A DNA stretch of 57,600 nt from a virus: the IMG/VR virus record IMGVR_UViG_3300050821_007647, positions 1-57,600 of that record; one strand, given 5' to 3'. Positions within the stretch are counted from its first letter, which is position 1, and every line of letters starts with the position of its first letter. Shown piece by piece: positions 1 to 57,600 of the stretch. Both the position numbers and the translations under genes were made by a program. The notes under the pieces are model-generated. The model had not been told where the DNA came from. It made no database searches and worked only from the letters and a program-made list of their open reading frames with translations.

Positions 1-2
1 CC

Positions 3-584
3 AAAGACGATGCGAAACGAGACGACGCCAAAACAGCTAGTGATGGCGAAAAGAAGGATGATGCTGCGCGGGCCGATGCGGCGTTGACCGAGTTAGCAGC
101 ATCCAAGAAGCGTATTGAAGAACTGGAGAAGGCATTGCCTGCAATTAGGGCGATGATCCCCAAGCAGTTGTCGGATGAAGATTACAACGTGATGGCGGAA
201 CTTCAAGCGAAAGCGGATTCTGCTTATCAAGGGTTTGGCAAGAAAGCTCCTCGACCACTTGACGGGGAAGCTGCAAATGCTTATCGGCGTCGTCTTGCTA
301 ATGGATTGAAGGAATTCAGTCCTGCGATGAAGGAAGTTAATCTTTCGGACTTTTCTGATGGAAAAGCCTTTGAGATGGCTGAAAAAACTATTTATGCCGA
401 TGCCGCGGAAGCGGCGCTGCATCCAACTGACCTCGCGGAAGATGAAATTCGCGGAGTCACGAGGCTTGACGATGCCGGCCGTAGAATTACGACATTCCAC
501 GGCAAAAAGACATTTATCCATCAAATGTCTCGCCCTCGCCAAGTTGTCTCACGGCTTGGACTTCCGAAAGAGAACGCCCAATAA
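3..584 (+). CDS. Partial gene: C-terminal part of a probable head scaffold/assembly protein
   Basis: The reading frame is open from base 3 with no stop and no convincing start, so the gene begins before the window. An internal TTG at 84 is the first nominal start but has no ribosome site. The visible part is highly charged (Lys/Asp/Ala-rich, then a predicted coiled coil) and ends in a compact segment with FIHQMSRPRQVVSRL. Charged coiled-coil proteins just upstream of the capsid gene are typically scaffolds or assembly proteases; that role is inferred from position only. The next gene follows after 41 bases. Confidence 0.6.
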   Translation, partial: KDDAKRDDAKTASDGEKKDDAARADAALTELAASKKRIEELEKALPAIRAMIPKQLSDEDYNVMAELQAKADSAYQGFGKKAPRPLDGEAANAYRRRLANGLKEFSPAMKEVNLSDFSDGKAFEMAEKTIYADAAEAALHPTDLAEDEIRGVTRLDDAGRRITTFHGKKTFIHQMSRPRQVVSRLGLPKENAQ

Positions 585-625
585 ACCCATTCTCATTCAA
601 TGAATGAGAGAAAGGAAATAATCCG

Positions 626-1228
626 ATGACTATTACATTCAACCCACAACTTGTGACGAATGCATTTGGTGGGTTTAACGCACAATCCAGTGGTTGGATT
701 GTAGGCGAGGCGCTTGATGATCCTGCCTACAGATATGCGTTGAGAGGCGGTGTTCTTGGACCCGCTGAAACGCTACCTATGTGGGGTGGTCTTGCTGTCT
801 CGGTTGCTGTTCCCCCAGCAATTCCGGCTAGCGATGCAACGTCGCTTGGGGGTATTGTTACGCGTGCAGCAGCGGTTGCTGGTCATGTGGGATTTTCGGT
901 GTTCAACCAAGATCACGCTATGGTTAGTTCACCACAATCTCCTGTTCCTCTTGCGTCAAACGGTATGCGCGTGCATTACTATTTGCTTGGGTCTCGCGCG
1001 CGTATTGCTGTTCCAATTTCTGCTGCATTGCTTGGAGCCGCTGCAGGTGCGCTGTATAATCAACCTTGCGCTTGGGACTATACCAATCAACAGTTGATTG
1101 TCGGGACCGGATTACCTGTTGAAATCCTTGCGGTTGCTGCGTCAGGCTGTATGGTTCCAGTGTATACTCCAGGTACGGGTTTCTGCACTTGGAACTATAA
1201 CGGCGCCGCTGCAATCATTCAACTATAA
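626..1228 (+). CDS. Probable head decoration or minor head structural protein
   Basis: A 200-residue protein rich in Ala, Gly, Val and Pro, with no charged tracts or membrane segments, as expected for a beta-rich virion protein. The start is supported by GAAAGGA about nine bases upstream. It lies between the scaffold-like gene and the major capsid gene, where many phages encode a capsid cement or decoration protein. No family motif is recognised, so the role is inferred from position and composition. Confidence 0.5.
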   Translation: MTITFNPQLVTNAFGGFNAQSSGWIVGEALDDPAYRYALRGGVLGPAETLPMWGGLAVSVAVPPAIPASDATSLGGIVTRAAAVAGHVGFSVFNQDHAMVSSPQSPVPLASNGMRVHYYLLGSRARIAVPISAALLGAAAGALYNQPCAWDYTNQQLIVGTGLPVEILAVAASGCMVPVYTPGTGFCTWNYNGAAAIIQL

Positions 1229-1284
1229 CGGAGAAGACGAAACTTAAACGCCGGCGATAACCGGCCCAAATAGGAGGTTAAGTT

Positions 1285-2307
1285 ATGCCTGTTATCAGTC
1301 CGTCGTTTGTAAGGGTTCATCCCTCGTTTGTTGAACCTGGAATTATCTTGCAATATTCGCAGGCATCGAATGCTTTCGACTTGTTGCCGTCTGGAGGTCC
1401 TGAAGCCAAACTTGGTGAAGGCGACCTCTACGTCTATATGAAGCGTGCAGATATTCGGACGCGAGCCGCTGCTGGTCAAGCAGCTGCGAACCAGCTTCCC
1501 TCTATCTCCATCGCAATGTCGCAAATTTCGATCCCAACCTATTTATTACGGGTTCGAGGTGAATTTGACCATCACGATACTGCCGCCCTCGCAAATTGGG
1601 GGATGGGCATGATGGAAGCGCAACGTCTTGGCGCCCGTCAAGGCCATTTCCAACTTGCGCGAAACGGGCTACTTTACGGATTTAATTCCGTAAATGGTGA
1701 AGGGTTGTTAAATACAGCCAATGCTTCGGCATCGGGTTTGCCGCCTGATTCCAATGGCAATAATACGATGGTCACGTATGATAATGGCGAACTTGCCTTT
1801 TTCTTCCTGACTCTCATGGCTGCAATCAAAACGCGTACATATCAATTTGGTATTGGACGCAAGTTCACGATCATTGGGCCTCAGCGTGACCTGGGTCTGA
1901 TGGAAATGGTCAACATTGTTCAGTTGGTCCAGTTCCAACGTGTCGGCGCCGGTTCGGCAACATCCGCTCAACTTGTGAAAGCGGTTATGGGTATGAATGG
2001 CGACACAATTGATTGGGGGTATGATGACACTCTGATTGGCAAGGGTGCCGCTGGCACTGACGCGATTGTCATTGCCATGACTGAAGTGGAGAAACCTACC
2101 AACTCTCGGTGGAATACTAATGAGTGGGCGAAAATTGCGCCTGGTCTTGAGGCTTGTACCGCAATGTACTGTGACAAAGCTGCGCCAACGGAAATCCCAA
2201 CTCCGTTGCCAGGCGGTGCTACTGACCTCGTGTCTGAATTCCGAATTTCTCCCGGATGGGGCATTCGTCCTGAAGCTATCACGGTCTTATCCGTCCAGTA
2301 TGAGTGA
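1285..2307 (+). CDS. Major capsid protein (DUF2184-like, HK97 fold)
   Basis: A 340-residue protein expected to form the icosahedral shell. Residues about 81-144 contain the pattern seen in DUF2184 phage capsid proteins: a strand (ISIPTYLLRVRGEFDHHD) followed by an amphipathic helix with EAQRLGARQG and then LLYGFN and GEGLLNT. The start has a clear AGGAGG six bases upstream (1273-1278). Length is normal for the family. Neighbours are a decoration-like gene upstream and head-tail connector-like genes downstream. The family assignment comes from recognised motifs; no search was run. Confidence 0.75.
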   Translation: MPVISPSFVRVHPSFVEPGIILQYSQASNAFDLLPSGGPEAKLGEGDLYVYMKRADIRTRAAAGQAAANQLPSISIAMSQISIPTYLLRVRGEFDHHDTAALANWGMGMMEAQRLGARQGHFQLARNGLLYGFNSVNGEGLLNTANASASGLPPDSNGNNTMVTYDNGELAFFFLTLMAAIKTRTYQFGIGRKFTIIGPQRDLGLMEMVNIVQLVQFQRVGAGSATSAQLVKAVMGMNGDTIDWGYDDTLIGKGAAGTDAIVIAMTEVEKPTNSRWNTNEWAKIAPGLEACTAMYCDKAAPTEIPTPLPGGATDLVSEFRISPGWGIRPEAITVLSVQYE

Positions 2308-2344
2308 TTTCACCGTCGGGATTGCCCCTCTCGATAGGTGAATA

Positions 2345-2381
2345 GGGCGGCCTGAGTACAGTTTTTCTGATCAGACCGCCC
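2345..2381 (+). promoter_or_regulatory. GC-rich stem-loop after the capsid gene
   Basis: GGGCGG-C-CTGA pairs with TCAG-A-CCGCCC across a 15-base loop containing a T-run. No T-run follows the stem, so it is unlikely to be a full terminator. It may lower read-through or protect the 3' end of the abundant capsid mRNA; that is inference. Confidence 0.4.
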
Positions 2382-2405
2382 GCCTAAACTTTAAAGGAGA
2401 TGAAC

Positions 2406-2942
2406 GTGGCATTTATGTTTGTTGGTAATGTACTGAACCAGAACTATATCTTCCATTACCGAGTTTCAGGGCGTAATGGGATGACGACGCAAGTGATTTC
2501 AAAAGGTGAGCAAGTTAAATTGTCAGGTGACTTAACGCCTGATGATATGGAGGGAATTATCCTTCAGCATCAGCCTTATGGATTTATTGATGCAAGTGCG
2601 CCTAATCTTGGAAAGTTTGGAGGTATTATCTATTCGATTGGTAAACCAATACCTGAGGATAAAATGAAAAGAGCCTATCTCAAATATCAGGAACAGGTTC
2701 ATATTTTGGGTAAAGAAATTCGCAAAGAGGCAGCAGTTTCAGTTTCCGATCAAATTGATAAAGATATTATTGGTGAACATAATCCAGCTATGAAACTGAC
2801 TAATTTGGAAATGTCAGTTGAAGAAATAGCTCCGCGCGGTGGATTACAAGAGGATCGCGAATTATTCAATGAAGGATTACAAGTATTCAAGGGAGAAGGT
2901 GAAATTCCTCTTCCTTTAACTAGAAGGGAAAGAGCAAGGTAA
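2406..2942 (+). CDS. Conserved-type structural module protein, function unknown
   Basis: I chose the GTG at 2406 rather than the ATG at 2400: AAAGGAG ends at 2399, giving six bases to the GTG but none to the ATG. The 178-residue product has a beta-rich N-terminal half (VGNVLNQNYIFHYRVSG) and a charged helical C-terminal half. It sits between the capsid gene and connector-like genes, so a head completion role is plausible. Its stop overlaps the next start (TAATG). No family is recognised. Confidence 0.6.
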   Translation: MAFMFVGNVLNQNYIFHYRVSGRNGMTTQVISKGEQVKLSGDLTPDDMEGIILQHQPYGFIDASAPNLGKFGGIIYSIGKPIPEDKMKRAYLKYQEQVHILGKEIRKEAAVSVSDQIDKDIIGEHNPAMKLTNLEMSVEEIAPRGGLQEDRELFNEGLQVFKGEGEIPLPLTRRERAR

Positions 2943-3421
2943 TGGGAGTTGGTCCAACCCTAGACGGGTTTACCGATTTTATAAACAATATTGTCCAGAT
3001 CCCGACCGATCAAATTGATCCGGGATCCTATGTGTTGGATTTTTCGTTCAATTATGCAATGGATATTTGTCTTATATACTTGGATCAAGTTCCCTCTCTT
3101 GGTCCAAGCGCATTAGCGCCAACGGTCTATGCTATTGCAGTGTACAATCTTGGAGCGGATACATTAATCAATTATGCACCAGATATTCCAGGAGCTTCTG
3201 ATCCAACTTATTGGTCTGATCTTAGGGCGTCATTTGGTATTAATGAATTTACAGGCGGCGTTATTAATTTCTCGTCTGATCAAAGTACATCAACAGGAGT
3301 AGCTGTTGCTGATGCCATTAAACAATTGACGATTATGGATCTTGGAACACTTAACACACCCTGGGGCCGTAATTATATGGCTATTGCGCAAAATTATGGT
3401 ACCTTATGGGGTATGTCATGA
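2942..3421 (+). CDS. Putative head-tail connector protein
   Basis: A 159-residue protein, acidic, largely soluble, without recognisable motifs. Its start overlaps the previous stop and its stop overlaps the next start (ATGA at 3418), so it is translationally coupled in the head-to-tail block. Proteins of this size here usually complete the head or form the neck; that is inference from position. Confidence 0.5.
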   Translation: MGVGPTLDGFTDFINNIVQIPTDQIDPGSYVLDFSFNYAMDICLIYLDQVPSLGPSALAPTVYAIAVYNLGADTLINYAPDIPGASDPTYWSDLRASFGINEFTGGVINFSSDQSTSTGVAVADAIKQLTIMDLGTLNTPWGRNYMAIAQNYGTLWGMS

Positions 3422-3930
3422 CTGAAACCATTAAACTAAGGATGGGTTTCATTAATACTCCATATACAACGGAGACGATTGCGCGTCCAGCAACTTCTGC
3501 ACGGATTGAAAGCAGGCGCTCGCGAAAGCGAAGTTTTTCCAAGACAATGACAGCGGAAAGTGTTGCTGCTATTTTGGAAGAGAAATATCAGATTGTGGAA
3601 ACGTTTTCAGATATTCATAGAGAGGATATTGAGAAACCAGTTTTAGATTTGTTTGCACAAGTTGCCGCTGATATTGCTTCTGGACGGCGTCCTTATCGAA
3701 GTGCGCCATTATCTTCTCTTCTACGTCCAGCAACAAGGGAGATTGAAAGGAGCTTCCAGAGATTTCTTATGGAAGAACAAATGAATGGTCGTGTTCCTGG
3801 TGTTCCGACACAAGCAGCTTTGTCCGGGGTGCGAAGCGGTCGTGGATCCAAAACAAAATCGGGTCCACGACCATCTTTCATCGATACTGGTATATATCGT
3901 GCCAGTTTTAGAGTGACAGCAGATGGTTGA
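3418..3930 (+). CDS. Putative tail completion/neck protein
   Basis: The longer frame begins at 3406, but ATG 3418 overlaps the preceding TGA and is the likelier start (170 residues). The N-terminal part is Arg/Ser-rich and basic. The end reads SFIDTGIYRASFRV, a pattern resembling the 'DTG-x-Y/L-R-x-S' end of HK97 gp10-like and other tail completion proteins. Placement after the capsid and before the tail genes fits. The match is short, so the assignment is tentative. Confidence 0.5.
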   Translation: MTETIKLRMGFINTPYTTETIARPATSARIESRRSRKRSFSKTMTAESVAAILEEKYQIVETFSDIHREDIEKPVLDLFAQVAADIASGRRPYRSAPLSSLLRPATREIERSFQRFLMEEQMNGRVPGVPTQAALSGVRSGRGSKTKSGPRPSFIDTGIYRASFRVTADG

Positions 3931-4975
3931 TATAAATGAGGCTGTAAGCGGAAAACCACCACTCGGCGCTACATTAGCGGCGGGCGTTAATTTTCTGTCT
4001 AAACGGCAGACGATCTCATTTACCCTCTATAAGAAGCTTGTTTTACCAGCAGATGGATTTGTATTCTGGGTCCGTGCCGATCTTACTCCCCCTGTTCCAA
4101 TTGAACCTATTACAGTTGATATTTTAGGATCACTTCATTATTCAACGGAAGTTGGTCAAAATGAAGATGCAACTGTGGCTTATAACACTATTGTATTTAC
4201 CTCTCTTTCAGAGATTGATATATTTAGGGATATTGACCCCCAGACACTCTATTTGGCAACTTATGAAGGTATTCGTTTTTCTTTTAGTTCTCGGGGTAAG
4301 TTTTACCAGCAAGCTGACCTATATCATTACCAAGGTGTCGCTGTTTCTTCTGTTATGGAAACTCAGATTATTGATGATATGGCTACGTTACAAAGCTTGG
4401 AGCCTATTGTTACAAATTCATTACCTATTTGGCTAGCGATGGTAACCTATGTACCACCGTATCCGACATTTACTTGTCCATTTCCTTTGTACCCCTCATT
4501 TCTTGTTCCAGAGAATGAAACACCCCCATTCGGTTCAGTTCATATCGAAGATACGAAATCAATGGTTGAATCCGCAACGATTGGACCAAAATCATCAAGC
4601 CATCAGTTAGCATCTGAAATTGTTAGAGTGACGACATATGGAGTAGGTAATGCCGATATCATTACATTCCTGAATTTTGTCATGCAATATAGCTATGATT
4701 GGAATTATATTGGTATTATGAATATGCCCATTATTAGTGACGAGAAAAGGACACAGACAGAATTATTGGCTATTGCGCAAAAGAAAGTGATCGAATTTAA
4801 GGTATCATATTTGCAGCATGTTGCGCGCGACATTGCGCGGCAGCATATACTTTCCTGTATTGTCAAGTCGGAAGCAAACCTAGACAAATTCAGTTCTGCT
4901 TCGAATATTGTGGTTCAACCATTTGGTCCTGCTCATCCTCTTCCGCGTCGTAGAAGAAGAAAGAAGGCAGCATAA
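3923..4975 (+). CDS. Virion-module protein, function unknown
   Basis: A 350-residue protein overlapping the previous gene by eight bases and coupled to the next (TAATG). It is beta-rich in the first 200 residues, then predicted helical, and ends in a strongly basic tail (RRRRRRKKAA-like). I recognise no family. Its size and position between connector and fibre genes suggest a virion component, and the basic tail could contact DNA or an acidic partner. Confidence 0.55.
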   Translation: MVDINEAVSGKPPLGATLAAGVNFLSKRQTISFTLYKKLVLPADGFVFWVRADLTPPVPIEPITVDILGSLHYSTEVGQNEDATVAYNTIVFTSLSEIDIFRDIDPQTLYLATYEGIRFSFSSRGKFYQQADLYHYQGVAVSSVMETQIIDDMATLQSLEPIVTNSLPIWLAMVTYVPPYPTFTCPFPLYPSFLVPENETPPFGSVHIEDTKSMVESATIGPKSSSHQLASEIVRVTTYGVGNADIITFLNFVMQYSYDWNYIGIMNMPIISDEKRTQTELLAIAQKKVIEFKVSYLQHVARDIARQHILSCIVKSEANLDKFSSASNIVVQPFGPAHPLPRRRRRKKAA

Positions 4976-5532
4976 TGCCACAGGGTCCTCTCAAGGGAGT
5001 AGTGGCAAAGGTTGGTTGGAAGTGGGTCCCACTTCCAATTGACCCTGTTTCGGGTGCGCTGATCACTATTGGTGCTTCAGGAGGCCTTGGTGGTGGTGGT
5101 CTTGCAACAAATACCGCATTAAATATTATTGCTCCAGCTGTATTAAAATCAGGTGCAAGTAGATTGATTACCGTATCATGTATAGCTCCTGGATCAGGAG
5201 GTACACTTGACATTCATGACAGCCCGTCTGTGGCAGGATGTAATCCTCAAAATCAAATATGGATTTCTCCTGACACTGTGCTTGCTGGTTATTATGCTAT
5301 TTTGGATTTACCTGTGTCAACTGGACTAACTGTTGGTGCCACCCCCACAGATTGTCTCTATGCTGTTTCCTTTGGCGCAGCTATGGTTGGGGGTGATACG
5401 AATGGGGGTATTTATTATCAGCCTGATCCACCTCTTGGAGCTCCTGAAGGTAGCTTGTGGTGCGATACAGCTGGTGGTTTGTATGTTATGGGCGATGAAG
5501 GAAATTGGGAGGGCTTAGGATATGGATGGTAA
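4975..5532 (+). CDS. Putative virion protein with Gly-rich hinge
   Basis: A 185-residue protein with a glycine-rich hinge near residues 35-43, a hydrophobic beta-rich core and a C-terminal segment (GGIYYQPDPPLGAPEGSLWCDTA) resembling the 'GDLWYD' surface motif of phage fibre and appendage proteins. It is coupled to the genes on both sides. I infer a structural role at the head or tail surface; the exact role is unknown. Confidence 0.5.
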   Translation: MPQGPLKGVVAKVGWKWVPLPIDPVSGALITIGASGGLGGGGLATNTALNIIAPAVLKSGASRLITVSCIAPGSGGTLDIHDSPSVAGCNPQNQIWISPDTVLAGYYAILDLPVSTGLTVGATPTDCLYAVSFGAAMVGGDTNGGIYYQPDPPLGAPEGSLWCDTAGGLYVMGDEGNWEGLGYGW

Positions 5533-5854
5533 TATGAATGACATGGCATCAGTAGCTCTGGAACCAAAGGATACCATTCTACAGATATTGGCTAGAATGG
5601 ATGAAATTCGCCAAAAAGAAAAAGAGCTAAATGACCATATTGACAAGATGAATGACGACATTTCTAGAGCCAATCAAGAAATTGAGGGTTCTGAGGAAGA
5701 ATTGAAACGTTTGATGGCGGAAGAAATGAAATTAAAAAAGGAGACACAAAGCTTGATGGGTGGTATTTTTCACCGTACTATTAATGAAGAGGAAAGGGAA
5801 AGAGAAGAAAGGAGAGCACCAAAGAAATGGGTGCCAAGGCCGACCGCGACTTAA
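5522..5854 (+). CDS. Small coiled-coil protein
   Basis: A 110-residue highly charged protein. Residues about 20-85 form a long predicted coiled coil with heptad-like spacing, followed by an Arg/Glu-rich tail. It overlaps the previous gene by 11 bases; an alternative ATG lies at 5537. Function unknown. Short coiled-coil proteins in this position may serve as fibre chaperones or trimerisation partners. Confidence 0.55.
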   Translation: MDGNMNDMASVALEPKDTILQILARMDEIRQKEKELNDHIDKMNDDISRANQEIEGSEEELKRLMAEEMKLKKETQSLMGGIFHRTINEEEREREERRAPKKWVPRPTAT

Positions 5855-6045
5855 AAACACTACCAATATTTCCGCCCTATCCTTTTAGAGGCCAGTGCTC
5901 GTATCAGCATGGCATAATGTGGCAATATTGTACGACAAATGAATGGATAGATGTAACGAATAAGGTGTTGAATATAGGTCCTTTAGGACGGAAGATGAGA
6001 CAAAGGAAAACACGTCTTTATGTCATCATTTCCCCTAAACCCTAA
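5827..6045 (+). CDS. Small hypothetical protein between coiled-coil and fibre genes
   Basis: A 72-residue frame overlapping both neighbours (28 bases upstream, 26 downstream). GGAG lies 11 bases before the start. The sequence has a pair of Cys residues (QCSY, QYCT) and a basic end. It fills a gap that otherwise has no coding, which supports it, but nothing in it is recognised. Confidence 0.4.
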   Translation: MGAKADRDLKTLPIFPPYPFRGQCSYQHGIMWQYCTTNEWIDVTNKVLNIGPLGRKMRQRKTRLYVIISPKP

Positions 6046-7699
6046 TGATGGTGATACCGTCATTTTGACGAATACGCTGTTTCGTTATGACGCAGCGGAT
6101 TTTACATGGTATCCACAACGTGGAACAGCAGATAATGAACTTTCGGGTGGAAGCTATATAAGTGATACACCACCTATAAATCCAATTCCTGGACAATTGT
6201 GGTGGCGGAATGATCCTGATGCTAACCAATTCATTTATTATTTTGATGGATTAACTGGTCAATGGGTTCCTGCTTCTCCAGCTGCTGGCGGTGGTGCTGG
6301 AGGTGGCGGTACTTCTGATGTTACTCGTGCGTATGTAGACCAGCAAGATGCGTTGCGTGTCTTGAAATCTGGCGATATAATGACGGGTGATTTGCGTATC
6401 ACTAATCCTGTCGAGTCGGGACCAACATTTATTGAGTTGCGCAATCCTACAGGTAATCCAACTATTGAATTGTCAACGCCTGCCATTGGCGCAGCTTCTA
6501 ATATTATTTTCAGTTATGGTGGTGTAGGATGGGGTCTTAGTGTTGCGCAGAATGTTTTCCAAATCTATCATCAAACTGCGCCTGGTGTATCAACTAATCC
6601 ATTTGTGATAGGAAATGATAATAGTATTACGGTGAATGGTTTTTTAACTATATCTGACCCAACTGGTAGTACTGGTTTAGAACTTGTTGGTAGTGCTCAA
6701 AATTCTATTTTATTTAGAGCACCTAATCCGGCTTCTGGTATTCCTCAATGGACAATTGATGTTATTACTGGTCAAACTCCAGCTATTAATGGATTCCATA
6801 TCGCAAGACTTTCTCCAGATGGATTTACTGTAATAGATGATGTTTTCAATATTTTAAATTCTGATGGTATAATCCGTGCAGGTACAATTCGCACTAAATC
6901 TGGTGATCCTGTTGATCCAAATGATTTAGCAAGAAAAGCTTACGTGGATAGTGTTGCTACTGGCGGAGGCGTAACACAAGTTTATGTAGATCAACAAGAT
7001 GCGTTGCGTGTCTTAAAGTCTGGTGACATTATAACTGGTGACTTAACAATTAATAATGCAACCAATGTTAGTAGGTTACATCTTATTGATGATTTTGCCA
7101 ATAATATTTCCTTTGAATCTACTGAGCCTACTGTAGCACAATGGATAATCTCTGTTGGTGAGCAAGCGCCAGGTAGTTTTAATTTACTTAGAATGAGTCC
7201 AGATGGTATTAATTTACAAGACATGCCTATTAGTATTTCAAATGCTGATGGCATAATTACTGCCAGTATGATTAGAACTAAAGCTGGTGATCCTGTTGAT
7301 CCGAATGATTTGGCAAGAAAGGCATATGTTGATGCGCAAATAGGTGGTGGTGGAATAACAATAGGTCCATGGACAAATCCAACATCTTATGGTCCTGGTT
7401 GTAGTGGCACATTACAAGCCAGACAAATTGGTGGTGCAACAGGATATATTCAACTTAGAGGATATGTCACTAATACTACTGACATGGAACCTCCAAATAC
7501 TTTTATTATTGCCACATTGCCTTTTACAATATCAACCCAGCGTTATTTGTTAGCTCCTTGTGGTAATGGGCCTGCATTTCCTGGATTTGCAATTACTCTT
7601 GGATTAGATACTTTTGCTCAACTTACGGCTTATAATGCTACTCAACAAACTACACCAATGACAAGAGTTTGGCTTGATGGAGTTTTATTTACACCATGA
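6020..7699 (+). CDS. Tail fibre protein with repeated LTGG-type/YVD modules
   Basis: A 559-residue fibre-like protein. The N-terminus (FPLNPNDGDTVILTNTLFRYD) matches a small module shared with the genes at 7696, 12668 and 29378. A Gly-rich hinge near residue 95 leads into two copies of the unit YVDQQDALRVLKSGD followed by a fibre shaft and DPNDLARKAYVD. The C-terminal 110 residues are a distinct beta domain likely to bind the host surface. It is coupled to the next fibre gene by a four-base overlap. Acts at the tail tip or head surface; receptor binding is inferred. Confidence 0.75.
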   Translation: MSSFPLNPNDGDTVILTNTLFRYDAADFTWYPQRGTADNELSGGSYISDTPPINPIPGQLWWRNDPDANQFIYYFDGLTGQWVPASPAAGGGAGGGGTSDVTRAYVDQQDALRVLKSGDIMTGDLRITNPVESGPTFIELRNPTGNPTIELSTPAIGAASNIIFSYGGVGWGLSVAQNVFQIYHQTAPGVSTNPFVIGNDNSITVNGFLTISDPTGSTGLELVGSAQNSILFRAPNPASGIPQWTIDVITGQTPAINGFHIARLSPDGFTVIDDVFNILNSDGIIRAGTIRTKSGDPVDPNDLARKAYVDSVATGGGVTQVYVDQQDALRVLKSGDIITGDLTINNATNVSRLHLIDDFANNISFESTEPTVAQWIISVGEQAPGSFNLLRMSPDGINLQDMPISISNADGIITASMIRTKAGDPVDPNDLARKAYVDAQIGGGGITIGPWTNPTSYGPGCSGTLQARQIGGATGYIQLRGYVTNTTDMEPPNTFIIATLPFTISTQRYLLAPCGNGPAFPGFAITLGLDTFAQLTAYNATQQTTPMTRVWLDGVLFTP

Positions 7700-10600
7700 A
7701 CGATCATGTTGCGCCTCTTGTTCCAGTAACGTTTCCCCCCAATCCAACTGTGGGTGAGGAATACCTTGCACAAAATAATATTGTTTATAGGTGGGATGGC
7801 GTTGTTTGGGTAGCACGTACTGCTGAATATCCAGATCCAGGTCTATATCAAGGTACATGGCAAGTTGCTGCCAATGTTCCTGATCTTACTGCCAATGCTA
7901 TATTGAATGAAGATGGTTGGATCTGGCTTGCTCAGACTGCGGACTATTTGTTTGGTGAAACTGCGGATGCAGCAATACCTGGAATTGGTAGTGAAGTTAT
8001 TTGGAACGGGTGGATTATTCAATGGGTTGCAGCAACGCAGCAATATATTGCCATTAATACAATGACCCTTAATATTGATGATGCGAATAATATTGCCTCT
8101 AATTATGTTCTTAAAGTTGGTGATGAAGTAACTGGTACATTGATTTGGCCCACAACGACAGCAAATTTTGGTCATGCTCTTGAAATTACTGACGGCTCTA
8201 TTCAATTTTATGGAACACAAGGAAATTCTGGCATTAATATTACTGATGCAGGAGCATTTATTGGGCCGTGGTTTGTTTCTCGCCCAAGTGCTACAGCTGG
8301 ATATAATGGTGGATTTGCTTTTGGCACAATTGCTAATCAAGATGGAGGTCTTTATAATTCGAATGGTCTTATAATACGCCAAAATCAAACTGATACTGTA
8401 TTAAGAGCCGAATTGAATGATGGTTCTCAATCTTGGAATATCATTGATCAGCGTGCGGGTACAGTATTTGGAGAATTCTTGTTTCAAGTTCCAGCCGGCG
8501 TTGTGGGTTTTGGTCTTTCTTGGAGTGATACCAATAATAATTTCATTGCTGCAATTTATAATGGTTCTACAGGTAACATAATATTTAGAACTGAGAATAA
8601 TGGCGATGCACAAACCGCCATGACCATACGTCAAGGATCTCCAGGCGTATTGGCTAATCTTCAATTAGCCGCTGATCCTGTTCAATTGATGGATGCAGCA
8701 ACCAAGAATTATGTTGACAGTACTCTTGCCACTATAGTTGCATTTCAAGGGACTTGGGAAGTTGCGGCAAATAATCCCGATCTTGATCCTGCGGTTGTGA
8801 ACCCTGTTGGGGGATGGTATTGGATTGCATCAACTGTTGATCCGAATACTCCAGAAATGGCATTAGCTACACTGCCTGGTATTGGCGGTGAAATGATTTC
8901 AAATGGTGATATGATTATTTGGAGTGGAGCAGATGGTGAATATCATCATCTTGTAGGTAATACTGGTTTAACAAAGGCGGAAGCTGATACATATTATGTG
9001 CAGCTTGGTGGTAGTCAAATGACAGGACCATTGTTCTTGTCAGAAGAACCGCAATCTGATACGCAAGCTGCTACCAAATTTTATGTCGATAATCAAACGC
9101 CAGATGTAGATAGAACCTATGTTGATGCGCAAGATGCTTTGAGAGTTTTAAAATCTGGCGATACTATGACTGGCCAATTAACAGTCGAGGCTCCAATATT
9201 AATAACTGATCCAAATTTTGGTAATCCAGGTCTAAGTTTATTGGGCGGTAATGCTGATATTATTCAATTTATTGATGTTCAAGGCGTTGCACCACGATGG
9301 GCACTTTCTTATAATATTATAGGTGGAGGCGGCCCCGTAGGTTTCAATATTACTAGATTAACTTCTGATGGACAAAATATTCAAGATAGACCATTTGCTA
9401 TCGATAACAATAGTGTTATTACTGTTAGTAATTGTATTATTTTACCAAATGCTCCTGTTAATCCAACAGATGCAGTTAATAAAGCATATGTTGACCAATT
9501 ATTTTCTGGACAAGGTATATTACTAGGCGTTATTAATGCGACAACTGGTATTTGTCAATTTACAGATGGAACCTCTGGACCTGTTCCAGATGCTAATTCT
9601 TTACCGGATGGAGATTATTTAATTTGTGTTGTGCCGGGTACTATACCACCTGGCCCAGCAGGTGGTATTTCTATGAATGTAGGAGATTGGATAATAACAA
9701 GTAGCGGAATTTGGTTCTTAGTTCCAATTGGTAGTAATGTTATTGTTACTGCGGATCAAGTAGGAGTGATCCCACAAGTATTCGGCTCTGATAATGTTCA
9801 AGCTGCATTGGAAGTCTCTGAGACAAGAGCAATACCTGCTGGGGGTCCTATTGGATTTATTCTAGGAAAAAACAGTGCGAATGATTATGATATAGGTTGG
9901 CAAGATCCAGGTTCTGCATTTGATACCACAAACACATTTTTGAATAGAACTCCTGCTGGTAGTACTAGTGGAGATCTAAATAATCAAACAACTATTGGTG
10001 CTTGGAATTATTCTCAACCAATTATTAATGGTCCACCATTTGGAACAAATGGTGGAAATGCTGCAACTAACCAATTAATAGTTCATAATTTTAGATCAGG
10101 TATTTATATTATACAAGAAGTATATGAAGTTCCTGGTCCACTTGTTACTAATCCATTAACGATTTATACTAAATGGATGCGTAGCAGAGATACTAATTTT
10201 GGTTGGACTGCTTGGATTCAGCAATCCATCAGTAATACTGATGGAGCATTTTTGCCCTTAACAGGTGGGCAACTCAGTGGAACATTACGAATTTCTACAA
10301 GTGTTATGCCAGAAATTGATTTAATTAGTGGTGGCGCTAGTGAAATACGATGGTTTGCACAAAATGGAGGAAGTTGGGTTTGGCATTATGACGGTAATAG
10401 TGGTCCATTTAGACTTCAATTTACCTCTGGTGGCGTACCCACTATGTCTGAATGGATTACAGTTACTCCTAATGTTGGAACCACTTTAAATGGAAATGTT
10501 TCTTCAGCCGCTGCACCAACGACTAATAATCATTTAACCAATAAGGCTTACGTTGATATCGGAGATGCTGATTTAAGAGCATATGTTGATAATTTAGTGA

Positions 10601-12087
10601 GTAGCGCCACTATATGTATTGGTTCTATCAATGCTGCAACGGGTGATTGTACTTATATTAATGGAACTTCTGGTCCAGTAATTCCTGCAAATAGAGCAGG
10701 TGAATATTTGATTTGTACCAATGCAGGAACAATTCCATCTGGTCCTGCTCAAGGTACAATAATGATTAGAGGTGATTGGCTTTATGATAATGGTACAGTT
10801 TGGTTTAGAGTTGCTGTAGGCTCAACAGGAGTTGCCACGAGTGCTGATCAAGTTGCATTAATTCCAGCTGTATTTGGTGCAAATAATGTCCAAGCTGGAT
10901 TTAATACGTTAGCTACTGGCAGTTTTATTATGGCTTCTGCCTCGCCACTACTTAGATTACAAAATGATACTGGAACTGGCAGAATTACTTTTAGATTTGG
11001 TGCAGCCGATGGAGGGCGTTTCGATATTTATAGAAATTCTGGTGATAGTGGATTATATTTTTGTTATGGTAGTCCAACAAACGTTGAAACAAATTGTTTT
11101 GATATTACTAAAGCTGGTAATATTCATATTCATCCACCAAAATATATTACTTGGGGCGCGCCATCTGATAGTCAACCTCCATCAGTAGGAACACGTAGTC
11201 CTGGTACAAAAATTGTATTTTGGGATGGATTAGGCGCAGCAACTTTAGATTATGCTATTGGTATGCAAGGTAGTTCTTTGTGGTTTTCATGCAGAAATAA
11301 TGGAGATGCATTTAGATGGTATTTCGGTTCTGTTGGACAACGTTTTATAATGGATCAAAATTATTTTACACTTCCAACAGCGCCAACAGCCAACATGCAC
11401 GCTGCCAACAAACAATATGTAGATGCCAGAGTAATTAAAGCTGGCGATCAGATGACTGGAACATTAACATTTAATCAAAATAGCAATGCAGTTGGTATTG
11501 ATCTTTATAAAAATAATAGAGATGCCAATACAAATTGTCCATCAATTCGGTTCCGTAATAGTAAAAGTAATAGTGTATTAGGTGAGATACGCCATCGCCA
11601 AGATGCACAATGGTATGCTTATCAAGATTACTCTCATATGGAGTTTTGGTGCGGTAGTGGGATAATACAAAAAACATTTCAAGGTCAAGGTGGTCGTCTT
11701 ACTGTTTATGGACCTTGTGACGCGACACAGTTTAATAATACTTCCGATATTGCTTTAAAAATGGATATTGCTTCAATATCTGATTTTGATGTTAATCGCG
11801 CATTTGCGGCGTTGATACCAAAACGATTCCGATGGAAGCCACAAATAATAGATAATCCTTTAGCTGCGCCGCACGGTAAAAGTGAATTGGCGCATCCTGA
11901 TCCAGAAAGATTGAATTGGGGATTTGTAGCTCAAGATATTGAAAAGGGTGATACTAATTTAGTACACACACGAAAAGAATATGGCAAGGATGATGTTAAA
12001 AGTTATGATCTTGCTGGCATCGTAGCAGTTATGGCTGCCAAAATAGCTCAATTGGAGGCACGTTTAAATGGAATGGGTCAGCGGTAA
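7696..12087 (+). CDS. Large tail fibre/appendage with C-terminal S74 intramolecular chaperone
   Basis: A 1463-residue fibre. Order: N-terminal FPPNPTVGEEY module, a QGTW...WNGWIIQW module, YVDxQDALRVLKSGD repeats, two copies of a GDWI/NVQ module (near residues 605-710 and 970-1075), then a C-terminal domain of about 114 residues. That domain has the peptidase S74 hallmarks: TSDIALKMDI with the Ser-Lys dyad at about S1350/K1355, then NWGFVAQDIEKG and a final helix (VAVMAAKIAQLEARL). In S74 proteins the domain trimerises the fibre and cuts itself off. Its location upstream of the sheath gene is unusual. Confidence 0.85.
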   Translation: MNDHVAPLVPVTFPPNPTVGEEYLAQNNIVYRWDGVVWVARTAEYPDPGLYQGTWQVAANVPDLTANAILNEDGWIWLAQTADYLFGETADAAIPGIGSEVIWNGWIIQWVAATQQYIAINTMTLNIDDANNIASNYVLKVGDEVTGTLIWPTTTANFGHALEITDGSIQFYGTQGNSGINITDAGAFIGPWFVSRPSATAGYNGGFAFGTIANQDGGLYNSNGLIIRQNQTDTVLRAELNDGSQSWNIIDQRAGTVFGEFLFQVPAGVVGFGLSWSDTNNNFIAAIYNGSTGNIIFRTENNGDAQTAMTIRQGSPGVLANLQLAADPVQLMDAATKNYVDSTLATIVAFQGTWEVAANNPDLDPAVVNPVGGWYWIASTVDPNTPEMALATLPGIGGEMISNGDMIIWSGADGEYHHLVGNTGLTKAEADTYYVQLGGSQMTGPLFLSEEPQSDTQAATKFYVDNQTPDVDRTYVDAQDALRVLKSGDTMTGQLTVEAPILITDPNFGNPGLSLLGGNADIIQFIDVQGVAPRWALSYNIIGGGGPVGFNITRLTSDGQNIQDRPFAIDNNSVITVSNCIILPNAPVNPTDAVNKAYVDQLFSGQGILLGVINATTGICQFTDGTSGPVPDANSLPDGDYLICVVPGTIPPGPAGGISMNVGDWIITSSGIWFLVPIGSNVIVTADQVGVIPQVFGSDNVQAALEVSETRAIPAGGPIGFILGKNSANDYDIGWQDPGSAFDTTNTFLNRTPAGSTSGDLNNQTTIGAWNYSQPIINGPPFGTNGGNAATNQLIVHNFRSGIYIIQEVYEVPGPLVTNPLTIYTKWMRSRDTNFGWTAWIQQSISNTDGAFLPLTGGQLSGTLRISTSVMPEIDLISGGASEIRWFAQNGGSWVWHYDGNSGPFRLQFTSGGVPTMSEWITVTPNVGTTLNGNVSSAAAPTTNNHLTNKAYVDIGDADLRAYVDNLVSSATICIGSINAATGDCTYINGTSGPVIPANRAGEYLICTNAGTIPSGPAQGTIMIRGDWLYDNGTVWFRVAVGSTGVATSADQVALIPAVFGANNVQAGFNTLATGSFIMASASPLLRLQNDTGTGRITFRFGAADGGRFDIYRNSGDSGLYFCYGSPTNVETNCFDITKAGNIHIHPPKYITWGAPSDSQPPSVGTRSPGTKIVFWDGLGAATLDYAIGMQGSSLWFSCRNNGDAFRWYFGSVGQRFIMDQNYFTLPTAPTANMHAANKQYVDARVIKAGDQMTGTLTFNQNSNAVGIDLYKNNRDANTNCPSIRFRNSKSNSVLGEIRHRQDAQWYAYQDYSHMEFWCGSGIIQKTFQGQGGRLTVYGPCDATQFNNTSDIALKMDIASISDFDVNRAFAALIPKRFRWKPQIIDNPLAAPHGKSELAHPDPERLNWGFVAQDIEKGDTNLVHTRKEYGKDDVKSYDLAGIVAVMAAKIAQLEARLNGMGQR

Positions 12088-12454
12088 CGTCTATATTCGT
12101 GCTATGGGTGAAGATAATGCGGGTTTAAAGCCAGGTGAAATTGTTGGTGGTCATACCCACAATTTCGATCATACCACTATATTCTTTTGCGGTGATTGGA
12201 GAGTAAAGAAATGGATAACGGATGGTAATTTGGCATACAACTTTGAACGAAAAGGTCCTTTTCATGTCTTAATTGAAAAGGACTGTAAGCACGAATTCAC
12301 GTTTCTTGGGGGTGCGCCAAGAGGACATGCGTGGTGTATTTATTCACATAGAACACCACAAGGAGAAGTCAGTGTAGTGCAAACGGGCTGGATGGATGCT
12401 TATGAAGCATCTGATCATACCCAGTTTGAACACAGTAAGGAGGAACGGGTATGA
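12068..12454 (+). CDS. Small cupin-fold protein
   Basis: A 128-residue single-domain protein. Residues about 27-45 read GGHTHNFDHTTIFFCGDW, matching the first cupin motif (H-x-H then acidic residue and Gly). KHEFTFLG and the following HAWCIYSH supply the second His set. Cupins bind a metal and act as enzymes or sugar-binding domains. It overlaps the fibre gene by 20 bases and is coupled to a membrane peptide downstream. In a fibre cluster it could modify or bind glycans; that is inference. Confidence 0.6.
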   Translation: MEWVSGNVYIRAMGEDNAGLKPGEIVGGHTHNFDHTTIFFCGDWRVKKWITDGNLAYNFERKGPFHVLIEKDCKHEFTFLGGAPRGHAWCIYSHRTPQGEVSVVQTGWMDAYEASDHTQFEHSKEERV

Positions 12455-12621
12455 GTATAGAACTCCTATTCTGGATCATCATGTTGATCTGGGTCTTAGC
12501 ATTCGGATTCTGGTGGACAACTCCAACAAATCCTTACGTTGGGCGATTTCATCCAGTGATCCTCTGGATCCTGCTCGCCTTGCTGGGGTATAAGGTCTTT
12601 GGCCCAATGGTCCACTCTTGA
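12451..12621 (+). CDS. 56-residue two-helix membrane protein
   Basis: ATG at 12451 overlaps the cupin stop (ATGA) and is preceded by a near-perfect AAGGAGG with seven-base spacing. The product has two hydrophobic helices (residues about 4-22 and 35-50) with a polar TTPTNPYVGRFH turn, so a hairpin topology in the inner membrane is likely. Similar small phage proteins are common but uncharacterised. A lysis or superinfection role is possible but unsupported. Confidence 0.7.
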   Translation: MSIELLFWIIMLIWVLAFGFWWTTPTNPYVGRFHPVILWILLALLGYKVFGPMVHS

Positions 12622-12667
12622 CATGCTGCAAAACAAGCGCATAATGTTGCAGGCAAAAGGATAGAGG

Positions 12668-13177
12668 ATGTCTTTTCCTCCTAACCCATCAGATGGACAG
12701 CGGTATATAAGAAATAATACCGCTTATGTCTATGAGGCGTTTTATAGGATTTGGCGTCCTCAAGTTGGTGTGTCAATAGAGCCAACTATAGATGAAACAG
12801 ACTGGGTTGACCAGCCTGAACCTTCATTTCCCCCTTCAATTATTTATCAGGATCAATTTCAAGGGACGTGGAACGTTCGACATAATATGCCTGATCTATC
12901 CTTAATTATTCCACAAGATAAACAATATTGGATTGCACAGACAACAGATCCATCTATTTCTGAAACGGTTTTGATTACATTGCCAGGATTAAGTGGAAAG
13001 AAAATTTATAACGGATGGATTATTCAATGGATTGAAGCAATTGGTGCCTACGTTGTCATTAACACTTCCTCAATAACTGTGGATCAAGTTGTCTCATACC
13101 TTACTCAAAAGGTTAGACACTTAGAAGAAATGATCTGGCAACTTCAAGATAAGGTTAAGGAGAAAGAAGATGTCTGA
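12668..13177 (+). CDS. Stand-alone fibre N-terminal module with coiled-coil tail
   Basis: A 169-residue protein resembling the first 130 residues of the 1463-residue fibre: FPPNP-x2-GQRYIRNN, then FQGTWNVRHNMPDL and YNGWIIQW. It then ends in a short coiled coil (residues about 145-168) in place of a shaft. It may occupy the same virion attachment site as the large fibre, acting as an adaptor or alternative stub. Followed by the sheath gene with an eight-base overlap. Confidence 0.6.
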   Translation: MSFPPNPSDGQRYIRNNTAYVYEAFYRIWRPQVGVSIEPTIDETDWVDQPEPSFPPSIIYQDQFQGTWNVRHNMPDLSLIIPQDKQYWIAQTTDPSISETVLITLPGLSGKKIYNGWIIQWIEAIGAYVVINTSSITVDQVVSYLTQKVRHLEEMIWQLQDKVKEKEDV

Positions 13178-14612
13178 CCCAAATGATATCGTCACCGTTC
13201 AGGTTTCGACAATCTTAGCGCCTTTCGCAGCAACACTACAACAGAAAGGTTGCTTTGTGTCATTTGGCGCTACAAATCAGCCGACGAATTCGGTATCTCT
13301 TTTGACCCGATTTTCTGATTTGGCGCCTATTTTATCTGATCCAATGGAAATTGATACTGCCGTTTGGGCTACTGGAGTTGTTACGGTTACAACTACTAAT
13401 CCACTTCCTGCATCATTGGGAGGAATAGGTGCTACTTTAGAAGCAACATTGGAGGGATTTACTCCTGATGCTTATAATGGTACTTTTATATGCACGATTA
13501 CTGCGGCGAGTGAATTTACATATCCACTTGTAGTTGATCCGGGTGTTACAACAGTTGTTGGTCAAGTTTATCTTTATGAGGCGATTGAACTTAATGCAAT
13601 GGCTGCAACATTCTTTAGACAGGGTTCGGGGCGAAATGTTACAGTTCTTGAACTTGGCTATGGATCCGATTTTGCTGACCAAATAGCGAAATTGGAATTA
13701 TGGCTTACTAATAATCCTTTAGCATTTTACGGATACTTTTTGCCTGAGGAATGGGGAGAGACAGTAAATATTCCAGCAGTACTTCAGCTTTTTAATCAAT
13801 TCCAGAATCCAGAAGCTATGGTTTATTTCTGGCTTACTCTTAGTGATCCTACTGCGGTGGGCTTAATTCCACCTGAAGCAAAATGTGTGGTTCAATTGAT
13901 TGAGGATCCAACTGTTTCACCACTTCGCCGGCAATCAGTTCTTGGCGAATATGCAGAATTCTCGCTAGCAGGAGCATTTTATTGGGCACTGCAATTCAAG
14001 CCCACATCTGTTACGCGTGTAGCACCTTTCTGCTTCAAGTATGTTTATGGTGTTACACCATACAATATTCTTAGTGCAGGACCGCTATTTGTTTCTTTCA
14101 AAGCCAATAATGTGAACTACATCCGCACTGGGGCAGAGGGTGGTATCAATTTTACCTATATCTATATGGGTGTTACCGCAGATGGATTCGATTACTTTAA
14201 CTGGTGGTGGACGATTGATTGGGTTCAAATCAATATCAAACTTGATCTTGCCAATGCCATTATCAATGGGACGAATAACCCACTCGCCCCGCTCTATTAC
14301 AATCAGCCAGGTATTAATCAGCTTGAAGCTGTGCTCGCTGGAACGATGAAGCGCGGCAGTGGCTACGGCATGGTGAATGGTCTTGTCGTACAGACAGGAC
14401 TGAATTCTGATGACCTATTGACCGCGATCAATGCGGGCACATATGAAGGGCAGTGTAATGTTAATGCTGTACCCTTCTTGGATTATTCGGAACAAAACCC
14501 AAGCGATTACGGGATAGGAGAGTATGATGGGCTTTCCACTCTCTTTATACCCGCTAGAGGCTTTGTTCATGTTTTGGTATCAGTTGTCGCGACGGATATC
14601 GTTACTTTGTGA
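13170..14612 (+). CDS. Tail sheath protein (DUF3383-like)
   Basis: A 480-residue protein expected to form the contractile sheath. The N-terminus IVTVQVSTILAPFA and the C-terminal third (WWTIDWVQINIKLDLANAI, then GTMKRGSGYGMVNG) follow the layout of DUF3383 sheath proteins of Bcep781-like myophages. A beta-rich insertion at residues about 60-125 looks like an added surface domain. GAGAAAG precedes the ATG. Next is the tube gene after eight bases, the usual sheath-tube pair. Confidence 0.7.
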   Translation: MSDPNDIVTVQVSTILAPFAATLQQKGCFVSFGATNQPTNSVSLLTRFSDLAPILSDPMEIDTAVWATGVVTVTTTNPLPASLGGIGATLEATLEGFTPDAYNGTFICTITAASEFTYPLVVDPGVTTVVGQVYLYEAIELNAMAATFFRQGSGRNVTVLELGYGSDFADQIAKLELWLTNNPLAFYGYFLPEEWGETVNIPAVLQLFNQFQNPEAMVYFWLTLSDPTAVGLIPPEAKCVVQLIEDPTVSPLRRQSVLGEYAEFSLAGAFYWALQFKPTSVTRVAPFCFKYVYGVTPYNILSAGPLFVSFKANNVNYIRTGAEGGINFTYIYMGVTADGFDYFNWWWTIDWVQINIKLDLANAIINGTNNPLAPLYYNQPGINQLEAVLAGTMKRGSGYGMVNGLVVQTGLNSDDLLTAINAGTYEGQCNVNAVPFLDYSEQNPSDYGIGEYDGLSTLFIPARGFVHVLVSVVATDIVTL

Positions 14613-14620
14613 GGTGATCT

Positions 14621-15064
14621 ATGCCCAATCCACTCATTGATCAAGGCACGCTTAACCGAATACGTGCGTCTATTGTCTGGGCTGATTTCCCCCAGCTGAA
14701 TGTCATTTCTTCTTATCTTGGTAAAGAGGGAATAAGACTGGCGCTTGAAGGCAATGCCACCGATTACTTTGGCACGATGACAGGTGCCGTGCCATCACCC
14801 GCCCCATACCAGATTGCTACGCTGACATTGAGCCTTCTTAAATCTCAGCCTCTTGGCAATATTTATAAGAGCCAATTTGAAGCTTCGACGCTGCTTGGAT
14901 ATTGTACTGTATATCCAGATACAGCAACGGGGCTTGGTCTTTATGACCTCTATAATGTGGTTCTAGAGACTGTACGGGAAATGACATTCGCTGGAGAAGA
15001 TCCAACGTATGTGGTGACATGCAAAGGTTACTACTTGACAAATAGTGCTCTCTTTGACACGTAA
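14621..15064 (+). CDS. Tail tube protein
   Basis: A 147-residue protein directly after the sheath gene; length and mixed beta content fit contractile tail tube proteins. Start context is GAGGTGATCT-ATG. Features include a loop with GAVPSPAPYQIATLTLSLLKSQ and a C-terminal VTCKGYYLTN, similar in style to tube proteins of Bcep781-type phages. Assignment rests mainly on position between sheath and tail chaperone. Confidence 0.65.
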   Translation: MPNPLIDQGTLNRIRASIVWADFPQLNVISSYLGKEGIRLALEGNATDYFGTMTGAVPSPAPYQIATLTLSLLKSQPLGNIYKSQFEASTLLGYCTVYPDTATGLGLYDLYNVVLETVREMTFAGEDPTYVVTCKGYYLTNSALFDT

Positions 15065-15073
15065 GGGTAGCTC

Positions 15074-15718
15074 ATGGCAGATGTAACAATAAACAAAAAA
15101 TTGAACCTAGTTCTTCCCGTTACCACAAATGCGGGTACTAAAATCTGGGTTCATTCTGTCCCGCTTTCAAGAGAAGTGTTTGAATCCAACTATATGTTGC
15201 TGGTAAAAGTATTGGCTAATATGTACGCGAATGGTATTGGTCCAGCCATGGCGCCTCGCATTGCTGCGCTTGTCTTACGCACAACTGCCAAAGAAATGAA
15301 CAACGAAGAGGATATCAGTGCTTCATTGATGCAAGAGATATACCGTTTAACCAATTTTCTATTGCCTACCCCTAATGGTGGTGGGTGGCAAACGATGCCA
15401 TTTATTGAAGCAAAGAACAGAAAGCTTGTGGATGAAGATAATATATCGGAGGTTGAAAATGCCATTGTATATTTTATTGTAGCCTCGGCAGTTCATTTAA
15501 AGAGCGAACTACCGATGGCATATGGAGGCTTGAAATCAATTTGGAATGCGGAAACTACATCATCTACCGTTACGGAATATGGGCGTTCATTGAAGATATT
15601 GACCAAGGACGAGAGTACTGGAGAGAAAGTAGCGGAGATAGACATAACTGTTGTTCCTGCTCCTCCACCTCCTCGCCTCAAATCAACGGAAGTGAAACTA
15701 TCGTCCATACCATCCTAA
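15074..15718 (+). CDS. Tail assembly chaperone, upstream frame product
   Basis: A 214-residue, mainly helical protein located just before the tape measure gene, where tail assembly chaperones are encoded. Residues 1-145 look globular. The C-terminal 70 residues become Thr/Pro-rich (VVPAPPPPRLK). The -1 frame is open from 15457 to 15828 and a slippery T-TTA-AAG occurs at 15496-15502, in the correct phase for -1 slipping. This resembles lambda G/GT. Chaperone role is known for such genes; the frameshift here is inferred. Confidence 0.6.
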   Translation: MADVTINKKLNLVLPVTTNAGTKIWVHSVPLSREVFESNYMLLVKVLANMYANGIGPAMAPRIAALVLRTTAKEMNNEEDISASLMQEIYRLTNFLLPTPNGGGWQTMPFIEAKNRKLVDEDNISEVENAIVYFIVASAVHLKSELPMAYGGLKSIWNAETTSSTVTEYGRSLKILTKDESTGEKVAEIDITVVPAPPPPRLKSTEVKLSSIPS

Positions 15719-15828
15719 GTTGGTTGTCCGGTGAAGGATTTTCTGAATTCATGGATCAATTTAATTACCGTTACTCTAGCGTATTGGAATGGCGTCAAAG
15801 GCATGTTTTGGCTTTGTGGAGAAGATAA
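15496..15828 (+). CDS. -1 frameshift extension of the tail assembly chaperone
   Basis: Frame 1 has no stop from 15457 to 15828 and no ribosome site of its own, yet its last 45 codons read like protein (ILSWLSGEGFSEFMDQF, then WRQRHVLALW). It ends right at the TTG of the tape measure gene. A -1 slip at TTTAAAG (15496-15502), or at an unrecognised site closer to 15718, would fuse it to the chaperone as in lambda GT. The region 15600-15680 in this frame is Cys/Ser-rich and less convincing, which favours a late slip. Confidence 0.45.
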   Translation, partial: FKERTTDGIWRLEINLECGNYIIYRYGIWAFIEDIDQGREYWRESSGDRHNCCSCSSTSSPQINGSETIVHTILSWLSGEGFSEFMDQFNYRYSSVLEWRQRHVLALWRR

Positions 15829-18105
15829 TTGGTTGATACTACCAGTACTATCAATGTTGAGGTAACAACTAATCTTGACGATTACGCCAAGAAACTTGAC
15901 GCGATTAATCAAAAATGGGATACACATAACGCCAAAATTAAAACAGCGAATGATGCATTTGCGGCGTCTCTATTTAGTACAGGTAAAACAACAAAAACTG
16001 TTCCGACTGCTCCTGGACCCGCGGACCAATCGAAAGCTATTGAAAAAGCATGGAGAGAACAGGGAGAGGCATTAAGAAAAGCCAATAAAGAAACAGCCAC
16101 ATTAGCAAAAGGTTTTACTCAATTAAATCAAACGTTTGCTCCAGTCTCTAGAACCTTTGGCCAAATGGCAGCATCAACCGGCTGGTTCTTGAAGATGTTT
16201 GGTATGTTTGGTGGCTTATTAGGGGCAGGTGGTATTTTTGGTAGCGTTCTAGGAGCCGCGCAATCCGTAACCGAGGATAGAAAGCGGGCACTAGCGCTAG
16301 GGGGAGCAAATATAGGTAAGATGCGTGCCGCGGGTGCGGCGTTTGGTAATATATTTGATGTCCCCTCTGCTACGTCTGCTATTGCAACGGCTCAAACTGA
16401 TCGTACTTCAACTGAATGGCGAGCATTACATAATCTTGGATTTTCAAATAAAGAGATTGAAGGTCAAGATCCATCTGATATTATGGCTCAAGCAATGGAG
16501 CGAGCACAGTCAAAAATTAAAAATTTACGTCCAGGTCAACAATTAAATCCTTTAGCGGCACAAGGTATAACATCTATCTTTGGACCTGATTTTCTTAGAC
16601 AATTAAAAGGTATGTCGGATGCTGAATTAAAGAGGATGGAACAAGATTATAAAAATGCACAAAAGGAATTAGATATAAGTCAAAAGAACCAAGAGGCATT
16701 GACTGATCTTACTCGCCATTTTAATACAGCAAGTCAGGAGATTGAAACCGTTTTTATTAATCAACTGGTTAAACTTACACCTTATATGGAAGATTTTGTT
16801 AACCAAACAAAACAATTAGTAGACAAGCTTCCTGATCTTGTTAAGCTGGTTGGAACTTATGTAGACTGGATGAATAAAGTAGAAGATCAAGAGGGATCAT
16901 TTCTTTCTGCTTTAAATGGCTTGAATACAGCAACATCAGAACTCGGTAAAGCGATCCATGAATGGATTATGAAATATTTATTACCCTTCTTTGGAACAAA
17001 AGGAGGAGAACCAACAATTGATTTTGGTTCTAAAGAAGGTCAAGGGACGCTGTTTGGTCCCTTATTTAAAAAAGATACTCCAAAAGGAACGGAAACGGAT
17101 CCTTTATTCGTGAAACCTACTGATATGCCAGGAGCTATTCCAAGCGTTGATAGGGGAGGATTTGGTGGGTTAGAAGAAACAAGAGAGACAGGAAGAGGTA
17201 GAACGGGTGGTGGTGGCGGCGGTGGTGGCGGTGGCGGTGGCGGTGGCGGCGGCGGTGGTGGCGGTAATTATTCGGGCAATATCAACTTTCCTGGTGGCGG
17301 TAAAGGTGGCGGTAAAGGGTCTGCGGGATTTGGTCTATATGCTACTGATGTTGGGCTTGCTTCTAATAAAAGTATGTCACCAGAAGAAAGAGCATTTCTC
17401 GATACTATTGGAACAGGTGAAACACCACATGGATCTTATTCTAATCCAGATTTTGATCCAGGTGGATTAGGTGGTCGATATCAATTCTTGAAATCAACTT
17501 GGATCATGGAGGCAAGGAAAGCCGGTGTTGATCCAAGTAACTTTAGCCCAGAGAACCAAGACAAAGTCGCCGCATTTTATGCTGATGAATTGACGCGAGC
17601 AAAAACAGGAAAAAGTTTAAAGGCCTTGCTCGCAGGAGGACCAGAAGGTGCTCGTGAAGCCATCAAAGCCATGTACCATGTGTGGAATGGTATCTATAAT
17701 GTTGATCGGGACAAATCAGAACATTCAGGCGCTATCAAATTATATATGAAAAAATTGGCGGATGAGCAAGCGGCTAGCAATATAGTTAGTAGTGGTGGAC
17801 CAACTGCTGCGGCTGATGCTGCTGGACCTCCAAAGAATGCTGCACCTGCAATTAAGAAAGCGACTGGTTTTGCAGGAGCACCTGGTACTGCCCCCGCTCA
17901 AATGAAAATTTATGATCCAACAACTGGTGCACAGATTTACCCAGCACCTACTGAAACAGGGCCAACCGGGCAAAAGACAAGCATGAATGACATGAGGAAT
18001 TTTCAGCATGATAAAGGAGTGCGTGTTCGTATTGAGAATCCTGCTGGAGCAAACGTTAATACTCAAATGGCATCACTTGGTGCGGTGAAGGGTTCCTACG
18101 CGTGA
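15829..18105 (+). CDS. Tail tape measure protein with poly-Gly linker and lambda-R-like lytic domain
   Basis: A 758-residue protein starting at TTG with GGAG upstream. The N-terminal 400 residues are helical with a hydrophobic Gly-rich stretch (about 118-150) as in tape measures. Residues 460-479 are 20 consecutive glycines. Then residues about 515-625 resemble the lambda R transglycosylase (GH104 type): RAFLDTIGTGE with candidate catalytic E531, GGRYQFLKSTW, and NFSPENQDKVAAFY. The tail tip domain would open peptidoglycan during DNA entry. The tape measure is short for its class, and the domain is followed by a low-complexity tail. Confidence 0.8.
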   Translation: MVDTTSTINVEVTTNLDDYAKKLDAINQKWDTHNAKIKTANDAFAASLFSTGKTTKTVPTAPGPADQSKAIEKAWREQGEALRKANKETATLAKGFTQLNQTFAPVSRTFGQMAASTGWFLKMFGMFGGLLGAGGIFGSVLGAAQSVTEDRKRALALGGANIGKMRAAGAAFGNIFDVPSATSAIATAQTDRTSTEWRALHNLGFSNKEIEGQDPSDIMAQAMERAQSKIKNLRPGQQLNPLAAQGITSIFGPDFLRQLKGMSDAELKRMEQDYKNAQKELDISQKNQEALTDLTRHFNTASQEIETVFINQLVKLTPYMEDFVNQTKQLVDKLPDLVKLVGTYVDWMNKVEDQEGSFLSALNGLNTATSELGKAIHEWIMKYLLPFFGTKGGEPTIDFGSKEGQGTLFGPLFKKDTPKGTETDPLFVKPTDMPGAIPSVDRGGFGGLEETRETGRGRTGGGGGGGGGGGGGGGGGGGGNYSGNINFPGGGKGGGKGSAGFGLYATDVGLASNKSMSPEERAFLDTIGTGETPHGSYSNPDFDPGGLGGRYQFLKSTWIMEARKAGVDPSNFSPENQDKVAAFYADELTRAKTGKSLKALLAGGPEGAREAIKAMYHVWNGIYNVDRDKSEHSGAIKLYMKKLADEQAASNIVSSGGPTAAADAAGPPKNAAPAIKKATGFAGAPGTAPAQMKIYDPTTGAQIYPAPTETGPTGQKTSMNDMRNFQHDKGVRVRIENPAGANVNTQMASLGAVKGSYA
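17206..17265 (+). repeat. GGN codon run (20 glycines) inside the tape measure gene
   Basis: Twenty consecutive GGT/GGC codons. The trinucleotide tract is prone to slippage and forms a flexible linker in front of the lytic domain. Confidence 0.9.
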
Positions 18106-19352
18106 GGTGGTATAGCTTAACAGCAGGTAGTCAGACTTGGACGTCAGGTTCTGCCGGACAAAATGATCCTGGCGCTCTTGATCTTGAATTTGACATTTCA
18201 TTGGGCTTAGGTGAAGCTGATAACCCTACCGCCGCTAATATAACAATATTTGGAATTCCTATTCAATTGATCAGTCAAGCCTATAATTTTACCAATAAAG
18301 ATTTACAATTATCAGCTGGATATATTCCAGGTCTCCCTTTAGCAACCTTACAAGCTCCTCATGCAGGGTTAATTTTAAAAGGACTTATTTATCCTGCATA
18401 TGGTAATTGGGTTATGAATAACCTTAGTTTGAGTTTTGTTGTCAAAGCTGGGGGAGATGGAGGACAAGGCGGTCCCACTAATCCAAAGAATATTGTTCAT
18501 AATATGCCTGCTGGGACACCATTATCTTCAGCAATACAAAACACATTAAGTACCGCTTTTCAAGGATCTAGTGTGCAAGTTAATATTTCGGATAAGCTAA
18601 AGCTTAGTTATCCTGACTGGAGTTTTCATCAAGGTTTTGAACAGTATGCCAATTATATAAAGGCATTGTCGCATAGTATTTTGGGTACACCGTCCACTAG
18701 TGGTTATACTGGTGTACGAATGACTATGCAAGGTAATCAAATTAAGGTTACTGACGGTACAACCAAAAGTCCAGTGACATTGATTTATGAGGATATTATA
18801 GGACAACCAACATGGATTGGAAATAATACAATTCAAGTTACCACTCTTTTGCGTTCAGATGTTGGACCTATTGCTGGAGGAAGTGGTACACCACAAATTA
18901 AATTACCTGCTTCAATATTAACATCTTATACCGCGGCAGGAGCACTACCTGGAGGAGGTGGAATTGATGGTAATCCGGGTAATGATTATCTTACTTTTCA
19001 AGGTGCATGGAATGTACAAAAAGTTCGACATGTAGGACGATTTCGTGATCCCCAATGGTCAGCTTGGACTACAATTATAGAGGCGATACAAGACGATAAC
19101 ATGAGTGCTAGCCCAAGTACTGCTACTCCTGGCAACAACGCAGCAACGACGCCAATGGCCACGCCCCCTGGCGCAGAAAGTGGATTAGGTCCTGGAAGCG
19201 TCCCTACTGAAACGCCCAATGCTACAGATACACCAATGCCTAGTGCTGCGACGAACACTGGTGGGCAGCACACCTTTCAAGGATTACCGACTGATGTTGG
19301 TACGGATGCTCCAGGTTCAGCTCCAGCTGATATCTTCATGAGACCTCAGTAA
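18102..19352 (+). CDS. Putative baseplate hub protein
   Basis: A 416-residue protein overlapping the tape measure stop by four bases. The first 100 residues are beta-rich (LEFDISLGLGEADNPTAANI) as in hub proteins that sit on the tail tube. The C-terminal 90 residues are Pro/Thr/Ala-rich and disordered. Order tape measure, hub, further baseplate, spike matches Bcep781-like myophages. No catalytic motif seen. Hub assignment is positional plus general fold. Confidence 0.55.
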   Translation: MRWYSLTAGSQTWTSGSAGQNDPGALDLEFDISLGLGEADNPTAANITIFGIPIQLISQAYNFTNKDLQLSAGYIPGLPLATLQAPHAGLILKGLIYPAYGNWVMNNLSLSFVVKAGGDGGQGGPTNPKNIVHNMPAGTPLSSAIQNTLSTAFQGSSVQVNISDKLKLSYPDWSFHQGFEQYANYIKALSHSILGTPSTSGYTGVRMTMQGNQIKVTDGTTKSPVTLIYEDIIGQPTWIGNNTIQVTTLLRSDVGPIAGGSGTPQIKLPASILTSYTAAGALPGGGGIDGNPGNDYLTFQGAWNVQKVRHVGRFRDPQWSAWTTIIEAIQDDNMSASPSTATPGNNAATTPMATPPGAESGLGPGSVPTETPNATDTPMPSAATNTGGQHTFQGLPTDVGTDAPGSAPADIFMRPQ

Positions 19353-20218
19353 TGTCCCTTAGCCAATACCAACTTCAATATCAGATATGCCCTATTATTT
19401 TGACAGGTGGCGTTGCTAATAGTTCTGCGGGCGCTATGCTACCATTCATTTTTTTAACAAATCCAGAAGCATTTGATCCTGATAGTGAATTCCAATTAAC
19501 TGATGCTTTTGCTATATTTCAGCCAGCAGTTGGTGGATCACTGGTTCAACAAACAATTGCTCAATATCCTTTTGCTAATCTATCAGTTGCAGCCAATGCC
19601 ATTATTAGAGACCCAATTCAAATATCCTTAATCATGATGACACCGATGAAACAGGAAAGCGCATGGTCAGTAAAGCTAGCAACAATTTCTGCATTAAAGG
19701 CAACCTTAGATGCGCATAATAACGCTGGGGGAACATATACAGTTATGACGCCTGGATACATTTATGATAACATGTTGATGTTGGATTTAGTTGATGTATC
19801 AATGGCACAATCTCCATTACCACAGAATGCTTGGCGATGGGATTTTACAAGACCACTTATTACTCAAGCACAAACTGAAGCGGCTATGAGTAATCTAATG
19901 AACCAATTAACTAATGGAACTTCGTCGGGTAATGGTTTAGCAGATGCTCCTTCTGGATCTGCGGATGAAACAGGTAGTCCTGCGGTAAGCGCAGGCAATG
20001 CACCTATTGATCCTTATGATAGTGTCTCAAGTAATCCATCCTCTGCAATAGGTCAACCTTCATCTATAGCTAACACAGGACCAGATGCTGGTGCTGCATC
20101 ACCACTTATTAGTCAGATGCCTTTGACAACGTCACCTGTGGGTAATGCATATCCAACATATACACCAGGTAATATTGTACCAGGCGGCGGCACTCTAAAT
20201 TTTCCGGCATCTTCATGA
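19352..20218 (+). CDS. Baseplate/tail-tube initiator-like protein
   Basis: A 288-residue protein with a folded N-terminal 190 residues and a Ser/Pro/Gly-rich tail. The folded part contains DAFAIFQPAVGGSLV, IIRDPIQISLIMMTP and a conserved-looking Trp-rich strand NAWRWDFTRPLI. This style is seen in baseplate proteins that cap the tube. Its start overlaps the hub stop by one base and its stop overlaps the next start. Exact role unknown. Confidence 0.5.
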   Translation: MSLSQYQLQYQICPIILTGGVANSSAGAMLPFIFLTNPEAFDPDSEFQLTDAFAIFQPAVGGSLVQQTIAQYPFANLSVAANAIIRDPIQISLIMMTPMKQESAWSVKLATISALKATLDAHNNAGGTYTVMTPGYIYDNMLMLDLVDVSMAQSPLPQNAWRWDFTRPLITQAQTEAAMSNLMNQLTNGTSSGNGLADAPSGSADETGSPAVSAGNAPIDPYDSVSSNPSSAIGQPSSIANTGPDAGAASPLISQMPLTTSPVGNAYPTYTPGNIVPGGGTLNFPASS

Positions 20219-20703
20219 CTACATTTTATCCTTTTAATTCTTCACGTATTCGAGCCCCGTCATACTTAATGACGTTTGATGGAGCACAATATACAGTTAC
20301 GATTATTTGGAATGTATCAGCCCAGCGATTTTATATTCTTTGCCAAACAACCAATAACCAAGTAATTTTTCTTGTTCCTTTAGTTGCATCACTTCCCTCT
20401 ATTCCCCTTGTTAATTTAGAATGGGATGAATATAATTCCAGAGTAGTTGTAACGACTGTGAATCCACATGGATTTTCTTTAGGTCAAGTTATCCCTTTAA
20501 TACTTCACAGTACACGACCTAATATTTTTAATGGTTTTGGTCCAATGACAATTCTTAATAATACCCAATTCTTTTATCCAATGAAACAAAATCCAGGTCA
20601 AATGACAATTGCTGGATTTGCAGATTACCTTATTAGTATGACAGAGGGTTATTTTCAATCAACCTTGATATATCGAAACGGAATGTTTGAGGTGAATCCC
20701 TGA
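20215..20703 (+). CDS. Small baseplate protein, function unknown
   Basis: A 162-residue beta-rich protein with alternating hydrophobic strands and no recognised motif. It is translationally coupled on both sides inside the baseplate operon, immediately before the spike gene. Proteins of this size here are tail-tube terminators or hub components in related phages; that is inference. Confidence 0.5.
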   Translation: MTTFYPFNSSRIRAPSYLMTFDGAQYTVTIIWNVSAQRFYILCQTTNNQVIFLVPLVASLPSIPLVNLEWDEYNSRVVVTTVNPHGFSLGQVIPLILHSTRPNIFNGFGPMTILNNTQFFYPMKQNPGQMTIAGFADYLISMTEGYFQSTLIYRNGMFEVNP

Positions 20704-21617
20704 TGGATGAAGCAACTAAACTATCTTTTATCCAGTTTATACATAACTATGTGCGCACTAAAAGTGCGGATTTACAACAGAATTTGCCAAAGGCTATTCA
20801 AGGCCATGTATCAAAGATATTGCAAAATGATTTCTTAGAATTTACAATCGATGCAACTGGTCCTTATACTTTACCTAAACTTCAAATTCCACAAGCATTT
20901 TCAAAATATCATCGCGAGCCAACGCAAGTTGGAGATAAAGGATATGCAGTTCCTAATGACTTCTACCTGGGAGGAGAAAGTGGTCAGTCTGGCGGCACTG
21001 CTGATATGTATCCAAGAGGTAATCTCGCAACCCACGTTTTCCATCCTATCAGTGCTAAGAGTTTTGACAGTCGTGATCCTAATATGTTTCTTGTTACTGG
21101 TGGTCCTTCAGGACATACGATACAATCTCAGGATAAATCCACCTCCACCGTTATTGATATTGCGAATAATATAACCCATATATCAAGCGCAAACATCAGT
21201 CACACTGCCGCACAACTCATGAGCCACGCGGCGCAAGAGATACAACACGTGGCTAAAGATAAGATGATCCATGCTGTTCTAAACGGTGAAATTCAGCATA
21301 TTGCCCAGAGCATGGTTATTGGCGCACCATCAAGTCAAGCTAGAGATGATCCACCTCAACCAACTGAACCTATAAATATGACTGTTGTTGGTCATCTCTT
21401 AGCAACAGGATCCATCAATTCCCCCAACGGGCAGGTTGGGGCAGGGAATGGGCCACCAGGGCCGCAAGGTCCTCAGGGACCGCAAGGGCCACCCGGAGAA
21501 CCCTTAGTAAATGTTCCCCAAACCGTTACGGGATCACGAGGTGGTAATGTAGCGTTAGCATCGTTGCTAGATGGTCTAGTAGCAATGGGCTTAATTGTGA
21601 ATGATACAACGCCATGA
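20703..21617 (+). CDS. Baseplate spike protein (Mu gp45/gpV-like) with collagen-like segment
   Basis: A 304-residue protein. The N-terminal part contains VGDKGYAVPNDFYLGG, typical of the OB-fold domain of spike proteins. The middle part (NNITHISSANISHTAAQLMSHAAQEI) is a regular strand repeat like the trimeric beta-helix needle. Residues about 250-270 are a short Gly-Pro-Gln collagen-like tract, unusual for a spike, followed by a small C-terminal domain. The spike pierces the outer membrane. Confidence 0.75.
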   Translation: MDEATKLSFIQFIHNYVRTKSADLQQNLPKAIQGHVSKILQNDFLEFTIDATGPYTLPKLQIPQAFSKYHREPTQVGDKGYAVPNDFYLGGESGQSGGTADMYPRGNLATHVFHPISAKSFDSRDPNMFLVTGGPSGHTIQSQDKSTSTVIDIANNITHISSANISHTAAQLMSHAAQEIQHVAKDKMIHAVLNGEIQHIAQSMVIGAPSSQARDDPPQPTEPINMTVVGHLLATGSINSPNGQVGAGNGPPGPQGPQGPQGPPGEPLVNVPQTVTGSRGGNVALASLLDGLVAMGLIVNDTTP

Positions 21618-21997
21618 CGCCGTTAAGAACATATGGACGAATAGTCCCTAACCCATTATTCCCAGATCAAAAGCAATGGGTAGTTGTTACTACCGATGCT
21701 CGCGGTTTTAATGACGATGTGTGGCTTACAACATTAATCCAAGTGATTAAATTAAATTTAGGTGAGTCGCCTTTCTACAGCAATTATGGTATTCCAGCAC
21801 ATCCGTCTGTTGTTATGCAGATTGCTCCTGATTTTTATATGACAAGGACTCAACAGCAATTCGCCCAGTATTTTCTAAGCCTGATGATATCAAAAGGTCC
21901 TGATGCGCCTGATGAACTTGGAATACCTTCACCGTCATATAACGTGAGGGTTGTTTTTCAGTGGGGATCAACTCTTTCCACTAATGTGCCATACTAA
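21614..21997 (+). CDS. Baseplate wedge protein (gp25/Mu gp46-like)
   Basis: A 127-residue protein with the gp25-type layout: N-terminal strands, a DDVWLTTLIQVIKLNLGE helix that ends in SPFYSNYGIPA, then a C-terminal helix-strand pair. It overlaps the spike gene by four bases and precedes the baseplate J homologue, the order found in Mu and P2-like baseplates. Confidence 0.75.
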   Translation: MTPLRTYGRIVPNPLFPDQKQWVVVTTDARGFNDDVWLTTLIQVIKLNLGESPFYSNYGIPAHPSVVMQIAPDFYMTRTQQQFAQYFLSLMISKGPDAPDELGIPSPSYNVRVVFQWGSTLSTNVPY

Positions 21998-22047
21998 GTC
22001 TTGTGTTTCGTGTGTCTTTCTGATACAAGAAGGCTAGAGGATAACTA

Positions 22048-23526
22048 ATGGTAGATTTGCCAATAGTTATGACCCCAAGCGGGCCCATCCCCACGCCCCC
22101 AGCAACGCTCCGGGCGGCGCTTACCTCTTTAGTTGCTCGGACAAATCCTGGATATATTGCTAATCTTCCTGGATCATTGATTGAGGATGTTGCGTCAACA
22201 GATGTTGGCGGCATGGTTATATCTAATCAATTCTTTGTGGATCTCGTAAATTCAGTAACTCCAAAAGGTGCTAATCCATTTATACTTAATCAACTAGGTG
22301 TAGGGATATACGGTGTTCAACCTGCCGTTAATACCAATACTTCGGTTGATCTTATCTTTAGTGGAACTATTGGGTTTATTATTATTCCAGGGTTCACAGT
22401 CACAGACAATAATTACCAATATATTTGTCTCAATGGAGGAGTTATTGGTTCAAACGGTGACACTCTTCCCATTCACGCTATAGCAACGCTGCCAGGTACT
22501 TGGCCAGTACCCGCTGGAAGCGTAACAGGTTTAGTTACTTCTATCCCAGAAAACATTACTCTGGCAGTTACGAATCCATCTGACGGTATTCCCTCTACTG
22601 GAACTGAAAGTGTTCAATCATTTAGAACGCGGACATTGACTGCTGGTCTTGCCGCATCAACTGGAATGGATCGATATTTGAAAACATTGCTTTGGAATGT
22701 TCCCGGCGTCATTCAGCGATTAGTATCGGTACGACAAGAAATTGATACATGCCAATGGACAATACTAGTTGGTGGTGGTGATCCTTATCAAGTCGCATGG
22801 GCGATTTATTATGCGCTCGGCGATCTTTCATCATTAGCTCGACCTCAAATTGAAATTGTGGATATATCAAATGATATTCCAGCCGTTGTCACAACAGCGT
22901 ACAATCATAATCTAGTAAATGGAATGATAGAAACGTTTCAGGATATTGAAGGTAATATGGGACCAGCATTAAATGGAAGGTCTTATTATGTTCAAATAGT
23001 TATAGGTAACGCGAGGCAATTCTCTATTTGGAATGCTTATGATCCTGTCAACGATGTCTTTAGTGATCCAGTAGATGGTACCATTTTGCTTCCCTACACA
23101 ACTGGGGGTATTGTTACTCCTAATCCTATTCTTCAACAAGTCACTCTTAATAGTTATCCTGACAATTATCTTATTCCATTTATTCTTCCAGCACAAGAAT
23201 TGGTTACATTAGTAGTTACTTGGAATACTAATTCTCCTAACTATGTGTCGCCTCAAGCATTATCACAAGCTGCTGTTCCAGCATTAGCTGACTACATTAA
23301 TGGATTATATGTTGGACTAACTCCAATCAATATCTATGAACTAACCTCAATATTTCTTGAAGCTACCGCCAATATTGTTGAAGCCGAAAATGTAACGGTT
23401 CTGACATTTCAAGTTGCGTTTGATGGAGTTGCACAAGCACCAATACCTGACACAGGAGTTGTAGTAGGAGATCCAAATTCCTATTTCTATACCACCAATT
23501 CTAATGTTATAGTGTTGCAGGAATGA
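22048..23526 (+). CDS. Baseplate J-like protein (Mu gp47-like)
   Basis: A 492-residue wedge protein. Typical features: PGYIANLPGSLIEDVASTDVG near residues 32-52, the STGTESVQSFRTRTL motif near 190 (the conserved E-S-x-x-x-x-R-R/T region of baseplate J proteins) and a C-terminal beta domain. The start has AGAGGATAACTA upstream. It is coupled by a four-base overlap to the gpI/gp48-like gene, as expected. Confidence 0.8.
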   Translation: MVDLPIVMTPSGPIPTPPATLRAALTSLVARTNPGYIANLPGSLIEDVASTDVGGMVISNQFFVDLVNSVTPKGANPFILNQLGVGIYGVQPAVNTNTSVDLIFSGTIGFIIIPGFTVTDNNYQYICLNGGVIGSNGDTLPIHAIATLPGTWPVPAGSVTGLVTSIPENITLAVTNPSDGIPSTGTESVQSFRTRTLTAGLAASTGMDRYLKTLLWNVPGVIQRLVSVRQEIDTCQWTILVGGGDPYQVAWAIYYALGDLSSLARPQIEIVDISNDIPAVVTTAYNHNLVNGMIETFQDIEGNMGPALNGRSYYVQIVIGNARQFSIWNAYDPVNDVFSDPVDGTILLPYTTGGIVTPNPILQQVTLNSYPDNYLIPFILPAQELVTLVVTWNTNSPNYVSPQALSQAAVPALADYINGLYVGLTPINIYELTSIFLEATANIVEAENVTVLTFQVAFDGVAQAPIPDTGVVVGDPNSYFYTTNSNVIVLQE

Positions 23527-24617
23527 CTGCTCATTTTAACCCACCTCGTGCAATTGATGTGGTTCCGGTTGTTCCGAAACCAGGAATCCACCATAGTATT
23601 CCTTTTGCCGGGCAATCGGTTCAAGCTTCTTCCGCTAGCGCTCTTGGTGGATATATTATTAATCCATTAGGATCTTTTGAAGTCCTTTATGTTGATCCAA
23701 CGGGTCCAGCAGCAAATCAAGTAACAGGTACAACCGTTGCTTTGCAAGCAGGCGCTCGTTATGAGCTTCCGCCCCAACCGCTTTTAGGTGTCTGGGTTAA
23801 TTCTAATTTTTCTAATCATAATTTTATTGTCGTCCAGATTATGCCGTTGCAGCCGCCCGAGAAGCCTTATGAACTTGGTAATTTTCCACCTGTCGGTCCA
23901 ACTGGTGCAGTAAGATCAATTCCCTCATACCTATATCAAGAATACTCGGATGATCTTGATTTACAGGCTTTTGTTGCTGCCTATAACACTTTGCAACAAA
24001 ACTTGGTTGATGCATTCAATGCGCTTAACTTGCCAATCTATACCCAAGATCCTGTCTCTGGCGCATTGTTAGATTGGGTTGGACAGGGTCTTTATGGAAT
24101 GTCGAGACCAAGTCTAATTTATGGTTATCCACTTATTCAGGGCCCATATAATACTGGGATGTATAATACCCAGCAATATAATTTCTATACCTATATAGCG
24201 CCAATAGGTGATGCTCTGGTCAATGATGATATTTACCGGCGCGTTATCACTTGGCATTTTTCAAAGAGAGAAGGGAAATATTTCAATGTAGAATGGCTTA
24301 AAAAGCGTATCATGAAGTTTCTAACTGGAACAAACGGGACGCAGCCTAATATAGATAACATGTACCAAATTAGTGTATCTTTTGGACCTGGCTGTATTGC
24401 CACGATTAGAATTGTTTTAGGTATTCGAAACATTGCCCTGAGTACTATGTACAATGACAATGCTTTCCAATATAACGCCTTACGGTATGATGAAATTGAT
24501 ACGACCTATATTGCATATCTCCCGTTACCGAATATGGTTATATTTGCAGAGGCAATCAAATCTGGAGTGTTAGAACTTCCATTTCAATTCAACTGGACTG
24601 ATGTCGTAATTGGGTAG
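23523..24617 (+). CDS. Tail protein of the gpI/Mu gp48 class with an extra N-terminal domain
   Basis: A 364-residue protein right after the baseplate J homologue. Residues about 140-364 carry the expected gp48-type region (DLDLQAFVAAYNTLQQN, LLDWVGQGLYG). The first 105 residues are a separate beta domain ([21 protein letters not shown]) that also exists as a stand-alone gene at 26171. This suggests the added domain is a shared docking or surface module. Confidence 0.65.
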   Translation: MTAHFNPPRAIDVVPVVPKPGIHHSIPFAGQSVQASSASALGGYIINPLGSFEVLYVDPTGPAANQVTGTTVALQAGARYELPPQPLLGVWVNSNFSNHNFIVVQIMPLQPPEKPYELGNFPPVGPTGAVRSIPSYLYQEYSDDLDLQAFVAAYNTLQQNLVDAFNALNLPIYTQDPVSGALLDWVGQGLYGMSRPSLIYGYPLIQGPYNTGMYNTQQYNFYTYIAPIGDALVNDDIYRRVITWHFSKREGKYFNVEWLKKRIMKFLTGTNGTQPNIDNMYQISVSFGPGCIATIRIVLGIRNIALSTMYNDNAFQYNALRYDEIDTTYIAYLPLPNMVIFAEAIKSGVLELPFQFNWTDVVIG

Positions 24618-24627
24618 GAGCGAATAA

Positions 24628-25869
24628 GTGACCAAACTCATATTCGGTAATAACGTAGCCAGCACTACCGCTGGATCTATTGGTGTTACCGATACTCAGG
24701 TCAATGTCGCTGCTGGGGCAGGGATCACGTTTCCTCAGCCTATTGCGAACCAGGAATTTATTGCTACCTTTATTGATACATTAACTGGACAGCAAAGAGA
24801 AATTGTCCATGTTACTTCAGTTGTTGGCGATACAATGTTTATTGTCAGGGCGCAAGAAAACACATTAGCGCAATCGTGGCCAGCCGGATCCATCTTTGCT
24901 CATTTGCATACAGCTGGTGCAATGGCTGCAATGATGCAAGAAGGCGATGTTCCGTATCCTATGTATGTTGGTTACGATACAAGTGCCACACCTAATTTAA
25001 TTACGGTTGCTGCAACGAATCCAACTTTACCTGCTTTGGTAGTCGATACAAATTTGGAAATTACTATTGCCAATACGAATACCGGTCCAACAGTAATGCA
25101 GATACAAGGATCACTTCCATATCCTGTTACGCGATCAGATCGTAGTCCATTATCTCCAGGAGATATAACTCAAGGTCAAAAAGCAGAAATGATATTTGAT
25201 GGAACACAATTTCAATTGGTTAATTTTCAACATTTACCAGGTGAGATATTTTATTTTGGTGTTGCAATTGGTAGTCCAAATGCTTTAGTCGTTGCTATTC
25301 CATATACTGGTGATTTATTTAATGGCATGATTATAACAGGTATTGCTTCTCAGAATACAGGACCAACAACTATATTAGTCAATGGAGTTGGTCCGTATCC
25401 TGTGTTGACACAAGAAGGTGATCCATTTACTGGTGGTGAAATTTCTGGTATGATACTTTTGGAATATGATATTACTTCTCCATCTGTAGAAGCTTGGCGT
25501 ATAGTTGGTGGATTTCCTTTATCGTTTCTTGAAGCGCATCTACCTGCTGGTGCTCCTGGACCGCAAGGTCCCCAAGGTCCGAATGGACCAATTGGTTTAA
25601 CAGGTCCAGAAGGACCACGTGGAGATACAGGACTACAAGGTCCACAAGGTGTTCAAGGACAAATGGGTCCACAAGGCGCTCAAGGTCCACAAGGTGTAAC
25701 TCAACCGCCATTCACTTATGGTGGAGTAGGTAGTGTTTGGATGACTGATGGTTATGGTCAGAATAACCCGCCTCCTTATCCAGGTACTTGGCAACTACTT
25801 GGTGAAGTTTATCAGAATGCGGGTGGATATTTTGCTGTAACAAATTGGTTCTATCAGAGGGTAGCATGA
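24628..25869 (+). CDS. Tail fibre with collagen-like tract
   Basis: A 413-residue protein starting at GTG with GGAGCGAATAA upstream. The N-terminal 95 residues (IANQEFIATFIDTLTGQQREI, then HLHTAGAMAAMM) are a virion-attachment domain typical of fibres next to gp48-like genes. Two related beta modules follow, then a collagen-like tract at residues about 308-358 (Gly-x-y repeats), and a small C-terminal domain. Collagen-like regions form rigid triple helices. Confidence 0.75.
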   Translation: MTKLIFGNNVASTTAGSIGVTDTQVNVAAGAGITFPQPIANQEFIATFIDTLTGQQREIVHVTSVVGDTMFIVRAQENTLAQSWPAGSIFAHLHTAGAMAAMMQEGDVPYPMYVGYDTSATPNLITVAATNPTLPALVVDTNLEITIANTNTGPTVMQIQGSLPYPVTRSDRSPLSPGDITQGQKAEMIFDGTQFQLVNFQHLPGEIFYFGVAIGSPNALVVAIPYTGDLFNGMIITGIASQNTGPTTILVNGVGPYPVLTQEGDPFTGGEISGMILLEYDITSPSVEAWRIVGGFPLSFLEAHLPAGAPGPQGPQGPNGPIGLTGPEGPRGDTGLQGPQGVQGQMGPQGAQGPQGVTQPPFTYGGVGSVWMTDGYGQNNPPPYPGTWQLLGEVYQNAGGYFAVTNWFYQRVA

Positions 25870-26171
25870 CAACTCCTGAAGGTTTAAAAAATCCGCGACA
25901 TGCTGCTCCTCCATCAGAAGATATTATATTGGATGCAATATTCAATGGAAGTCCTGTAATATTTCGTGCCAGTGCCAATGATACTGTACAATATGGAAGA
26001 GAAATACATAAGGCGGCATTGTCTGGAGAATATGGTAACATAGCAGATTATGTTCCACCTGCTCAACAGAAAGATCAACCTATCAAAATGGTTCCTGGTA
26101 CTGGTACAGACCTAATGAAACGAATTGAGGCCTTAGAGAAAGATGTCGCTGCATTAAAGGCGAAACAATAA
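25866..26171 (+). CDS. Small fibre-associated protein with C-terminal coiled coil
   Basis: ATG 25866 overlaps the previous TGA and is preferred to the longer frame from 25845; the product has 101 residues. It ends in a short coiled coil (DLMKRIEALEKDVAALKAKQ). Coupled to both neighbours. It may be a fibre assembly chaperone; no motif proves it. Confidence 0.55.
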   Translation: MTTPEGLKNPRHAAPPSEDIILDAIFNGSPVIFRASANDTVQYGREIHKAALSGEYGNIADYVPPAQQKDQPIKMVPGTGTDLMKRIEALEKDVAALKAKQ

Positions 26172-26458
26172 TGCCCACCACGCCAACCCAAGGTACAGCT
26201 AATGTAACGCCAGTGATACCTGGTAATCCGGTTAATGCATTGGCTGCGGGGCTCTCAGGTGGATATATCTTTAATCCTGTCACTGCACCGGGTCTATTGT
26301 ATGTCGATCCAACAGGTCCAGCTTCTGTGACCTTTAATGGAACAACTTTAGCATTACAACCAGGCAGCGCATATTATGCAATTCCCGGATCCACATTACC
26401 TGTGTCATGCGCAAGCGGTAGTCCTAATCATCAATTCGTAGCGGTACAGTGGATATGA
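26171..26458 (+). CDS. Stand-alone copy of the gp48-like N-terminal domain
   Basis: A 95-residue protein aligning by eye to residues about 18-110 of the gene at 23523: [21 protein letters not shown] then [13 protein letters not shown] then HQFVAVQ. It overlaps the stop before it (TAATG) and the start after it (ATGA). It may be an adaptor between fibre and baseplate. Confidence 0.6.
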
Positions 26459-29184
26459 ATGAAGTTGTAGAACCTTTCTCATTAGCTGACAGTTCAGCTG
26501 GGGGTCCGGGAGGCCCACCCCAGCCATGGATTGTTATGTCTCCAAATGCTATTGGTTATCTTGGTTCAGTTCTACTTCCCACTACAGTTGCCGGCGGCCC
26601 TATGGGGGCGGGGACCATTAATGCAATTGCATATTTTGTTAATGGTGTACCACTAGTTAATCCAACAGGTAACTTTTTACCCTTAACAGGAGGCACATTA
26701 ACAGGTGGTTTAATTGTTCAATCAGATGTTGCGGCGAATTCATTAACACTTGGTGACGTTTCAACTTTTACTTTGACTGGAGGTGCTACAGGACAGGTTC
26801 TTCAGACTGATGGCACGGGTACATTATTTTGGGGTAATGCAGGCGCACAAGGACCGCCCGGTGCTCAAGGACCAATTGGTCCTCAAGGTCCAACTGGAGT
26901 ACAAGGACCGCAAGGTCCAATAGGTCCAGAAGGTATTCAAGGTATTCAAGGAGATCCGGGAGAAGTTGGAACTCTTATTGGTTCTTTTGGTAATCAAACA
27001 ACGCCAGCTGATCTTCCTCCAAACGGGTTAATTTTTGCTGATTTCGATGGACCAGGTCTTCCGCCAAACAATTATCAAATGCAAGAAGGTCAAGGACTAC
27101 TTTATACTGTTGATGGACATATTTTTGTTTATGTAACCACAGCTATGACTGCGTCGGGCTGGGTAGATGGAGGATTGATACAAGGCCCACAAGGTATTCA
27201 AGGTGATCCAGGAGCACAAGGACCAATAGGCGCTACAGGTCCAATAGGACCAGAAGGACCAGCAGGTATACAAGGACCAGTCGGCCCAAATGGCCCACCA
27301 GGATTAACAGGCCCTCAAGGTATAGAGGGACCAGAGGGACCAGAAGGCGCAGTTGGTGCACCTGGGGCTCCTGGAACTACAGGACCTACAGGACCTACAG
27401 GACCACAGGGTCCAGAGGGCCCACAAGGCATTCAAGGTGATCCTGGTCAAATTGGAATACTTATTGGTGAATTCACGAATGCTAATCCTAACACTCTTCC
27501 ACCAGACGGATTAATTCCAGCAAATTTTGATGGACCAGGAATTCCTTTAACTCCTTATCAAGTGCTGCAAGGTCAGGGCTTACTTTATACAGTTAACCAA
27601 CATATATTCATTTATGTTACCACAGCTATGCTACCCTCCGGATGGGTAGATGCTGGAGCGATAGAGGGTCCAGAGGGACCACAAGGACCGCAGGGAGTTG
27701 ACGGTGCGACAGGACCACAAGGTCCACCAGGAGTTGATGGTCCAACAGGGCCAGCAGGACCAATTGGCCCGCAAGGAATTCAGGGTATTCAGGGCATACA
27801 AGGTCCACAAGGAGACATAGGCTTAACAGGTCCAGCAGGACCAATAGGACCTCCTGGATCCATTGCAGTTGATATTGACGATAATCCCCCAACTGGACCA
27901 GTTCCTGGAGACTTGTGGTTTGACAGTATTAATGCCCAATTGTTTATTTGGTATGAGGATCCTACATCTGCTCAATGGGTCATTGCAGTTAATCAACCCG
28001 CACCTGCGATACCGCCTCTTGATTTCTTACCATTGGCTGGAGGAACATTAACTGGCCCATTGACATTATCAGGTAATGCTGCTGCACCCTTACAAGCAGT
28101 TCCTTTACAGCAAGTTTTACCCTTAATTGGGGGTGTAATGACAGGGCCAATTACTTTGGCCGCTGATCCAATTGCAGCGTTACAAGCGTCTACCAAACAA
28201 TATGTTGATGCTCATGTTATAAATTCCAATCGTATCATTAATGGTGATATGCGGATTGACCAACACCGTAACGGTGCGAGCGGCATCAATGGCGTTGGCT
28301 CTGGTTACATTATCGATCGCTGGCAGACGGTCGGCTCTGTAGCAGCTAAATATACTGTTGGGCGTAATCTTGGCTCCTTGCCTACGCCGCCTGGGTTTCC
28401 GTATACCCTCGGGTTTTTGTCGTCTTCGGCCTATGTTTCATTGGCTAGCGATTATTTCTATTTTTGCCAGCCGATCGAAGCTGACATGGTTAGCGACTTT
28501 GCTTGGGGGACGACGAATGCTCAACCGGTCACATTGTCATTTTGGGCTTTTTCCAGTCTGACTGGCACATTTACAGGAGCCATTGTCAATACTGGTGGAA
28601 CTCGGTCTTATCCTTTTACCTATTTGATCCCGGTTGCGAATACGCCAACCAAAATCACTGTCATCATTCCTGGTGAAATTGACGGAACATGGGTACTCAG
28701 TGGTAATTCTAGATCGATGACCCTTATCTTCGATCTTGGCAGTGGTTCAACTTTTCGTGGCCCGGCTAATGCGTGGGCGTCAGCGAACTATGTTGGTACG
28801 ACTGGCGCGGTCAGTATTGTTGCTACCAATGGCGCGACATTCTATGTGACCGGTGTCAAATTGGAAATTGGCAATATTGCTACGCCATTTAATCGGCAGT
28901 CAATGGCAAAGAGTTTGGCTGATTGCCAGAGGTATTACATTAGAGACGCACTATTAGGAGCAAGTTCCTATGTTCTAGGGAGTGCAGCTTTTTGGAATAG
29001 TTCTATGCTGCCAACGACTATGAGGGCAGTACCGACAATGACGGTTGTTGGTTCTTCATTTACCAATTGTTCGACTCCATCTATAGCCCCGGAATCATCA
29101 GGTTCATTCTATATAAGTGCTCTAGCCACGATTACTAGTGGTGCAACTTGGTATGCAGCATTTACTGCTGATGCGGAGTTATGA
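26455..29184 (+). CDS. Large tail fibre with three collagen-like tracts and receptor-binding tip
   Basis: ATG 26455 overlaps the previous stop and is preferred to ATG 26449. About 909 residues: N-terminal [11 protein letters not shown] unit, then three collagen-like tracts separated by two copies of a 70-residue module (FDGPG ... QGLLYTV ... HIFxYVTTAM). [11 protein letters not shown] unit and two LTG/YVD units come next. The C-terminal domain of about 310 residues starts NGDMRIDQ and carries [20 protein letters not shown]. That motif is common in phage receptor-binding tips. The tip-coding DNA (28220-28930) is visibly richer in GC than the rest. Confidence 0.8.
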
Positions 29185-29381
29185 TCATGACCTATACGCA
29201 AGTTTGGGATCCAATGAAAAATCAACTTAGTGACAACATAATCCAACGCGATGAAGATCATGCATTTATTCCATTTGATCCTGATAATATGGACTATCAA
29301 GCATATCTTAAATGGCTAGAGGAAGGAAATACGCCAAATCCTTCTCAACAAAAGAAATCATCGCAGGTTAAATTGAGATGA
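29181..29381 (+). CDS. Small fibre-associated protein
   Basis: A 66-residue protein between two paralogous fibre genes, overlapping both by four bases. ATG 29181 or 29187 could start it. The segment [20 protein letters not shown] is a pattern often seen in small phage tail-fibre-associated proteins. A chaperone role is plausible but unproven. Confidence 0.55.
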
Positions 29382-30763
29382 TTGATTTTCCACAAAATCC
29401 AACTACAGGCCAAGAATTTACACCAGCAATTCCGGGTAATACAACTTGGGTGTGGGATGGACAAAAGTGGATATCATTAGGATCTGGTACCGCACAATAT
29501 TTGCCATTGACTGGCGGTACTATGACTGGACCTATAAATTTAGCTGGTGATCCAGTTGCTCCGTTACAAGCTACCACTAAAGAATACGTGGACGATAATT
29601 ATTTACCATTAGTCGGTGGTGCGTTATCTGGACCATTAACACTTGCTGCCGATCCAATTATTGCTTTGGGCGCAGCAACAAGACAATATGCCGATAGTAA
29701 ATTACCCTTGGCTGGTGGTACATTATCTGGACCATTGATACTTGCTGCTAATCCGACAGTTGCACTTGGTTCTGTACCAAAACAATATGTTGATGCATTG
29801 CCGATAGCAATGAATGATAACATTGTTATTAATGGTGATATGGCAATTGATCAACGTCATGTTGGTGCATTAGGAACCGCTGTTAATGTTATTACCGTCG
29901 ATCGATTTTGGTATGTTGCAACTCAGGCTGCTAAAGGAACATGGGGGCAAAATCTTAATGCTTCTACTACTCCTATTGGATTTTCATATTGTCTTGGATT
30001 CCAATCATCTTCAGCTTATGCATTATTAGCGGCCGATAATTTCCGTTTTAGTACAAGATTTGAAGGTTATTCAATTAGTTATCTTGCTTGGGGGACAACA
30101 GCAGCACAACCTGTTACATTATCATTTTGGGCCCTTTCTAATGTAACAGGCTTATTCTCTGGTGCTATTAGAAACTTTGCCGCCACTCGATCTTATCCAT
30201 TTACTTATACTATACCAACAGCTAATACATGGCTCAAATTTATAATTACAATTCCAGGTGACACGACTGGAACTTGGATTAATACTAGTTCTGCTGGCGC
30301 ACTTAGCCTTGACTTTGACCTTGGATCTGGAACAACATTAAGTGGTCCGGCAAATGCATGGGCTTCAGCAAATTATATTGCTGCAAATGGTTCAATCAAT
30401 ATTGTATCGACTAATGGTGCATATTTCTATATTACTGGAATTAAATTAGAAGCTGGTAATATTGCTACTCCATTTAATCGACAATCAACGGCTAAAAGAC
30501 TAGCAGATTGCCAAAGATATTATCAACAAGGTATTGTAGTTGGGGTAGGATATAGTCAGGGTGGAAACAATATTGCAGAATTTTATACATTTCCAGTAGT
30601 GATGCGTGTTGCTCCATCGATGATATTAAATAATGACGCCGGAAATAATGTTGGAGCAGGTTATATATCACCTTATGTCAATGGATTTAATGTTGGTCAT
30701 CCTATTACTATTACTGGTCAAGCTAATTTTACTGATAGTTTTACTGCAAGTGCGGATATCTAA
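29378..30763 (+). CDS. Tail fibre paralogous to the 26455 fibre tip
   Basis: A 461-residue fibre. The N-terminus [13 protein letters not shown] with WVWDGQKW is the shared head module. Three LPLTGG/GPLxLxxDPxxxL/YVD units follow. The C-terminal 310 residues (INGDMAIDQ ... [20 protein letters not shown]) are clearly related to the tip of the upstream fibre, but encoded by AT-rich codons. Two related tips in one phage suggests broadened or switchable receptor use. Confidence 0.8.
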   Translation: MIDFPQNPTTGQEFTPAIPGNTTWVWDGQKWISLGSGTAQYLPLTGGTMTGPINLAGDPVAPLQATTKEYVDDNYLPLVGGALSGPLTLAADPIIALGAATRQYADSKLPLAGGTLSGPLILAANPTVALGSVPKQYVDALPIAMNDNIVINGDMAIDQRHVGALGTAVNVITVDRFWYVATQAAKGTWGQNLNASTTPIGFSYCLGFQSSSAYALLAADNFRFSTRFEGYSISYLAWGTTAAQPVTLSFWALSNVTGLFSGAIRNFAATRSYPFTYTIPTANTWLKFIITIPGDTTGTWINTSSAGALSLDFDLGSGTTLSGPANAWASANYIAANGSINIVSTNGAYFYITGIKLEAGNIATPFNRQSTAKRLADCQRYYQQGIVVGVGYSQGGNNIAEFYTFPVVMRVAPSMILNNDAGNNVGAGYISPYVNGFNVGHPITITGQANFTDSFTASADI

Positions 30764-30782
30764 CCCCAAGAGGAGAACCTGA

Positions 30783-30995
30783 ATGAATGCCCCCTATAAG
30801 CAACCCGTACAAATGATACCTGATATCACTCTATCTGGAGAAACGGTGCAGCAAATATTGACGCAACTCAACAATGCGATTATCTTTGCGAAATCGCAGG
30901 ACGGATCGATGCGTCCCTTTGTTGACGCTGCACCGATTACTCAGATTATAATGGGTGCAATACAATCTGCGGTGACTCCAAAGCAAGGGGAATAA
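30783..30995 (+). CDS. Small hypothetical protein in fibre cluster
   Basis: A 70-residue protein with a strong GAGGAG ribosome site. Mostly helical, no recognised motif. It ends one base before the next fibre start, so the two are probably co-translated. Possible fibre chaperone. Confidence 0.55.
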   Translation: MNAPYKQPVQMIPDITLSGETVQQILTQLNNAIIFAKSQDGSMRPFVDAAPITQIIMGAIQSAVTPKQGE

Positions 30996-33900
30996 ATGCC
31001 TCAGCATCCCACTGGGCAAGCAAATACTGCAAAATACGGTAAGGCTACCTCTATTGTCAGAGGTAACCTTGATGCAGCTATGGGCGGCGATTTCTTGCCG
31101 CTCACTGGCGGCACGTTAACTGGTGAATTAATTCAAGATATGCCCACAGCAAATATGATTGTGGGACAAAAGAGTGGTATTACACGTGGGACTGTCAGTG
31201 TCGGTGATCCTCAGTATGCTTTCAATGTTTCTGCATATGATGCATCAGGTAATATTAGTATTCCTTATGCATTCGCAGTCACATCTAATGGAGTTGTAAC
31301 ACGTACTGGTAGCTTTACAATTATTCCTAATACCAGTAATCCAGGAGATTTATCTTTAGTCCTTAATAATAGTGTACCAAATGCAGCTTCTTTTGTCCGA
31401 AGTATTAGTATCCAGGGTGCTGGCTGGAATATTTCAATGCCAGATAATTCACCAACTACTGGTGGTAATGCTGGCGCGAATTTTAGTATTCAAGGATACA
31501 GTGATGGTTCTGGTGTTCCTAATCCTATCTTTCCTGTCCCATTTTCTATCAGACGTTCTGATGGTTTAGTTACGATACCCAATTTAGTACCTCCAACACT
31601 ATTAACAAATCCTACCACTAAACAATATGTTGATGATGGAGATGCTACGCTCCAATCTGAGATTGATTTGCTAGCTTCAAATTTATTGTTTGTTGGGACA
31701 ATAGATGTTCCAGCAGATAATGGTAATTATACTACAGCTTCTGGTATTCCTGCTGGTAATTTGCCAACACCAGATACTACCAATTCCAATTTCTATGTCA
31801 TAGTTGCGGTTGGTGGGCAGCCACCTGTAGGTGAAATTCCAGCTGATACTTACAATACAGGCGATTGGATTGTATCCAATGGTGCGCAATGGATTAAGAT
31901 TCCAACAGGTCAACCTAATTTAATTGCATCTGAAGTTGCTATTACGCCTTCAATTGGATTACTTGGCGCAAATGTCCAGACAGGGCTTGCTTGGCTTGAC
32001 GCTAATCATTTGCCATTGACTGGCGGTACATTAGCTGGACCAGGTCATTTGAATGTTAATGGACATATTTGGTGTTACAGTGGTGATCTTCAATTAGTTG
32101 ATCCATCATCTAGTGTTATTGGTCGTTATCAAGCCGGTAGCACTTATATGGCTATTACTGGTATTTATGTAAATAGTGCCGGTTGGCAAATTTTTATGCC
32201 TAATATTACACCATTAACTGGGGCGAATGCAGGTGCTGATTTTGATATTCGACCTTATAGCGACACGGGTACTCAATTACCTATTGCGTTGAATATTCGG
32301 CGTTCTGATAGTATGGTAACTTTAGGTGGCGCATTAACAGTTAATGGTACTGGAACAGTTGGAATTAGTATTCAAACTACTGGTCAAATTTTTGGGCAAA
32401 GTTTTCGATCTTCTGGTGATATACGATCTGAGGCGCCACAAGCATCATTAACCTTAAATAAACTCACAGCGACAAACAGCAATCTTATTCGCGGATGTTC
32501 TGTTGGCCTTCCTAATATACGTTGGGATCTTATTCTTGGTGATGGTTCGCCAGAGATTGGCGCTAATGCTGGTTCAAATTTCTCTATTATTCCTCATGCA
32601 GATGATGGTAGTTTATTACCAACAGCATTTTCGATCAACCGTGCAAATGGTGCAGTCACCATCCCGAACCTTGGTGGCTACTTGCCATTGACTGGTGGAA
32701 GGATAACTGGTAATTTATTCATTACTATGGCACAACCTACCTTATTATTAGATGGCACAACAGGTTCAACAATTCGATTAGATAATCCTGCTGGTGGTCG
32801 AAGTTATATTTATTCTTCCGTCACTGGATTATCGAGATGGGCTATTAATCTAAAGGATACGACACCTGAAACTGGCGGTAATGCAGGTGCAAATTTTTCC
32901 ATTACATGTGCTCCTGATAATGGTGTAGGAATTCTTTTTACACCATTGTCAATTCGACGTTCGGATGGACAAGTTACTATTCCAACTTTAGTTCCACCAA
33001 CACAGCCAACTAATCCAACAACGAAGCAATATGTCGATGATGGCGACGCCGCGCTTCAAGCCGCGATCGACCTGCTCGCTTCGAACCTCCTTTTTATTGG
33101 TGTTATAGATGTTCCTGCTGATAATGGTAATTACACCGCAGCTTCTGGCATCCAGCCTGGAGCATTGCCTGCACCGGTAAGTACCAATTCCAACATGTAC
33201 GTCATCGTCTCGGTTGGGGGTAATCCGCCGGGCGGCAGTAATATCCCGGCTGAAGCATTCAATGTCGGCGACTGGATCGTCTCGACTGGAACCCAGTGGA
33301 TCAGACTCCCAACTGGCCAAGCAGCCACGATTGCGGCGGAAGTCGCAATTACTCCGCCAATTGGCACACTTGGGGCAAACGTTCAGACCGCGCTGGAATG
33401 GCTCGATACCAACAAGGTCAATATAACCGATCCGCTAGTGACGACGCCCTATTTGCCATTGACCGGCGGGGCGCTAAGTGGTGACTTAACGGTAGATGGC
33501 GTGTCGACGCTCGCGCCTGGTGTATTGATCAATGGCGCAGTTGGATCATCCCGAAATATTCTTGGTCAAACTAGCGGCCAAAATAGATGGTCGATAGAAC
33601 TTGGTAATAGTGTCGATGAAACAGGAGCTAATGCAGGATCAAATTTTGTTCTGGCTCGATATAGTGACGCAGGTACATTGCTTGGTAATGTATTAACCTT
33701 TAATCGTTCTACTGGTCAAGCAGCTTTTAATGGTACAGTATTTTCATTTGCTAGTTCTGCAACGTTTTCTGGTCTTGTAAGTGCTAATGGTGGTTTAACT
33801 GCTAGTACTGCTACGACCGGTTTATTGTTTCTTAATGGGGCTCCAATTAATTCAGCCATGCGAATGGATGGCGTAGATGGAGCCACGAGTATTATTTACA

Positions 33901-34748
33901 GTACAACTGTTGGTGTAAGTCGATGGTGGATTAGACTTAAGGATGGTACAGCAGAAGCTGGTACCAATGCTGGTTCAAATTTCGATATACGTGCCTATGC
34001 TGACGATGGCATAGCATTTATTACACCGTTGACAATCAACCGCGCCACCGGCCTCGTTACCATCCCCAATCTCGCCGGCTATTTGCCATTAACAGGTGGC
34101 ACACTAACTGGCAATTTAGTCATTGCTGCTGCTGCGGCAACATTGATGCTAAATGGACCTGGTGGTTCAGAACTTAGAAGTGCCGTTGGTGGCTTAGCTA
34201 GATGGCGTATGTTTCTCAGTGATGGATCTGTTGAAAGTGGCGGTAATGCTGGATCAAACTTTACTATTCGAGCATGCGACGATGCTGGCAATTTTCTGCC
34301 AGGCACAGCATTTCAAATTAATCGCTCTACTCAATTAGCAACATTTAGTGGCAATATAGTATCTAATGGTACAGGTATTACTCTAAATCAAGGTGCTGGT
34401 TCAATTTTCAGTGTAGCTTTGCAGCCTGGCCCACTTATGAGTATGTCTAGTCCAGATGGTGTTCTAAATGAAATATTTAGTTCAAATAATGGTACAGTAA
34501 GATGGCGTATTAGACTTAAAGATGGAACACCAGAAACTGGTGCAGATGCTGGCTCTAATTTATCTATCATTCCTAACGGCGATAATGGTGCTGCTTATCC
34601 TGCGGCATTTACAATCACTCGCGCCACAGGCAATGTAACTATTCCACTTCTTAATGGAGTGCCTGCTACTGATATAGCAGCATTGCCTGCAATAAGACAA
34701 GAACTTGCTCAACTTCGCCGTGAAGTTGCAGCCTTAAGGAGAAACTAA
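30996..34748 (+). CDS. 1250-residue modular tail fibre
   Basis: A long fibre made of repeats. About seven units share 'DGSPExGxNAGSNFxI...xxFxInRxxGxVTIPNL', each followed by LPLTGGxLTGxL. Two long copies of the GDWIVSxGxQW/NVQTxLxWLD module (residues about 220-330 and 685-800) are related to those in the 7696 fibre. The C-terminus ends in a short coiled coil (LRREVAALRRN) that should trimerise the shaft. The copy at 33030-33540 uses GC-richer codons than its surroundings. Confidence 0.8.
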   Translation: MPQHPTGQANTAKYGKATSIVRGNLDAAMGGDFLPLTGGTLTGELIQDMPTANMIVGQKSGITRGTVSVGDPQYAFNVSAYDASGNISIPYAFAVTSNGVVTRTGSFTIIPNTSNPGDLSLVLNNSVPNAASFVRSISIQGAGWNISMPDNSPTTGGNAGANFSIQGYSDGSGVPNPIFPVPFSIRRSDGLVTIPNLVPPTLLTNPTTKQYVDDGDATLQSEIDLLASNLLFVGTIDVPADNGNYTTASGIPAGNLPTPDTTNSNFYVIVAVGGQPPVGEIPADTYNTGDWIVSNGAQWIKIPTGQPNLIASEVAITPSIGLLGANVQTGLAWLDANHLPLTGGTLAGPGHLNVNGHIWCYSGDLQLVDPSSSVIGRYQAGSTYMAITGIYVNSAGWQIFMPNITPLTGANAGADFDIRPYSDTGTQLPIALNIRRSDSMVTLGGALTVNGTGTVGISIQTTGQIFGQSFRSSGDIRSEAPQASLTLNKLTATNSNLIRGCSVGLPNIRWDLILGDGSPEIGANAGSNFSIIPHADDGSLLPTAFSINRANGAVTIPNLGGYLPLTGGRITGNLFITMAQPTLLLDGTTGSTIRLDNPAGGRSYIYSSVTGLSRWAINLKDTTPETGGNAGANFSITCAPDNGVGILFTPLSIRRSDGQVTIPTLVPPTQPTNPTTKQYVDDGDAALQAAIDLLASNLLFIGVIDVPADNGNYTAASGIQPGALPAPVSTNSNMYVIVSVGGNPPGGSNIPAEAFNVGDWIVSTGTQWIRLPTGQAATIAAEVAITPPIGTLGANVQTALEWLDTNKVNITDPLVTTPYLPLTGGALSGDLTVDGVSTLAPGVLINGAVGSSRNILGQTSGQNRWSIELGNSVDETGANAGSNFVLARYSDAGTLLGNVLTFNRSTGQAAFNGTVFSFASSATFSGLVSANGGLTASTATTGLLFLNGAPINSAMRMDGVDGATSIIYSTTVGVSRWWIRLKDGTAEAGTNAGSNFDIRAYADDGIAFITPLTINRATGLVTIPNLAGYLPLTGGTLTGNLVIAAAAATLMLNGPGGSELRSAVGGLARWRMFLSDGSVESGGNAGSNFTIRACDDAGNFLPGTAFQINRSTQLATFSGNIVSNGTGITLNQGAGSIFSVALQPGPLMSMSSPDGVLNEIFSSNNGTVRWRIRLKDGTPETGADAGSNLSIIPNGDNGAAYPAAFTITRATGNVTIPLLNGVPATDIAALPAIRQELAQLRREVAALRRN

Positions 34749-34749
34749 C

Positions 34750-35493
34750 ATGCCATATGACCGTAAACATTTTTTCGACACCGTTCGTAAAGATTTGTTC
34801 GGCGGTACGTTAACACAGTCCCAAGTGGACGGAATGAACTATACACTTGGAATTTGGGAGAAACACTTTGAGCAAGCAAACCCGCGCGATGGAACGAATT
34901 GGCTTGCCTATGCGCTCGCTACGTTTTTCCATGAAACTGCGCGAACCATGCAACCTATCGAAGAATATGGTAAGGGTTCAGGTAAATCTTATGGAGCGGC
35001 AACTGGGCCTTATGGACAAAAATACTACGGGCGCGGCCATGTCCAATTGACATGGGAAGATAATTATAAAAAAGGTCAGAAAAATCTAAAGGACCGATAT
35101 GGCATCGAATCCGATATCCACCCCCACGCGCACAAGATGCTCCTCGATGAAACCTCATCGCTTGTCTCGTTTGATGGTATGGTTTACGGGTGGTTTACTG
35201 GTGTGGGTCTACCGAAATACTTCAACGGAACGACCGAAGATCCAGTCAATGCTCGTCGCATTGTTAACGGTACAGATAAAGCTGACACTATTGCTGGTTA
35301 CTACAAGAAATTTAAGGCAGCTTTGAAGAAGGTTCCTGCATCCGCAACTCCACCCCCAGTCGAAGCGGAGCTTCCCGATCTACCGGCAGAACCGCCGATG
35401 CCACCTCCAATCAAAGAGGAGGAGCACCCACCAATTGAAAGGGAGCACCACGTTAAAGTGACACGAGTTGGTGGAAGTAACAAGGTTGGCTGA
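34750..35493 (+). CDS. GH19 (chitinase-like) endolysin
   Basis: A 247-residue lysis enzyme cleaving peptidoglycan glycan strands. The GH19 signature is clear: ALATFFHETARTMQPIEEYG with catalytic E62 (HET) and the second acidic site at E71/E72, then YYGRGHVQLTW (residues 92-102) and a late NxxR-type segment (ARRIVNG). The C-terminal 50 residues are Pro/Glu-rich and probably disordered. AGGAG precedes the start. There is no signal peptide, so export needs the holin-like protein encoded next. Confidence 0.9.
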   Translation: MPYDRKHFFDTVRKDLFGGTLTQSQVDGMNYTLGIWEKHFEQANPRDGTNWLAYALATFFHETARTMQPIEEYGKGSGKSYGAATGPYGQKYYGRGHVQLTWEDNYKKGQKNLKDRYGIESDIHPHAHKMLLDETSSLVSFDGMVYGWFTGVGLPKYFNGTTEDPVNARRIVNGTDKADTIAGYYKKFKAALKKVPASATPPPVEAELPDLPAEPPMPPPIKEEEHPPIEREHHVKVTRVGGSNKVG

Positions 35494-35803
35494 TAATATT
35501 CCGCCAACTATACTAGCACCTGTCGCCAACTTAAAGATGACAGACTATCCAGTGTTGGCCACGATCATTGGCGTCGTGGTCTTCACTGCCCTTCTACTTG
35601 TTGTAGCGGATCGATTTGATCCAACAAAAGGACCATTAACCATTTCATTGATTGTGGTACTTGGGTTTATATCAACGGTGACTTTTAGTTTACTCTATAC
35701 TATACCCAATGACGAAATTACTTCAGCCGCGGCTGGTGGACTTATTTCTGCATTTGGCGCTACATTAGCTTTCTGGTTATATCGAAAGAATGGAGACAAA
35801 TAA
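35468..35803 (+). CDS. Holin-like three-helix membrane protein
   Basis: Up to 111 residues with three hydrophobic segments (about 28-47, 57-77, 86-105) and a basic end (YRKNGDK), like a class I holin. It overlaps the endolysin end. The listed TTG at 35468 is the longest start; GTG 35471, TTG 35486 or ATG 35537 are alternatives, and only the last would avoid the overlap while keeping all helices. Function inferred from topology and position beside the endolysin. Confidence 0.65.
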   Translation: MVEVTRLADNIPPTILAPVANLKMTDYPVLATIIGVVVFTALLLVVADRFDPTKGPLTISLIVVLGFISTVTFSLLYTIPNDEITSAAAGGLISAFGATLAFWLYRKNGDK

Positions 35804-35813
35804 GGAATAGTCT

Positions 35814-35842
35814 TTGAACTGTCACGCAACATGTGCTAGTGT
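35814..35842 (+). promoter_or_regulatory. Promoter for the Pro/Gly-rich gene
   Basis: TTGAAC, 17 bases, TAGTGT with an upstream TGC (extended -10). It matches the architecture of the minus-strand promoters of this phage. Confidence 0.55.
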
Positions 35843-35848
35843 TCCTTG

Positions 35849-35971
35849 TGCCTTGAGCAAGCGGATCGAAATCAACGCTCAAAGAAGATCCTCCCCTTCT
35901 AAGAGCATGATTGAGCGTCTTCCAGATGGCCTCCCTTGCTTCTTTTATTTAATCTGGAGATCAGGAGAAAT
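35849..35971 (+). promoter_or_regulatory. Structured mRNA leader with competing hairpins
   Basis: Leader of about 120 bases between promoter and start codon. The segment ACGCTCAA (35875-35882) can pair with TTGAGC at 35853-35858 or with TTGAGCGT at 35911-35918, so two exclusive structures are possible. AGGAG sits just before the ATG. It could act as an attenuator or translation switch; no known riboswitch is recognised. Confidence 0.4.
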
Positions 35972-36541
35972 ATGATGCCCTTTGCATACATTCGTTACCT
36001 CCGACGCCACGGACGTTGGGGTCGTCCCGTTGACCCTGGATATGGAGTTGAAGAAGGAGCAGGTCCCGATCAGGGAATGCCTGTTGATCCTGATTACGGT
36101 GTCGATGAAGGCGCCGGCGTCGGCGGTGGGCCCATCGATCCCGAATATCCTGATCAGGCACTTCCAGGCTTCCCTGGTCGTCCCGGACACGGTCTTCCTT
36201 GGCCTGGTCGCCCAGTTGACCCAGGCTTCGGTTGGGGGGATCGCGAGCGTCCCGACCGTCCAGATCGTCCTGGTCACCTTCCCGCATGGCCAATTCGACC
36301 GGGGCGTCCCGATCTTGGCCTACCGCCGGGAACACCTGATCAAGGCCTTCCCCCAGAAGATCCGCCGCCTGGTACGATCTGGCCTCCGATTCCGCCAGAT
36401 TTCGAGCTTGGTTTCCACGGGAAAGCGGTTCTTCTCGCATGGATTCCACGGCTTGGTTATCGATACGTGGTGGTTCAGATTCCAGAGACACCGCCGGAGC
36501 GTCCCGGGCGTCCCGAAGTGGACCCTACTCGACGCCGCTAA
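35972..36541 (+). CDS. Pro/Gly/Asp-rich repeat protein with C-terminal GYRYVVV domain
   Basis: A 189-residue protein starting at ATG 35972 (or 35975) with AGGAG upstream; the longer frame from 35936 is not supported. The centre is built from PGRPD/PDQGLP-type repeats and ends in a small folded segment (GKAVLLAWIPRLGYRYVVVQ). Proteins of this design occur in phages of alphaproteobacteria; function unknown. It has its own promoter and terminator, and its GC-rich codons differ from the tail genes. Confidence 0.65.
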   Translation: MMPFAYIRYLRRHGRWGRPVDPGYGVEEGAGPDQGMPVDPDYGVDEGAGVGGGPIDPEYPDQALPGFPGRPGHGLPWPGRPVDPGFGWGDRERPDRPDRPGHLPAWPIRPGRPDLGLPPGTPDQGLPPEDPPPGTIWPPIPPDFELGFHGKAVLLAWIPRLGYRYVVVQIPETPPERPGRPEVDPTRRR

Positions 36542-36572
36542 GGCGGTTTTGGCACCTATTTAGGTAGCCTTT

Positions 36573-36602
36573 ATGCCTCCCGAGATTGCTCTCGGGAGGC
36601 AT
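36573..36602. terminator. Strong bidirectional intrinsic terminator
   Basis: Thirteen-base perfect stem (ATGCCTCCCGAGA / TCTCGGGAGGCAT) with a TTGC loop. It closes the + strand late block and also terminates the minus-strand RNA arriving from 36811. Confidence 0.7.
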
Positions 36603-36811
36603 TTGGCTGGATGTTGCGTCGTTTCACAGGCACGAACATGCCGAGGAAGCGATGCGGCATTCCTCACCCTCTCCTGAGGCCCGAACAACGCCTTGTAGTG
36701 CCAAGGTTGTATACATCTGGACAGCAAACAGATGGTCCAACCGATCTCACTTGCCGGTAATCCAGTTCCGATGCAGGGAAAGGACCCTCAGGGAGGGCTA
36801 ACTCTGTATCA
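36573..36811 (-). ncRNA. Candidate phage small RNA 2 (about 240 nt)
   Basis: A minus-strand promoter at 36846-36818 is followed by no plausible ribosome site or gene. Instead there are several hairpins: CCCT/AGGG near 36786-36798, CATCTG/CAGATG near 36715-36735, CCTTG/CAAGG flanked by ACAA/TTGT near 36687-36712, then the perfect terminator stem at 36573-36602. This promoter-hairpins-terminator layout is that of a stand-alone RNA gene. No known family is recognised. Confidence 0.5.
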
Positions 36812-36817
36812 GCGTAT

Positions 36818-36846
36818 AGAGTAGCATGATCTAGGTTCCAGTGCAA
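36818..36846 (-). promoter_or_regulatory. Extended -10 promoter of small RNA 2
   Basis: TTGCAC, 17 bases starting TGGAACC, TGC then TACTCT. Near-identical in design to the promoter at 38475-38503. Confidence 0.6.
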
Positions 36847-36849
36847 GTA

Positions 36850-37123
36850 TTACTTTTGACCAATATTTTATTTGAAAAACCTCAGTATTTAGCGCGATTT
36901 TTGAGCTATGCTAAGAAATTCAAGTTATCCATTTGTGTCTAATTCGTCAATGATTTCAAATACTTAGCTTATAAGCAATGGTGATGATTTTTTGATCCAT
37001 TCATATTGACCTAAGTCTTTGATTTCATTGATGAATTTGACGTTATGGTAATTTTACTTTTTTCGTAGTTTTGAGCAAAGTTTCGAGCGTCGCATATTAT
37101 ATCGACTAGCTTAAAAATCGTGC
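36850..37123. other. AT-rich gene-free stretch
   Basis: About 270 bases of distinctly AT-rich sequence with no coding frame, clear hairpin or repeat. It separates the end of the minus block from the small RNA promoter. An origin or protein-binding role cannot be excluded. Confidence 0.5.
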
Positions 37124-37261
37124 TTATTCGATCACTTCCCGATGCCACCACATAGCCCATCGACTGCCCGAAATCATCAAAATTAATCCGATAGTATACT
37201 TGACCGTTTGCATGGTTTGGTAGCCTGCTATAAAGAAACAGAGTGCCTCAAATGCGATCAT
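37124..37261 (-). CDS. 45-residue hydrophobic peptide
   Basis: ATG overlaps the stop of the upstream gene (ATGA) and has AAAGGG five bases before it. The product has a hydrophobic N-terminal segment (IAFEALCFFIAG) and a second one (YTIGLILMISG) before a Trp-rich basic end. Likely a small membrane protein. Too short to be sure, but the coupling and ribosome site support it. Confidence 0.45.
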   Translation of the reverse strand: MIAFEALCFFIAGYQTMQTVKYTIGLILMISGSRWAMWWHREVIE

Positions 37262-38193
37262 TTAAACCCTTTCACTTCTCGTAGCACATTGGTAACTACA
37301 GTTGGCCCAAACTTGGAATACCAGTGAAAGATAGTTTGGAACACTTGTGGATGTTCCACGCATGCCTTCAAGATTTCATCCAATTCATCATCTCCGATGA
37401 TTGTTCCCAATCGGTCGATATCGTCTCCAATCTCAGATAACGGAGACACAGGAGGTGGAGGAGGAGTAACCTCCATTCTTGGTACCGGTTGCGGCGCCTC
37501 CCGTGCTGGGGGAGGTGCTTGCGTAACAGGAGGCGATGTCGATATTGTCGCAACGTCAGGTCCCACGTCTTCAGGATTAAGATTAACGGCACTTTCTGCA
37601 ACTTCTTTGCGGATCTCATTGATCTGGCGTGTATTGAGCCCTGGATACAATGCCAGAATTTGCGTGTCAGTTCTGCCGTCTTTGATCAAGTCGGCAGCAC
37701 TTCTTTGCGCAACCTCTTTGGCTGTGGCCAAAATCTTTCGGGCAGTGTCTTGGGTCATCTCGGGTGCAATCGCACCCTTATCTGCCACTTGACTAACGCT
37801 CGTGCGATCATAAAGAACGGCTGTAGCGATCAAGGACAACGTCGTTACTTCCATTGGCAAGATATGCCGTGTCCGTGACAACAGGTCTGGAGTGAAGACA
37901 CGATGGATAATTTCGTATTTGTAACAAGTATTTGTAGACAAGCCTAGAACATCTTTGCATGTTCCGCTCCAATCTCTACCCCATTTGTCGCGATCACGCC
38001 AATATTCAGCATGGAATTCTCTGATCCGTTTACCCTTCTCCAAGATCGTATCAAGTTCTTGGACTGATGCTGCCGCAATATAATCGCGCCATTGATCCCT
38101 GGTGAAGGCTAACGTGCCCTCAGTCATCTGTTCAACGGGAAGGATCTCCGATTGAAGTTCGGTTAACTCTGTTGATACGGACTCGTCATTCAT
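37258..38193 (-). CDS. Putative DNA-binding regulatory/partition-like protein
   Basis: ATG 38193 (GGAG eight bases upstream) is preferred to ATG 38238, which lacks a ribosome site; product about 311 residues. Residues about 65-130 (KRIREFHAEYWRDRDKWG, then LGLSTNTCYKYEIIHRV) look like a helix-turn-helix region of the type where a phage protein recognises DNA. A long Pro-rich linker follows, then a C-terminal helical domain. No precise family recognised; KfrA/ParB-associated or transcription roles are possible. Lies downstream of small RNA 1. Confidence 0.5.
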   Translation of the reverse strand: MNDESVSTELTELQSEILPVEQMTEGTLAFTRDQWRDYIAAASVQELDTILEKGKRIREFHAEYWRDRDKWGRDWSGTCKDVLGLSTNTCYKYEIIHRVFTPDLLSRTRHILPMEVTTLSLIATAVLYDRTSVSQVADKGAIAPEMTQDTARKILATAKEVAQRSAADLIKDGRTDTQILALYPGLNTRQINEIRKEVAESAVNLNPEDVGPDVATISTSPPVTQAPPPAREAPQPVPRMEVTPPPPPVSPLSEIGDDIDRLGTIIGDDELDEILKACVEHPQVFQTIFHWYSKFGPTVVTNVLREVKGFK

Positions 38194-38339
38194 TGGATAC
38201 TCCATACTCTCATTGCTAGTTCCCAAAGTTCTAGCCATTGCATGCGACTAATTCGGGAGGGTCTATCTATTCGAACCTTTTCAATGATCACATAATCCAT
38301 TTCTATGGTAAATAGAATAGGAACTTGCATGTGATCACC

Positions 38340-38469
38340 TTATAAAAAGCCGCCCCCAGGGTTACAGGTGTGGGGTCCGTTGCCCTTGGTGGGGGCGGCA
38401 GTCATCACCTAGCGTCCCGAGGGGCACTGGGAAGGCGCGTTGATGCACTTTACCAATTGGCTAGGTGAT
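38340..38469 (-). ncRNA. Candidate phage small RNA 1 (about 125 nt)
   Basis: The predicted start (about 38468) falls exactly on a nine-base stem, ATCACCTAG (38469-38461) pairing with CTAGGTGAT (38412-38404). Inside lies a second hairpin with a CCC-CTC-GGG core. The RNA ends in a GC-rich hairpin (38399-38349) followed by TTTTT (38348-38344), an intrinsic terminator. No ribosome site or reading frame fits. Its own promoter sits at 38475-38503. I infer a trans-acting small RNA; it lacks a T-arm, so it is not a tRNA. Confidence 0.65.
38344..38399 (-). terminator. Intrinsic terminator of small RNA 1
   Basis: GCCGCCCCCA pairs with TGGGGGCGGC across an inner GGGC/CCC helix; TTTTT follows on the minus strand. 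Confidence 0.75.
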
Positions 38470-38474
38470 CCAGT

Positions 38475-38503
38475 ATAGTAGCATACATTTGGTTCCTGCG
38501 CAA
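38475..38503 (-). promoter_or_regulatory. Extended -10 promoter of small RNA 1
   Basis: TTGCGC, 17 bases beginning AGGAACC, TGC then TACTAT. It lies just beyond the end of the polymerase gene. Confidence 0.65.
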
Positions 38504-38506
38504 GCT

Positions 38507-40537
38507 TTATGTTTTCAAAATGGCGCCCCAATCGGATCCATATTTAATATCTGTAGCTGAGGGAATAACTAATTCCACTGCTTGTTCCATAATCTCAGCG
38601 GTTCGTTCTGCTACTCTCCGATCGGAAACACTCATGAGGAACTCGTCATGAAGCGTGATTTTAATTGGAATCTTTTCTTTATGGAGCAATGACATTGCCT
38701 TTTTAGTTTGATCTGCCGCAGATGATTGGCACAAACGGTTCATGGCTTTATAGGTGTCAAATCTATCTCCTGTTGGAGTACCAAATCGACAACGTCGGCG
38801 AAGCAAAGTACAAATGAACCCTCTATCTTCTGCTATGGCTTCACATTCTTTAGCCAATTCAAATAGATATGGAGCACCTGTTTTCCATTTAAGAAGGACT
38901 TCTTTTGCCTCATCCCCAGCAACTTCAACGCATTGAATTCCATTGCTGCGATAATATTGGACTTCGTGGAATTTAATTTTAGTCCATTGTCTTCCTTCTA
39001 TTTTCATCCATTGTGTTGGTAATCCAAGCGCGCGAGCCATCTTAGCTTGTTTCATTCCATACGCTAGCCCGAGATTTAAGGTCTTTGCTCTATCTCTTGG
39101 TAATCCACTCATACGTGCAACCATTCCATGGGGATCAGTACGTGGATCGTTTCGAAACTGTTCTACAGCTTTGCTTGATCCTCGTATTCCAGATTTGTAA
39201 GCGAAATGAATAGCCATTCTAGGCTCTTGAGCGGAATAGTCAATAGAGGCAAATTCTTCTCCCTCTTCTGGAATGAATAGTGACCGTATTGCTGGACCCC
39301 ATTCTGGATCACGCACGGGGATTTGCTGTAAGGCAGGATCGCTGGCAGAGTAACGGGCTGTAACTGTTCCAATGCTTTTTGGATCCTGGGCATCGCTTTC
39401 ACTTCGAAGTTGGTTGAATGAGGGATGAAGTCTTCCATTATGCTGATAATACAGAATGTGTCCATCAATGAATGTTCCAGAAATCTTAGACATTTTCCGT
39501 AAGTCTAAAATATATTTACCCACCGGGTGGGTTTTAGCAACCTTGTTCAAGAGTTCTGCATTGATTTGAGGAGATCCATCAGCGGTTCTGGCAATGTCAT
39601 TAATACCGATATAATTTAGTGCTGCTTCACAAGATTCCGCTTTCCAAGGAGATACTGTAACTCCAGTTAAACGCTGGATTTCATTAACAATTTCAGGCAT
39701 ACGATTAATCTTAATATCCTCCGATAGTTTTTCGGCTGCCTCCACATTAACCCGAATGCCAAGACGCCGCATTTCAGTGCTCATGGTAATCAAACTGGCT
39801 TCTAATTCATGAACAACACTAAGCCCTTGTTTTTCGATCTTGGGCAGCATGTTAAAATAACAGGCTAAAGTTTGTTCCGCGTCGCCAACGGCATAGTTAG
39901 CAACAACGGGGCCAGGCAGTGATTTGAGGCAGGACATAAAGACGGTGTGCTTACAGCCAAAATGATTTTCCAACTGTTTTAATCTGCTCATTTCTTTACC
40001 TGCTAATCCTAAACCTACAGCAATACTATCCAAAGAATAACTAAGCCTATATTCATCCAATAACGCTGCCATATGCTGAATATCAACAACACCACCTTCT
40101 GGATATCGTCCTGTTTCATGATACAGCCATCCCATATCATAATTCGCATGGGCGCAGATGAATTTTAAATCCTCCCTTTTCGCTTGATCCTTGAGCCATT
40201 GTAACGGTCCACTAGGATCAATATTACCGGATATATGGCGCAGAGCATAATAGGCGCTATAGCCAGGCCAAGCAACAGAGTAGCCAATTATCTCTCCTTC
40301 GTTGAACGCCCACCCTGATCCTTTATCCAGTAAGTGGGGATCGTGTGTTTCAACGTCAAACGCCATCACGCCTGGGGGTGGGTTCTGAAGTGGTGGCGTA
40401 ATGTATTCGTCCTGAAAAGCATAATTTGCAATGGATTTTTGTAATGCTAAGACTGGATCCTCTTTACTCCCCCAACCGCGACGGATGTAGCTTATGTCGG
40501 TCCAGAACATGCCAGAGGCATCAAAGAATTCAGGCAT
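38507..40537 (-). CDS. Family A DNA polymerase with 3'-5' exonuclease
   Basis: A 676-residue replicative polymerase. Exonuclease motifs: AFDVETHD (D61, E63), AHANYDMGWLY (near 130) and YAVGDAEQ (near 215-221). Polymerase motifs: A, SIDYSAQEPR with D433; B, RDRAKTLNLGLAYG with R481, K485 and Y493; C, LHDEF with D631/E632. All catalytic residues are present, so both activities are expected. The usual Ile of motif A (DYSQIE) is Gln here. There is no 5' nuclease domain. Its start overlaps the queE stop (TAATG), placing it last in the modification operon. Confidence 0.93.
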   Translation of the reverse strand: MPEFFDASGMFWTDISYIRRGWGSKEDPVLALQKSIANYAFQDEYITPPLQNPPPGVMAFDVETHDPHLLDKGSGWAFNEGEIIGYSVAWPGYSAYYALRHISGNIDPSGPLQWLKDQAKREDLKFICAHANYDMGWLYHETGRYPEGGVVDIQHMAALLDEYRLSYSLDSIAVGLGLAGKEMSRLKQLENHFGCKHTVFMSCLKSLPGPVVANYAVGDAEQTLACYFNMLPKIEKQGLSVVHELEASLITMSTEMRRLGIRVNVEAAEKLSEDIKINRMPEIVNEIQRLTGVTVSPWKAESCEAALNYIGINDIARTADGSPQINAELLNKVAKTHPVGKYILDLRKMSKISGTFIDGHILYYQHNGRLHPSFNQLRSESDAQDPKSIGTVTARYSASDPALQQIPVRDPEWGPAIRSLFIPEEGEEFASIDYSAQEPRMAIHFAYKSGIRGSSKAVEQFRNDPRTDPHGMVARMSGLPRDRAKTLNLGLAYGMKQAKMARALGLPTQWMKIEGRQWTKIKFHEVQYYRSNGIQCVEVAGDEAKEVLLKWKTGAPYLFELAKECEAIAEDRGFICTLLRRRCRFGTPTGDRFDTYKAMNRLCQSSAADQTKKAMSLLHKEKIPIKITLHDEFLMSVSDRRVAERTAEIMEQAVELVIPSATDIKYGSDWGAILKT

Positions 40538-41250
40538 TAAGGCAACCCCAAGATTGAATGCAACCGTACAGATGCTCGATAGTTATATTTCATCGCCAAT
40601 TGAGCGACTTTTTGATAATTAGCGGTTAAGTCTTCATGTTCTCCCTCCATTGGTTGAAGGAATATATGAGTACTTGCGATCCACGGTGGTGGTAACGCGA
40701 GAACTGCTTTATTGCCATTTAACTGGGTAGACGTGATCGGAATACCTGTTTTTTCATCATTGTCATCGTTAATGGATATGACATATTTCCAAAATTGCGC
40801 AAGCGCCCGGATATGCTCATTGATGATTGGAGTTTTTGGTGAAACAACAATATGGAGATTAGCTGCTGTCTCTGTTAGATTTTCAGGATATACTGTACCT
40901 GCTGTTTCAATTTGAATTCCAATATAGCTGAGTGCATGAGAAAGGACATTGATTAATTGTCTAATAGGTTGAAGTAAAGGTTCTCCACCAGTAATAACTA
41001 TTAGAGGTTGACCTGTGTATACCGTTTTAACTCTGCTTAAAATTTCGTCAGAGGTCATTAAATAATTAACACCAAAGGTTGTATCGCACCAAGTGCAGCG
41101 GAGATTACATTCCGCTAATCGAATGAAGATAGCAGGAAATCCAGAGAAAGGCCCTTCTCCTTGTATAGTAGGCCAAACATCAGTGATCTTATATACTCCG
41201 TCCCACGTTGCTGGATCAATAGCATGAGCAACCTCATTCGTTCCCAACAT
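40537..41250 (-). CDS. queE: 7-carboxy-7-deazaguanine synthase (radical SAM)
   Basis: A 237-residue enzyme converting 6-carboxy-tetrahydropterin to 7-carboxy-7-deazaguanine with SAM, Mg and a 4Fe-4S cluster. It has the QueE start TIQGEGPFSGFPAIFIRL, the cluster motif C48-x3-C52-x2-C55 (ECNLRCTWCDTTFG) and the SAM-binding VITGGEPLL. Length is normal. It overlaps the small Zn-ribbon gene upstream by 17 bases and is coupled to the polymerase. In this phage its product should feed DNA modification. Confidence 0.92.
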   Translation of the reverse strand: MLGTNEVAHAIDPATWDGVYKITDVWPTIQGEGPFSGFPAIFIRLAECNLRCTWCDTTFGVNYLMTSDEILSRVKTVYTGQPLIVITGGEPLLQPIRQLINVLSHALSYIGIQIETAGTVYPENLTETAANLHIVVSPKTPIINEHIRALAQFWKYVISINDDNDEKTGIPITSTQLNGNKAVLALPPPWIASTHIFLQPMEGEHEDLTANYQKVAQLAMKYNYRASVRLHSILGLP

Positions 41251-41422
41251 CTTCTTTGTCCAAGATTGGAGTTGCTGTCATGATACGGATTTCGTCAATC
41301 TGATCCTGAGTTAATTCAGGTTGATTATGTATCCATTGACAAACCATACAGCGTTGAGGTGGATTATTTTCTCCATAATAATAGACAAGAGCGTTACAAA
41401 CAATGCAGGTAAATTCACTCAT
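41234..41422 (-). CDS. Small zinc-ribbon protein
   Basis: ATG 41422 (GGGGAG upstream) gives a 62-residue protein; the longer frame from 41440 is less likely. CIVC and CMVC form a probable zinc-binding pair about 20 residues apart, followed by an acidic helix. It is encoded between the clamp-like gene and queE, so it may act in replication or modification. Function unknown. Confidence 0.6.
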   Translation of the reverse strand: MSEFTCIVCNALVYYYGENNPPQRCMVCQWIHNQPELTQDQIDEIRIMTATPILDKEDVGNE

Positions 41423-41451
41423 GGCGCGAATTCTCCCCATGCATAACCATT

Positions 41452-42432
41452 CTAAATCGCCCCTGTTGCAATCCCAACTAATCCTGTTCGATTGTCAGAG
41501 AAACGTAATCGATGGGGTGCATCTCGAAAGTCTATATGAGTAGCGACGCTAAAGACAAGCTGCGCAGTCTGTACGTTCATCTTGAAGCTTCCAGCAATCT
41601 CAGTTTCGGTAACAGCGCTTTCCCCATTTGACCCATCAACTGTCAATGTATAGTTGTCGAATGTACAAAAGCGACCACCAATCATACCAACATCTTCTAG
41701 ATCCGCAGCTATATCGCCAACTGGAATTGATGCAGGTGTCAATGAATTGGCAAAATCGATAAATTTATCAGGTAATTCAACTTCTAGCCGTTGCGCCTGT
41801 AGTACAGCACCGTTTTCATAGTCAAATCTTATGGTATTATCATTAAAAGAAAAATAAGGTAATTGATCAGTTGAGAATAAAATATCCAAAGCCCATGGCG
41901 GCAATAGTATGGGACCAAAGTTATTAGCAACTGGAATTTTAACCAGTATTTGATTGTTGGTTGCAATGACTCCTGTCGGATGGATCATGATAGCATTTGC
42001 CCAAAGATGTAAAGCATTTTCAGACATGAATACCCGAGCAGCTTTAATGGCGTCTTTGAGCCAACTTGGGAATAATCTTCCACCCTCTATTCTTGGTGGA
42101 AAGAATACGTCTCCTACATATTTTTGTGATAATTTGTACCGCGTTTTGCCACCTGCTTTTACTTTTGTTATGGTTGTGAACTTCTCGGCTACGCTCATGG
42201 TGCATTGTTCAGACCATACCTTTTGTAATTTTTCCGCGGATAAAGCTACAGGACCATAGTATTCTGGAATAGGACACCATGAATATGTGGTGCCATTAAA
42301 AGCTTGGATCTCCCCATCTTTGAGCAAAACAATAACCTCCACGAACCTGGGGGTGGGTTTGAGCGCTGGAGCAAGTGCAGCAAGGGCTGATGTTAAGTCC
42401 ACAGTAGATCCGAAGTATTGCTGGTATCCCAT
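41452..42432 (-). CDS. Sliding-clamp-like protein (tentative)
   Basis: A 326-residue protein. Its sequence pattern suggests repeated clamp domains: LHLWANAIMIHPTGVIATNNQILVKIPV resembles the 'L-x-x-V-x-x-x-x-x-x-x-x-A-T-D-x-x-x-L' strand-turn of DNA clamps, and the end (RLRFSDNRTGLVGIATG) resembles the final strand of a beta clamp. It lies with the polymerase in one operon, which fits a processivity factor. Similarity is weak and read by eye, so treat as a hypothesis. Overlaps the upstream small gene by 40 bases. Confidence 0.4.
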   Translation of the reverse strand: MGYQQYFGSTVDLTSALAALAPALKPTPRFVEVIVLLKDGEIQAFNGTTYSWCPIPEYYGPVALSAEKLQKVWSEQCTMSVAEKFTTITKVKAGGKTRYKLSQKYVGDVFFPPRIEGGRLFPSWLKDAIKAARVFMSENALHLWANAIMIHPTGVIATNNQILVKIPVANNFGPILLPPWALDILFSTDQLPYFSFNDNTIRFDYENGAVLQAQRLEVELPDKFIDFANSLTPASIPVGDIAADLEDVGMIGGRFCTFDNYTLTVDGSNGESAVTETEIAGSFKMNVQTAQLVFSVATHIDFRDAPHRLRFSDNRTGLVGIATGAI

Positions 42433-42605
42433 TCCAAGTCTTCAAAGCGAGTTGCTTTTGGAGTGCTGCCTGGATGGTAGATAACAAAAGCAAATTGATT
42501 ATTAAAAGAGGACAATATCCCTACCTCTGTTTTTCTGCCTGGATAGTTATTTGGCTCGCGATAAATGACGCGTTTGCCTATATCATCTTCTCTGGGCTTG
42601 ATCAT
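42393..42605 (-). CDS. Small basic protein coupled to dpdA
   Basis: A 70-residue protein whose ATG overlaps the dpdA stop (ATGA). The sequence (DDIGKRVIYREP, then EVGILSSFNNQFAFVIYHPG, then ATRFEDLEW) looks like a small SH3-like barrel found in many phages as an uncharacterised protein. Function unknown. Confidence 0.65.
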   Translation of the reverse strand: MIKPREDDIGKRVIYREPNNYPGRKTEVGILSSFNNQFAFVIYHPGSTPKATRFEDLEWDTSNTSDLLWT

Positions 42606-43579
42606 AGTGCAAACAAAGTGTCTTGTACGGGTGTAGGGCGATATTTTCTTTTGGCAGCCTCAATTAAAGCATAGGCATTGCAAAGTTCTCGTGCGCCACC
42701 TTCAGTTTGTAAATCATATTCGGTTACTTTTACTTTATCCATAATTTCTTCAATCAATTTTTTTATTGCTGGATTATATTTTTTCATCATGTCAAGATGA
42801 GCCCATTGACGACGTTTATTAGGAGATTGTTTGGACACAGAAATAATTTGTAAGTTATTACCGTCATTAATAGGTAAGATTATATTACCAAATGCTGCTA
42901 TTTGGATAATTGCAGCGGAATCAATTGAGTACCAAGGAACCTCTAGCATCATTTCATTTCCCGTTGTGGCTAATCCATGTGTTCTTGTATTGGCGGGAAT
43001 AAAATTAGAGAGGTATTTTTTATGGGTACTTCGTTGCGCCCAGGTCCGTCTCTGTGTTTCACGAACATCATTGCGAGGAGAAATACAAATATAATCGGAA
43101 TTTAGTTCCAAGACCTCACTTAGTCTAGGAATGGATTCACCTTGATGAAACACGGGAAGAATTCTAGAACCAAATTCTTTTGATAATATACGATGATTTT
43201 CATCGGAAATTCGAATTGCGCTCCGAATTTCCTCTTCGGAGGGCGTTCTGTTCGGTTCCCCTGGAATTTTATCCAGTGAGATTGCGTAGATCGCCTTAAA
43301 TTTATCATCTAAATTCCTGAATATGTTTTTCAGCGCTGCAAGTAGGTCTTTAACTTCGATATCTGGTTGCTTTTTCTTCCATGCCGTAAACGCTCCAGAG
43401 TCAAAGAGCAAGGTTATGTCTTTTGTGTCTCGTACCTCTTTAACTTGTCTGATATACCGTCTAGCATCTTCAATATATTGTGGATGAAGCGTAAGCAGGC
43501 GATAATCAATCATTCGCATTAAAGTATCACGGTGCGACTTAGCACCTAATGATCCGCTGTGGTATAGCTGGATAGCCAT
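42602..43579 (-). CDS. dpdA: DNA guanine transglycosylase DpdA-like (inserts 7-deazaguanine into DNA)
   Basis: A 325-residue TGT-fold enzyme. Motifs: FDSGAF with D60 (substrate-binding Asp), VFHQGE (143-148), HGLATTG (201-207) and WYSIDSAAII, whose D220 occupies the nucleophile position typical of phage DpdA (YSxDS). Known DpdA enzymes swap guanine in DNA for preQ0, preQ1 or relatives after replication. Its operon holds queF and queE, and queD and queC lie just upstream, so the substrate is probably preQ1. The start directly follows the previous stop with GGAG nine bases upstream. Confidence 0.85.
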   Translation of the reverse strand: MAIQLYHSGSLGAKSHRDTLMRMIDYRLLTLHPQYIEDARRYIRQVKEVRDTKDITLLFDSGAFTAWKKKQPDIEVKDLLAALKNIFRNLDDKFKAIYAISLDKIPGEPNRTPSEEEIRSAIRISDENHRILSKEFGSRILPVFHQGESIPRLSEVLELNSDYICISPRNDVRETQRRTWAQRSTHKKYLSNFIPANTRTHGLATTGNEMMLEVPWYSIDSAAIIQIAAFGNIILPINDGNNLQIISVSKQSPNKRRQWAHLDMMKKYNPAIKKLIEEIMDKVKVTEYDLQTEGGARELCNAYALIEAAKRKYRPTPVQDTLFAL

Positions 43580-43801
43580 TTATACTCCAGCAATCTCCAT
43601 TAGTTTTAAAACAAAGACTTTTTGTTTTTCTCTATAAACTTCATCCAATGATCTAAGTTTAGCACTTGGACAAGCATCATTAGCATCTTGTCGCCAATAG
43701 TCAATGGTTGCTTTGCTATAGGCAGCATAAAGCTTTCCAAGTTCAGTTTCCAAGAACTTGTTGTGGCGCTCACGTTGGGCTTGCCATTCTTCAGCGCTCA
43801 T
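43580..43801 (-). CDS. Small helical protein between queF and dpdA
   Basis: ATG 43801 with GGAG nine bases upstream is preferred to ATG 43822 inside queF. The 73-residue product is charged and helical (AEEWQAQRERHNKFLE). It is part of the queF-dpdA operon. No family recognised. Confidence 0.6.
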   Translation of the reverse strand: MSAEEWQAQRERHNKFLETELGKLYAAYSKATIDYWRQDANDACPSAKLRSLDEVYREKQKVFVLKLMEIAGV

Positions 43802-43805
43802 GGAG

Positions 43806-44246
43806 TTATTCTCCATCGTCATCCTCTAAATAAGTAATTGGAGTCCACATTGCTGAGGGTTTAATTGCTAGTCCGCCTCTAGGCTTAAAATTACCCTTAA
43901 CTTCTATCCATTTTGGAATAAGAAGCACCCTTAAATCATAGCAAACTTTGGCAACAACCTTTTCATGGAATGTAGGCTCTTGTCGATATGAACCTAAATA
44001 TAGCTTCAAACTTTTCGACTCCACAATCCACTCATCGGGTGAATAGTTAATTTCAATGGAACCGAAATCAGGACCCCCAGTAATGGGGCAAACCGTTGTA
44101 AATTCATCACCAGATATATTAACAAGAGCAGTCATGACTCCAAATGTGGCTGCAAATGGTTTCATGGGATTGGGAACTCTTTCCAATAGCTTTGGATCAG
44201 AGCCAACATAAACATGAGGAACTATTTGACCAAGTGCTGTCACCAT
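43806..44246 (-). CDS. queF: NADPH-dependent 7-cyano-7-deazaguanine reductase (short QueF)
   Basis: A 146-residue unimodular QueF that reduces the preQ0 nitrile to the preQ1 aminomethyl group. The catalytic set is intact: C53 in TVCPITGGPDFG (thioimide nucleophile), D60, the NADPH motif ESKSLK (76-81) and H94-E95. The active-site residues argue for a working reductase and so for preQ1 as the DNA base. Its start overlaps the upstream coiled-coil gene (ATGGTGA). Confidence 0.9.
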   Translation of the reverse strand: MVTALGQIVPHVYVGSDPKLLERVPNPMKPFAATFGVMTALVNISGDEFTTVCPITGGPDFGSIEINYSPDEWIVESKSLKLYLGSYRQEPTFHEKVVAKVCYDLRVLLIPKWIEVKGNFKPRGGLAIKPSAMWTPITYLEDDDGE

Positions 44247-44494
44247 TTCACTCCCACGATGATTGCCGCAATACCTACTAAAGTCAATATAGTCAGACCA
44301 TAAGTAATCAGCATTGTTTGAAATGAAACCTTCATTTCTTGTCGCAGTCGATTAATATCTGTGGACGTGCTGTCAATCCTGACACCAACAACATCAAGTT
44401 TACCCGACAATTTGGCAATATCCGCATACACCTCACCCGTAGCGGCTTCAATCTTAGCCCTTATTTCTTCACGGGAGGGAGTTACATTGCTCAT
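44240..44494 (-). CDS. Coiled-coil protein with C-terminal membrane anchor
   Basis: ATG 44494 gives an 84-residue protein: a coiled coil (residues about 15-55) and one membrane helix (MLITYGLTILTLVGIAAIIV) with a basic end. No ribosome site precedes the ATG, and the -10 of the promoter ends only 12 bases upstream, so the mRNA may be nearly leaderless. First gene of the queF-dpdA-clamp-queE-polymerase operon. Confidence 0.65.
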   Translation of the reverse strand: MSNVTPSREEIRAKIEAATGEVYADIAKLSGKLDVVGVRIDSTSTDINRLRQEMKVSFQTMLITYGLTILTLVGIAAIIVGVKW

Positions 44495-44506
44495 GGCAAC
44501 ACGTAT

Positions 44507-44535
44507 ATCATAGAACCTGCTCCTGTGCAAGTCAA
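44507..44535 (-). promoter_or_regulatory. Promoter of the queF-dpdA-polA operon
   Basis: TTGACT, 17 bases, TATGAT on the minus strand. TTGCAC, the -35 of the small RNA promoters, also lies inside the spacer. The predicted start is about six bases before the ATG at 44494. Confidence 0.6.
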
Positions 44536-44536
44536 A

Positions 44537-44573
44537 GAGAGAGCCGTGGTTGTGAGCAATCACGGCCCTCTCT
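44537..44573 (-). terminator. Hairpin between secreted-protein and queF operons
   Basis: GAGAG-G-GCCGTG pairs with CACGGC-TCTCTC across a 12-base loop; TTTG follows on the minus strand and overlaps the next promoter. Probable terminator of the secreted-protein transcript. Confidence 0.5.
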
Positions 44574-44602
44574 ATCCACCTGAAAGCTTTCGTATCTTGT
44601 GC

Positions 44603-44650
44603 TACGCCAGTTCCGACACAAAGGGGGTGTGAAAAACGGCTGGTACGCTC
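44603..44650 (-). ncRNA. Conserved 3' stem-loop, copy 1
   Basis: Starting a few bases after the stop of the secreted-protein gene, the minus strand carries ACCAG, a paired stem (CCG/CGG, then ACAC/GTGT) and GAACTGGCGTAG. The core TACCAG...GAACTGGCGTA recurs after queC (47675-47733) with different but still paired inner stems. Confidence 0.45.
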
Positions 44651-44659
44651 AGGTGAATA

Positions 44660-45295
44660 TCAGTACTTACACTCGCGACGCACGTTTGGATATTCGTTGC
44701 GACATTCGATTGCCTGTAACCATGCATGACCAAATGCTGCGGCTACGCTGGCGGTTGCTGCTCCTCCTGATACTGATGCAGTGTGTCCCGGAGCAGACGG
44801 CGCAGAAGGAGCAGATGGTGAAGATGACGGCGCTGAAGCTGTGCTTGTACTTGTACTTGTACCGGGACCAGTGCCGGGACCAGTACCAGGTCCAGTTCCG
44901 GGACCAGTGCCGGGACCAGTACCAGGTCCAGTTCCGGGACCAGTGCCTGGGCCGGTACCAGGTCCAGTTCCAGGACCAGTGCCTGGTCCAGTGCCTGGTC
45001 CTGTTCCACCACCACCTGGGGGTCCAACACTAGCTGTTGGACCAGAACCAGAGTTAGCGGTTCCACTATTTTGTCCAATGCTAGCTGACGGTGCACCAAT
45101 AGCTCCACCTTCATTGGCTACAGCGCTAATGTGACCAACAGTTGCAGTAACACCTACACCTGTTTCACCTCCCATACCCCCACTAATGCCTGTGGTTCCT
45201 GAACTAGCAGGACCAGCCGATGCATGCCCTCCTCCCCCAGCTAAGGCTGGGGTGGTTGACAGCATCAGTAGGAGTGATAACGACGACATTTTCAT
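44660..45295 (-). CDS. Secreted low-complexity protein with GTGP repeats
   Basis: A 211-residue protein with a signal peptide (LSLLLMLSTTPALA, cut near residue 20). The mature part is Gly/Ser/Thr/Ala-rich, with about 12 GTGP units (residues about 98-145), a Ser/Thr/Pro block and a C-terminal domain holding the only Cys residues (IECRNEYPNVRRECKY), which may form a disulfide after export. Phage genes rarely encode such exported proteins. Third member of a nearby set (45802, 46207). Function unknown. Confidence 0.65.
   Translation of the reverse strand: MKMSSLSLLLMLSTTPALAGGGGHASAGPASSGTTGISGGMGGETGVGVTATVGHISAVANEGGAIGAPSASIGQNSGTANSGSGPTASVGPPGGGGTGPGTGPGTGPGTGPGTGPGTGPGTGPGTGPGTGPGTGPGTGPGTGPGTSTSTSTASAPSSSPSAPSAPSAPGHTASVSGGAATASVAAAFGHAWLQAIECRNEYPNVRRECKY
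44862..45005 (-). repeat. 12-bp minisatellite encoding GTGP
   Basis: Twelve tandem 12-base units (consensus CCGGGACCAGTG on the + strand), partly arranged as a 36-base triplet of units. Copy number should vary between relatives. Confidence 0.9.
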
Positions 45296-45297
45296 GT

Positions 45298-45738
45298 TTA
45301 GTCTCCCATATAGATTGCAGAGTTGGCGCCATGTTCTCTAAACTCCACGCTATGCACATTAACACGTGGATCATAGTTATTGGCTTCAAGCCATTTGGCT
45401 GCTAGATCGAAGATAAATTTAGCCATCATTTCACAACTTCCAGAGAATGGAAGCATGCGCAACTGAATAAGTTTACGGGTATTTAAAAGTTCAAAATATT
45501 CAAGTTTTGGATCATCTTCCGCAATAATGGTCGTATGATCTAATAGGTGTTCTAATTCTCTTTGAAAGGAATCTAGACCACCAAAATCTACAACCCAATT
45601 CAAATCATTTAATTGCTCGGCACGAAATACAGCTTTGGGCTCTACTGCGTATCCATGCATATATTGACAATGTGATGCTGCCCGCCAATTTCTAAAGGTA
45701 CAAGACATAGGCTTAAAGGTCTTGGTTGAGAAGAACAT
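45298..45738 (-). CDS. queD: 6-carboxy-5,6,7,8-tetrahydropterin synthase (phage-type QueD)
   Basis: A 146-residue T-fold enzyme turning dihydroneopterin triphosphate into 6-carboxy-tetrahydropterin. It shows the pattern AASHCQYMHGYAV (H23, C24, H28), NWVVDFGGLD, LDHTTIIAEDDP and SVEFREHGANSAIY. The third zinc His of classic QueD (HGH) reads HGY, as in related phage and marine versions as I recall them. GAGGACATAG precedes the ATG. Confidence 0.82.
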   Translation of the reverse strand: MFFSTKTFKPMSCTFRNWRAASHCQYMHGYAVEPKAVFRAEQLNDLNWVVDFGGLDSFQRELEHLLDHTTIIAEDDPKLEYFELLNTRKLIQLRMLPFSGSCEMMAKFIFDLAAKWLEANNYDPRVNVHSVEFREHGANSAIYMGD

Positions 45739-45756
45739 CTATGTCCTCATGTGAAA

Positions 45757-45803
45757 ATAGCGCAAACACCCATGTCTTGTTAGGAGCTTGCGCTATCTTT
45801 TTT
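45757..45803. terminator. Bidirectional hairpin terminator before queD
   Basis: ATAGCGCAA (45757-45765) pairs with TTGCGCTAT (45788-45796). TTTT follows on the minus strand and TTTTTT on the plus strand. Confidence 0.55.
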
Positions 45804-46143
45804 AAGGTGAAGTTGTTGCGCCTGAAGACGTTGTCCCAGTTGCTCCAGCTGCTGCTGCTCCAGAACCGCCGGCTCCAGCGGATACAGAGTTTGCAGTTGC
45901 CGCGGCAGGACCGACAGGTGCATTCGAGACACCGAATGAAGAACCTGACGGGTTTCCCTTGCCCGCAGATACGCTTACAGCGCCAAAACCAACAGCATGA
46001 CCATTAGCGCCAGTATTCCCGACACTAACAGAAACGCCACCAGCCGAGGCACCGTGAGCGGATGTTGAGGTTGATGGAGCAGGACCAGCAGCGTAGGCAG
46101 GAAATGTCGCAAGCAACATCGCCATTACGAGGATTTTTTTCAC
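45802..46143 (-). CDS. Secreted Gly/Ala/Ser-rich protein
   Basis: A 113-residue protein starting at GTG with AAAGGAG six bases upstream. Signal peptide KKILVMAMLLATFPAYA, cut near residue 18. The mature part lacks Cys and charged residues and is made of SVSVGNTGANGHAVGFG-like glycine-rich strands. It resembles the 46207 gene in design. Function unknown; a surface or matrix protein is possible. Confidence 0.65.
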   Translation of the reverse strand: MKKILVMAMLLATFPAYAAGPAPSTSTSAHGASAGGVSVSVGNTGANGHAVGFGAVSVSAGKGNPSGSSFGVSNAPVGPAAATANSVSAGAGGSGAAAAGATGTTSSGATTSP

Positions 46144-46169
46144 GAACTGTCTCCTTTAATAGAAATGGC

Positions 46170-46197
46170 CCGCCTCTAATGAAAGAGGCGGGCCAAG
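46170..46197 (-). terminator. GC-rich hairpin between two secreted-protein genes
   Basis: GGCCCGCCTCT pairs with AGAGGCGGGCC. The T-run on the minus strand is weak (ATTTCTATT). Confidence 0.55.
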
Positions 46198-46206
46198 GAG
46201 ACAAGA

Positions 46207-46497
46207 TCAGTGAGTGGAGCCGTGTCCAAAGCCCACGCCAACACCACCGGCGATGCCGGCCGCGTGTCCGACCGAAACGCCGGCCGAATTCGAAGACGAA
46301 GCGCCGATACCGATCGAAGCGCCATGTCCAGCAGCACCGAAACCGAAGCCGGTCGAAGCATTGCCAGCAGCCGCGGCGCCGTTACCAGCAGTCGCGACGC
46401 CCGAAGCAGACGCAGCCGCGCCGGTCGCCGAACTATCAGCGAACGCCGGGGTGGCGAGCGCGAACAGCGCGGCGGTAACGAGAAGGATCTTCTTCAT
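46207..46497 (-). CDS. Secreted Ala/Gly-rich protein, GC-rich gene
   Basis: ATG 46497 with GAGGA about nine bases upstream gives 96 residues, beginning KKILLVTAALFALATPAFA (signal peptide, cut after AFA). The mature part alternates Ala/Ser and Gly (AAGHGASIGIGAS, VGVGFGHG) and has several His. Its codons are clearly richer in GC than most of the phage, which suggests recent transfer from a host. Same design as the two neighbouring secreted proteins. Confidence 0.7.
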   Translation of the reverse strand: MKKILLVTAALFALATPAFADSSATGAAASASGVATAGNGAAAAGNASTGFGFGAAGHGASIGIGASSSNSAGVSVGHAAGIAGGVGVGFGHGSTH

Positions 46498-46516
46498 CAG
46501 ATATTTCCTCACTAGA

Positions 46517-46611
46517 GCAAAAACCGTTGCCCAACGGATCCCAGGTCCCCTGGAATTCTTGTACCAAGAACAGTGATGTTATGGAACTGCCCCTGTTGGT
46601 ATCTCTTTGTT
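46517..46611 (-). ncRNA. Candidate attenuated leader RNA (three hairpins plus T-run)
   Basis: After the promoter at 46646-46618 the transcript has three successive hairpins: TTCTTG/CAAGAA (46556-46570), CCAGG/CCTGG (46541-46553), CCGTT/AACGG (46524-46537), followed by TTTTT (46523-46519). It then continues to the secreted-protein ATG at 46497. It could be an attenuator in the leader or a free RNA of about 95 nt. Confidence 0.45.
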
Positions 46612-46617
46612 GAAGTG

Positions 46618-46646
46618 ATGATTGCACATGTAAATGTCATATGCAA
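46618..46646 (-). promoter_or_regulatory. Extended -10 promoter before secreted-protein gene
   Basis: TTGCAT, 17 bases, TGC then AATCAT on the minus strand, the same spacing as the small RNA promoters. Confidence 0.45.
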
Positions 46647-46692
46647 GAACTATTTTTGAAGGAATACACTACACCTGTTCACATTTTATTAC

Positions 46693-46751
46693 ACTGTAAA
46701 GTGCAGGTATTCTCGCATCCTGCGCATGCGTTGGGGACATTTCTTTACAGT
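46693..46751 (-). repeat. Nested inverted repeat downstream of the basic protein gene
   Basis: ACTGTAAAG pairs with CTTTACAGT across 41 bases that hold a second stem (GCAGG/CCTGC). It may be a 3' mRNA structure or processing site. Confidence 0.4.
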
Positions 46752-46786
46752 CCCGCCCGTGCATCACGTCCACGGGGCCCGTTCTT

Positions 46787-47515
46787 TTAAGCGGCAGCCG
46801 ACGCGTTCTTCTGGGCTTCTGCCGCTGCTGCGGCAGCCGCTGCTTTCGCAGCCTTTTCAGAAGCTTTACGCTCCTTCTCTTTCTCGACCTCAATCTTGCG
46901 TGTCGCGCGTGCCGCGCGTGCCGCGTCAATTTCAGCCTGAGTTGTTGGAACGATTGTATAATGATGCGGCTGACCTTCTGCGCGGGTTGTTACAACCTTG
47001 CATTCAAGCAAAGTCGCAACTTCCGTAAAGCTGGATAGAACGGTTGCTTTGTTCCATCCCAACGCAGCCATTGCCTCGTCAACAGTGGTACCGCCAGCTT
47101 TCTGCAATAGCTGGCGTCCGATATCACGCTTCGACCCAACTTTAAAAGGAGGCTTACCCGCAGCAACGCGAGCCGCAACTTTGGCGGGAGCATCCTTCCA
47201 CATGACGGACCAAGCAACTTTTGGCTTGGGATCTTTCTTCTCGCGCGGCTTGCGCTCTTTCTTCACTTTCTCTTCTGCCGCAGGAGCAGGAGCCGTCTCA
47301 ACAGCTTCAGCGCTCACTTTATCAACCCGAACGCCTTCCGTATTTAGGAGCGACGTGATTTCAGGACCCCACTGAATATGGGCAGGTTGATTGGCAACGA
47401 TAACAAAGCCACCAGCCGCAGCATCATTGACCACTTCGAACGTAATGCTAGGAGCTTTTTCCTGAAGCTTCTTCAGCGTCAAATTCGCGGTGGGTTTCAT
47501 TTTGTAGACTTTCAT
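46787..47515 (-). CDS. DUF3489-like winged-helix protein with histone-like tail
   Basis: A 242-residue protein. Residues about 130-190 (SKRDIGRQLLQKAGGTTVDEAMAALGWNKATVLSSF) resemble the DUF3489 winged-helix domain found in alphaproteobacteria. A Lys/Pro-rich linker precedes it and an Ala/Lys/Glu helix (Ala-rich, like histone H1 tails) ends the protein. It probably binds DNA and may compact it or regulate transcription. It has its own strong promoter and relatively GC-rich codons. Confidence 0.6.
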   Translation of the reverse strand: MKVYKMKPTANLTLKKLQEKAPSITFEVVNDAAAGGFVIVANQPAHIQWGPEITSLLNTEGVRVDKVSAEAVETAPAPAAEEKVKKERKPREKKDPKPKVAWSVMWKDAPAKVAARVAAGKPPFKVGSKRDIGRQLLQKAGGTTVDEAMAALGWNKATVLSSFTEVATLLECKVVTTRAEGQPHHYTIVPTTQAEIDAARAARATRKIEVEKEKERKASEKAAKAAAAAAAAEAQKNASAAA

Positions 47516-47553
47516 TTCATAACCTTTCCCGCATTGGTCTGAACTGTATCCTG

Positions 47554-47581
47554 AATATACACACTATAAGGAACTTGTCAA
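47554..47581 (-). promoter_or_regulatory. Strong sigma70-like promoter
   Basis: TTGACA, 16 bases, TATATT, driving the DUF3489-like gene. Confidence 0.7.
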
Positions 47582-47593
47582 GGCCTCAAATGC

Positions 47594-47653
47594 AAAAATA
47601 AATCGAGAGAGGATCAGGACAGTTCAGGTCTAAAGGGATCCTGACCCTCTCTC
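47594..47653 (-). terminator. Terminator of the queC transcript
   Basis: A 15-base stem with one mismatch (GAGAGAGGGTCAGGA / TCCTGATCCTCTCTC) followed by ATTTATTTTT on the minus strand. Confidence 0.75.
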
Positions 47654-47656
47654 TTT

Positions 47657-47740
47657 CACTTGAACTTTCGTTGACGTGTACGCCAGTTCTACAAGCGATG
47701 GATTTGGTCGAGCCAAACCTGTAGCTGGTATGTTCAAGTG
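47657..47740 (-). ncRNA. Conserved 3' stem-loop, copy 2 (after queC)
   Basis: Nested pairing: CACTTGAAC/GTTCAAGTG (including the queC stop codon), then CCAG/CTGG with a two-base bulge, CTACA/TGTAG, and TTTGG/CCAAA. The CCAGTTC...CTGGTA core matches copy 1 at 44603-44650, while the inner stems differ yet remain paired. It may be a 3' UTR-derived small RNA or a stabilising element. Confidence 0.5.
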
Positions 47741-48543
47741 ATTAGTAATCCCTCCATCTTTGCTCGTTTGATCAATGGATCAATCATTCGCGCTTCCTCA
47801 AATCCAGAAGCCCTGAGAACGCTCGCATGGTTCTTTGCTGGGGGGTAAGCCCCGGCGTAATCGGTTGTCGTAAAAGCCATTGCTTCCATACAGCCAGGAA
47901 GCCCCATGCCAATCTCAACAATTTCTTTTTTACTTTTTCCTTGCAACGGAGTAATAATATCTATCTTGGTTCGGGTTGCTAGCTCCATTGTATTGGCTAA
48001 TGACTCCACAAACTCAGGAGTGCAATCAGGATAATTAGCGTTATCAGCACCATTAATCCCAGTCATGATTGCATCGTATTGAAGCGCAACTGCATAAGAG
48101 TACGCGAGCGAGAGAAATACAGCATTGCGACCGGGAACGAACGTCAATTCAACTCGATCTTGAAGCTTTGCGTCCATCTCATTAATATTTGAATATTCTT
48201 CCAAGGGTTCAGAACTTGTCAAAGGCGACTTGCCCTCAAATATGGATCCAAGTCGTTTGACATATCGGTATTGAGGCATTTCCACATGGATATTTGCTCG
48301 CATCCATGCCAATTGATAGACAAAGGCAGCGCTATCTAATTCGCGGGCATGACGTTGCCCATAGTCAAATGATACAGCACCTATTTTGCTGTATAGACCA
48401 GAATGAAGCGCCCAAAATAAACAAGTGGTGCTATCTTGACCACCCGACAAAACAACAAGAACTTTGGATCTTACATCCGCGGCACGTTCTGTAACCAATT
48501 TTGGTAATCTTCTTGGCGCCACCGCCACTTTTGCTCTTGCCAT
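47734..48543 (-). CDS. queC: QueC homologue (7-cyano-7-deazaguanine synthase) lacking zinc cysteines
   Basis: A 269-residue PP-loop enzyme, in bacteria making preQ0 from 7-carboxy-7-deazaguanine, ammonia and ATP. The ATP motif LSGGQDSTTCLFW (33-45), FDYGQRH and a family-like FVPGRNAVFLSLAYSYA are present. But the C-terminal zinc motif of QueC (CGxCxxCxxR) reads PAKNHASVLRASGFEEA, with no cysteines. There is a basic 25-residue N-terminal extension. AGGA precedes ATG 48543. Either a zinc-free variant or an altered product; queF presence implies preQ0 is made somewhere. Confidence 0.82.
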   Translation of the reverse strand: MARAKVAVAPRRLPKLVTERAADVRSKVLVVLSGGQDSTTCLFWALHSGLYSKIGAVSFDYGQRHARELDSAAFVYQLAWMRANIHVEMPQYRYVKRLGSIFEGKSPLTSSEPLEEYSNINEMDAKLQDRVELTFVPGRNAVFLSLAYSYAVALQYDAIMTGINGADNANYPDCTPEFVESLANTMELATRTKIDIITPLQGKSKKEIVEIGMGLPGCMEAMAFTTTDYAGAYPPAKNHASVLRASGFEEARMIDPLIKRAKMEGLLIT

Positions 48544-48656
48544 TGGCGATCCTGTTGGCGTAATTCACGCCGCTCAAGTTGAAGCTGTTGCTCACACTGC
48601 CACGTGTTTACGCTACAATTGCCAATCAAGAGCAAAGCGACTAGGACGTTACTCAT
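48471..48656 (-). CDS. Small exported or lipoprotein-like peptide
   Basis: ATG 48656 overlaps the end of the previous gene; 61 residues. The N-terminus (NVLVALLLIGNCSV) is a hydrophobic signal ending near Cys14, but Asn before the Cys is not a normal lipobox. The rest is Gln/Arg/Trp-rich and helical. It overlaps the queC start by 73 bases. An Rz1-like spanin is a thin possibility. Confidence 0.45.
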   Translation of the reverse strand: MSNVLVALLLIGNCSVNTWQCEQQLQLERRELRQQDRQWQEQKWRWRQEDYQNWLQNVPRM

Positions 48657-48816
48657 AGGTTCTCCGCTCTTTACGCTTTGCCGCTGCTTCGCGAATTGCT
48701 GCAAGCAATTCTGGACTGTAAGTACTTGTTCTAGCGGTTGTTTTCATGATCATATTACCATTGTCTTTATAGATATAGGTGCTTCGATCACGTCCACGCG
48801 GTTTAAATCTAGTCAC
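48649..48816 (-). CDS. 55-residue basic peptide
   Basis: GTG 48816 overlaps the upstream stop (GTGA) and AGGA lies six bases before it. The product MTRFKPRGRDRSTYIY... ends with a helix rich in Ala/Lys/Arg (LLAAIREAAAKRKERR). Likely nucleic-acid binding by composition only. Confidence 0.5.
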   Translation of the reverse strand: MTRFKPRGRDRSTYIYKDNGNMIMKTTARTSTYSPELLAAIREAAAKRKERRTYE

Positions 48817-49007
48817 TGTAATCCTGCTGGTTTCAAGAGTTTTTTTGCGTGTTCAATCCGCCGTAAAACTTTCTGGGCGTCTAAAACGCGGTTTAAATTT
48901 TCTCGTGTTGGTTGATCGTCATATTCCTGAGTCAATGTCGCTAGATATAATTCCATAGCATTTTTAATAATGCCAAAATCTTCTTTCATTTCATCAAGGA
49001 TAAACAT
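48813..49007 (-). CDS. Small acidic helical protein
   Basis: A 64-residue charged helical protein with no motif; ribosome site weak. Start of a run of coupled small genes leading into queC. Confidence 0.5.
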   Translation of the reverse strand: MFILDEMKEDFGIIKNAMELYLATLTQEYDDQPTRENLNRVLDAQKVLRRIEHAKKLLKPAGLQ

Positions 49008-49027
49008 CGATGCCCCGAGAAGTAAGA

Positions 49028-49052
49028 GGAGCGCATAAAGCGCTCCTTTTTT
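49028..49052 (+). terminator. Hairpin with plus-strand T-run
   Basis: GGAGCGC-ATAAA-GCGCTCC followed by TTTTTT on the + strand. No + strand gene precedes it, and on the minus strand the T-run is absent. It may stop an antisense transcript. Confidence 0.5.
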
Positions 49053-49055
49053 ATT

Positions 49056-49934
49056 TCAGGCCGCCACCTCTTCAGGAGCGGACAGCTTCTTATAAGTATC
49101 GCTTGCCAAGTTGAAAATGTCAATGTTTAATTTCATCGACCGATCAATGGCATTAATGGCATGGGTGCGAACGTGCGTTCGAACCGTCCCCCAGCGCTCC
49201 GTGGTCGTCACGGAATCAGCTTCAAGACCGCCGCGCAGGACATTCTCCTGAATGACGTTGAAGATGGTCCACAAGTCCTGGCCCTTGTCTTCGGCGCGCC
49301 GAACACCAAGAAGTTGGTCCACCTTGATGGGGGTGCGGACAACGTCATCAGCATCCTTGAATGCGCGATGATGAACCTGCATCGCGAGGCTATAAGCTTC
49401 GGACGAGGGAAGCATCAACTTTGACCAATCACGCGGTGCCTCGAGGATTTCGTTGGCCCGATTGATGATCTTGTAGGACCCTTCAATCACCTTATCCATC
49501 GTCGCGCGTTCACCGATATGAGCGATCCGCTCGGCGCCGAATTCCTCAGTCTGAATGACAGCGCCATTCAAACACGCAATGCGGAATAGTCCCGCATTGA
49601 GCGAATAAGCGGCGGTACCATCATTGGCATTCTTCAACACGACCTCAGCAATCGTATCGTTGACTTTCAGGTCCCGTGTCTCGTCAAAGCGACGGAGACG
49701 AACAACGTGCTTTGTGAACGGGCGGCGGCTGAAGCTGCGCGATCCCTGCTCTTGTACAGAGACAGGAAAGAAGCCCTCATTGGCAAGGCCACGGAGAACT
49801 TCGATTGTGGCAATGGGTTTAAACTTTTCCGAACGAGCCGGAGAAGCCGTGTCGCCGAAGATCGAGGGAGCAACACGATGCAAGTCATCTTCGGAAAGAG
49901 GACGACCCTGGTTGAAAGTAGGACGAATAGTCAT
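49056..49934 (-). CDS. DUF932-family phage/plasmid protein
   Basis: A 292-residue protein with the DUF932 pattern: N-terminal Arg/Pro region, VLRGLANEGFFPVSVQEQ, VVRLRRFD, and ACLNGAV followed by helices. Family members occur on plasmids and phages and their function is unclear; some are antirestriction-associated. Its own promoter (TTGACA-17-TATGGT) and GAAAGGA ribosome site suggest high expression. GC-richer than adjacent genes. Confidence 0.72.
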   Translation of the reverse strand: MTIRPTFNQGRPLSEDDLHRVAPSIFGDTASPARSEKFKPIATIEVLRGLANEGFFPVSVQEQGSRSFSRRPFTKHVVRLRRFDETRDLKVNDTIAEVVLKNANDGTAAYSLNAGLFRIACLNGAVIQTEEFGAERIAHIGERATMDKVIEGSYKIINRANEILEAPRDWSKLMLPSSEAYSLAMQVHHRAFKDADDVVRTPIKVDQLLGVRRAEDKGQDLWTIFNVIQENVLRGGLEADSVTTTERWGTVRTHVRTHAINAIDRSMKLNIDIFNLASDTYKKLSAPEEVAA

Positions 49935-49975
49935 CTGATAAGGTTCCTTTCATGCTCGTGATTGAGCGTATGAGA

Positions 49976-50004
49976 ACCATAGTTCATGATTGGTTTTCTG
50001 TCAA
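49976..50004 (-). promoter_or_regulatory. Promoter of the DUF932 gene
   Basis: TTGACA, 17 bases, TATGGT on the minus strand; divergent from the + strand promoter at 50057. Confidence 0.7.
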
Positions 50005-50056
50005 GAATTATTTTGCGGTCCTTTGCACTTTTTTAATTCCTTAGATCAGATTTTGC

Positions 50057-50085
50057 TTGTACGAAGAACCGAAGCGTAGTACACA
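50057..50085 (+). promoter_or_regulatory. Promoter of the + strand island
   Basis: TTGTAC, 17 bases containing AGAACC, TACACA. The -10 ends six bases before the ATG at 50092, which predicts a leaderless mRNA. Confidence 0.5.
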
Positions 50086-50091
50086 GTTTAA

Positions 50092-50883
50092 ATGATACAG
50101 GATCTTACTATACCCTCTATGCTGGAGCAGATGAAAACTGCTTTAACTAATGCTATACCTATGGCTCAAGTCCTTGAAATTAAGGAAAGAGCCAAAACTA
50201 TCTATGACAAAATAAAACGAGAAATAAGCCTTCAAAAAGCTAAAGGTGCGCATAAAGAAATGGTGGCGCTTAGTCTTCACATGCAAGGTAATGCTCGCAA
50301 GGTTATGATTCGTGCCAATATTCTCTTAGCAGATGAATATGATACGGCTAAAGAAAAAGGAGAAGTTGCCGTTCCAGGTGATATTAAATCACAAAATTTA
50401 TCTGCGATAGCGCAACCTACGCTATCGCAAAAGGAAACTGTAAATCAGCTTCCTATTCAAAAGGAATTAGGAATAGATCATCGGGTAATGTCTGATTTCC
50501 GTAAATTAAAAGAATTTGATAAAAAGAATCCTGGCGTCATAGAAACCAAAATTGATGAACTTGTTGAGGCAGGACAAGAACCTACACAAGCTGCCATCAA
50601 CAGGATGATTGACCCACCTAAACTTAAAACCACTTTTGAGTGGCAAGATGAATTAATTAAAAAATCAGAAAAAATGGTCAGTGTCCATGTGCTGATCGAG
50701 GAACTCCTCCCACTGTCTGAACGGTTGCTAGAACAATCAAAGCTTCATATTGCTATGCTTTCACGAGCAGAAATAGCAATGGTAGCAGGAGATATCAAGC
50801 GATTAATAGACAAATGGGCGAGTGATGACCCGACTGTTCGCCGGGTTCGTGGTCGTGTCGTCCCCTTTAAATCCGGTAAGTAA
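50092..50883 (+). CDS. Unknown helical DNA-transaction-like protein
   Basis: A 263-residue protein. No ribosome site; the promoter position implies a leaderless start. The first 110 residues are helical and resemble the N-terminal region of phage or plasmid proteins with VLEIKERAKTIYDKIK-type helices. A central segment (LGIDHRVMSDFRKLKEFDKKNPG) looks like a helix-turn-helix. It ends in a basic tail. It is coupled to the ParB-fold-like gene downstream. Function unknown. Confidence 0.55.
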   Translation: MIQDLTIPSMLEQMKTALTNAIPMAQVLEIKERAKTIYDKIKREISLQKAKGAHKEMVALSLHMQGNARKVMIRANILLADEYDTAKEKGEVAVPGDIKSQNLSAIAQPTLSQKETVNQLPIQKELGIDHRVMSDFRKLKEFDKKNPGVIETKIDELVEAGQEPTQAAINRMIDPPKLKTTFEWQDELIKKSEKMVSVHVLIEELLPLSERLLEQSKLHIAMLSRAEIAMVAGDIKRLIDKWASDDPTVRRVRGRVVPFKSGK

Positions 50884-50894
50884 TGGAGGTCCTA

Positions 50895-51776
50895 ATGGGC
50901 CACCACTTTAAGTATGTAAGTAGTGAAACTGTAGATTTGACAAAGGCAGTTGTCGATGGATTCGTCGCATTGCCTGGATCAGCTACAGAACGTAGCTTGA
51001 AACCCGCCCGGATAGAATATCTTCAAGATGTGGTTCTTGGAGGTTCTGCCGTCGTGTTTCAGTGGGCACAGGCAAAAGTCACTGAGACAGGTGAAATTTA
51101 CCGTGTCAACGGGCAGCATAGTTCTTACATGTTATCACAACTCAACGGACAGTTTCCGAATGGGTTGAAAGTACACAAAGACACTTACGAAGTGGATAAT
51201 CTTGCTTCACTGGCATATCTATTTCGTATGTTCGACCCTCGCACATCGGCACGTTCTGTGCATGACGTTGCGGGTGCCTATCAAGGTCTCCATCTAAGCC
51301 TTAAAGATGTACCTAAGATGACCGCCAAAATGACAATTGACGGTACATCATGGTTTTTGAAGATTGTTCGTGGTGATAACATTCCTAGTGGAGATGATCG
51401 CTATGAACTATTTAACAATGCTAAAATGCACCCATTCATTCGAATGGCTGGGGGCATTTTAAACAAAATCAAGACGCCTGAATTCACAAACCCTGTCATA
51501 GGTGCTATGTATGGTACCTGGGAACGGGAACCTGTGGAAGCTGAAGCGTTTTGGTCAGACGTTGCGAAACAGGGTGGAGGCAATGACTCTAACCATCCTG
51601 CCGCAGTTCTTGATACTTGGCTCGTAGCAATCCGAGATAAAACCATTGAGAAAAAGCCAAGCGACCGAGAAATCTATCGTGCGTGCATTGTGGCATGGAA
51701 TGCTTATCGTCACCATCGGACACTTGACAAGATCGGTAAATACGATCCGAAGAAAGGTGCTCCTGATATTGACTAA
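50895..51776 (+). CDS. ParB/DGQHR-like nucleotide-binding protein
   Basis: ATG 50895 (GGAGG five bases upstream) is preferred to ATG 50883; 293 residues. The segment EIYRVNGQHSSYML resembles the 'DGQHR/NGQHR' motif of ParB-like and DndB-type proteins. The remainder is helical, with no nuclease motif seen. It forms a + strand pair with the gene before it, inside an otherwise minus-strand block. The role may be modification-linked or segregation-linked; unproven. Confidence 0.5.
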   Translation: MGHHFKYVSSETVDLTKAVVDGFVALPGSATERSLKPARIEYLQDVVLGGSAVVFQWAQAKVTETGEIYRVNGQHSSYMLSQLNGQFPNGLKVHKDTYEVDNLASLAYLFRMFDPRTSARSVHDVAGAYQGLHLSLKDVPKMTAKMTIDGTSWFLKIVRGDNIPSGDDRYELFNNAKMHPFIRMAGGILNKIKTPEFTNPVIGAMYGTWEREPVEAEAFWSDVAKQGGGNDSNHPAAVLDTWLVAIRDKTIEKKPSDREIYRACIVAWNAYRHHRTLDKIGKYDPKKGAPDID

Positions 51777-51808
51777 ATAAAAACCGCCCTCTCTTGCGAG
51801 AGGGCGGC
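51777..51808 (-). terminator. Convergent terminator
   Basis: CCGCCCTCTC-GCAA-GAGAGGGCGG followed by TTTTTATTT on the minus strand, ending the ssDNA-binding-like operon. A second stem (CTTAAGCC/GGCTTAAG) lies just upstream at about 51815-51847. Confidence 0.75.
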
Positions 51809-51850
51809 TATCACTTAAGCCGAGGGCTTCGGTTCCTGAGGCTTAAGCAA

Positions 51851-52741
51851 TCAGAACGGGATATCTTCAGCCAGAGGCTTGTCTGCGTCTTGATTTCCAC
51901 GAGGGTTATATTCTCGGGTTCTTCCGCCACTCCCATTGCTGCTTTCTTCACTGCGCGGAGTCACTACAGTTTGATGCAGTTCAGCGGCAAGCTTGTGATA
52001 CTCGCGCGCTTGTTGCAAGATCATGGTTCCTCGTGAATAATCTTCGATCCAACCTGCTTGCTTGACAACAGGTAAAACCCAAGACCCTAGATCGTTACGT
52101 GTTCCAACGCATGTCAGAAGATAAGACATGGCGAACAAAGGTGGGTGATAAGCAACACCGTCTTTGTCTCTGCGGATCATTGCTTGTGCCAATGATATCC
52201 ACCCCCGCGATGCTTTCAGCGCTGTGGAACTAAATGTGATCACTGCGCGTGTCATCAATTCTGTTTCTGTTCCTTCGTCATCCGCAATGCTTGGATTGAT
52301 TTCCTTGCCCGAGATAACGAGAACGAACCAAGTGGCGGTGGTAATGATTTCATGCCCTTGATCGTTGGTGTCTCGTCCTGTCTTTTCGTCACGGTGGGTT
52401 GTGTCAAGAATAGAGCGATTGGTGCCGTGATTTCTAACGAGACCACCACCGTCTATTCTCTTCTTCCACTCAATATAATGAGTGACGAATTTAACTGGCA
52501 CCACGACAATATCACGAAACAATCGTTTCGTAACTGTGTCAAGCCATAGCCCTTCGGCAGCGCCTTTGATATAGGCTGCTTCACTGCGTTTCGTTTCGTC
52601 ATGCGCACTTTGCAGGAGTTTCCAAAAGGGTAAGACTAAATCATTAGCCGTTACATCTTCGAAACCAGAACCAGCATCAGCAGAATAATCGAATTCTGCT
52701 GGAAGCTTGTTGTTTTCTACAGTTACAGGTGTCTTAGCCAT
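51851..52741 (-). CDS. Putative single-stranded DNA-binding protein
   Basis: A 296-residue protein. The core is a beta-rich domain (VVPVKFVTHYIEWKKRIDGG). A flexible Ser/Gly/Arg/Asn region follows, ending with DADKPLAEDIPF. The acidic end resembles SSB C-terminal tips (DDDIPF) that recruit replication partners. It lies in the same strand block as the primase-helicase. Assigned from the tail motif and context. Confidence 0.6.
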   Translation of the reverse strand: MAKTPVTVENNKLPAEFDYSADAGSGFEDVTANDLVLPFWKLLQSAHDETKRSEAAYIKGAAEGLWLDTVTKRLFRDIVVVPVKFVTHYIEWKKRIDGGGLVRNHGTNRSILDTTHRDEKTGRDTNDQGHEIITTATWFVLVISGKEINPSIADDEGTETELMTRAVITFSSTALKASRGWISLAQAMIRRDKDGVAYHPPLFAMSYLLTCVGTRNDLGSWVLPVVKQAGWIEDYSRGTMILQQAREYHKLAAELHQTVVTPRSEESSNGSGGRTREYNPRGNQDADKPLAEDIPF

Positions 52742-52742
52742 A

Positions 52743-52934
52743 TCACTCTTCCTTTAGGACACGTCTTACTGGTTCAAATGCTTTGTTGATGCGGTCCAAT
52801 CTCTCAACATTGCATGTATAACACCAAGGGCCCCAAGCTGTGATGCAACCAAGCTTACCACAGCCTACACACTTCGTTTTAGGTCGAAGCTTATTACCTG
52901 GATGATTTCTATTGGCATAAGGACGATCAATCAT
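52743..52934 (-). CDS. Small zinc-finger protein
   Basis: A 63-residue protein with CVGCGKLGC and CYTC, probably one zinc site. It overlaps the upstream gene by eight bases and ends one base before the SSB-like gene. May assist replication or recombination. Confidence 0.6.
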   Translation of the reverse strand: MIDRPYANRNHPGNKLRPKTKCVGCGKLGCITAWGPWCYTCNVERLDRINKAFEPVRRVLKEE

Positions 52935-53469
52935 CCTTAACCTTTTTCACCCGAGCAATAGACCCAACCATAGCATTTAATTTGTCTTTGTCAAATAATG
53001 TACCTGCACGAACAAGACCCTTAACCATTGCTGTATAAGTCATATGATGGATAGTTGTTTTAATGTGTGGCTTTAAAGCTTTTGAAATGGCATTCAATGC
53101 GTCAACAACCTTTCGCTCCATTATAGCATCACCTTTTGGAAGATCAAGTTCCAATGCCCGCTTGATATTACCTCCTAGCCCTAAATCAATCACATAATTT
53201 AAGGCTTTCTCACGGGCTTGTGGATTATCTTCTTTTGGCAATGAGGCAAGAATAAGTGGCTCTATTTCTACGATTCGATTACCCACCCCAACGATGGGAG
53301 GATCAAGGCCAAGTTCAAATATGGCTTCGGGCAATTGAAATTCGCGGATTTGTTTTTGTTCTTCTTCTAGCCGCTCAATCTCTTCTGCCATTTCCTCAAG
53401 TTTGTCTTCAATAGCCACAAGTCTAGCGGCTTTGGTCTTGACATAATCAAGGTCAAGTGGTTCTGTCAT
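52927..53469 (-). CDS. Conserved phage coiled-coil protein near the replication genes
   Basis: ATG 53469 overlaps the previous stop (ATGA); the long frame from 53562 is rejected. The 180-residue product begins with a coiled coil (residues about 12-45) and a beta domain (PPIVGVGNRIVEIEPLIL). Its C-terminal helix (TIHHMTYTAMVKGLVRAG) resembles a motif in widespread phage proteins of unknown function encoded near replication genes. Confidence 0.65.
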   Translation of the reverse strand: MTEPLDLDYVKTKAARLVAIEDKLEEMAEEIERLEEEQKQIREFQLPEAIFELGLDPPIVGVGNRIVEIEPLILASLPKEDNPQAREKALNYVIDLGLGGNIKRALELDLPKGDAIMERKVVDALNAISKALKPHIKTTIHHMTYTAMVKGLVRAGTLFDKDKLNAMVGSIARVKKVKDD

Positions 53470-53639
53470 AGGCGACCTGTAATAAGGAGAACAACCAGTA
53501 TAATGATAATGATACCAACTATACCTATACCCCCGTTTCCATATCCATAGCCGTATTGCCAAGGTGCTCCGACATGGCTACCAAAGCCACCCAATAGCAC
53601 GATGATAAGGATGATGATAAGGAGAAGGCTGATAGACAT
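53466..53639 (-). CDS. DUF3309-family small membrane protein
   Basis: A 57-residue protein, too short for most gene tracks. Start ATG 53639 has AGGAG eight bases upstream. It has two hydrophobic helices around GAPWQYGYGYGNGGIG, the DUF3309 layout (hydrophobic, then WPYSRGWGYGPSGG-like, then hydrophobic, then GRL). This family is widespread in alphaproteobacteria. Its phage role is unknown, and it has its own promoter (53687-53660). Confidence 0.75.
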   Translation of the reverse strand: MSISLLLIIILIIVLLGGFGSHVGAPWQYGYGYGNGGIGIVGIIIIILVVLLITGRL

Positions 53640-53659
53640 TTTCTAACTCCTACATTGAC

Positions 53660-53687
53660 ATATGACACAGAATTGGTTCCTGTGCAA
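53660..53687 (-). promoter_or_regulatory. Promoter before the DUF3309 operon
   Basis: TTGCAC, 16 bases beginning AGGAACC, TCATAT on the minus strand, right after the ProQ-like gene. Confidence 0.5.
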
Positions 53688-53694
53688 GCGTTAT

Positions 53695-54042
53695 CTATTC
53701 CCAGAACTTTTTCTGTGGTTTAGGATCGATCTGATCCTGGGCATAGAACCTATCTGTATCACTAACTTGGCTCACAGGATTACCATCCAAATTATGTCTC
53801 ATTGAACCTGGAGCCGCAACAGCTATATGGTAGGTTTTGCTCGTGCAAAATTCTTTAAGGAAGTTTTTTATCCCCGCAGGAGATACCATATGGGGATAAG
53901 ACAAGAGAACCTCATAAATTCCAAGCATAAGAGGAACTGGGGGGACTTTACGGAACACAGGGAATGATTTTAACCATTCACCTGCATCTTTGGTTGCTTT
54001 ATTCAAGTCTTCATCTTTGTTAGTGAACGGAATCACGGACAT
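53695..54042 (-). CDS. ProQ/FinO-domain RNA chaperone
   Basis: ATG 54042 (GGAG seven bases upstream, one base after the helicase stop) gives 115 residues. The ProQ/FinO pattern is visible: AGEWLKSFPVFRKVPPVPLMLGI, then IKNFLKEFCTSKTYHIAV, then GSMRHNLDGNPVSQVS. The key Tyr and Arg (TYH, MRHNLDG) and the LxxFPxxF start match the family. It is nearly the minimal domain with a Gln/Lys-rich end. These proteins bind structured small RNAs and mRNA 3' ends. Coupled to the primase-helicase. Confidence 0.72.
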   Translation of the reverse strand: MSVIPFTNKDEDLNKATKDAGEWLKSFPVFRKVPPVPLMLGIYEVLLSYPHMVSPAGIKNFLKEFCTSKTYHIAVAAPGSMRHNLDGNPVSQVSDTDRFYAQDQIDPKPQKKFWE

Positions 54043-54043
54043 A

Positions 54044-56488
54044 TTATTCTCCGTCTTGACGTATTTCTGGAAGAGGCTCTTCATCATCTAGTGGATTGTT
54101 ACTTATGATCCATCGTCCCTTTCCTCCCATAACTGGAGAAGGATGATAATGAACATATTCCTTTACATCTTTTGGTTCTCCAGTAGACCATACTCTATAT
54201 TGATTACCTCTATATGATGATTTTCCACTATTATAACCTAAATTTGCCATAAGTTGACCAATATCTCTTCCTCTAAAGCTTGTCTTCTGTTCCCTCATCC
54301 AAATAACAATCGATGATGCCATCATACCTCTATGGGATAAGTTAATTGGTCCAGAATTAATATAAGGTTCACGGTGAATTACTTCTTCCATCAATATCTT
54401 GGAATCTGTAACCTCTCTGTAATTCTCATTTTGTATCCACATTGTATTGATAAGTTCTTCTGGAACATTTAACGGAGCCTCTGGATCTGAATCCTCTTTT
54501 GAATTGTGGATATGCGCGTACATTGCATCCAGATTATTGTATAACCAGTTTAATCCTAGGTTCTTTCCATTTGTAATAGGTGTACTAAGTGCTGTGGTAA
54601 TATCAATAATAATCCATCGCCTATTACCCATGTCAAGGTTAAGTATTTCTGGATTGTTTGTAGTAAATATCCTTATCGCATGAAAATACGCCTTTTCTTC
54701 TCTAACTCCATATTTGCGTTTGAAATTTATTTCTCCCATATTTGCTAAATGCTTCAAGTCTCCAGCTAATCCTTTACCTACTGTTGATCCAAGAACTTTG
54801 TCGGCAAACTCGATTACTGTACGGCATGCGGCAGATTGCGCAAGCGCAAGTAAGCCATGATCTCCAACTCCGTGCAAATAGGACAATTCTACCGTATCAT
54901 TATACCTATTTGAAGTCTTTGTTGGACCAGGCTTCCCCCCAGCGAGGACATGGCAGAACAACGATTTACCAACTCCTTCAGGCCCAACGAGTGCAATCAA
55001 ACATTGGGGGACGGTAGATTGTCGATTAATAAAAGGACGTGTCTGTAGCGCATACATATCCCGCATAATCAAGTGGCCTTTCAGTCGATTAGTGCGATTA
55101 TCTGGAAGATTGAAAGATTTAATCAAGAGTAGTTCTGGATTATTATCTTCATTCATTTGAACTAAGCCGCGCTTTACTCTCTCCATGCATTCATCATAGA
55201 TGATCGAACGAACAGGCTCTCCTTCAAGTGGTCCAAATATTATATCCTTCCAGTCATCTTTTCGGCAGTATCTTAACTGTGGTTCCCGTCCCATAATACC
55301 ACAACAACGTTCCGCTATGTCAGCTATCTCTGGTCCCTCAGGGTACAGACTGTTATTTAACGACATGTTCTTGAGTTTCAAGATCCGTGCTCCAATTGAT
55401 ATATCGTAATGAAAGGATTCTACACTTTCTTTAAAAGCCTTTTTCATATTCTTGCGATTAGATGGATCAATCTTATCTGTACCTTCTTCAAATACCCATT
55501 GCTCTGAATAGGGACGGGAGTTAACAATCCCAGTGATCCGCTCTAAAGGCGTAACTCCAAATGGTAATGGATCAGCATCATCCCACCCGATAGGTGCGCG
55601 AGGTGGTGGTTCTGCTATTCGAATATTTTCTGGATTAACTCTAAAATCCTCTAATCGTCTCGCAAGAATTCCTGCTTCTTTCAATCCCGCGTTATCATTG
55701 TCGCGGACGATGACATGATAAGCTGATCGTAAATCCAATATACTATCATTAACTCCTCTGATCAAAAAATTATCGAACAAAGGTCTCAATTGTAGGTTTG
55801 TTTGACGTGCTCCAGGCTCTCCTGCTAATATTCCCAGCGTAACGATTTCCAAATTCACACTATCAAGGTATTCATCTATACCCTCTTGCTCTAGGAGCGC
55901 TTCACCCCCAAGTCTCGCTTTCTCTCCCTCGAACCATAGGAACATCAACGCTGCTGGGGGAATTGTATCATAATTGCGAGATACTGCAACCTCTTTGTTA
56001 TATTCCTCCTCTCGCTTTTTGAATTCATCAACCGCTGCAAGCGCGGTAGGAGCATTAGTTGGAACAAATAATCCTGCTTCAAACAATGCCGATGACAATG
56101 AGCAAAATGCACCTCGCTCGTCATGTGCTGGATCATCGTTGCCGGTGCGATCACCAATATAGATATGTTTGTATTCCTTTGCTGCATGGCCATTTGGTGT
56201 TAATGTCGCCAGTCTTAATTCCAAAAAAATAATCGACATATCTTTATTGTGGACTGGAGTCACAGTCGCGATATGATCTAACCGATTGGGATTTTCGACT
56301 TTCAACAGGTGCTCAATCGTCTTAATTGCTGCACCATTATTAGTTCGTAGCGCTTCAGTAAAGCCTACAAAATCACTGCCACCTGTTCTTAGCAAGCGCA
56401 TAACAGGATAGGGAGTGATCTTAACGTTGCGGTTTTTTCTTGGTTGTTTTGTGCGTTGTTTTCGTGCAGATTGCGCCGCATAGCTCAT
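54044..56488 (-). CDS. Primase-helicase (Toprim plus SF3/DUF5906-type)
   Basis: An 814-residue replication protein. Toprim-like motifs: LWFEGEK (186-190) and RDNDNAG (262-268). A helicase part starts near 490 with Walker A GPEGVGKS (502-509), then FADKVLGS, RIFTTNNPEILNLDMGNRRW and a C-terminal winged-helix region. It should prime and unwind DNA for the family A polymerase. It is translated with the ProQ-like gene. The N-terminal basic region (KQRTKQPRKNRN) is probably flexible. Confidence 0.8.
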   Translation of the reverse strand: MSYAAQSARKQRTKQPRKNRNVKITPYPVMRLLRTGGSDFVGFTEALRTNNGAAIKTIEHLLKVENPNRLDHIATVTPVHNKDMSIIFLELRLATLTPNGHAAKEYKHIYIGDRTGNDDPAHDERGAFCSLSSALFEAGLFVPTNAPTALAAVDEFKKREEEYNKEVAVSRNYDTIPPAALMFLWFEGEKARLGGEALLEQEGIDEYLDSVNLEIVTLGILAGEPGARQTNLQLRPLFDNFLIRGVNDSILDLRSAYHVIVRDNDNAGLKEAGILARRLEDFRVNPENIRIAEPPPRAPIGWDDADPLPFGVTPLERITGIVNSRPYSEQWVFEEGTDKIDPSNRKNMKKAFKESVESFHYDISIGARILKLKNMSLNNSLYPEGPEIADIAERCCGIMGREPQLRYCRKDDWKDIIFGPLEGEPVRSIIYDECMERVKRGLVQMNEDNNPELLLIKSFNLPDNRTNRLKGHLIMRDMYALQTRPFINRQSTVPQCLIALVGPEGVGKSLFCHVLAGGKPGPTKTSNRYNDTVELSYLHGVGDHGLLALAQSAACRTVIEFADKVLGSTVGKGLAGDLKHLANMGEINFKRKYGVREEKAYFHAIRIFTTNNPEILNLDMGNRRWIIIDITTALSTPITNGKNLGLNWLYNNLDAMYAHIHNSKEDSDPEAPLNVPEELINTMWIQNENYREVTDSKILMEEVIHREPYINSGPINLSHRGMMASSIVIWMREQKTSFRGRDIGQLMANLGYNSGKSSYRGNQYRVWSTGEPKDVKEYVHYHPSPVMGGKGRWIISNNPLDDEEPLPEIRQDGE

Positions 56489-56545
56489 GATGAAACCAAC
56501 ATGAGTTCTATGGATGCTTGAGGGGCATCCAAATGATTAAGTTTT

Positions 56546-56764
56546 TCAGGCAGCTAAACGAGTAACAATTTTTGTCGCCTTAAATTGAGGCGACTCTATC
56601 CATTTATCTAGATCAGGAATTGCATAAACGCTATTACGACCGTATCTTGAATAAGAGGGTCCTTGTTTCTTCCCCGCTAAATTCATCAGGTAAAAATTTC
56701 CCACGTCATAACCCTTTGATCGAAGGTATTGAGTGGCTTGGGAGCGGGTAATATGATTGTCCAT
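56546..56764 (-). CDS. Excisionase/MerR-like HTH protein
   Basis: ATG 56764 with AGGAGG nine bases upstream is preferred to ATG 56788. The 72-residue protein fits the small HTH family: ITRSQATQYLRSKGY, GPSYSRYGRNSVYAIPDLDKWI. It may regulate the replication operon. No integrase is present in the window. Confidence 0.65.
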   Translation of the reverse strand: MDNHITRSQATQYLRSKGYDVGNFYLMNLAGKKQGPSYSRYGRNSVYAIPDLDKWIESPQFKATKIVTRLAA

Positions 56765-56786
56765 TTGATGCGTCCTCCTAATATGC

Positions 56787-56816
56787 ATACTAACACGGAT
56801 ATTATACCTAAGTCAA
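56787..56816 (-). promoter_or_regulatory. Promoter of the replication operon
   Basis: TTGACT, 18 bases, TAGTAT preceded by TGT on the minus strand, upstream of the HTH gene. Confidence 0.5.
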
Positions 56817-56947
56817 TATCAAAGTTTACAATTCTCTTAATACCGGAAAACTATACAGGAATTTTGGAGTTACGCTAAAAACAAAACCGGGTGGGGGTCA
56901 TTTGAAAAAGAGGCTATTTAATAATGGTGAGTTAATATTAATTGGGT

Positions 56948-57244
56948 TCAATTAGTAATTAATCTCCAGCCAAAGACCACGACCCGTGCATCAACAGTCC
57001 TTTTCTTAGGATCAGGTTTAATTTGCATACAGCAACAATCCTCAATGGGATGATATCCGTTATGACACTTGATGCAGAATCCACTTCTGCCTTCTTCCTT
57101 AAGATACCTATTTGTCTCAACCGTGACAATTTCGCCTTTATCCCAGCACTGTTTATTTCGAAGAAGGAATTGAATTCGCATCCCTTCCTCTATGTCTTTA
57201 TATTCTAGGCTATCGAGGATTTCTTTTTTGGATTTTTTCGGCAT
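56948..57244 (-). CDS. Small Cys-rich protein
   Basis: ATG 57244 (GAGGTGG upstream) gives 98 residues; a GTG at 57292 is a weaker option. CIKCHNGYHP and CCCM suggest metal binding. Basic N-terminus (PKKSKKE). Function unknown. Confidence 0.5.
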   Translation of the reverse strand: MPKKSKKEILDSLEYKDIEEGMRIQFLLRNKQCWDKGEIVTVETNRYLKEEGRSGFCIKCHNGYHPIEDCCCMQIKPDPKKRTVDARVVVFGWRLITN

Positions 57245-57295
57245 TTTTTCCACCTCGGCGGCAGGTGAAATCGGTTTCTGGAATATGACCACTCC

Positions 57296-57595
57296 TCACT
57301 CGGGTGGTTTCGATTTCTCCAATTTCAATTTCTCCATTAGCATAACCGTTGCCCTCGTCTTTTGGATTTTCACAAGCTCTGGATTACCTGCTATACTTAG
57401 CATTTCATTATCGGTTAGTGGTCTAAACTTGAGGTCAACAGTAAATGCCATAATATGTCCACACTTTATACATATTGAAATATCGCCAGCTTGAGGGCCT
57501 CTACCACCCATTACATGACCAATCCTATCCATTACATAGCCACAGCCAAGACATGCTTGCGGAATTGTCGTGGTTTCTGATAAATACTTGCTCAT
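57296..57595 (-). CDS. Zinc-ribbon protein
   Basis: A 99-residue protein with CLGCGY and CIKCGH about 26 residues apart (one zinc ribbon) and a basic helical C-terminus (MLMEKLKLEKSKPPE). No family recognised; its start lies five bases inside the right edge. Confidence 0.6.
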   Translation of the reverse strand: MSKYLSETTTIPQACLGCGYVMDRIGHVMGGRGPQAGDISICIKCGHIMAFTVDLKFRPLTDNEMLSIAGNPELVKIQKTRATVMLMEKLKLEKSKPPE

Positions 57596-57600
57596 GACTT

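Follow-up and report, generated by a model that had tools for sequence, protein, structure and literature searches.

FinO-domain proteins bind structured RNA that ends in a single-stranded 3' tail and act as RNA chaperones. Members of the ProQ/FinO family are described as small and basic, with masses of 14-27 kDa (PMC9977716). In RocC of Legionella pneumophila, the last RNA nucleotide occupies a pocket made of Gly52, Thr82, Tyr87 and Arg97, to which the helix that follows contributes Asn115 and Lys119, two positions that are usually His/Tyr and Gln/Arg, respectively, in the family (PMC9674577). The hairpin is held by an N-cap consisting of Ser70, Lys71, Ser72 and Arg75, in which the replacement of Arg75 by Lys is the major natural substitution (PMC9674577). 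In E. coli ProQ, Tyr70 and Arg80 are required for RNA binding, and changes at Lys35, Lys54, Leu71 and Asp82 weaken it (PMC7192607). On plasmid pCol1B9, FopA works with Inc and repZ, and phage-encoded members of the family were named in the same 2023 review (PMC9977716). No functional work on a FinO-domain protein from a phage turned up in the literature searched, which comprised few subscription journals.

The window analyzed here, a 57,600-nt stretch of viral DNA, contains an unbroken open reading frame of 115 codons on its minus strand (53695..54042), which we refer to as proQ; on the opposite strand, stops interrupt the interval. An earlier reading made from the sequence only had described a 115-residue product with three ProQ/FinO motifs, all of which are indeed present, but the gene lies on the minus strand. 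The coupling to a primase-helicase that it had also claimed was confirmed: the ATG of proQ at position 54042 is located 1 nt past the stop codon TAA (54046-54044) of the gene directly upstream (54044..56488, minus strand), which codes for a VapE-like primase-helicase of 814 aa (PF05272, E = 1.5e-8; PHROG 256/1313/15962, DNA helicase/primase). A ribosome-binding site, GGAG (54049..54052, minus strand), was read directly within the 3' end of the primase gene (...GACGGAGAATAATATG) at the usual distance from this ATG. An alternative in-frame ATG upstream, at position 54087, would give a product of 130 aa and lacks such a ribosome-binding site; this start is less likely because the GGAG precedes the ATG located immediately after the primase stop codon. 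The GC content of proQ (0.417 compared to 0.409 for the primase gene) resembles that of the neighboring genes. Contamination by a host gene was rejected, as the open reading frame sits inside a run of phage genes with similar base composition.

A search of Pfam with hmmscan returned ProQ/FinO (PF04352) as the sole family matched by the 115-aa protein, far beyond chance (E = 2.9e-15, 56.6 bits compared to a gathering cut-off of 27, residues 24-111), and this protein was the only PF04352 match in the whole record. We regard its membership in the ProQ/FinO family as virtually certain. The PHROGs that it matched are unnamed families, the best being phrog_21591 (E = 1.1e-7), and E. coli ProQ and RocC came out on top of a phmmer search against solved structures, though only with E = 0.025. 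With a mass of 13.1 kDa, a pI of 7.8 and a charge of about +1, the protein is nearly neutral, which is a low charge for this family. Gammaproteobacterial ProQ proper carries a long basic linker and a C-terminal Tudor-like domain, whereas the phage protein ends 26 residues past LDGNP.

Given an alignment with nine related FinO domains from phages, plasmids and chromosomes, AlphaFold2 produced a model with a mean pLDDT of 80.6, in which 54 residues score at least 90; the single sequence yielded a poor model (pLDDT 43.7). The modeled fold combines helices with strands at residues 81-83 and 89-92, as in the two-stranded beta hairpin of FinO domains. The sequence-only reading had proposed an AlphaFold check, and the model does match known members of the family: VIA-align returned RNA-bound RocC (Z = 14.3; 102 residues, 1.9 Å), NMB1681 (Z = 13.4), FinO (Z = 9.3) and Lpp1663 (Z = 8.1), all entries listed being FinO-domain proteins, and Foldseek matched the same four and nothing else at an E-value below 3. 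Since family members were in the AlphaFold2 alignment, the structural match is supporting evidence rather than independent proof. RocC, the best match, has the same 3' nucleotide pocket, but is a cellular core-genome protein. NMB1681, the minimal ProQ of Neisseria meningitidis, likewise consists of a FinO domain with short extensions only; it is, however, a chromosomal global RNA binder with mapped RNA targets.

Residues G41, T67, Y71, R82, Y100 and Q104 of the phage protein align with the six pocket residues of RocC, and all of them are usual for the family. The equivalents of the two residues required in E. coli ProQ, Tyr70 and Arg80, are also kept (Y71 and R82). The N-cap motif Ser-Lys-Ser/Thr-x-x-Arg, which grips the hairpin phosphates, is altered: in the alignment S54 is kept, but Lys is replaced by P55, Ser/Thr by A56 and Arg by K59, where RocC has Lys71, Ser72 and Arg75. 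The last of these changes is conservative (Arg58 in E. coli ProQ). At the four positions whose alteration weakens RNA binding by E. coli ProQ, the phage protein has M39 instead of Lys35, P55 instead of Lys54, H72 instead of Leu71 and N84 instead of Asp82. Because the pocket residues are kept and the N-cap residues are changed, the phage protein seems to have preserved its recognition of the RNA 3' end and to hold the hairpin less firmly.

The sequence-only reading had implied that ProQ was known from bacteria and plasmids only, a novelty that does not stand, as annotated phage copies are numerous and the 2023 review already lists phage members (PMC9977716). With the ProQ of Aeromonas phage LAh_9 as query, tblastn retrieved 73 phage records (Aeromonas, Erwinia, Escherichia, Salmonella, Vibrio, Enterobacter and Hafnia phages), several of them annotated as "proQ: RNA chaperone", "ProQ/FINO family protein" or "ProQ/FinO domain protein". 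LAh_9 gp24 ("putative RNA chaperone ProQ") and the ProQ of Erwinia Kolesnikvirus are, like the protein described here, phage FinO domains, of 98-153 aa and Pfam-positive. LAh_9 ProQ differs from our protein in its basic character (pI 9.8 compared to 7.8) and gene neighborhood, and the two share no more than about 35% identity over 75 residues. The BFVD holds further viral members, the best match being the "Putative ProQ/FINO family protein" of Sinorhizobium phage phiM9 (E = 4e-7, 31% identity), which is the closest viral structure there but has 179 aa; the phiM9 protein gave no match to our query by tblastn in the phage collection at E = 1. The sole IMG/VR match to the 115-aa protein was rejected as a chance occurrence of DPKPQKKFW in another reading frame. 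The phage proQ is a divergent further member of a known family, which extends the known distribution of that family without changing it. What sets this member apart is a minor, unexplained departure from the family pattern in its N-cap and charge. FinO-domain proteins recur on phages and plasmids, and a member that is small, coupled to a primase and altered in its N-cap would offer a compact test case for the role of the domain in a virus.

The nearest proteins by sequence are encoded by plasmids of the Rhizobiaceae. A search of 7.3 Gb of plasmid sequence gave 197 matching records, 163 of which are from Rhizobium; the lowest E-value is 5e-6, and the best matches share about 31-39% identity with the query. 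Among genome contigs the best matches were from Rhizobium tropici, Brucella tritici and Ochrobactrum. These plasmid ProQ/FINO proteins, e.g. those of Allorhizobium ampelinum pAtS4b (WP_012655063.1), Rhizobium sp. N731 (WP_064807231.1) and R. tropici, share with the phage protein an M/V-R-H-N/D-L/I-D-G block followed by S-x-x-D-R, as well as a location on mobile elements. They differ in being 154-166 aa long, with a C-terminal extension and the N-cap Arg kept, features absent from the phage protein. A small tree placed the phage protein beside the Rhizobiaceae plasmid group with modest support (81/86) and a long branch (2.2), and tblastn with the plasmid ProQ of R. tropici matched no phage. Some of the Rhizobiaceae plasmid genes lie within a few kilobases of repABC, partition or ParB-like genes. 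On a plasmid of Photobacterium sp. CCB-ST2H9 (NZ_CP100427.1), a ProQ/FINO gene is found near genes for a "head processing protein", restriction-modification and HU proteins; from these neighbors, this replicon may be a phage-plasmid.

Downstream of proQ, the minus strand carries a putative ORF for a hydrophobic, Gly-rich product of 57 aa (53466..53639; ORF list), a gene for a DUF7307 protein resembling gp33 of phage Pam3 (52927..53472; PF23984, E = 1e-6; PHROG 2378, E = 5e-14), the start of which is uncertain (ATG at 53472 assumed, longest ORF from 53562), and a gene for a Cys-rich protein of 63 aa (52743..52934; ORF list) that matched no Pfam family at cut-off. The run ends with a gene for a Pam3 gp34-like protein (51851..52741; PF23977, E = 1.6e-46) that has matches in 470 phage records. 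Judged by their order and spacing, the genes on the minus strand would be transcribed together as far as a terminator at 51782..51809. Neither the primase-helicase nor the gp34-like protein had a relative in IMG/VR, and none was found for the primase-helicase in the phage collection.

The major capsid protein shares about 53% identity with those of Klebsiella phage Chronis and Pantoea phage PdC23, a set of phages that also provides the matches to the baseplate J protein. The DNA polymerase is closest to those of Pseudomonas phages, YuA type included, and the closest relatives of the gp34-like protein are scattered over various phages, Bordetella and YuA-type phages among them. By these similarities the phage is a mosaic, in which the virion genes (1285-26000) are like those of the gammaproteobacterial phages Chronis and PdC23 and the replication genes (38500-57600) like those of Pseudomonas YuA-type phages. 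Its host is likely a proteobacterium. PF04352 is absent from the phages with shared virion genes (Klebsiella Chronis, Pantoea PdC23, Yersinia, Shewanella, Actinobacillus and E. coli Rac-SA53). As Chronis-type phages lack a ProQ gene, proQ either came in along with the replication genes or was a separate acquisition.

The sequence-only reading had also placed the gene next to multiple small-RNA-like loci. No Rfam family matched anywhere in the window, no tRNA was found in it, and what the loci amount to is strong intrinsic terminators and intergenic hairpins. Positions 38000-57600 contain 25 terminator-like sites compared to 18.6 ± 4.5 in shuffles, with few long U-tailed stems standing out. Folding of 72 intergenic segments identified four as clearly structured (36542-36661, 51777-51850, about 47554-47673 and about 38327-38446); the structured segments sit at gene ends and we read them mostly as terminators. 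The first of them forms the left end of a 716-nt gap between convergent gene blocks (36542-37257) and contains very stable hairpins (z about -7).

At the end of the proQ gene run, the 77-nt 3' untranslated region (51774-51850, minus strand) folds at -39.6 kcal/mol compared to -21.4 ± 3.2 kcal/mol in shuffles (z = -5.7). It consists of a first stem-loop (51811..51850, minus strand) and an intrinsic terminator with a 12-bp stem and a U-rich tail (51782..51809, minus strand), found by both the terminator scan and the fold, which is a candidate ligand of the ProQ protein. FinP is built likewise, with two stem-loops and a 3' tail. The two-hairpin region can equally be read as a strong terminator following a structured untranslated region. 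A crude duplex test of this region against 53 start regions gave no convincing target (best z = -2.9).

We propose that the gene codes for a minimal FinO-domain RNA-binding protein, produced together with the phage replication genes, that would bind the RNA 3' ends of terminators and thereby protect or chaperone mostly phage transcripts. What this analysis shows or predicts extends from the gene, coupled to the primase, and its domain to the modeled fold and an intact pocket for the 3' nucleotide; binding, protection and the choice of targets we infer from characterized relatives. That the protein binds terminator-like RNA 3' ends is highly probable, and the explanation as a whole, with protection of mostly phage transcripts, is probable. 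Taken on its own, the claim that it would act mainly on phage transcripts stands at even chances. Its likeliest clients would be the phage's own terminator-ended transcripts, foremost the U-tailed, two-hairpin 3' untranslated region of its own gene run, although it is rather doubtful that this region is the main ligand. Counting against the proposal are the N-cap changes, M39, P55, H72 and N84, the near-neutral charge, the fact that U-tailed hairpins are ordinary terminators, and the outcome of the duplex test, which gave the 3' untranslated region no convincing target.

The protein could instead serve in host takeover, binding terminator-ended host sRNAs or mRNAs in competition with host ProQ or Hfq. 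A FinO domain alone can suffice for global recognition of RNA by structure, as in the minimal meningococcal ProQ (PMC7272453), and phages with related virion genes infect Gammaproteobacteria, which commonly encode ProQ (PMC9977716). The location of proQ among phage replication genes speaks against a function directed at the host. We consider this explanation unlikely.

The coupling of proQ to the primase-helicase gene is also what would be expected of a replication control like that of FopA, in which the protein would stabilize a cis-antisense RNA that pairs with the primase-helicase mRNA and so tune phage replication. The precedent of FopA itself (PMC9977716) and the kinship with Rhizobiaceae plasmid proteins, some encoded near partition or repABC genes, agree with this possibility. 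However, the plus (antisense) strand within the primase gene has just one weak terminator-like site, no Rfam antisense RNA occurs in the window, and the gaps upstream of the primase gene are absent from the structured segments, making such control improbable.

We give similarly little credence to a degenerate FinO domain that would be drifting, or kept for another use such as protein-protein contact, and have no useful affinity for RNA. The loss of the N-cap Lys, the altered equivalents of ProQ K35 and D82, the near-neutral charge and the long tree branch are consistent with decay, but each of the six residues that form the 3' nucleotide pocket is usual for the family, and the ORF is uninterrupted and has a good ribosome-binding site in front of it. 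Least probable is a FinO-type riboregulation circuit dedicated to the phage, in which the primase/FinO-protein gene run would end in a FinP-like two-hairpin RNA stabilized by the protein and delivered to phage targets, so that one transcript would carry a FinO-domain chaperone together with its sRNA.

Elsewhere on the minus strand of the replication half lie genes for a QueE-like radical SAM enzyme (40537-41250), a queuine tRNA-ribosyltransferase-like, possibly DpdA-like, protein (42602-43579), a QueF-like protein (43806-44246) and QueC (47734-48543). Together they make up a 7-deazaguanine set, which points to modification of guanines in the DNA of this phage. Between the QueF-like and QueC genes, three adjacent small ORFs (44660-46512, minus strand) code for products of 211, 113 and 101 aa, each with a signal-peptide-like start followed by a Gly/Ala/Ser-rich sequence, and the first of them contains a tandem array of 36-nt (PGTG) repeats at 44862-45007.
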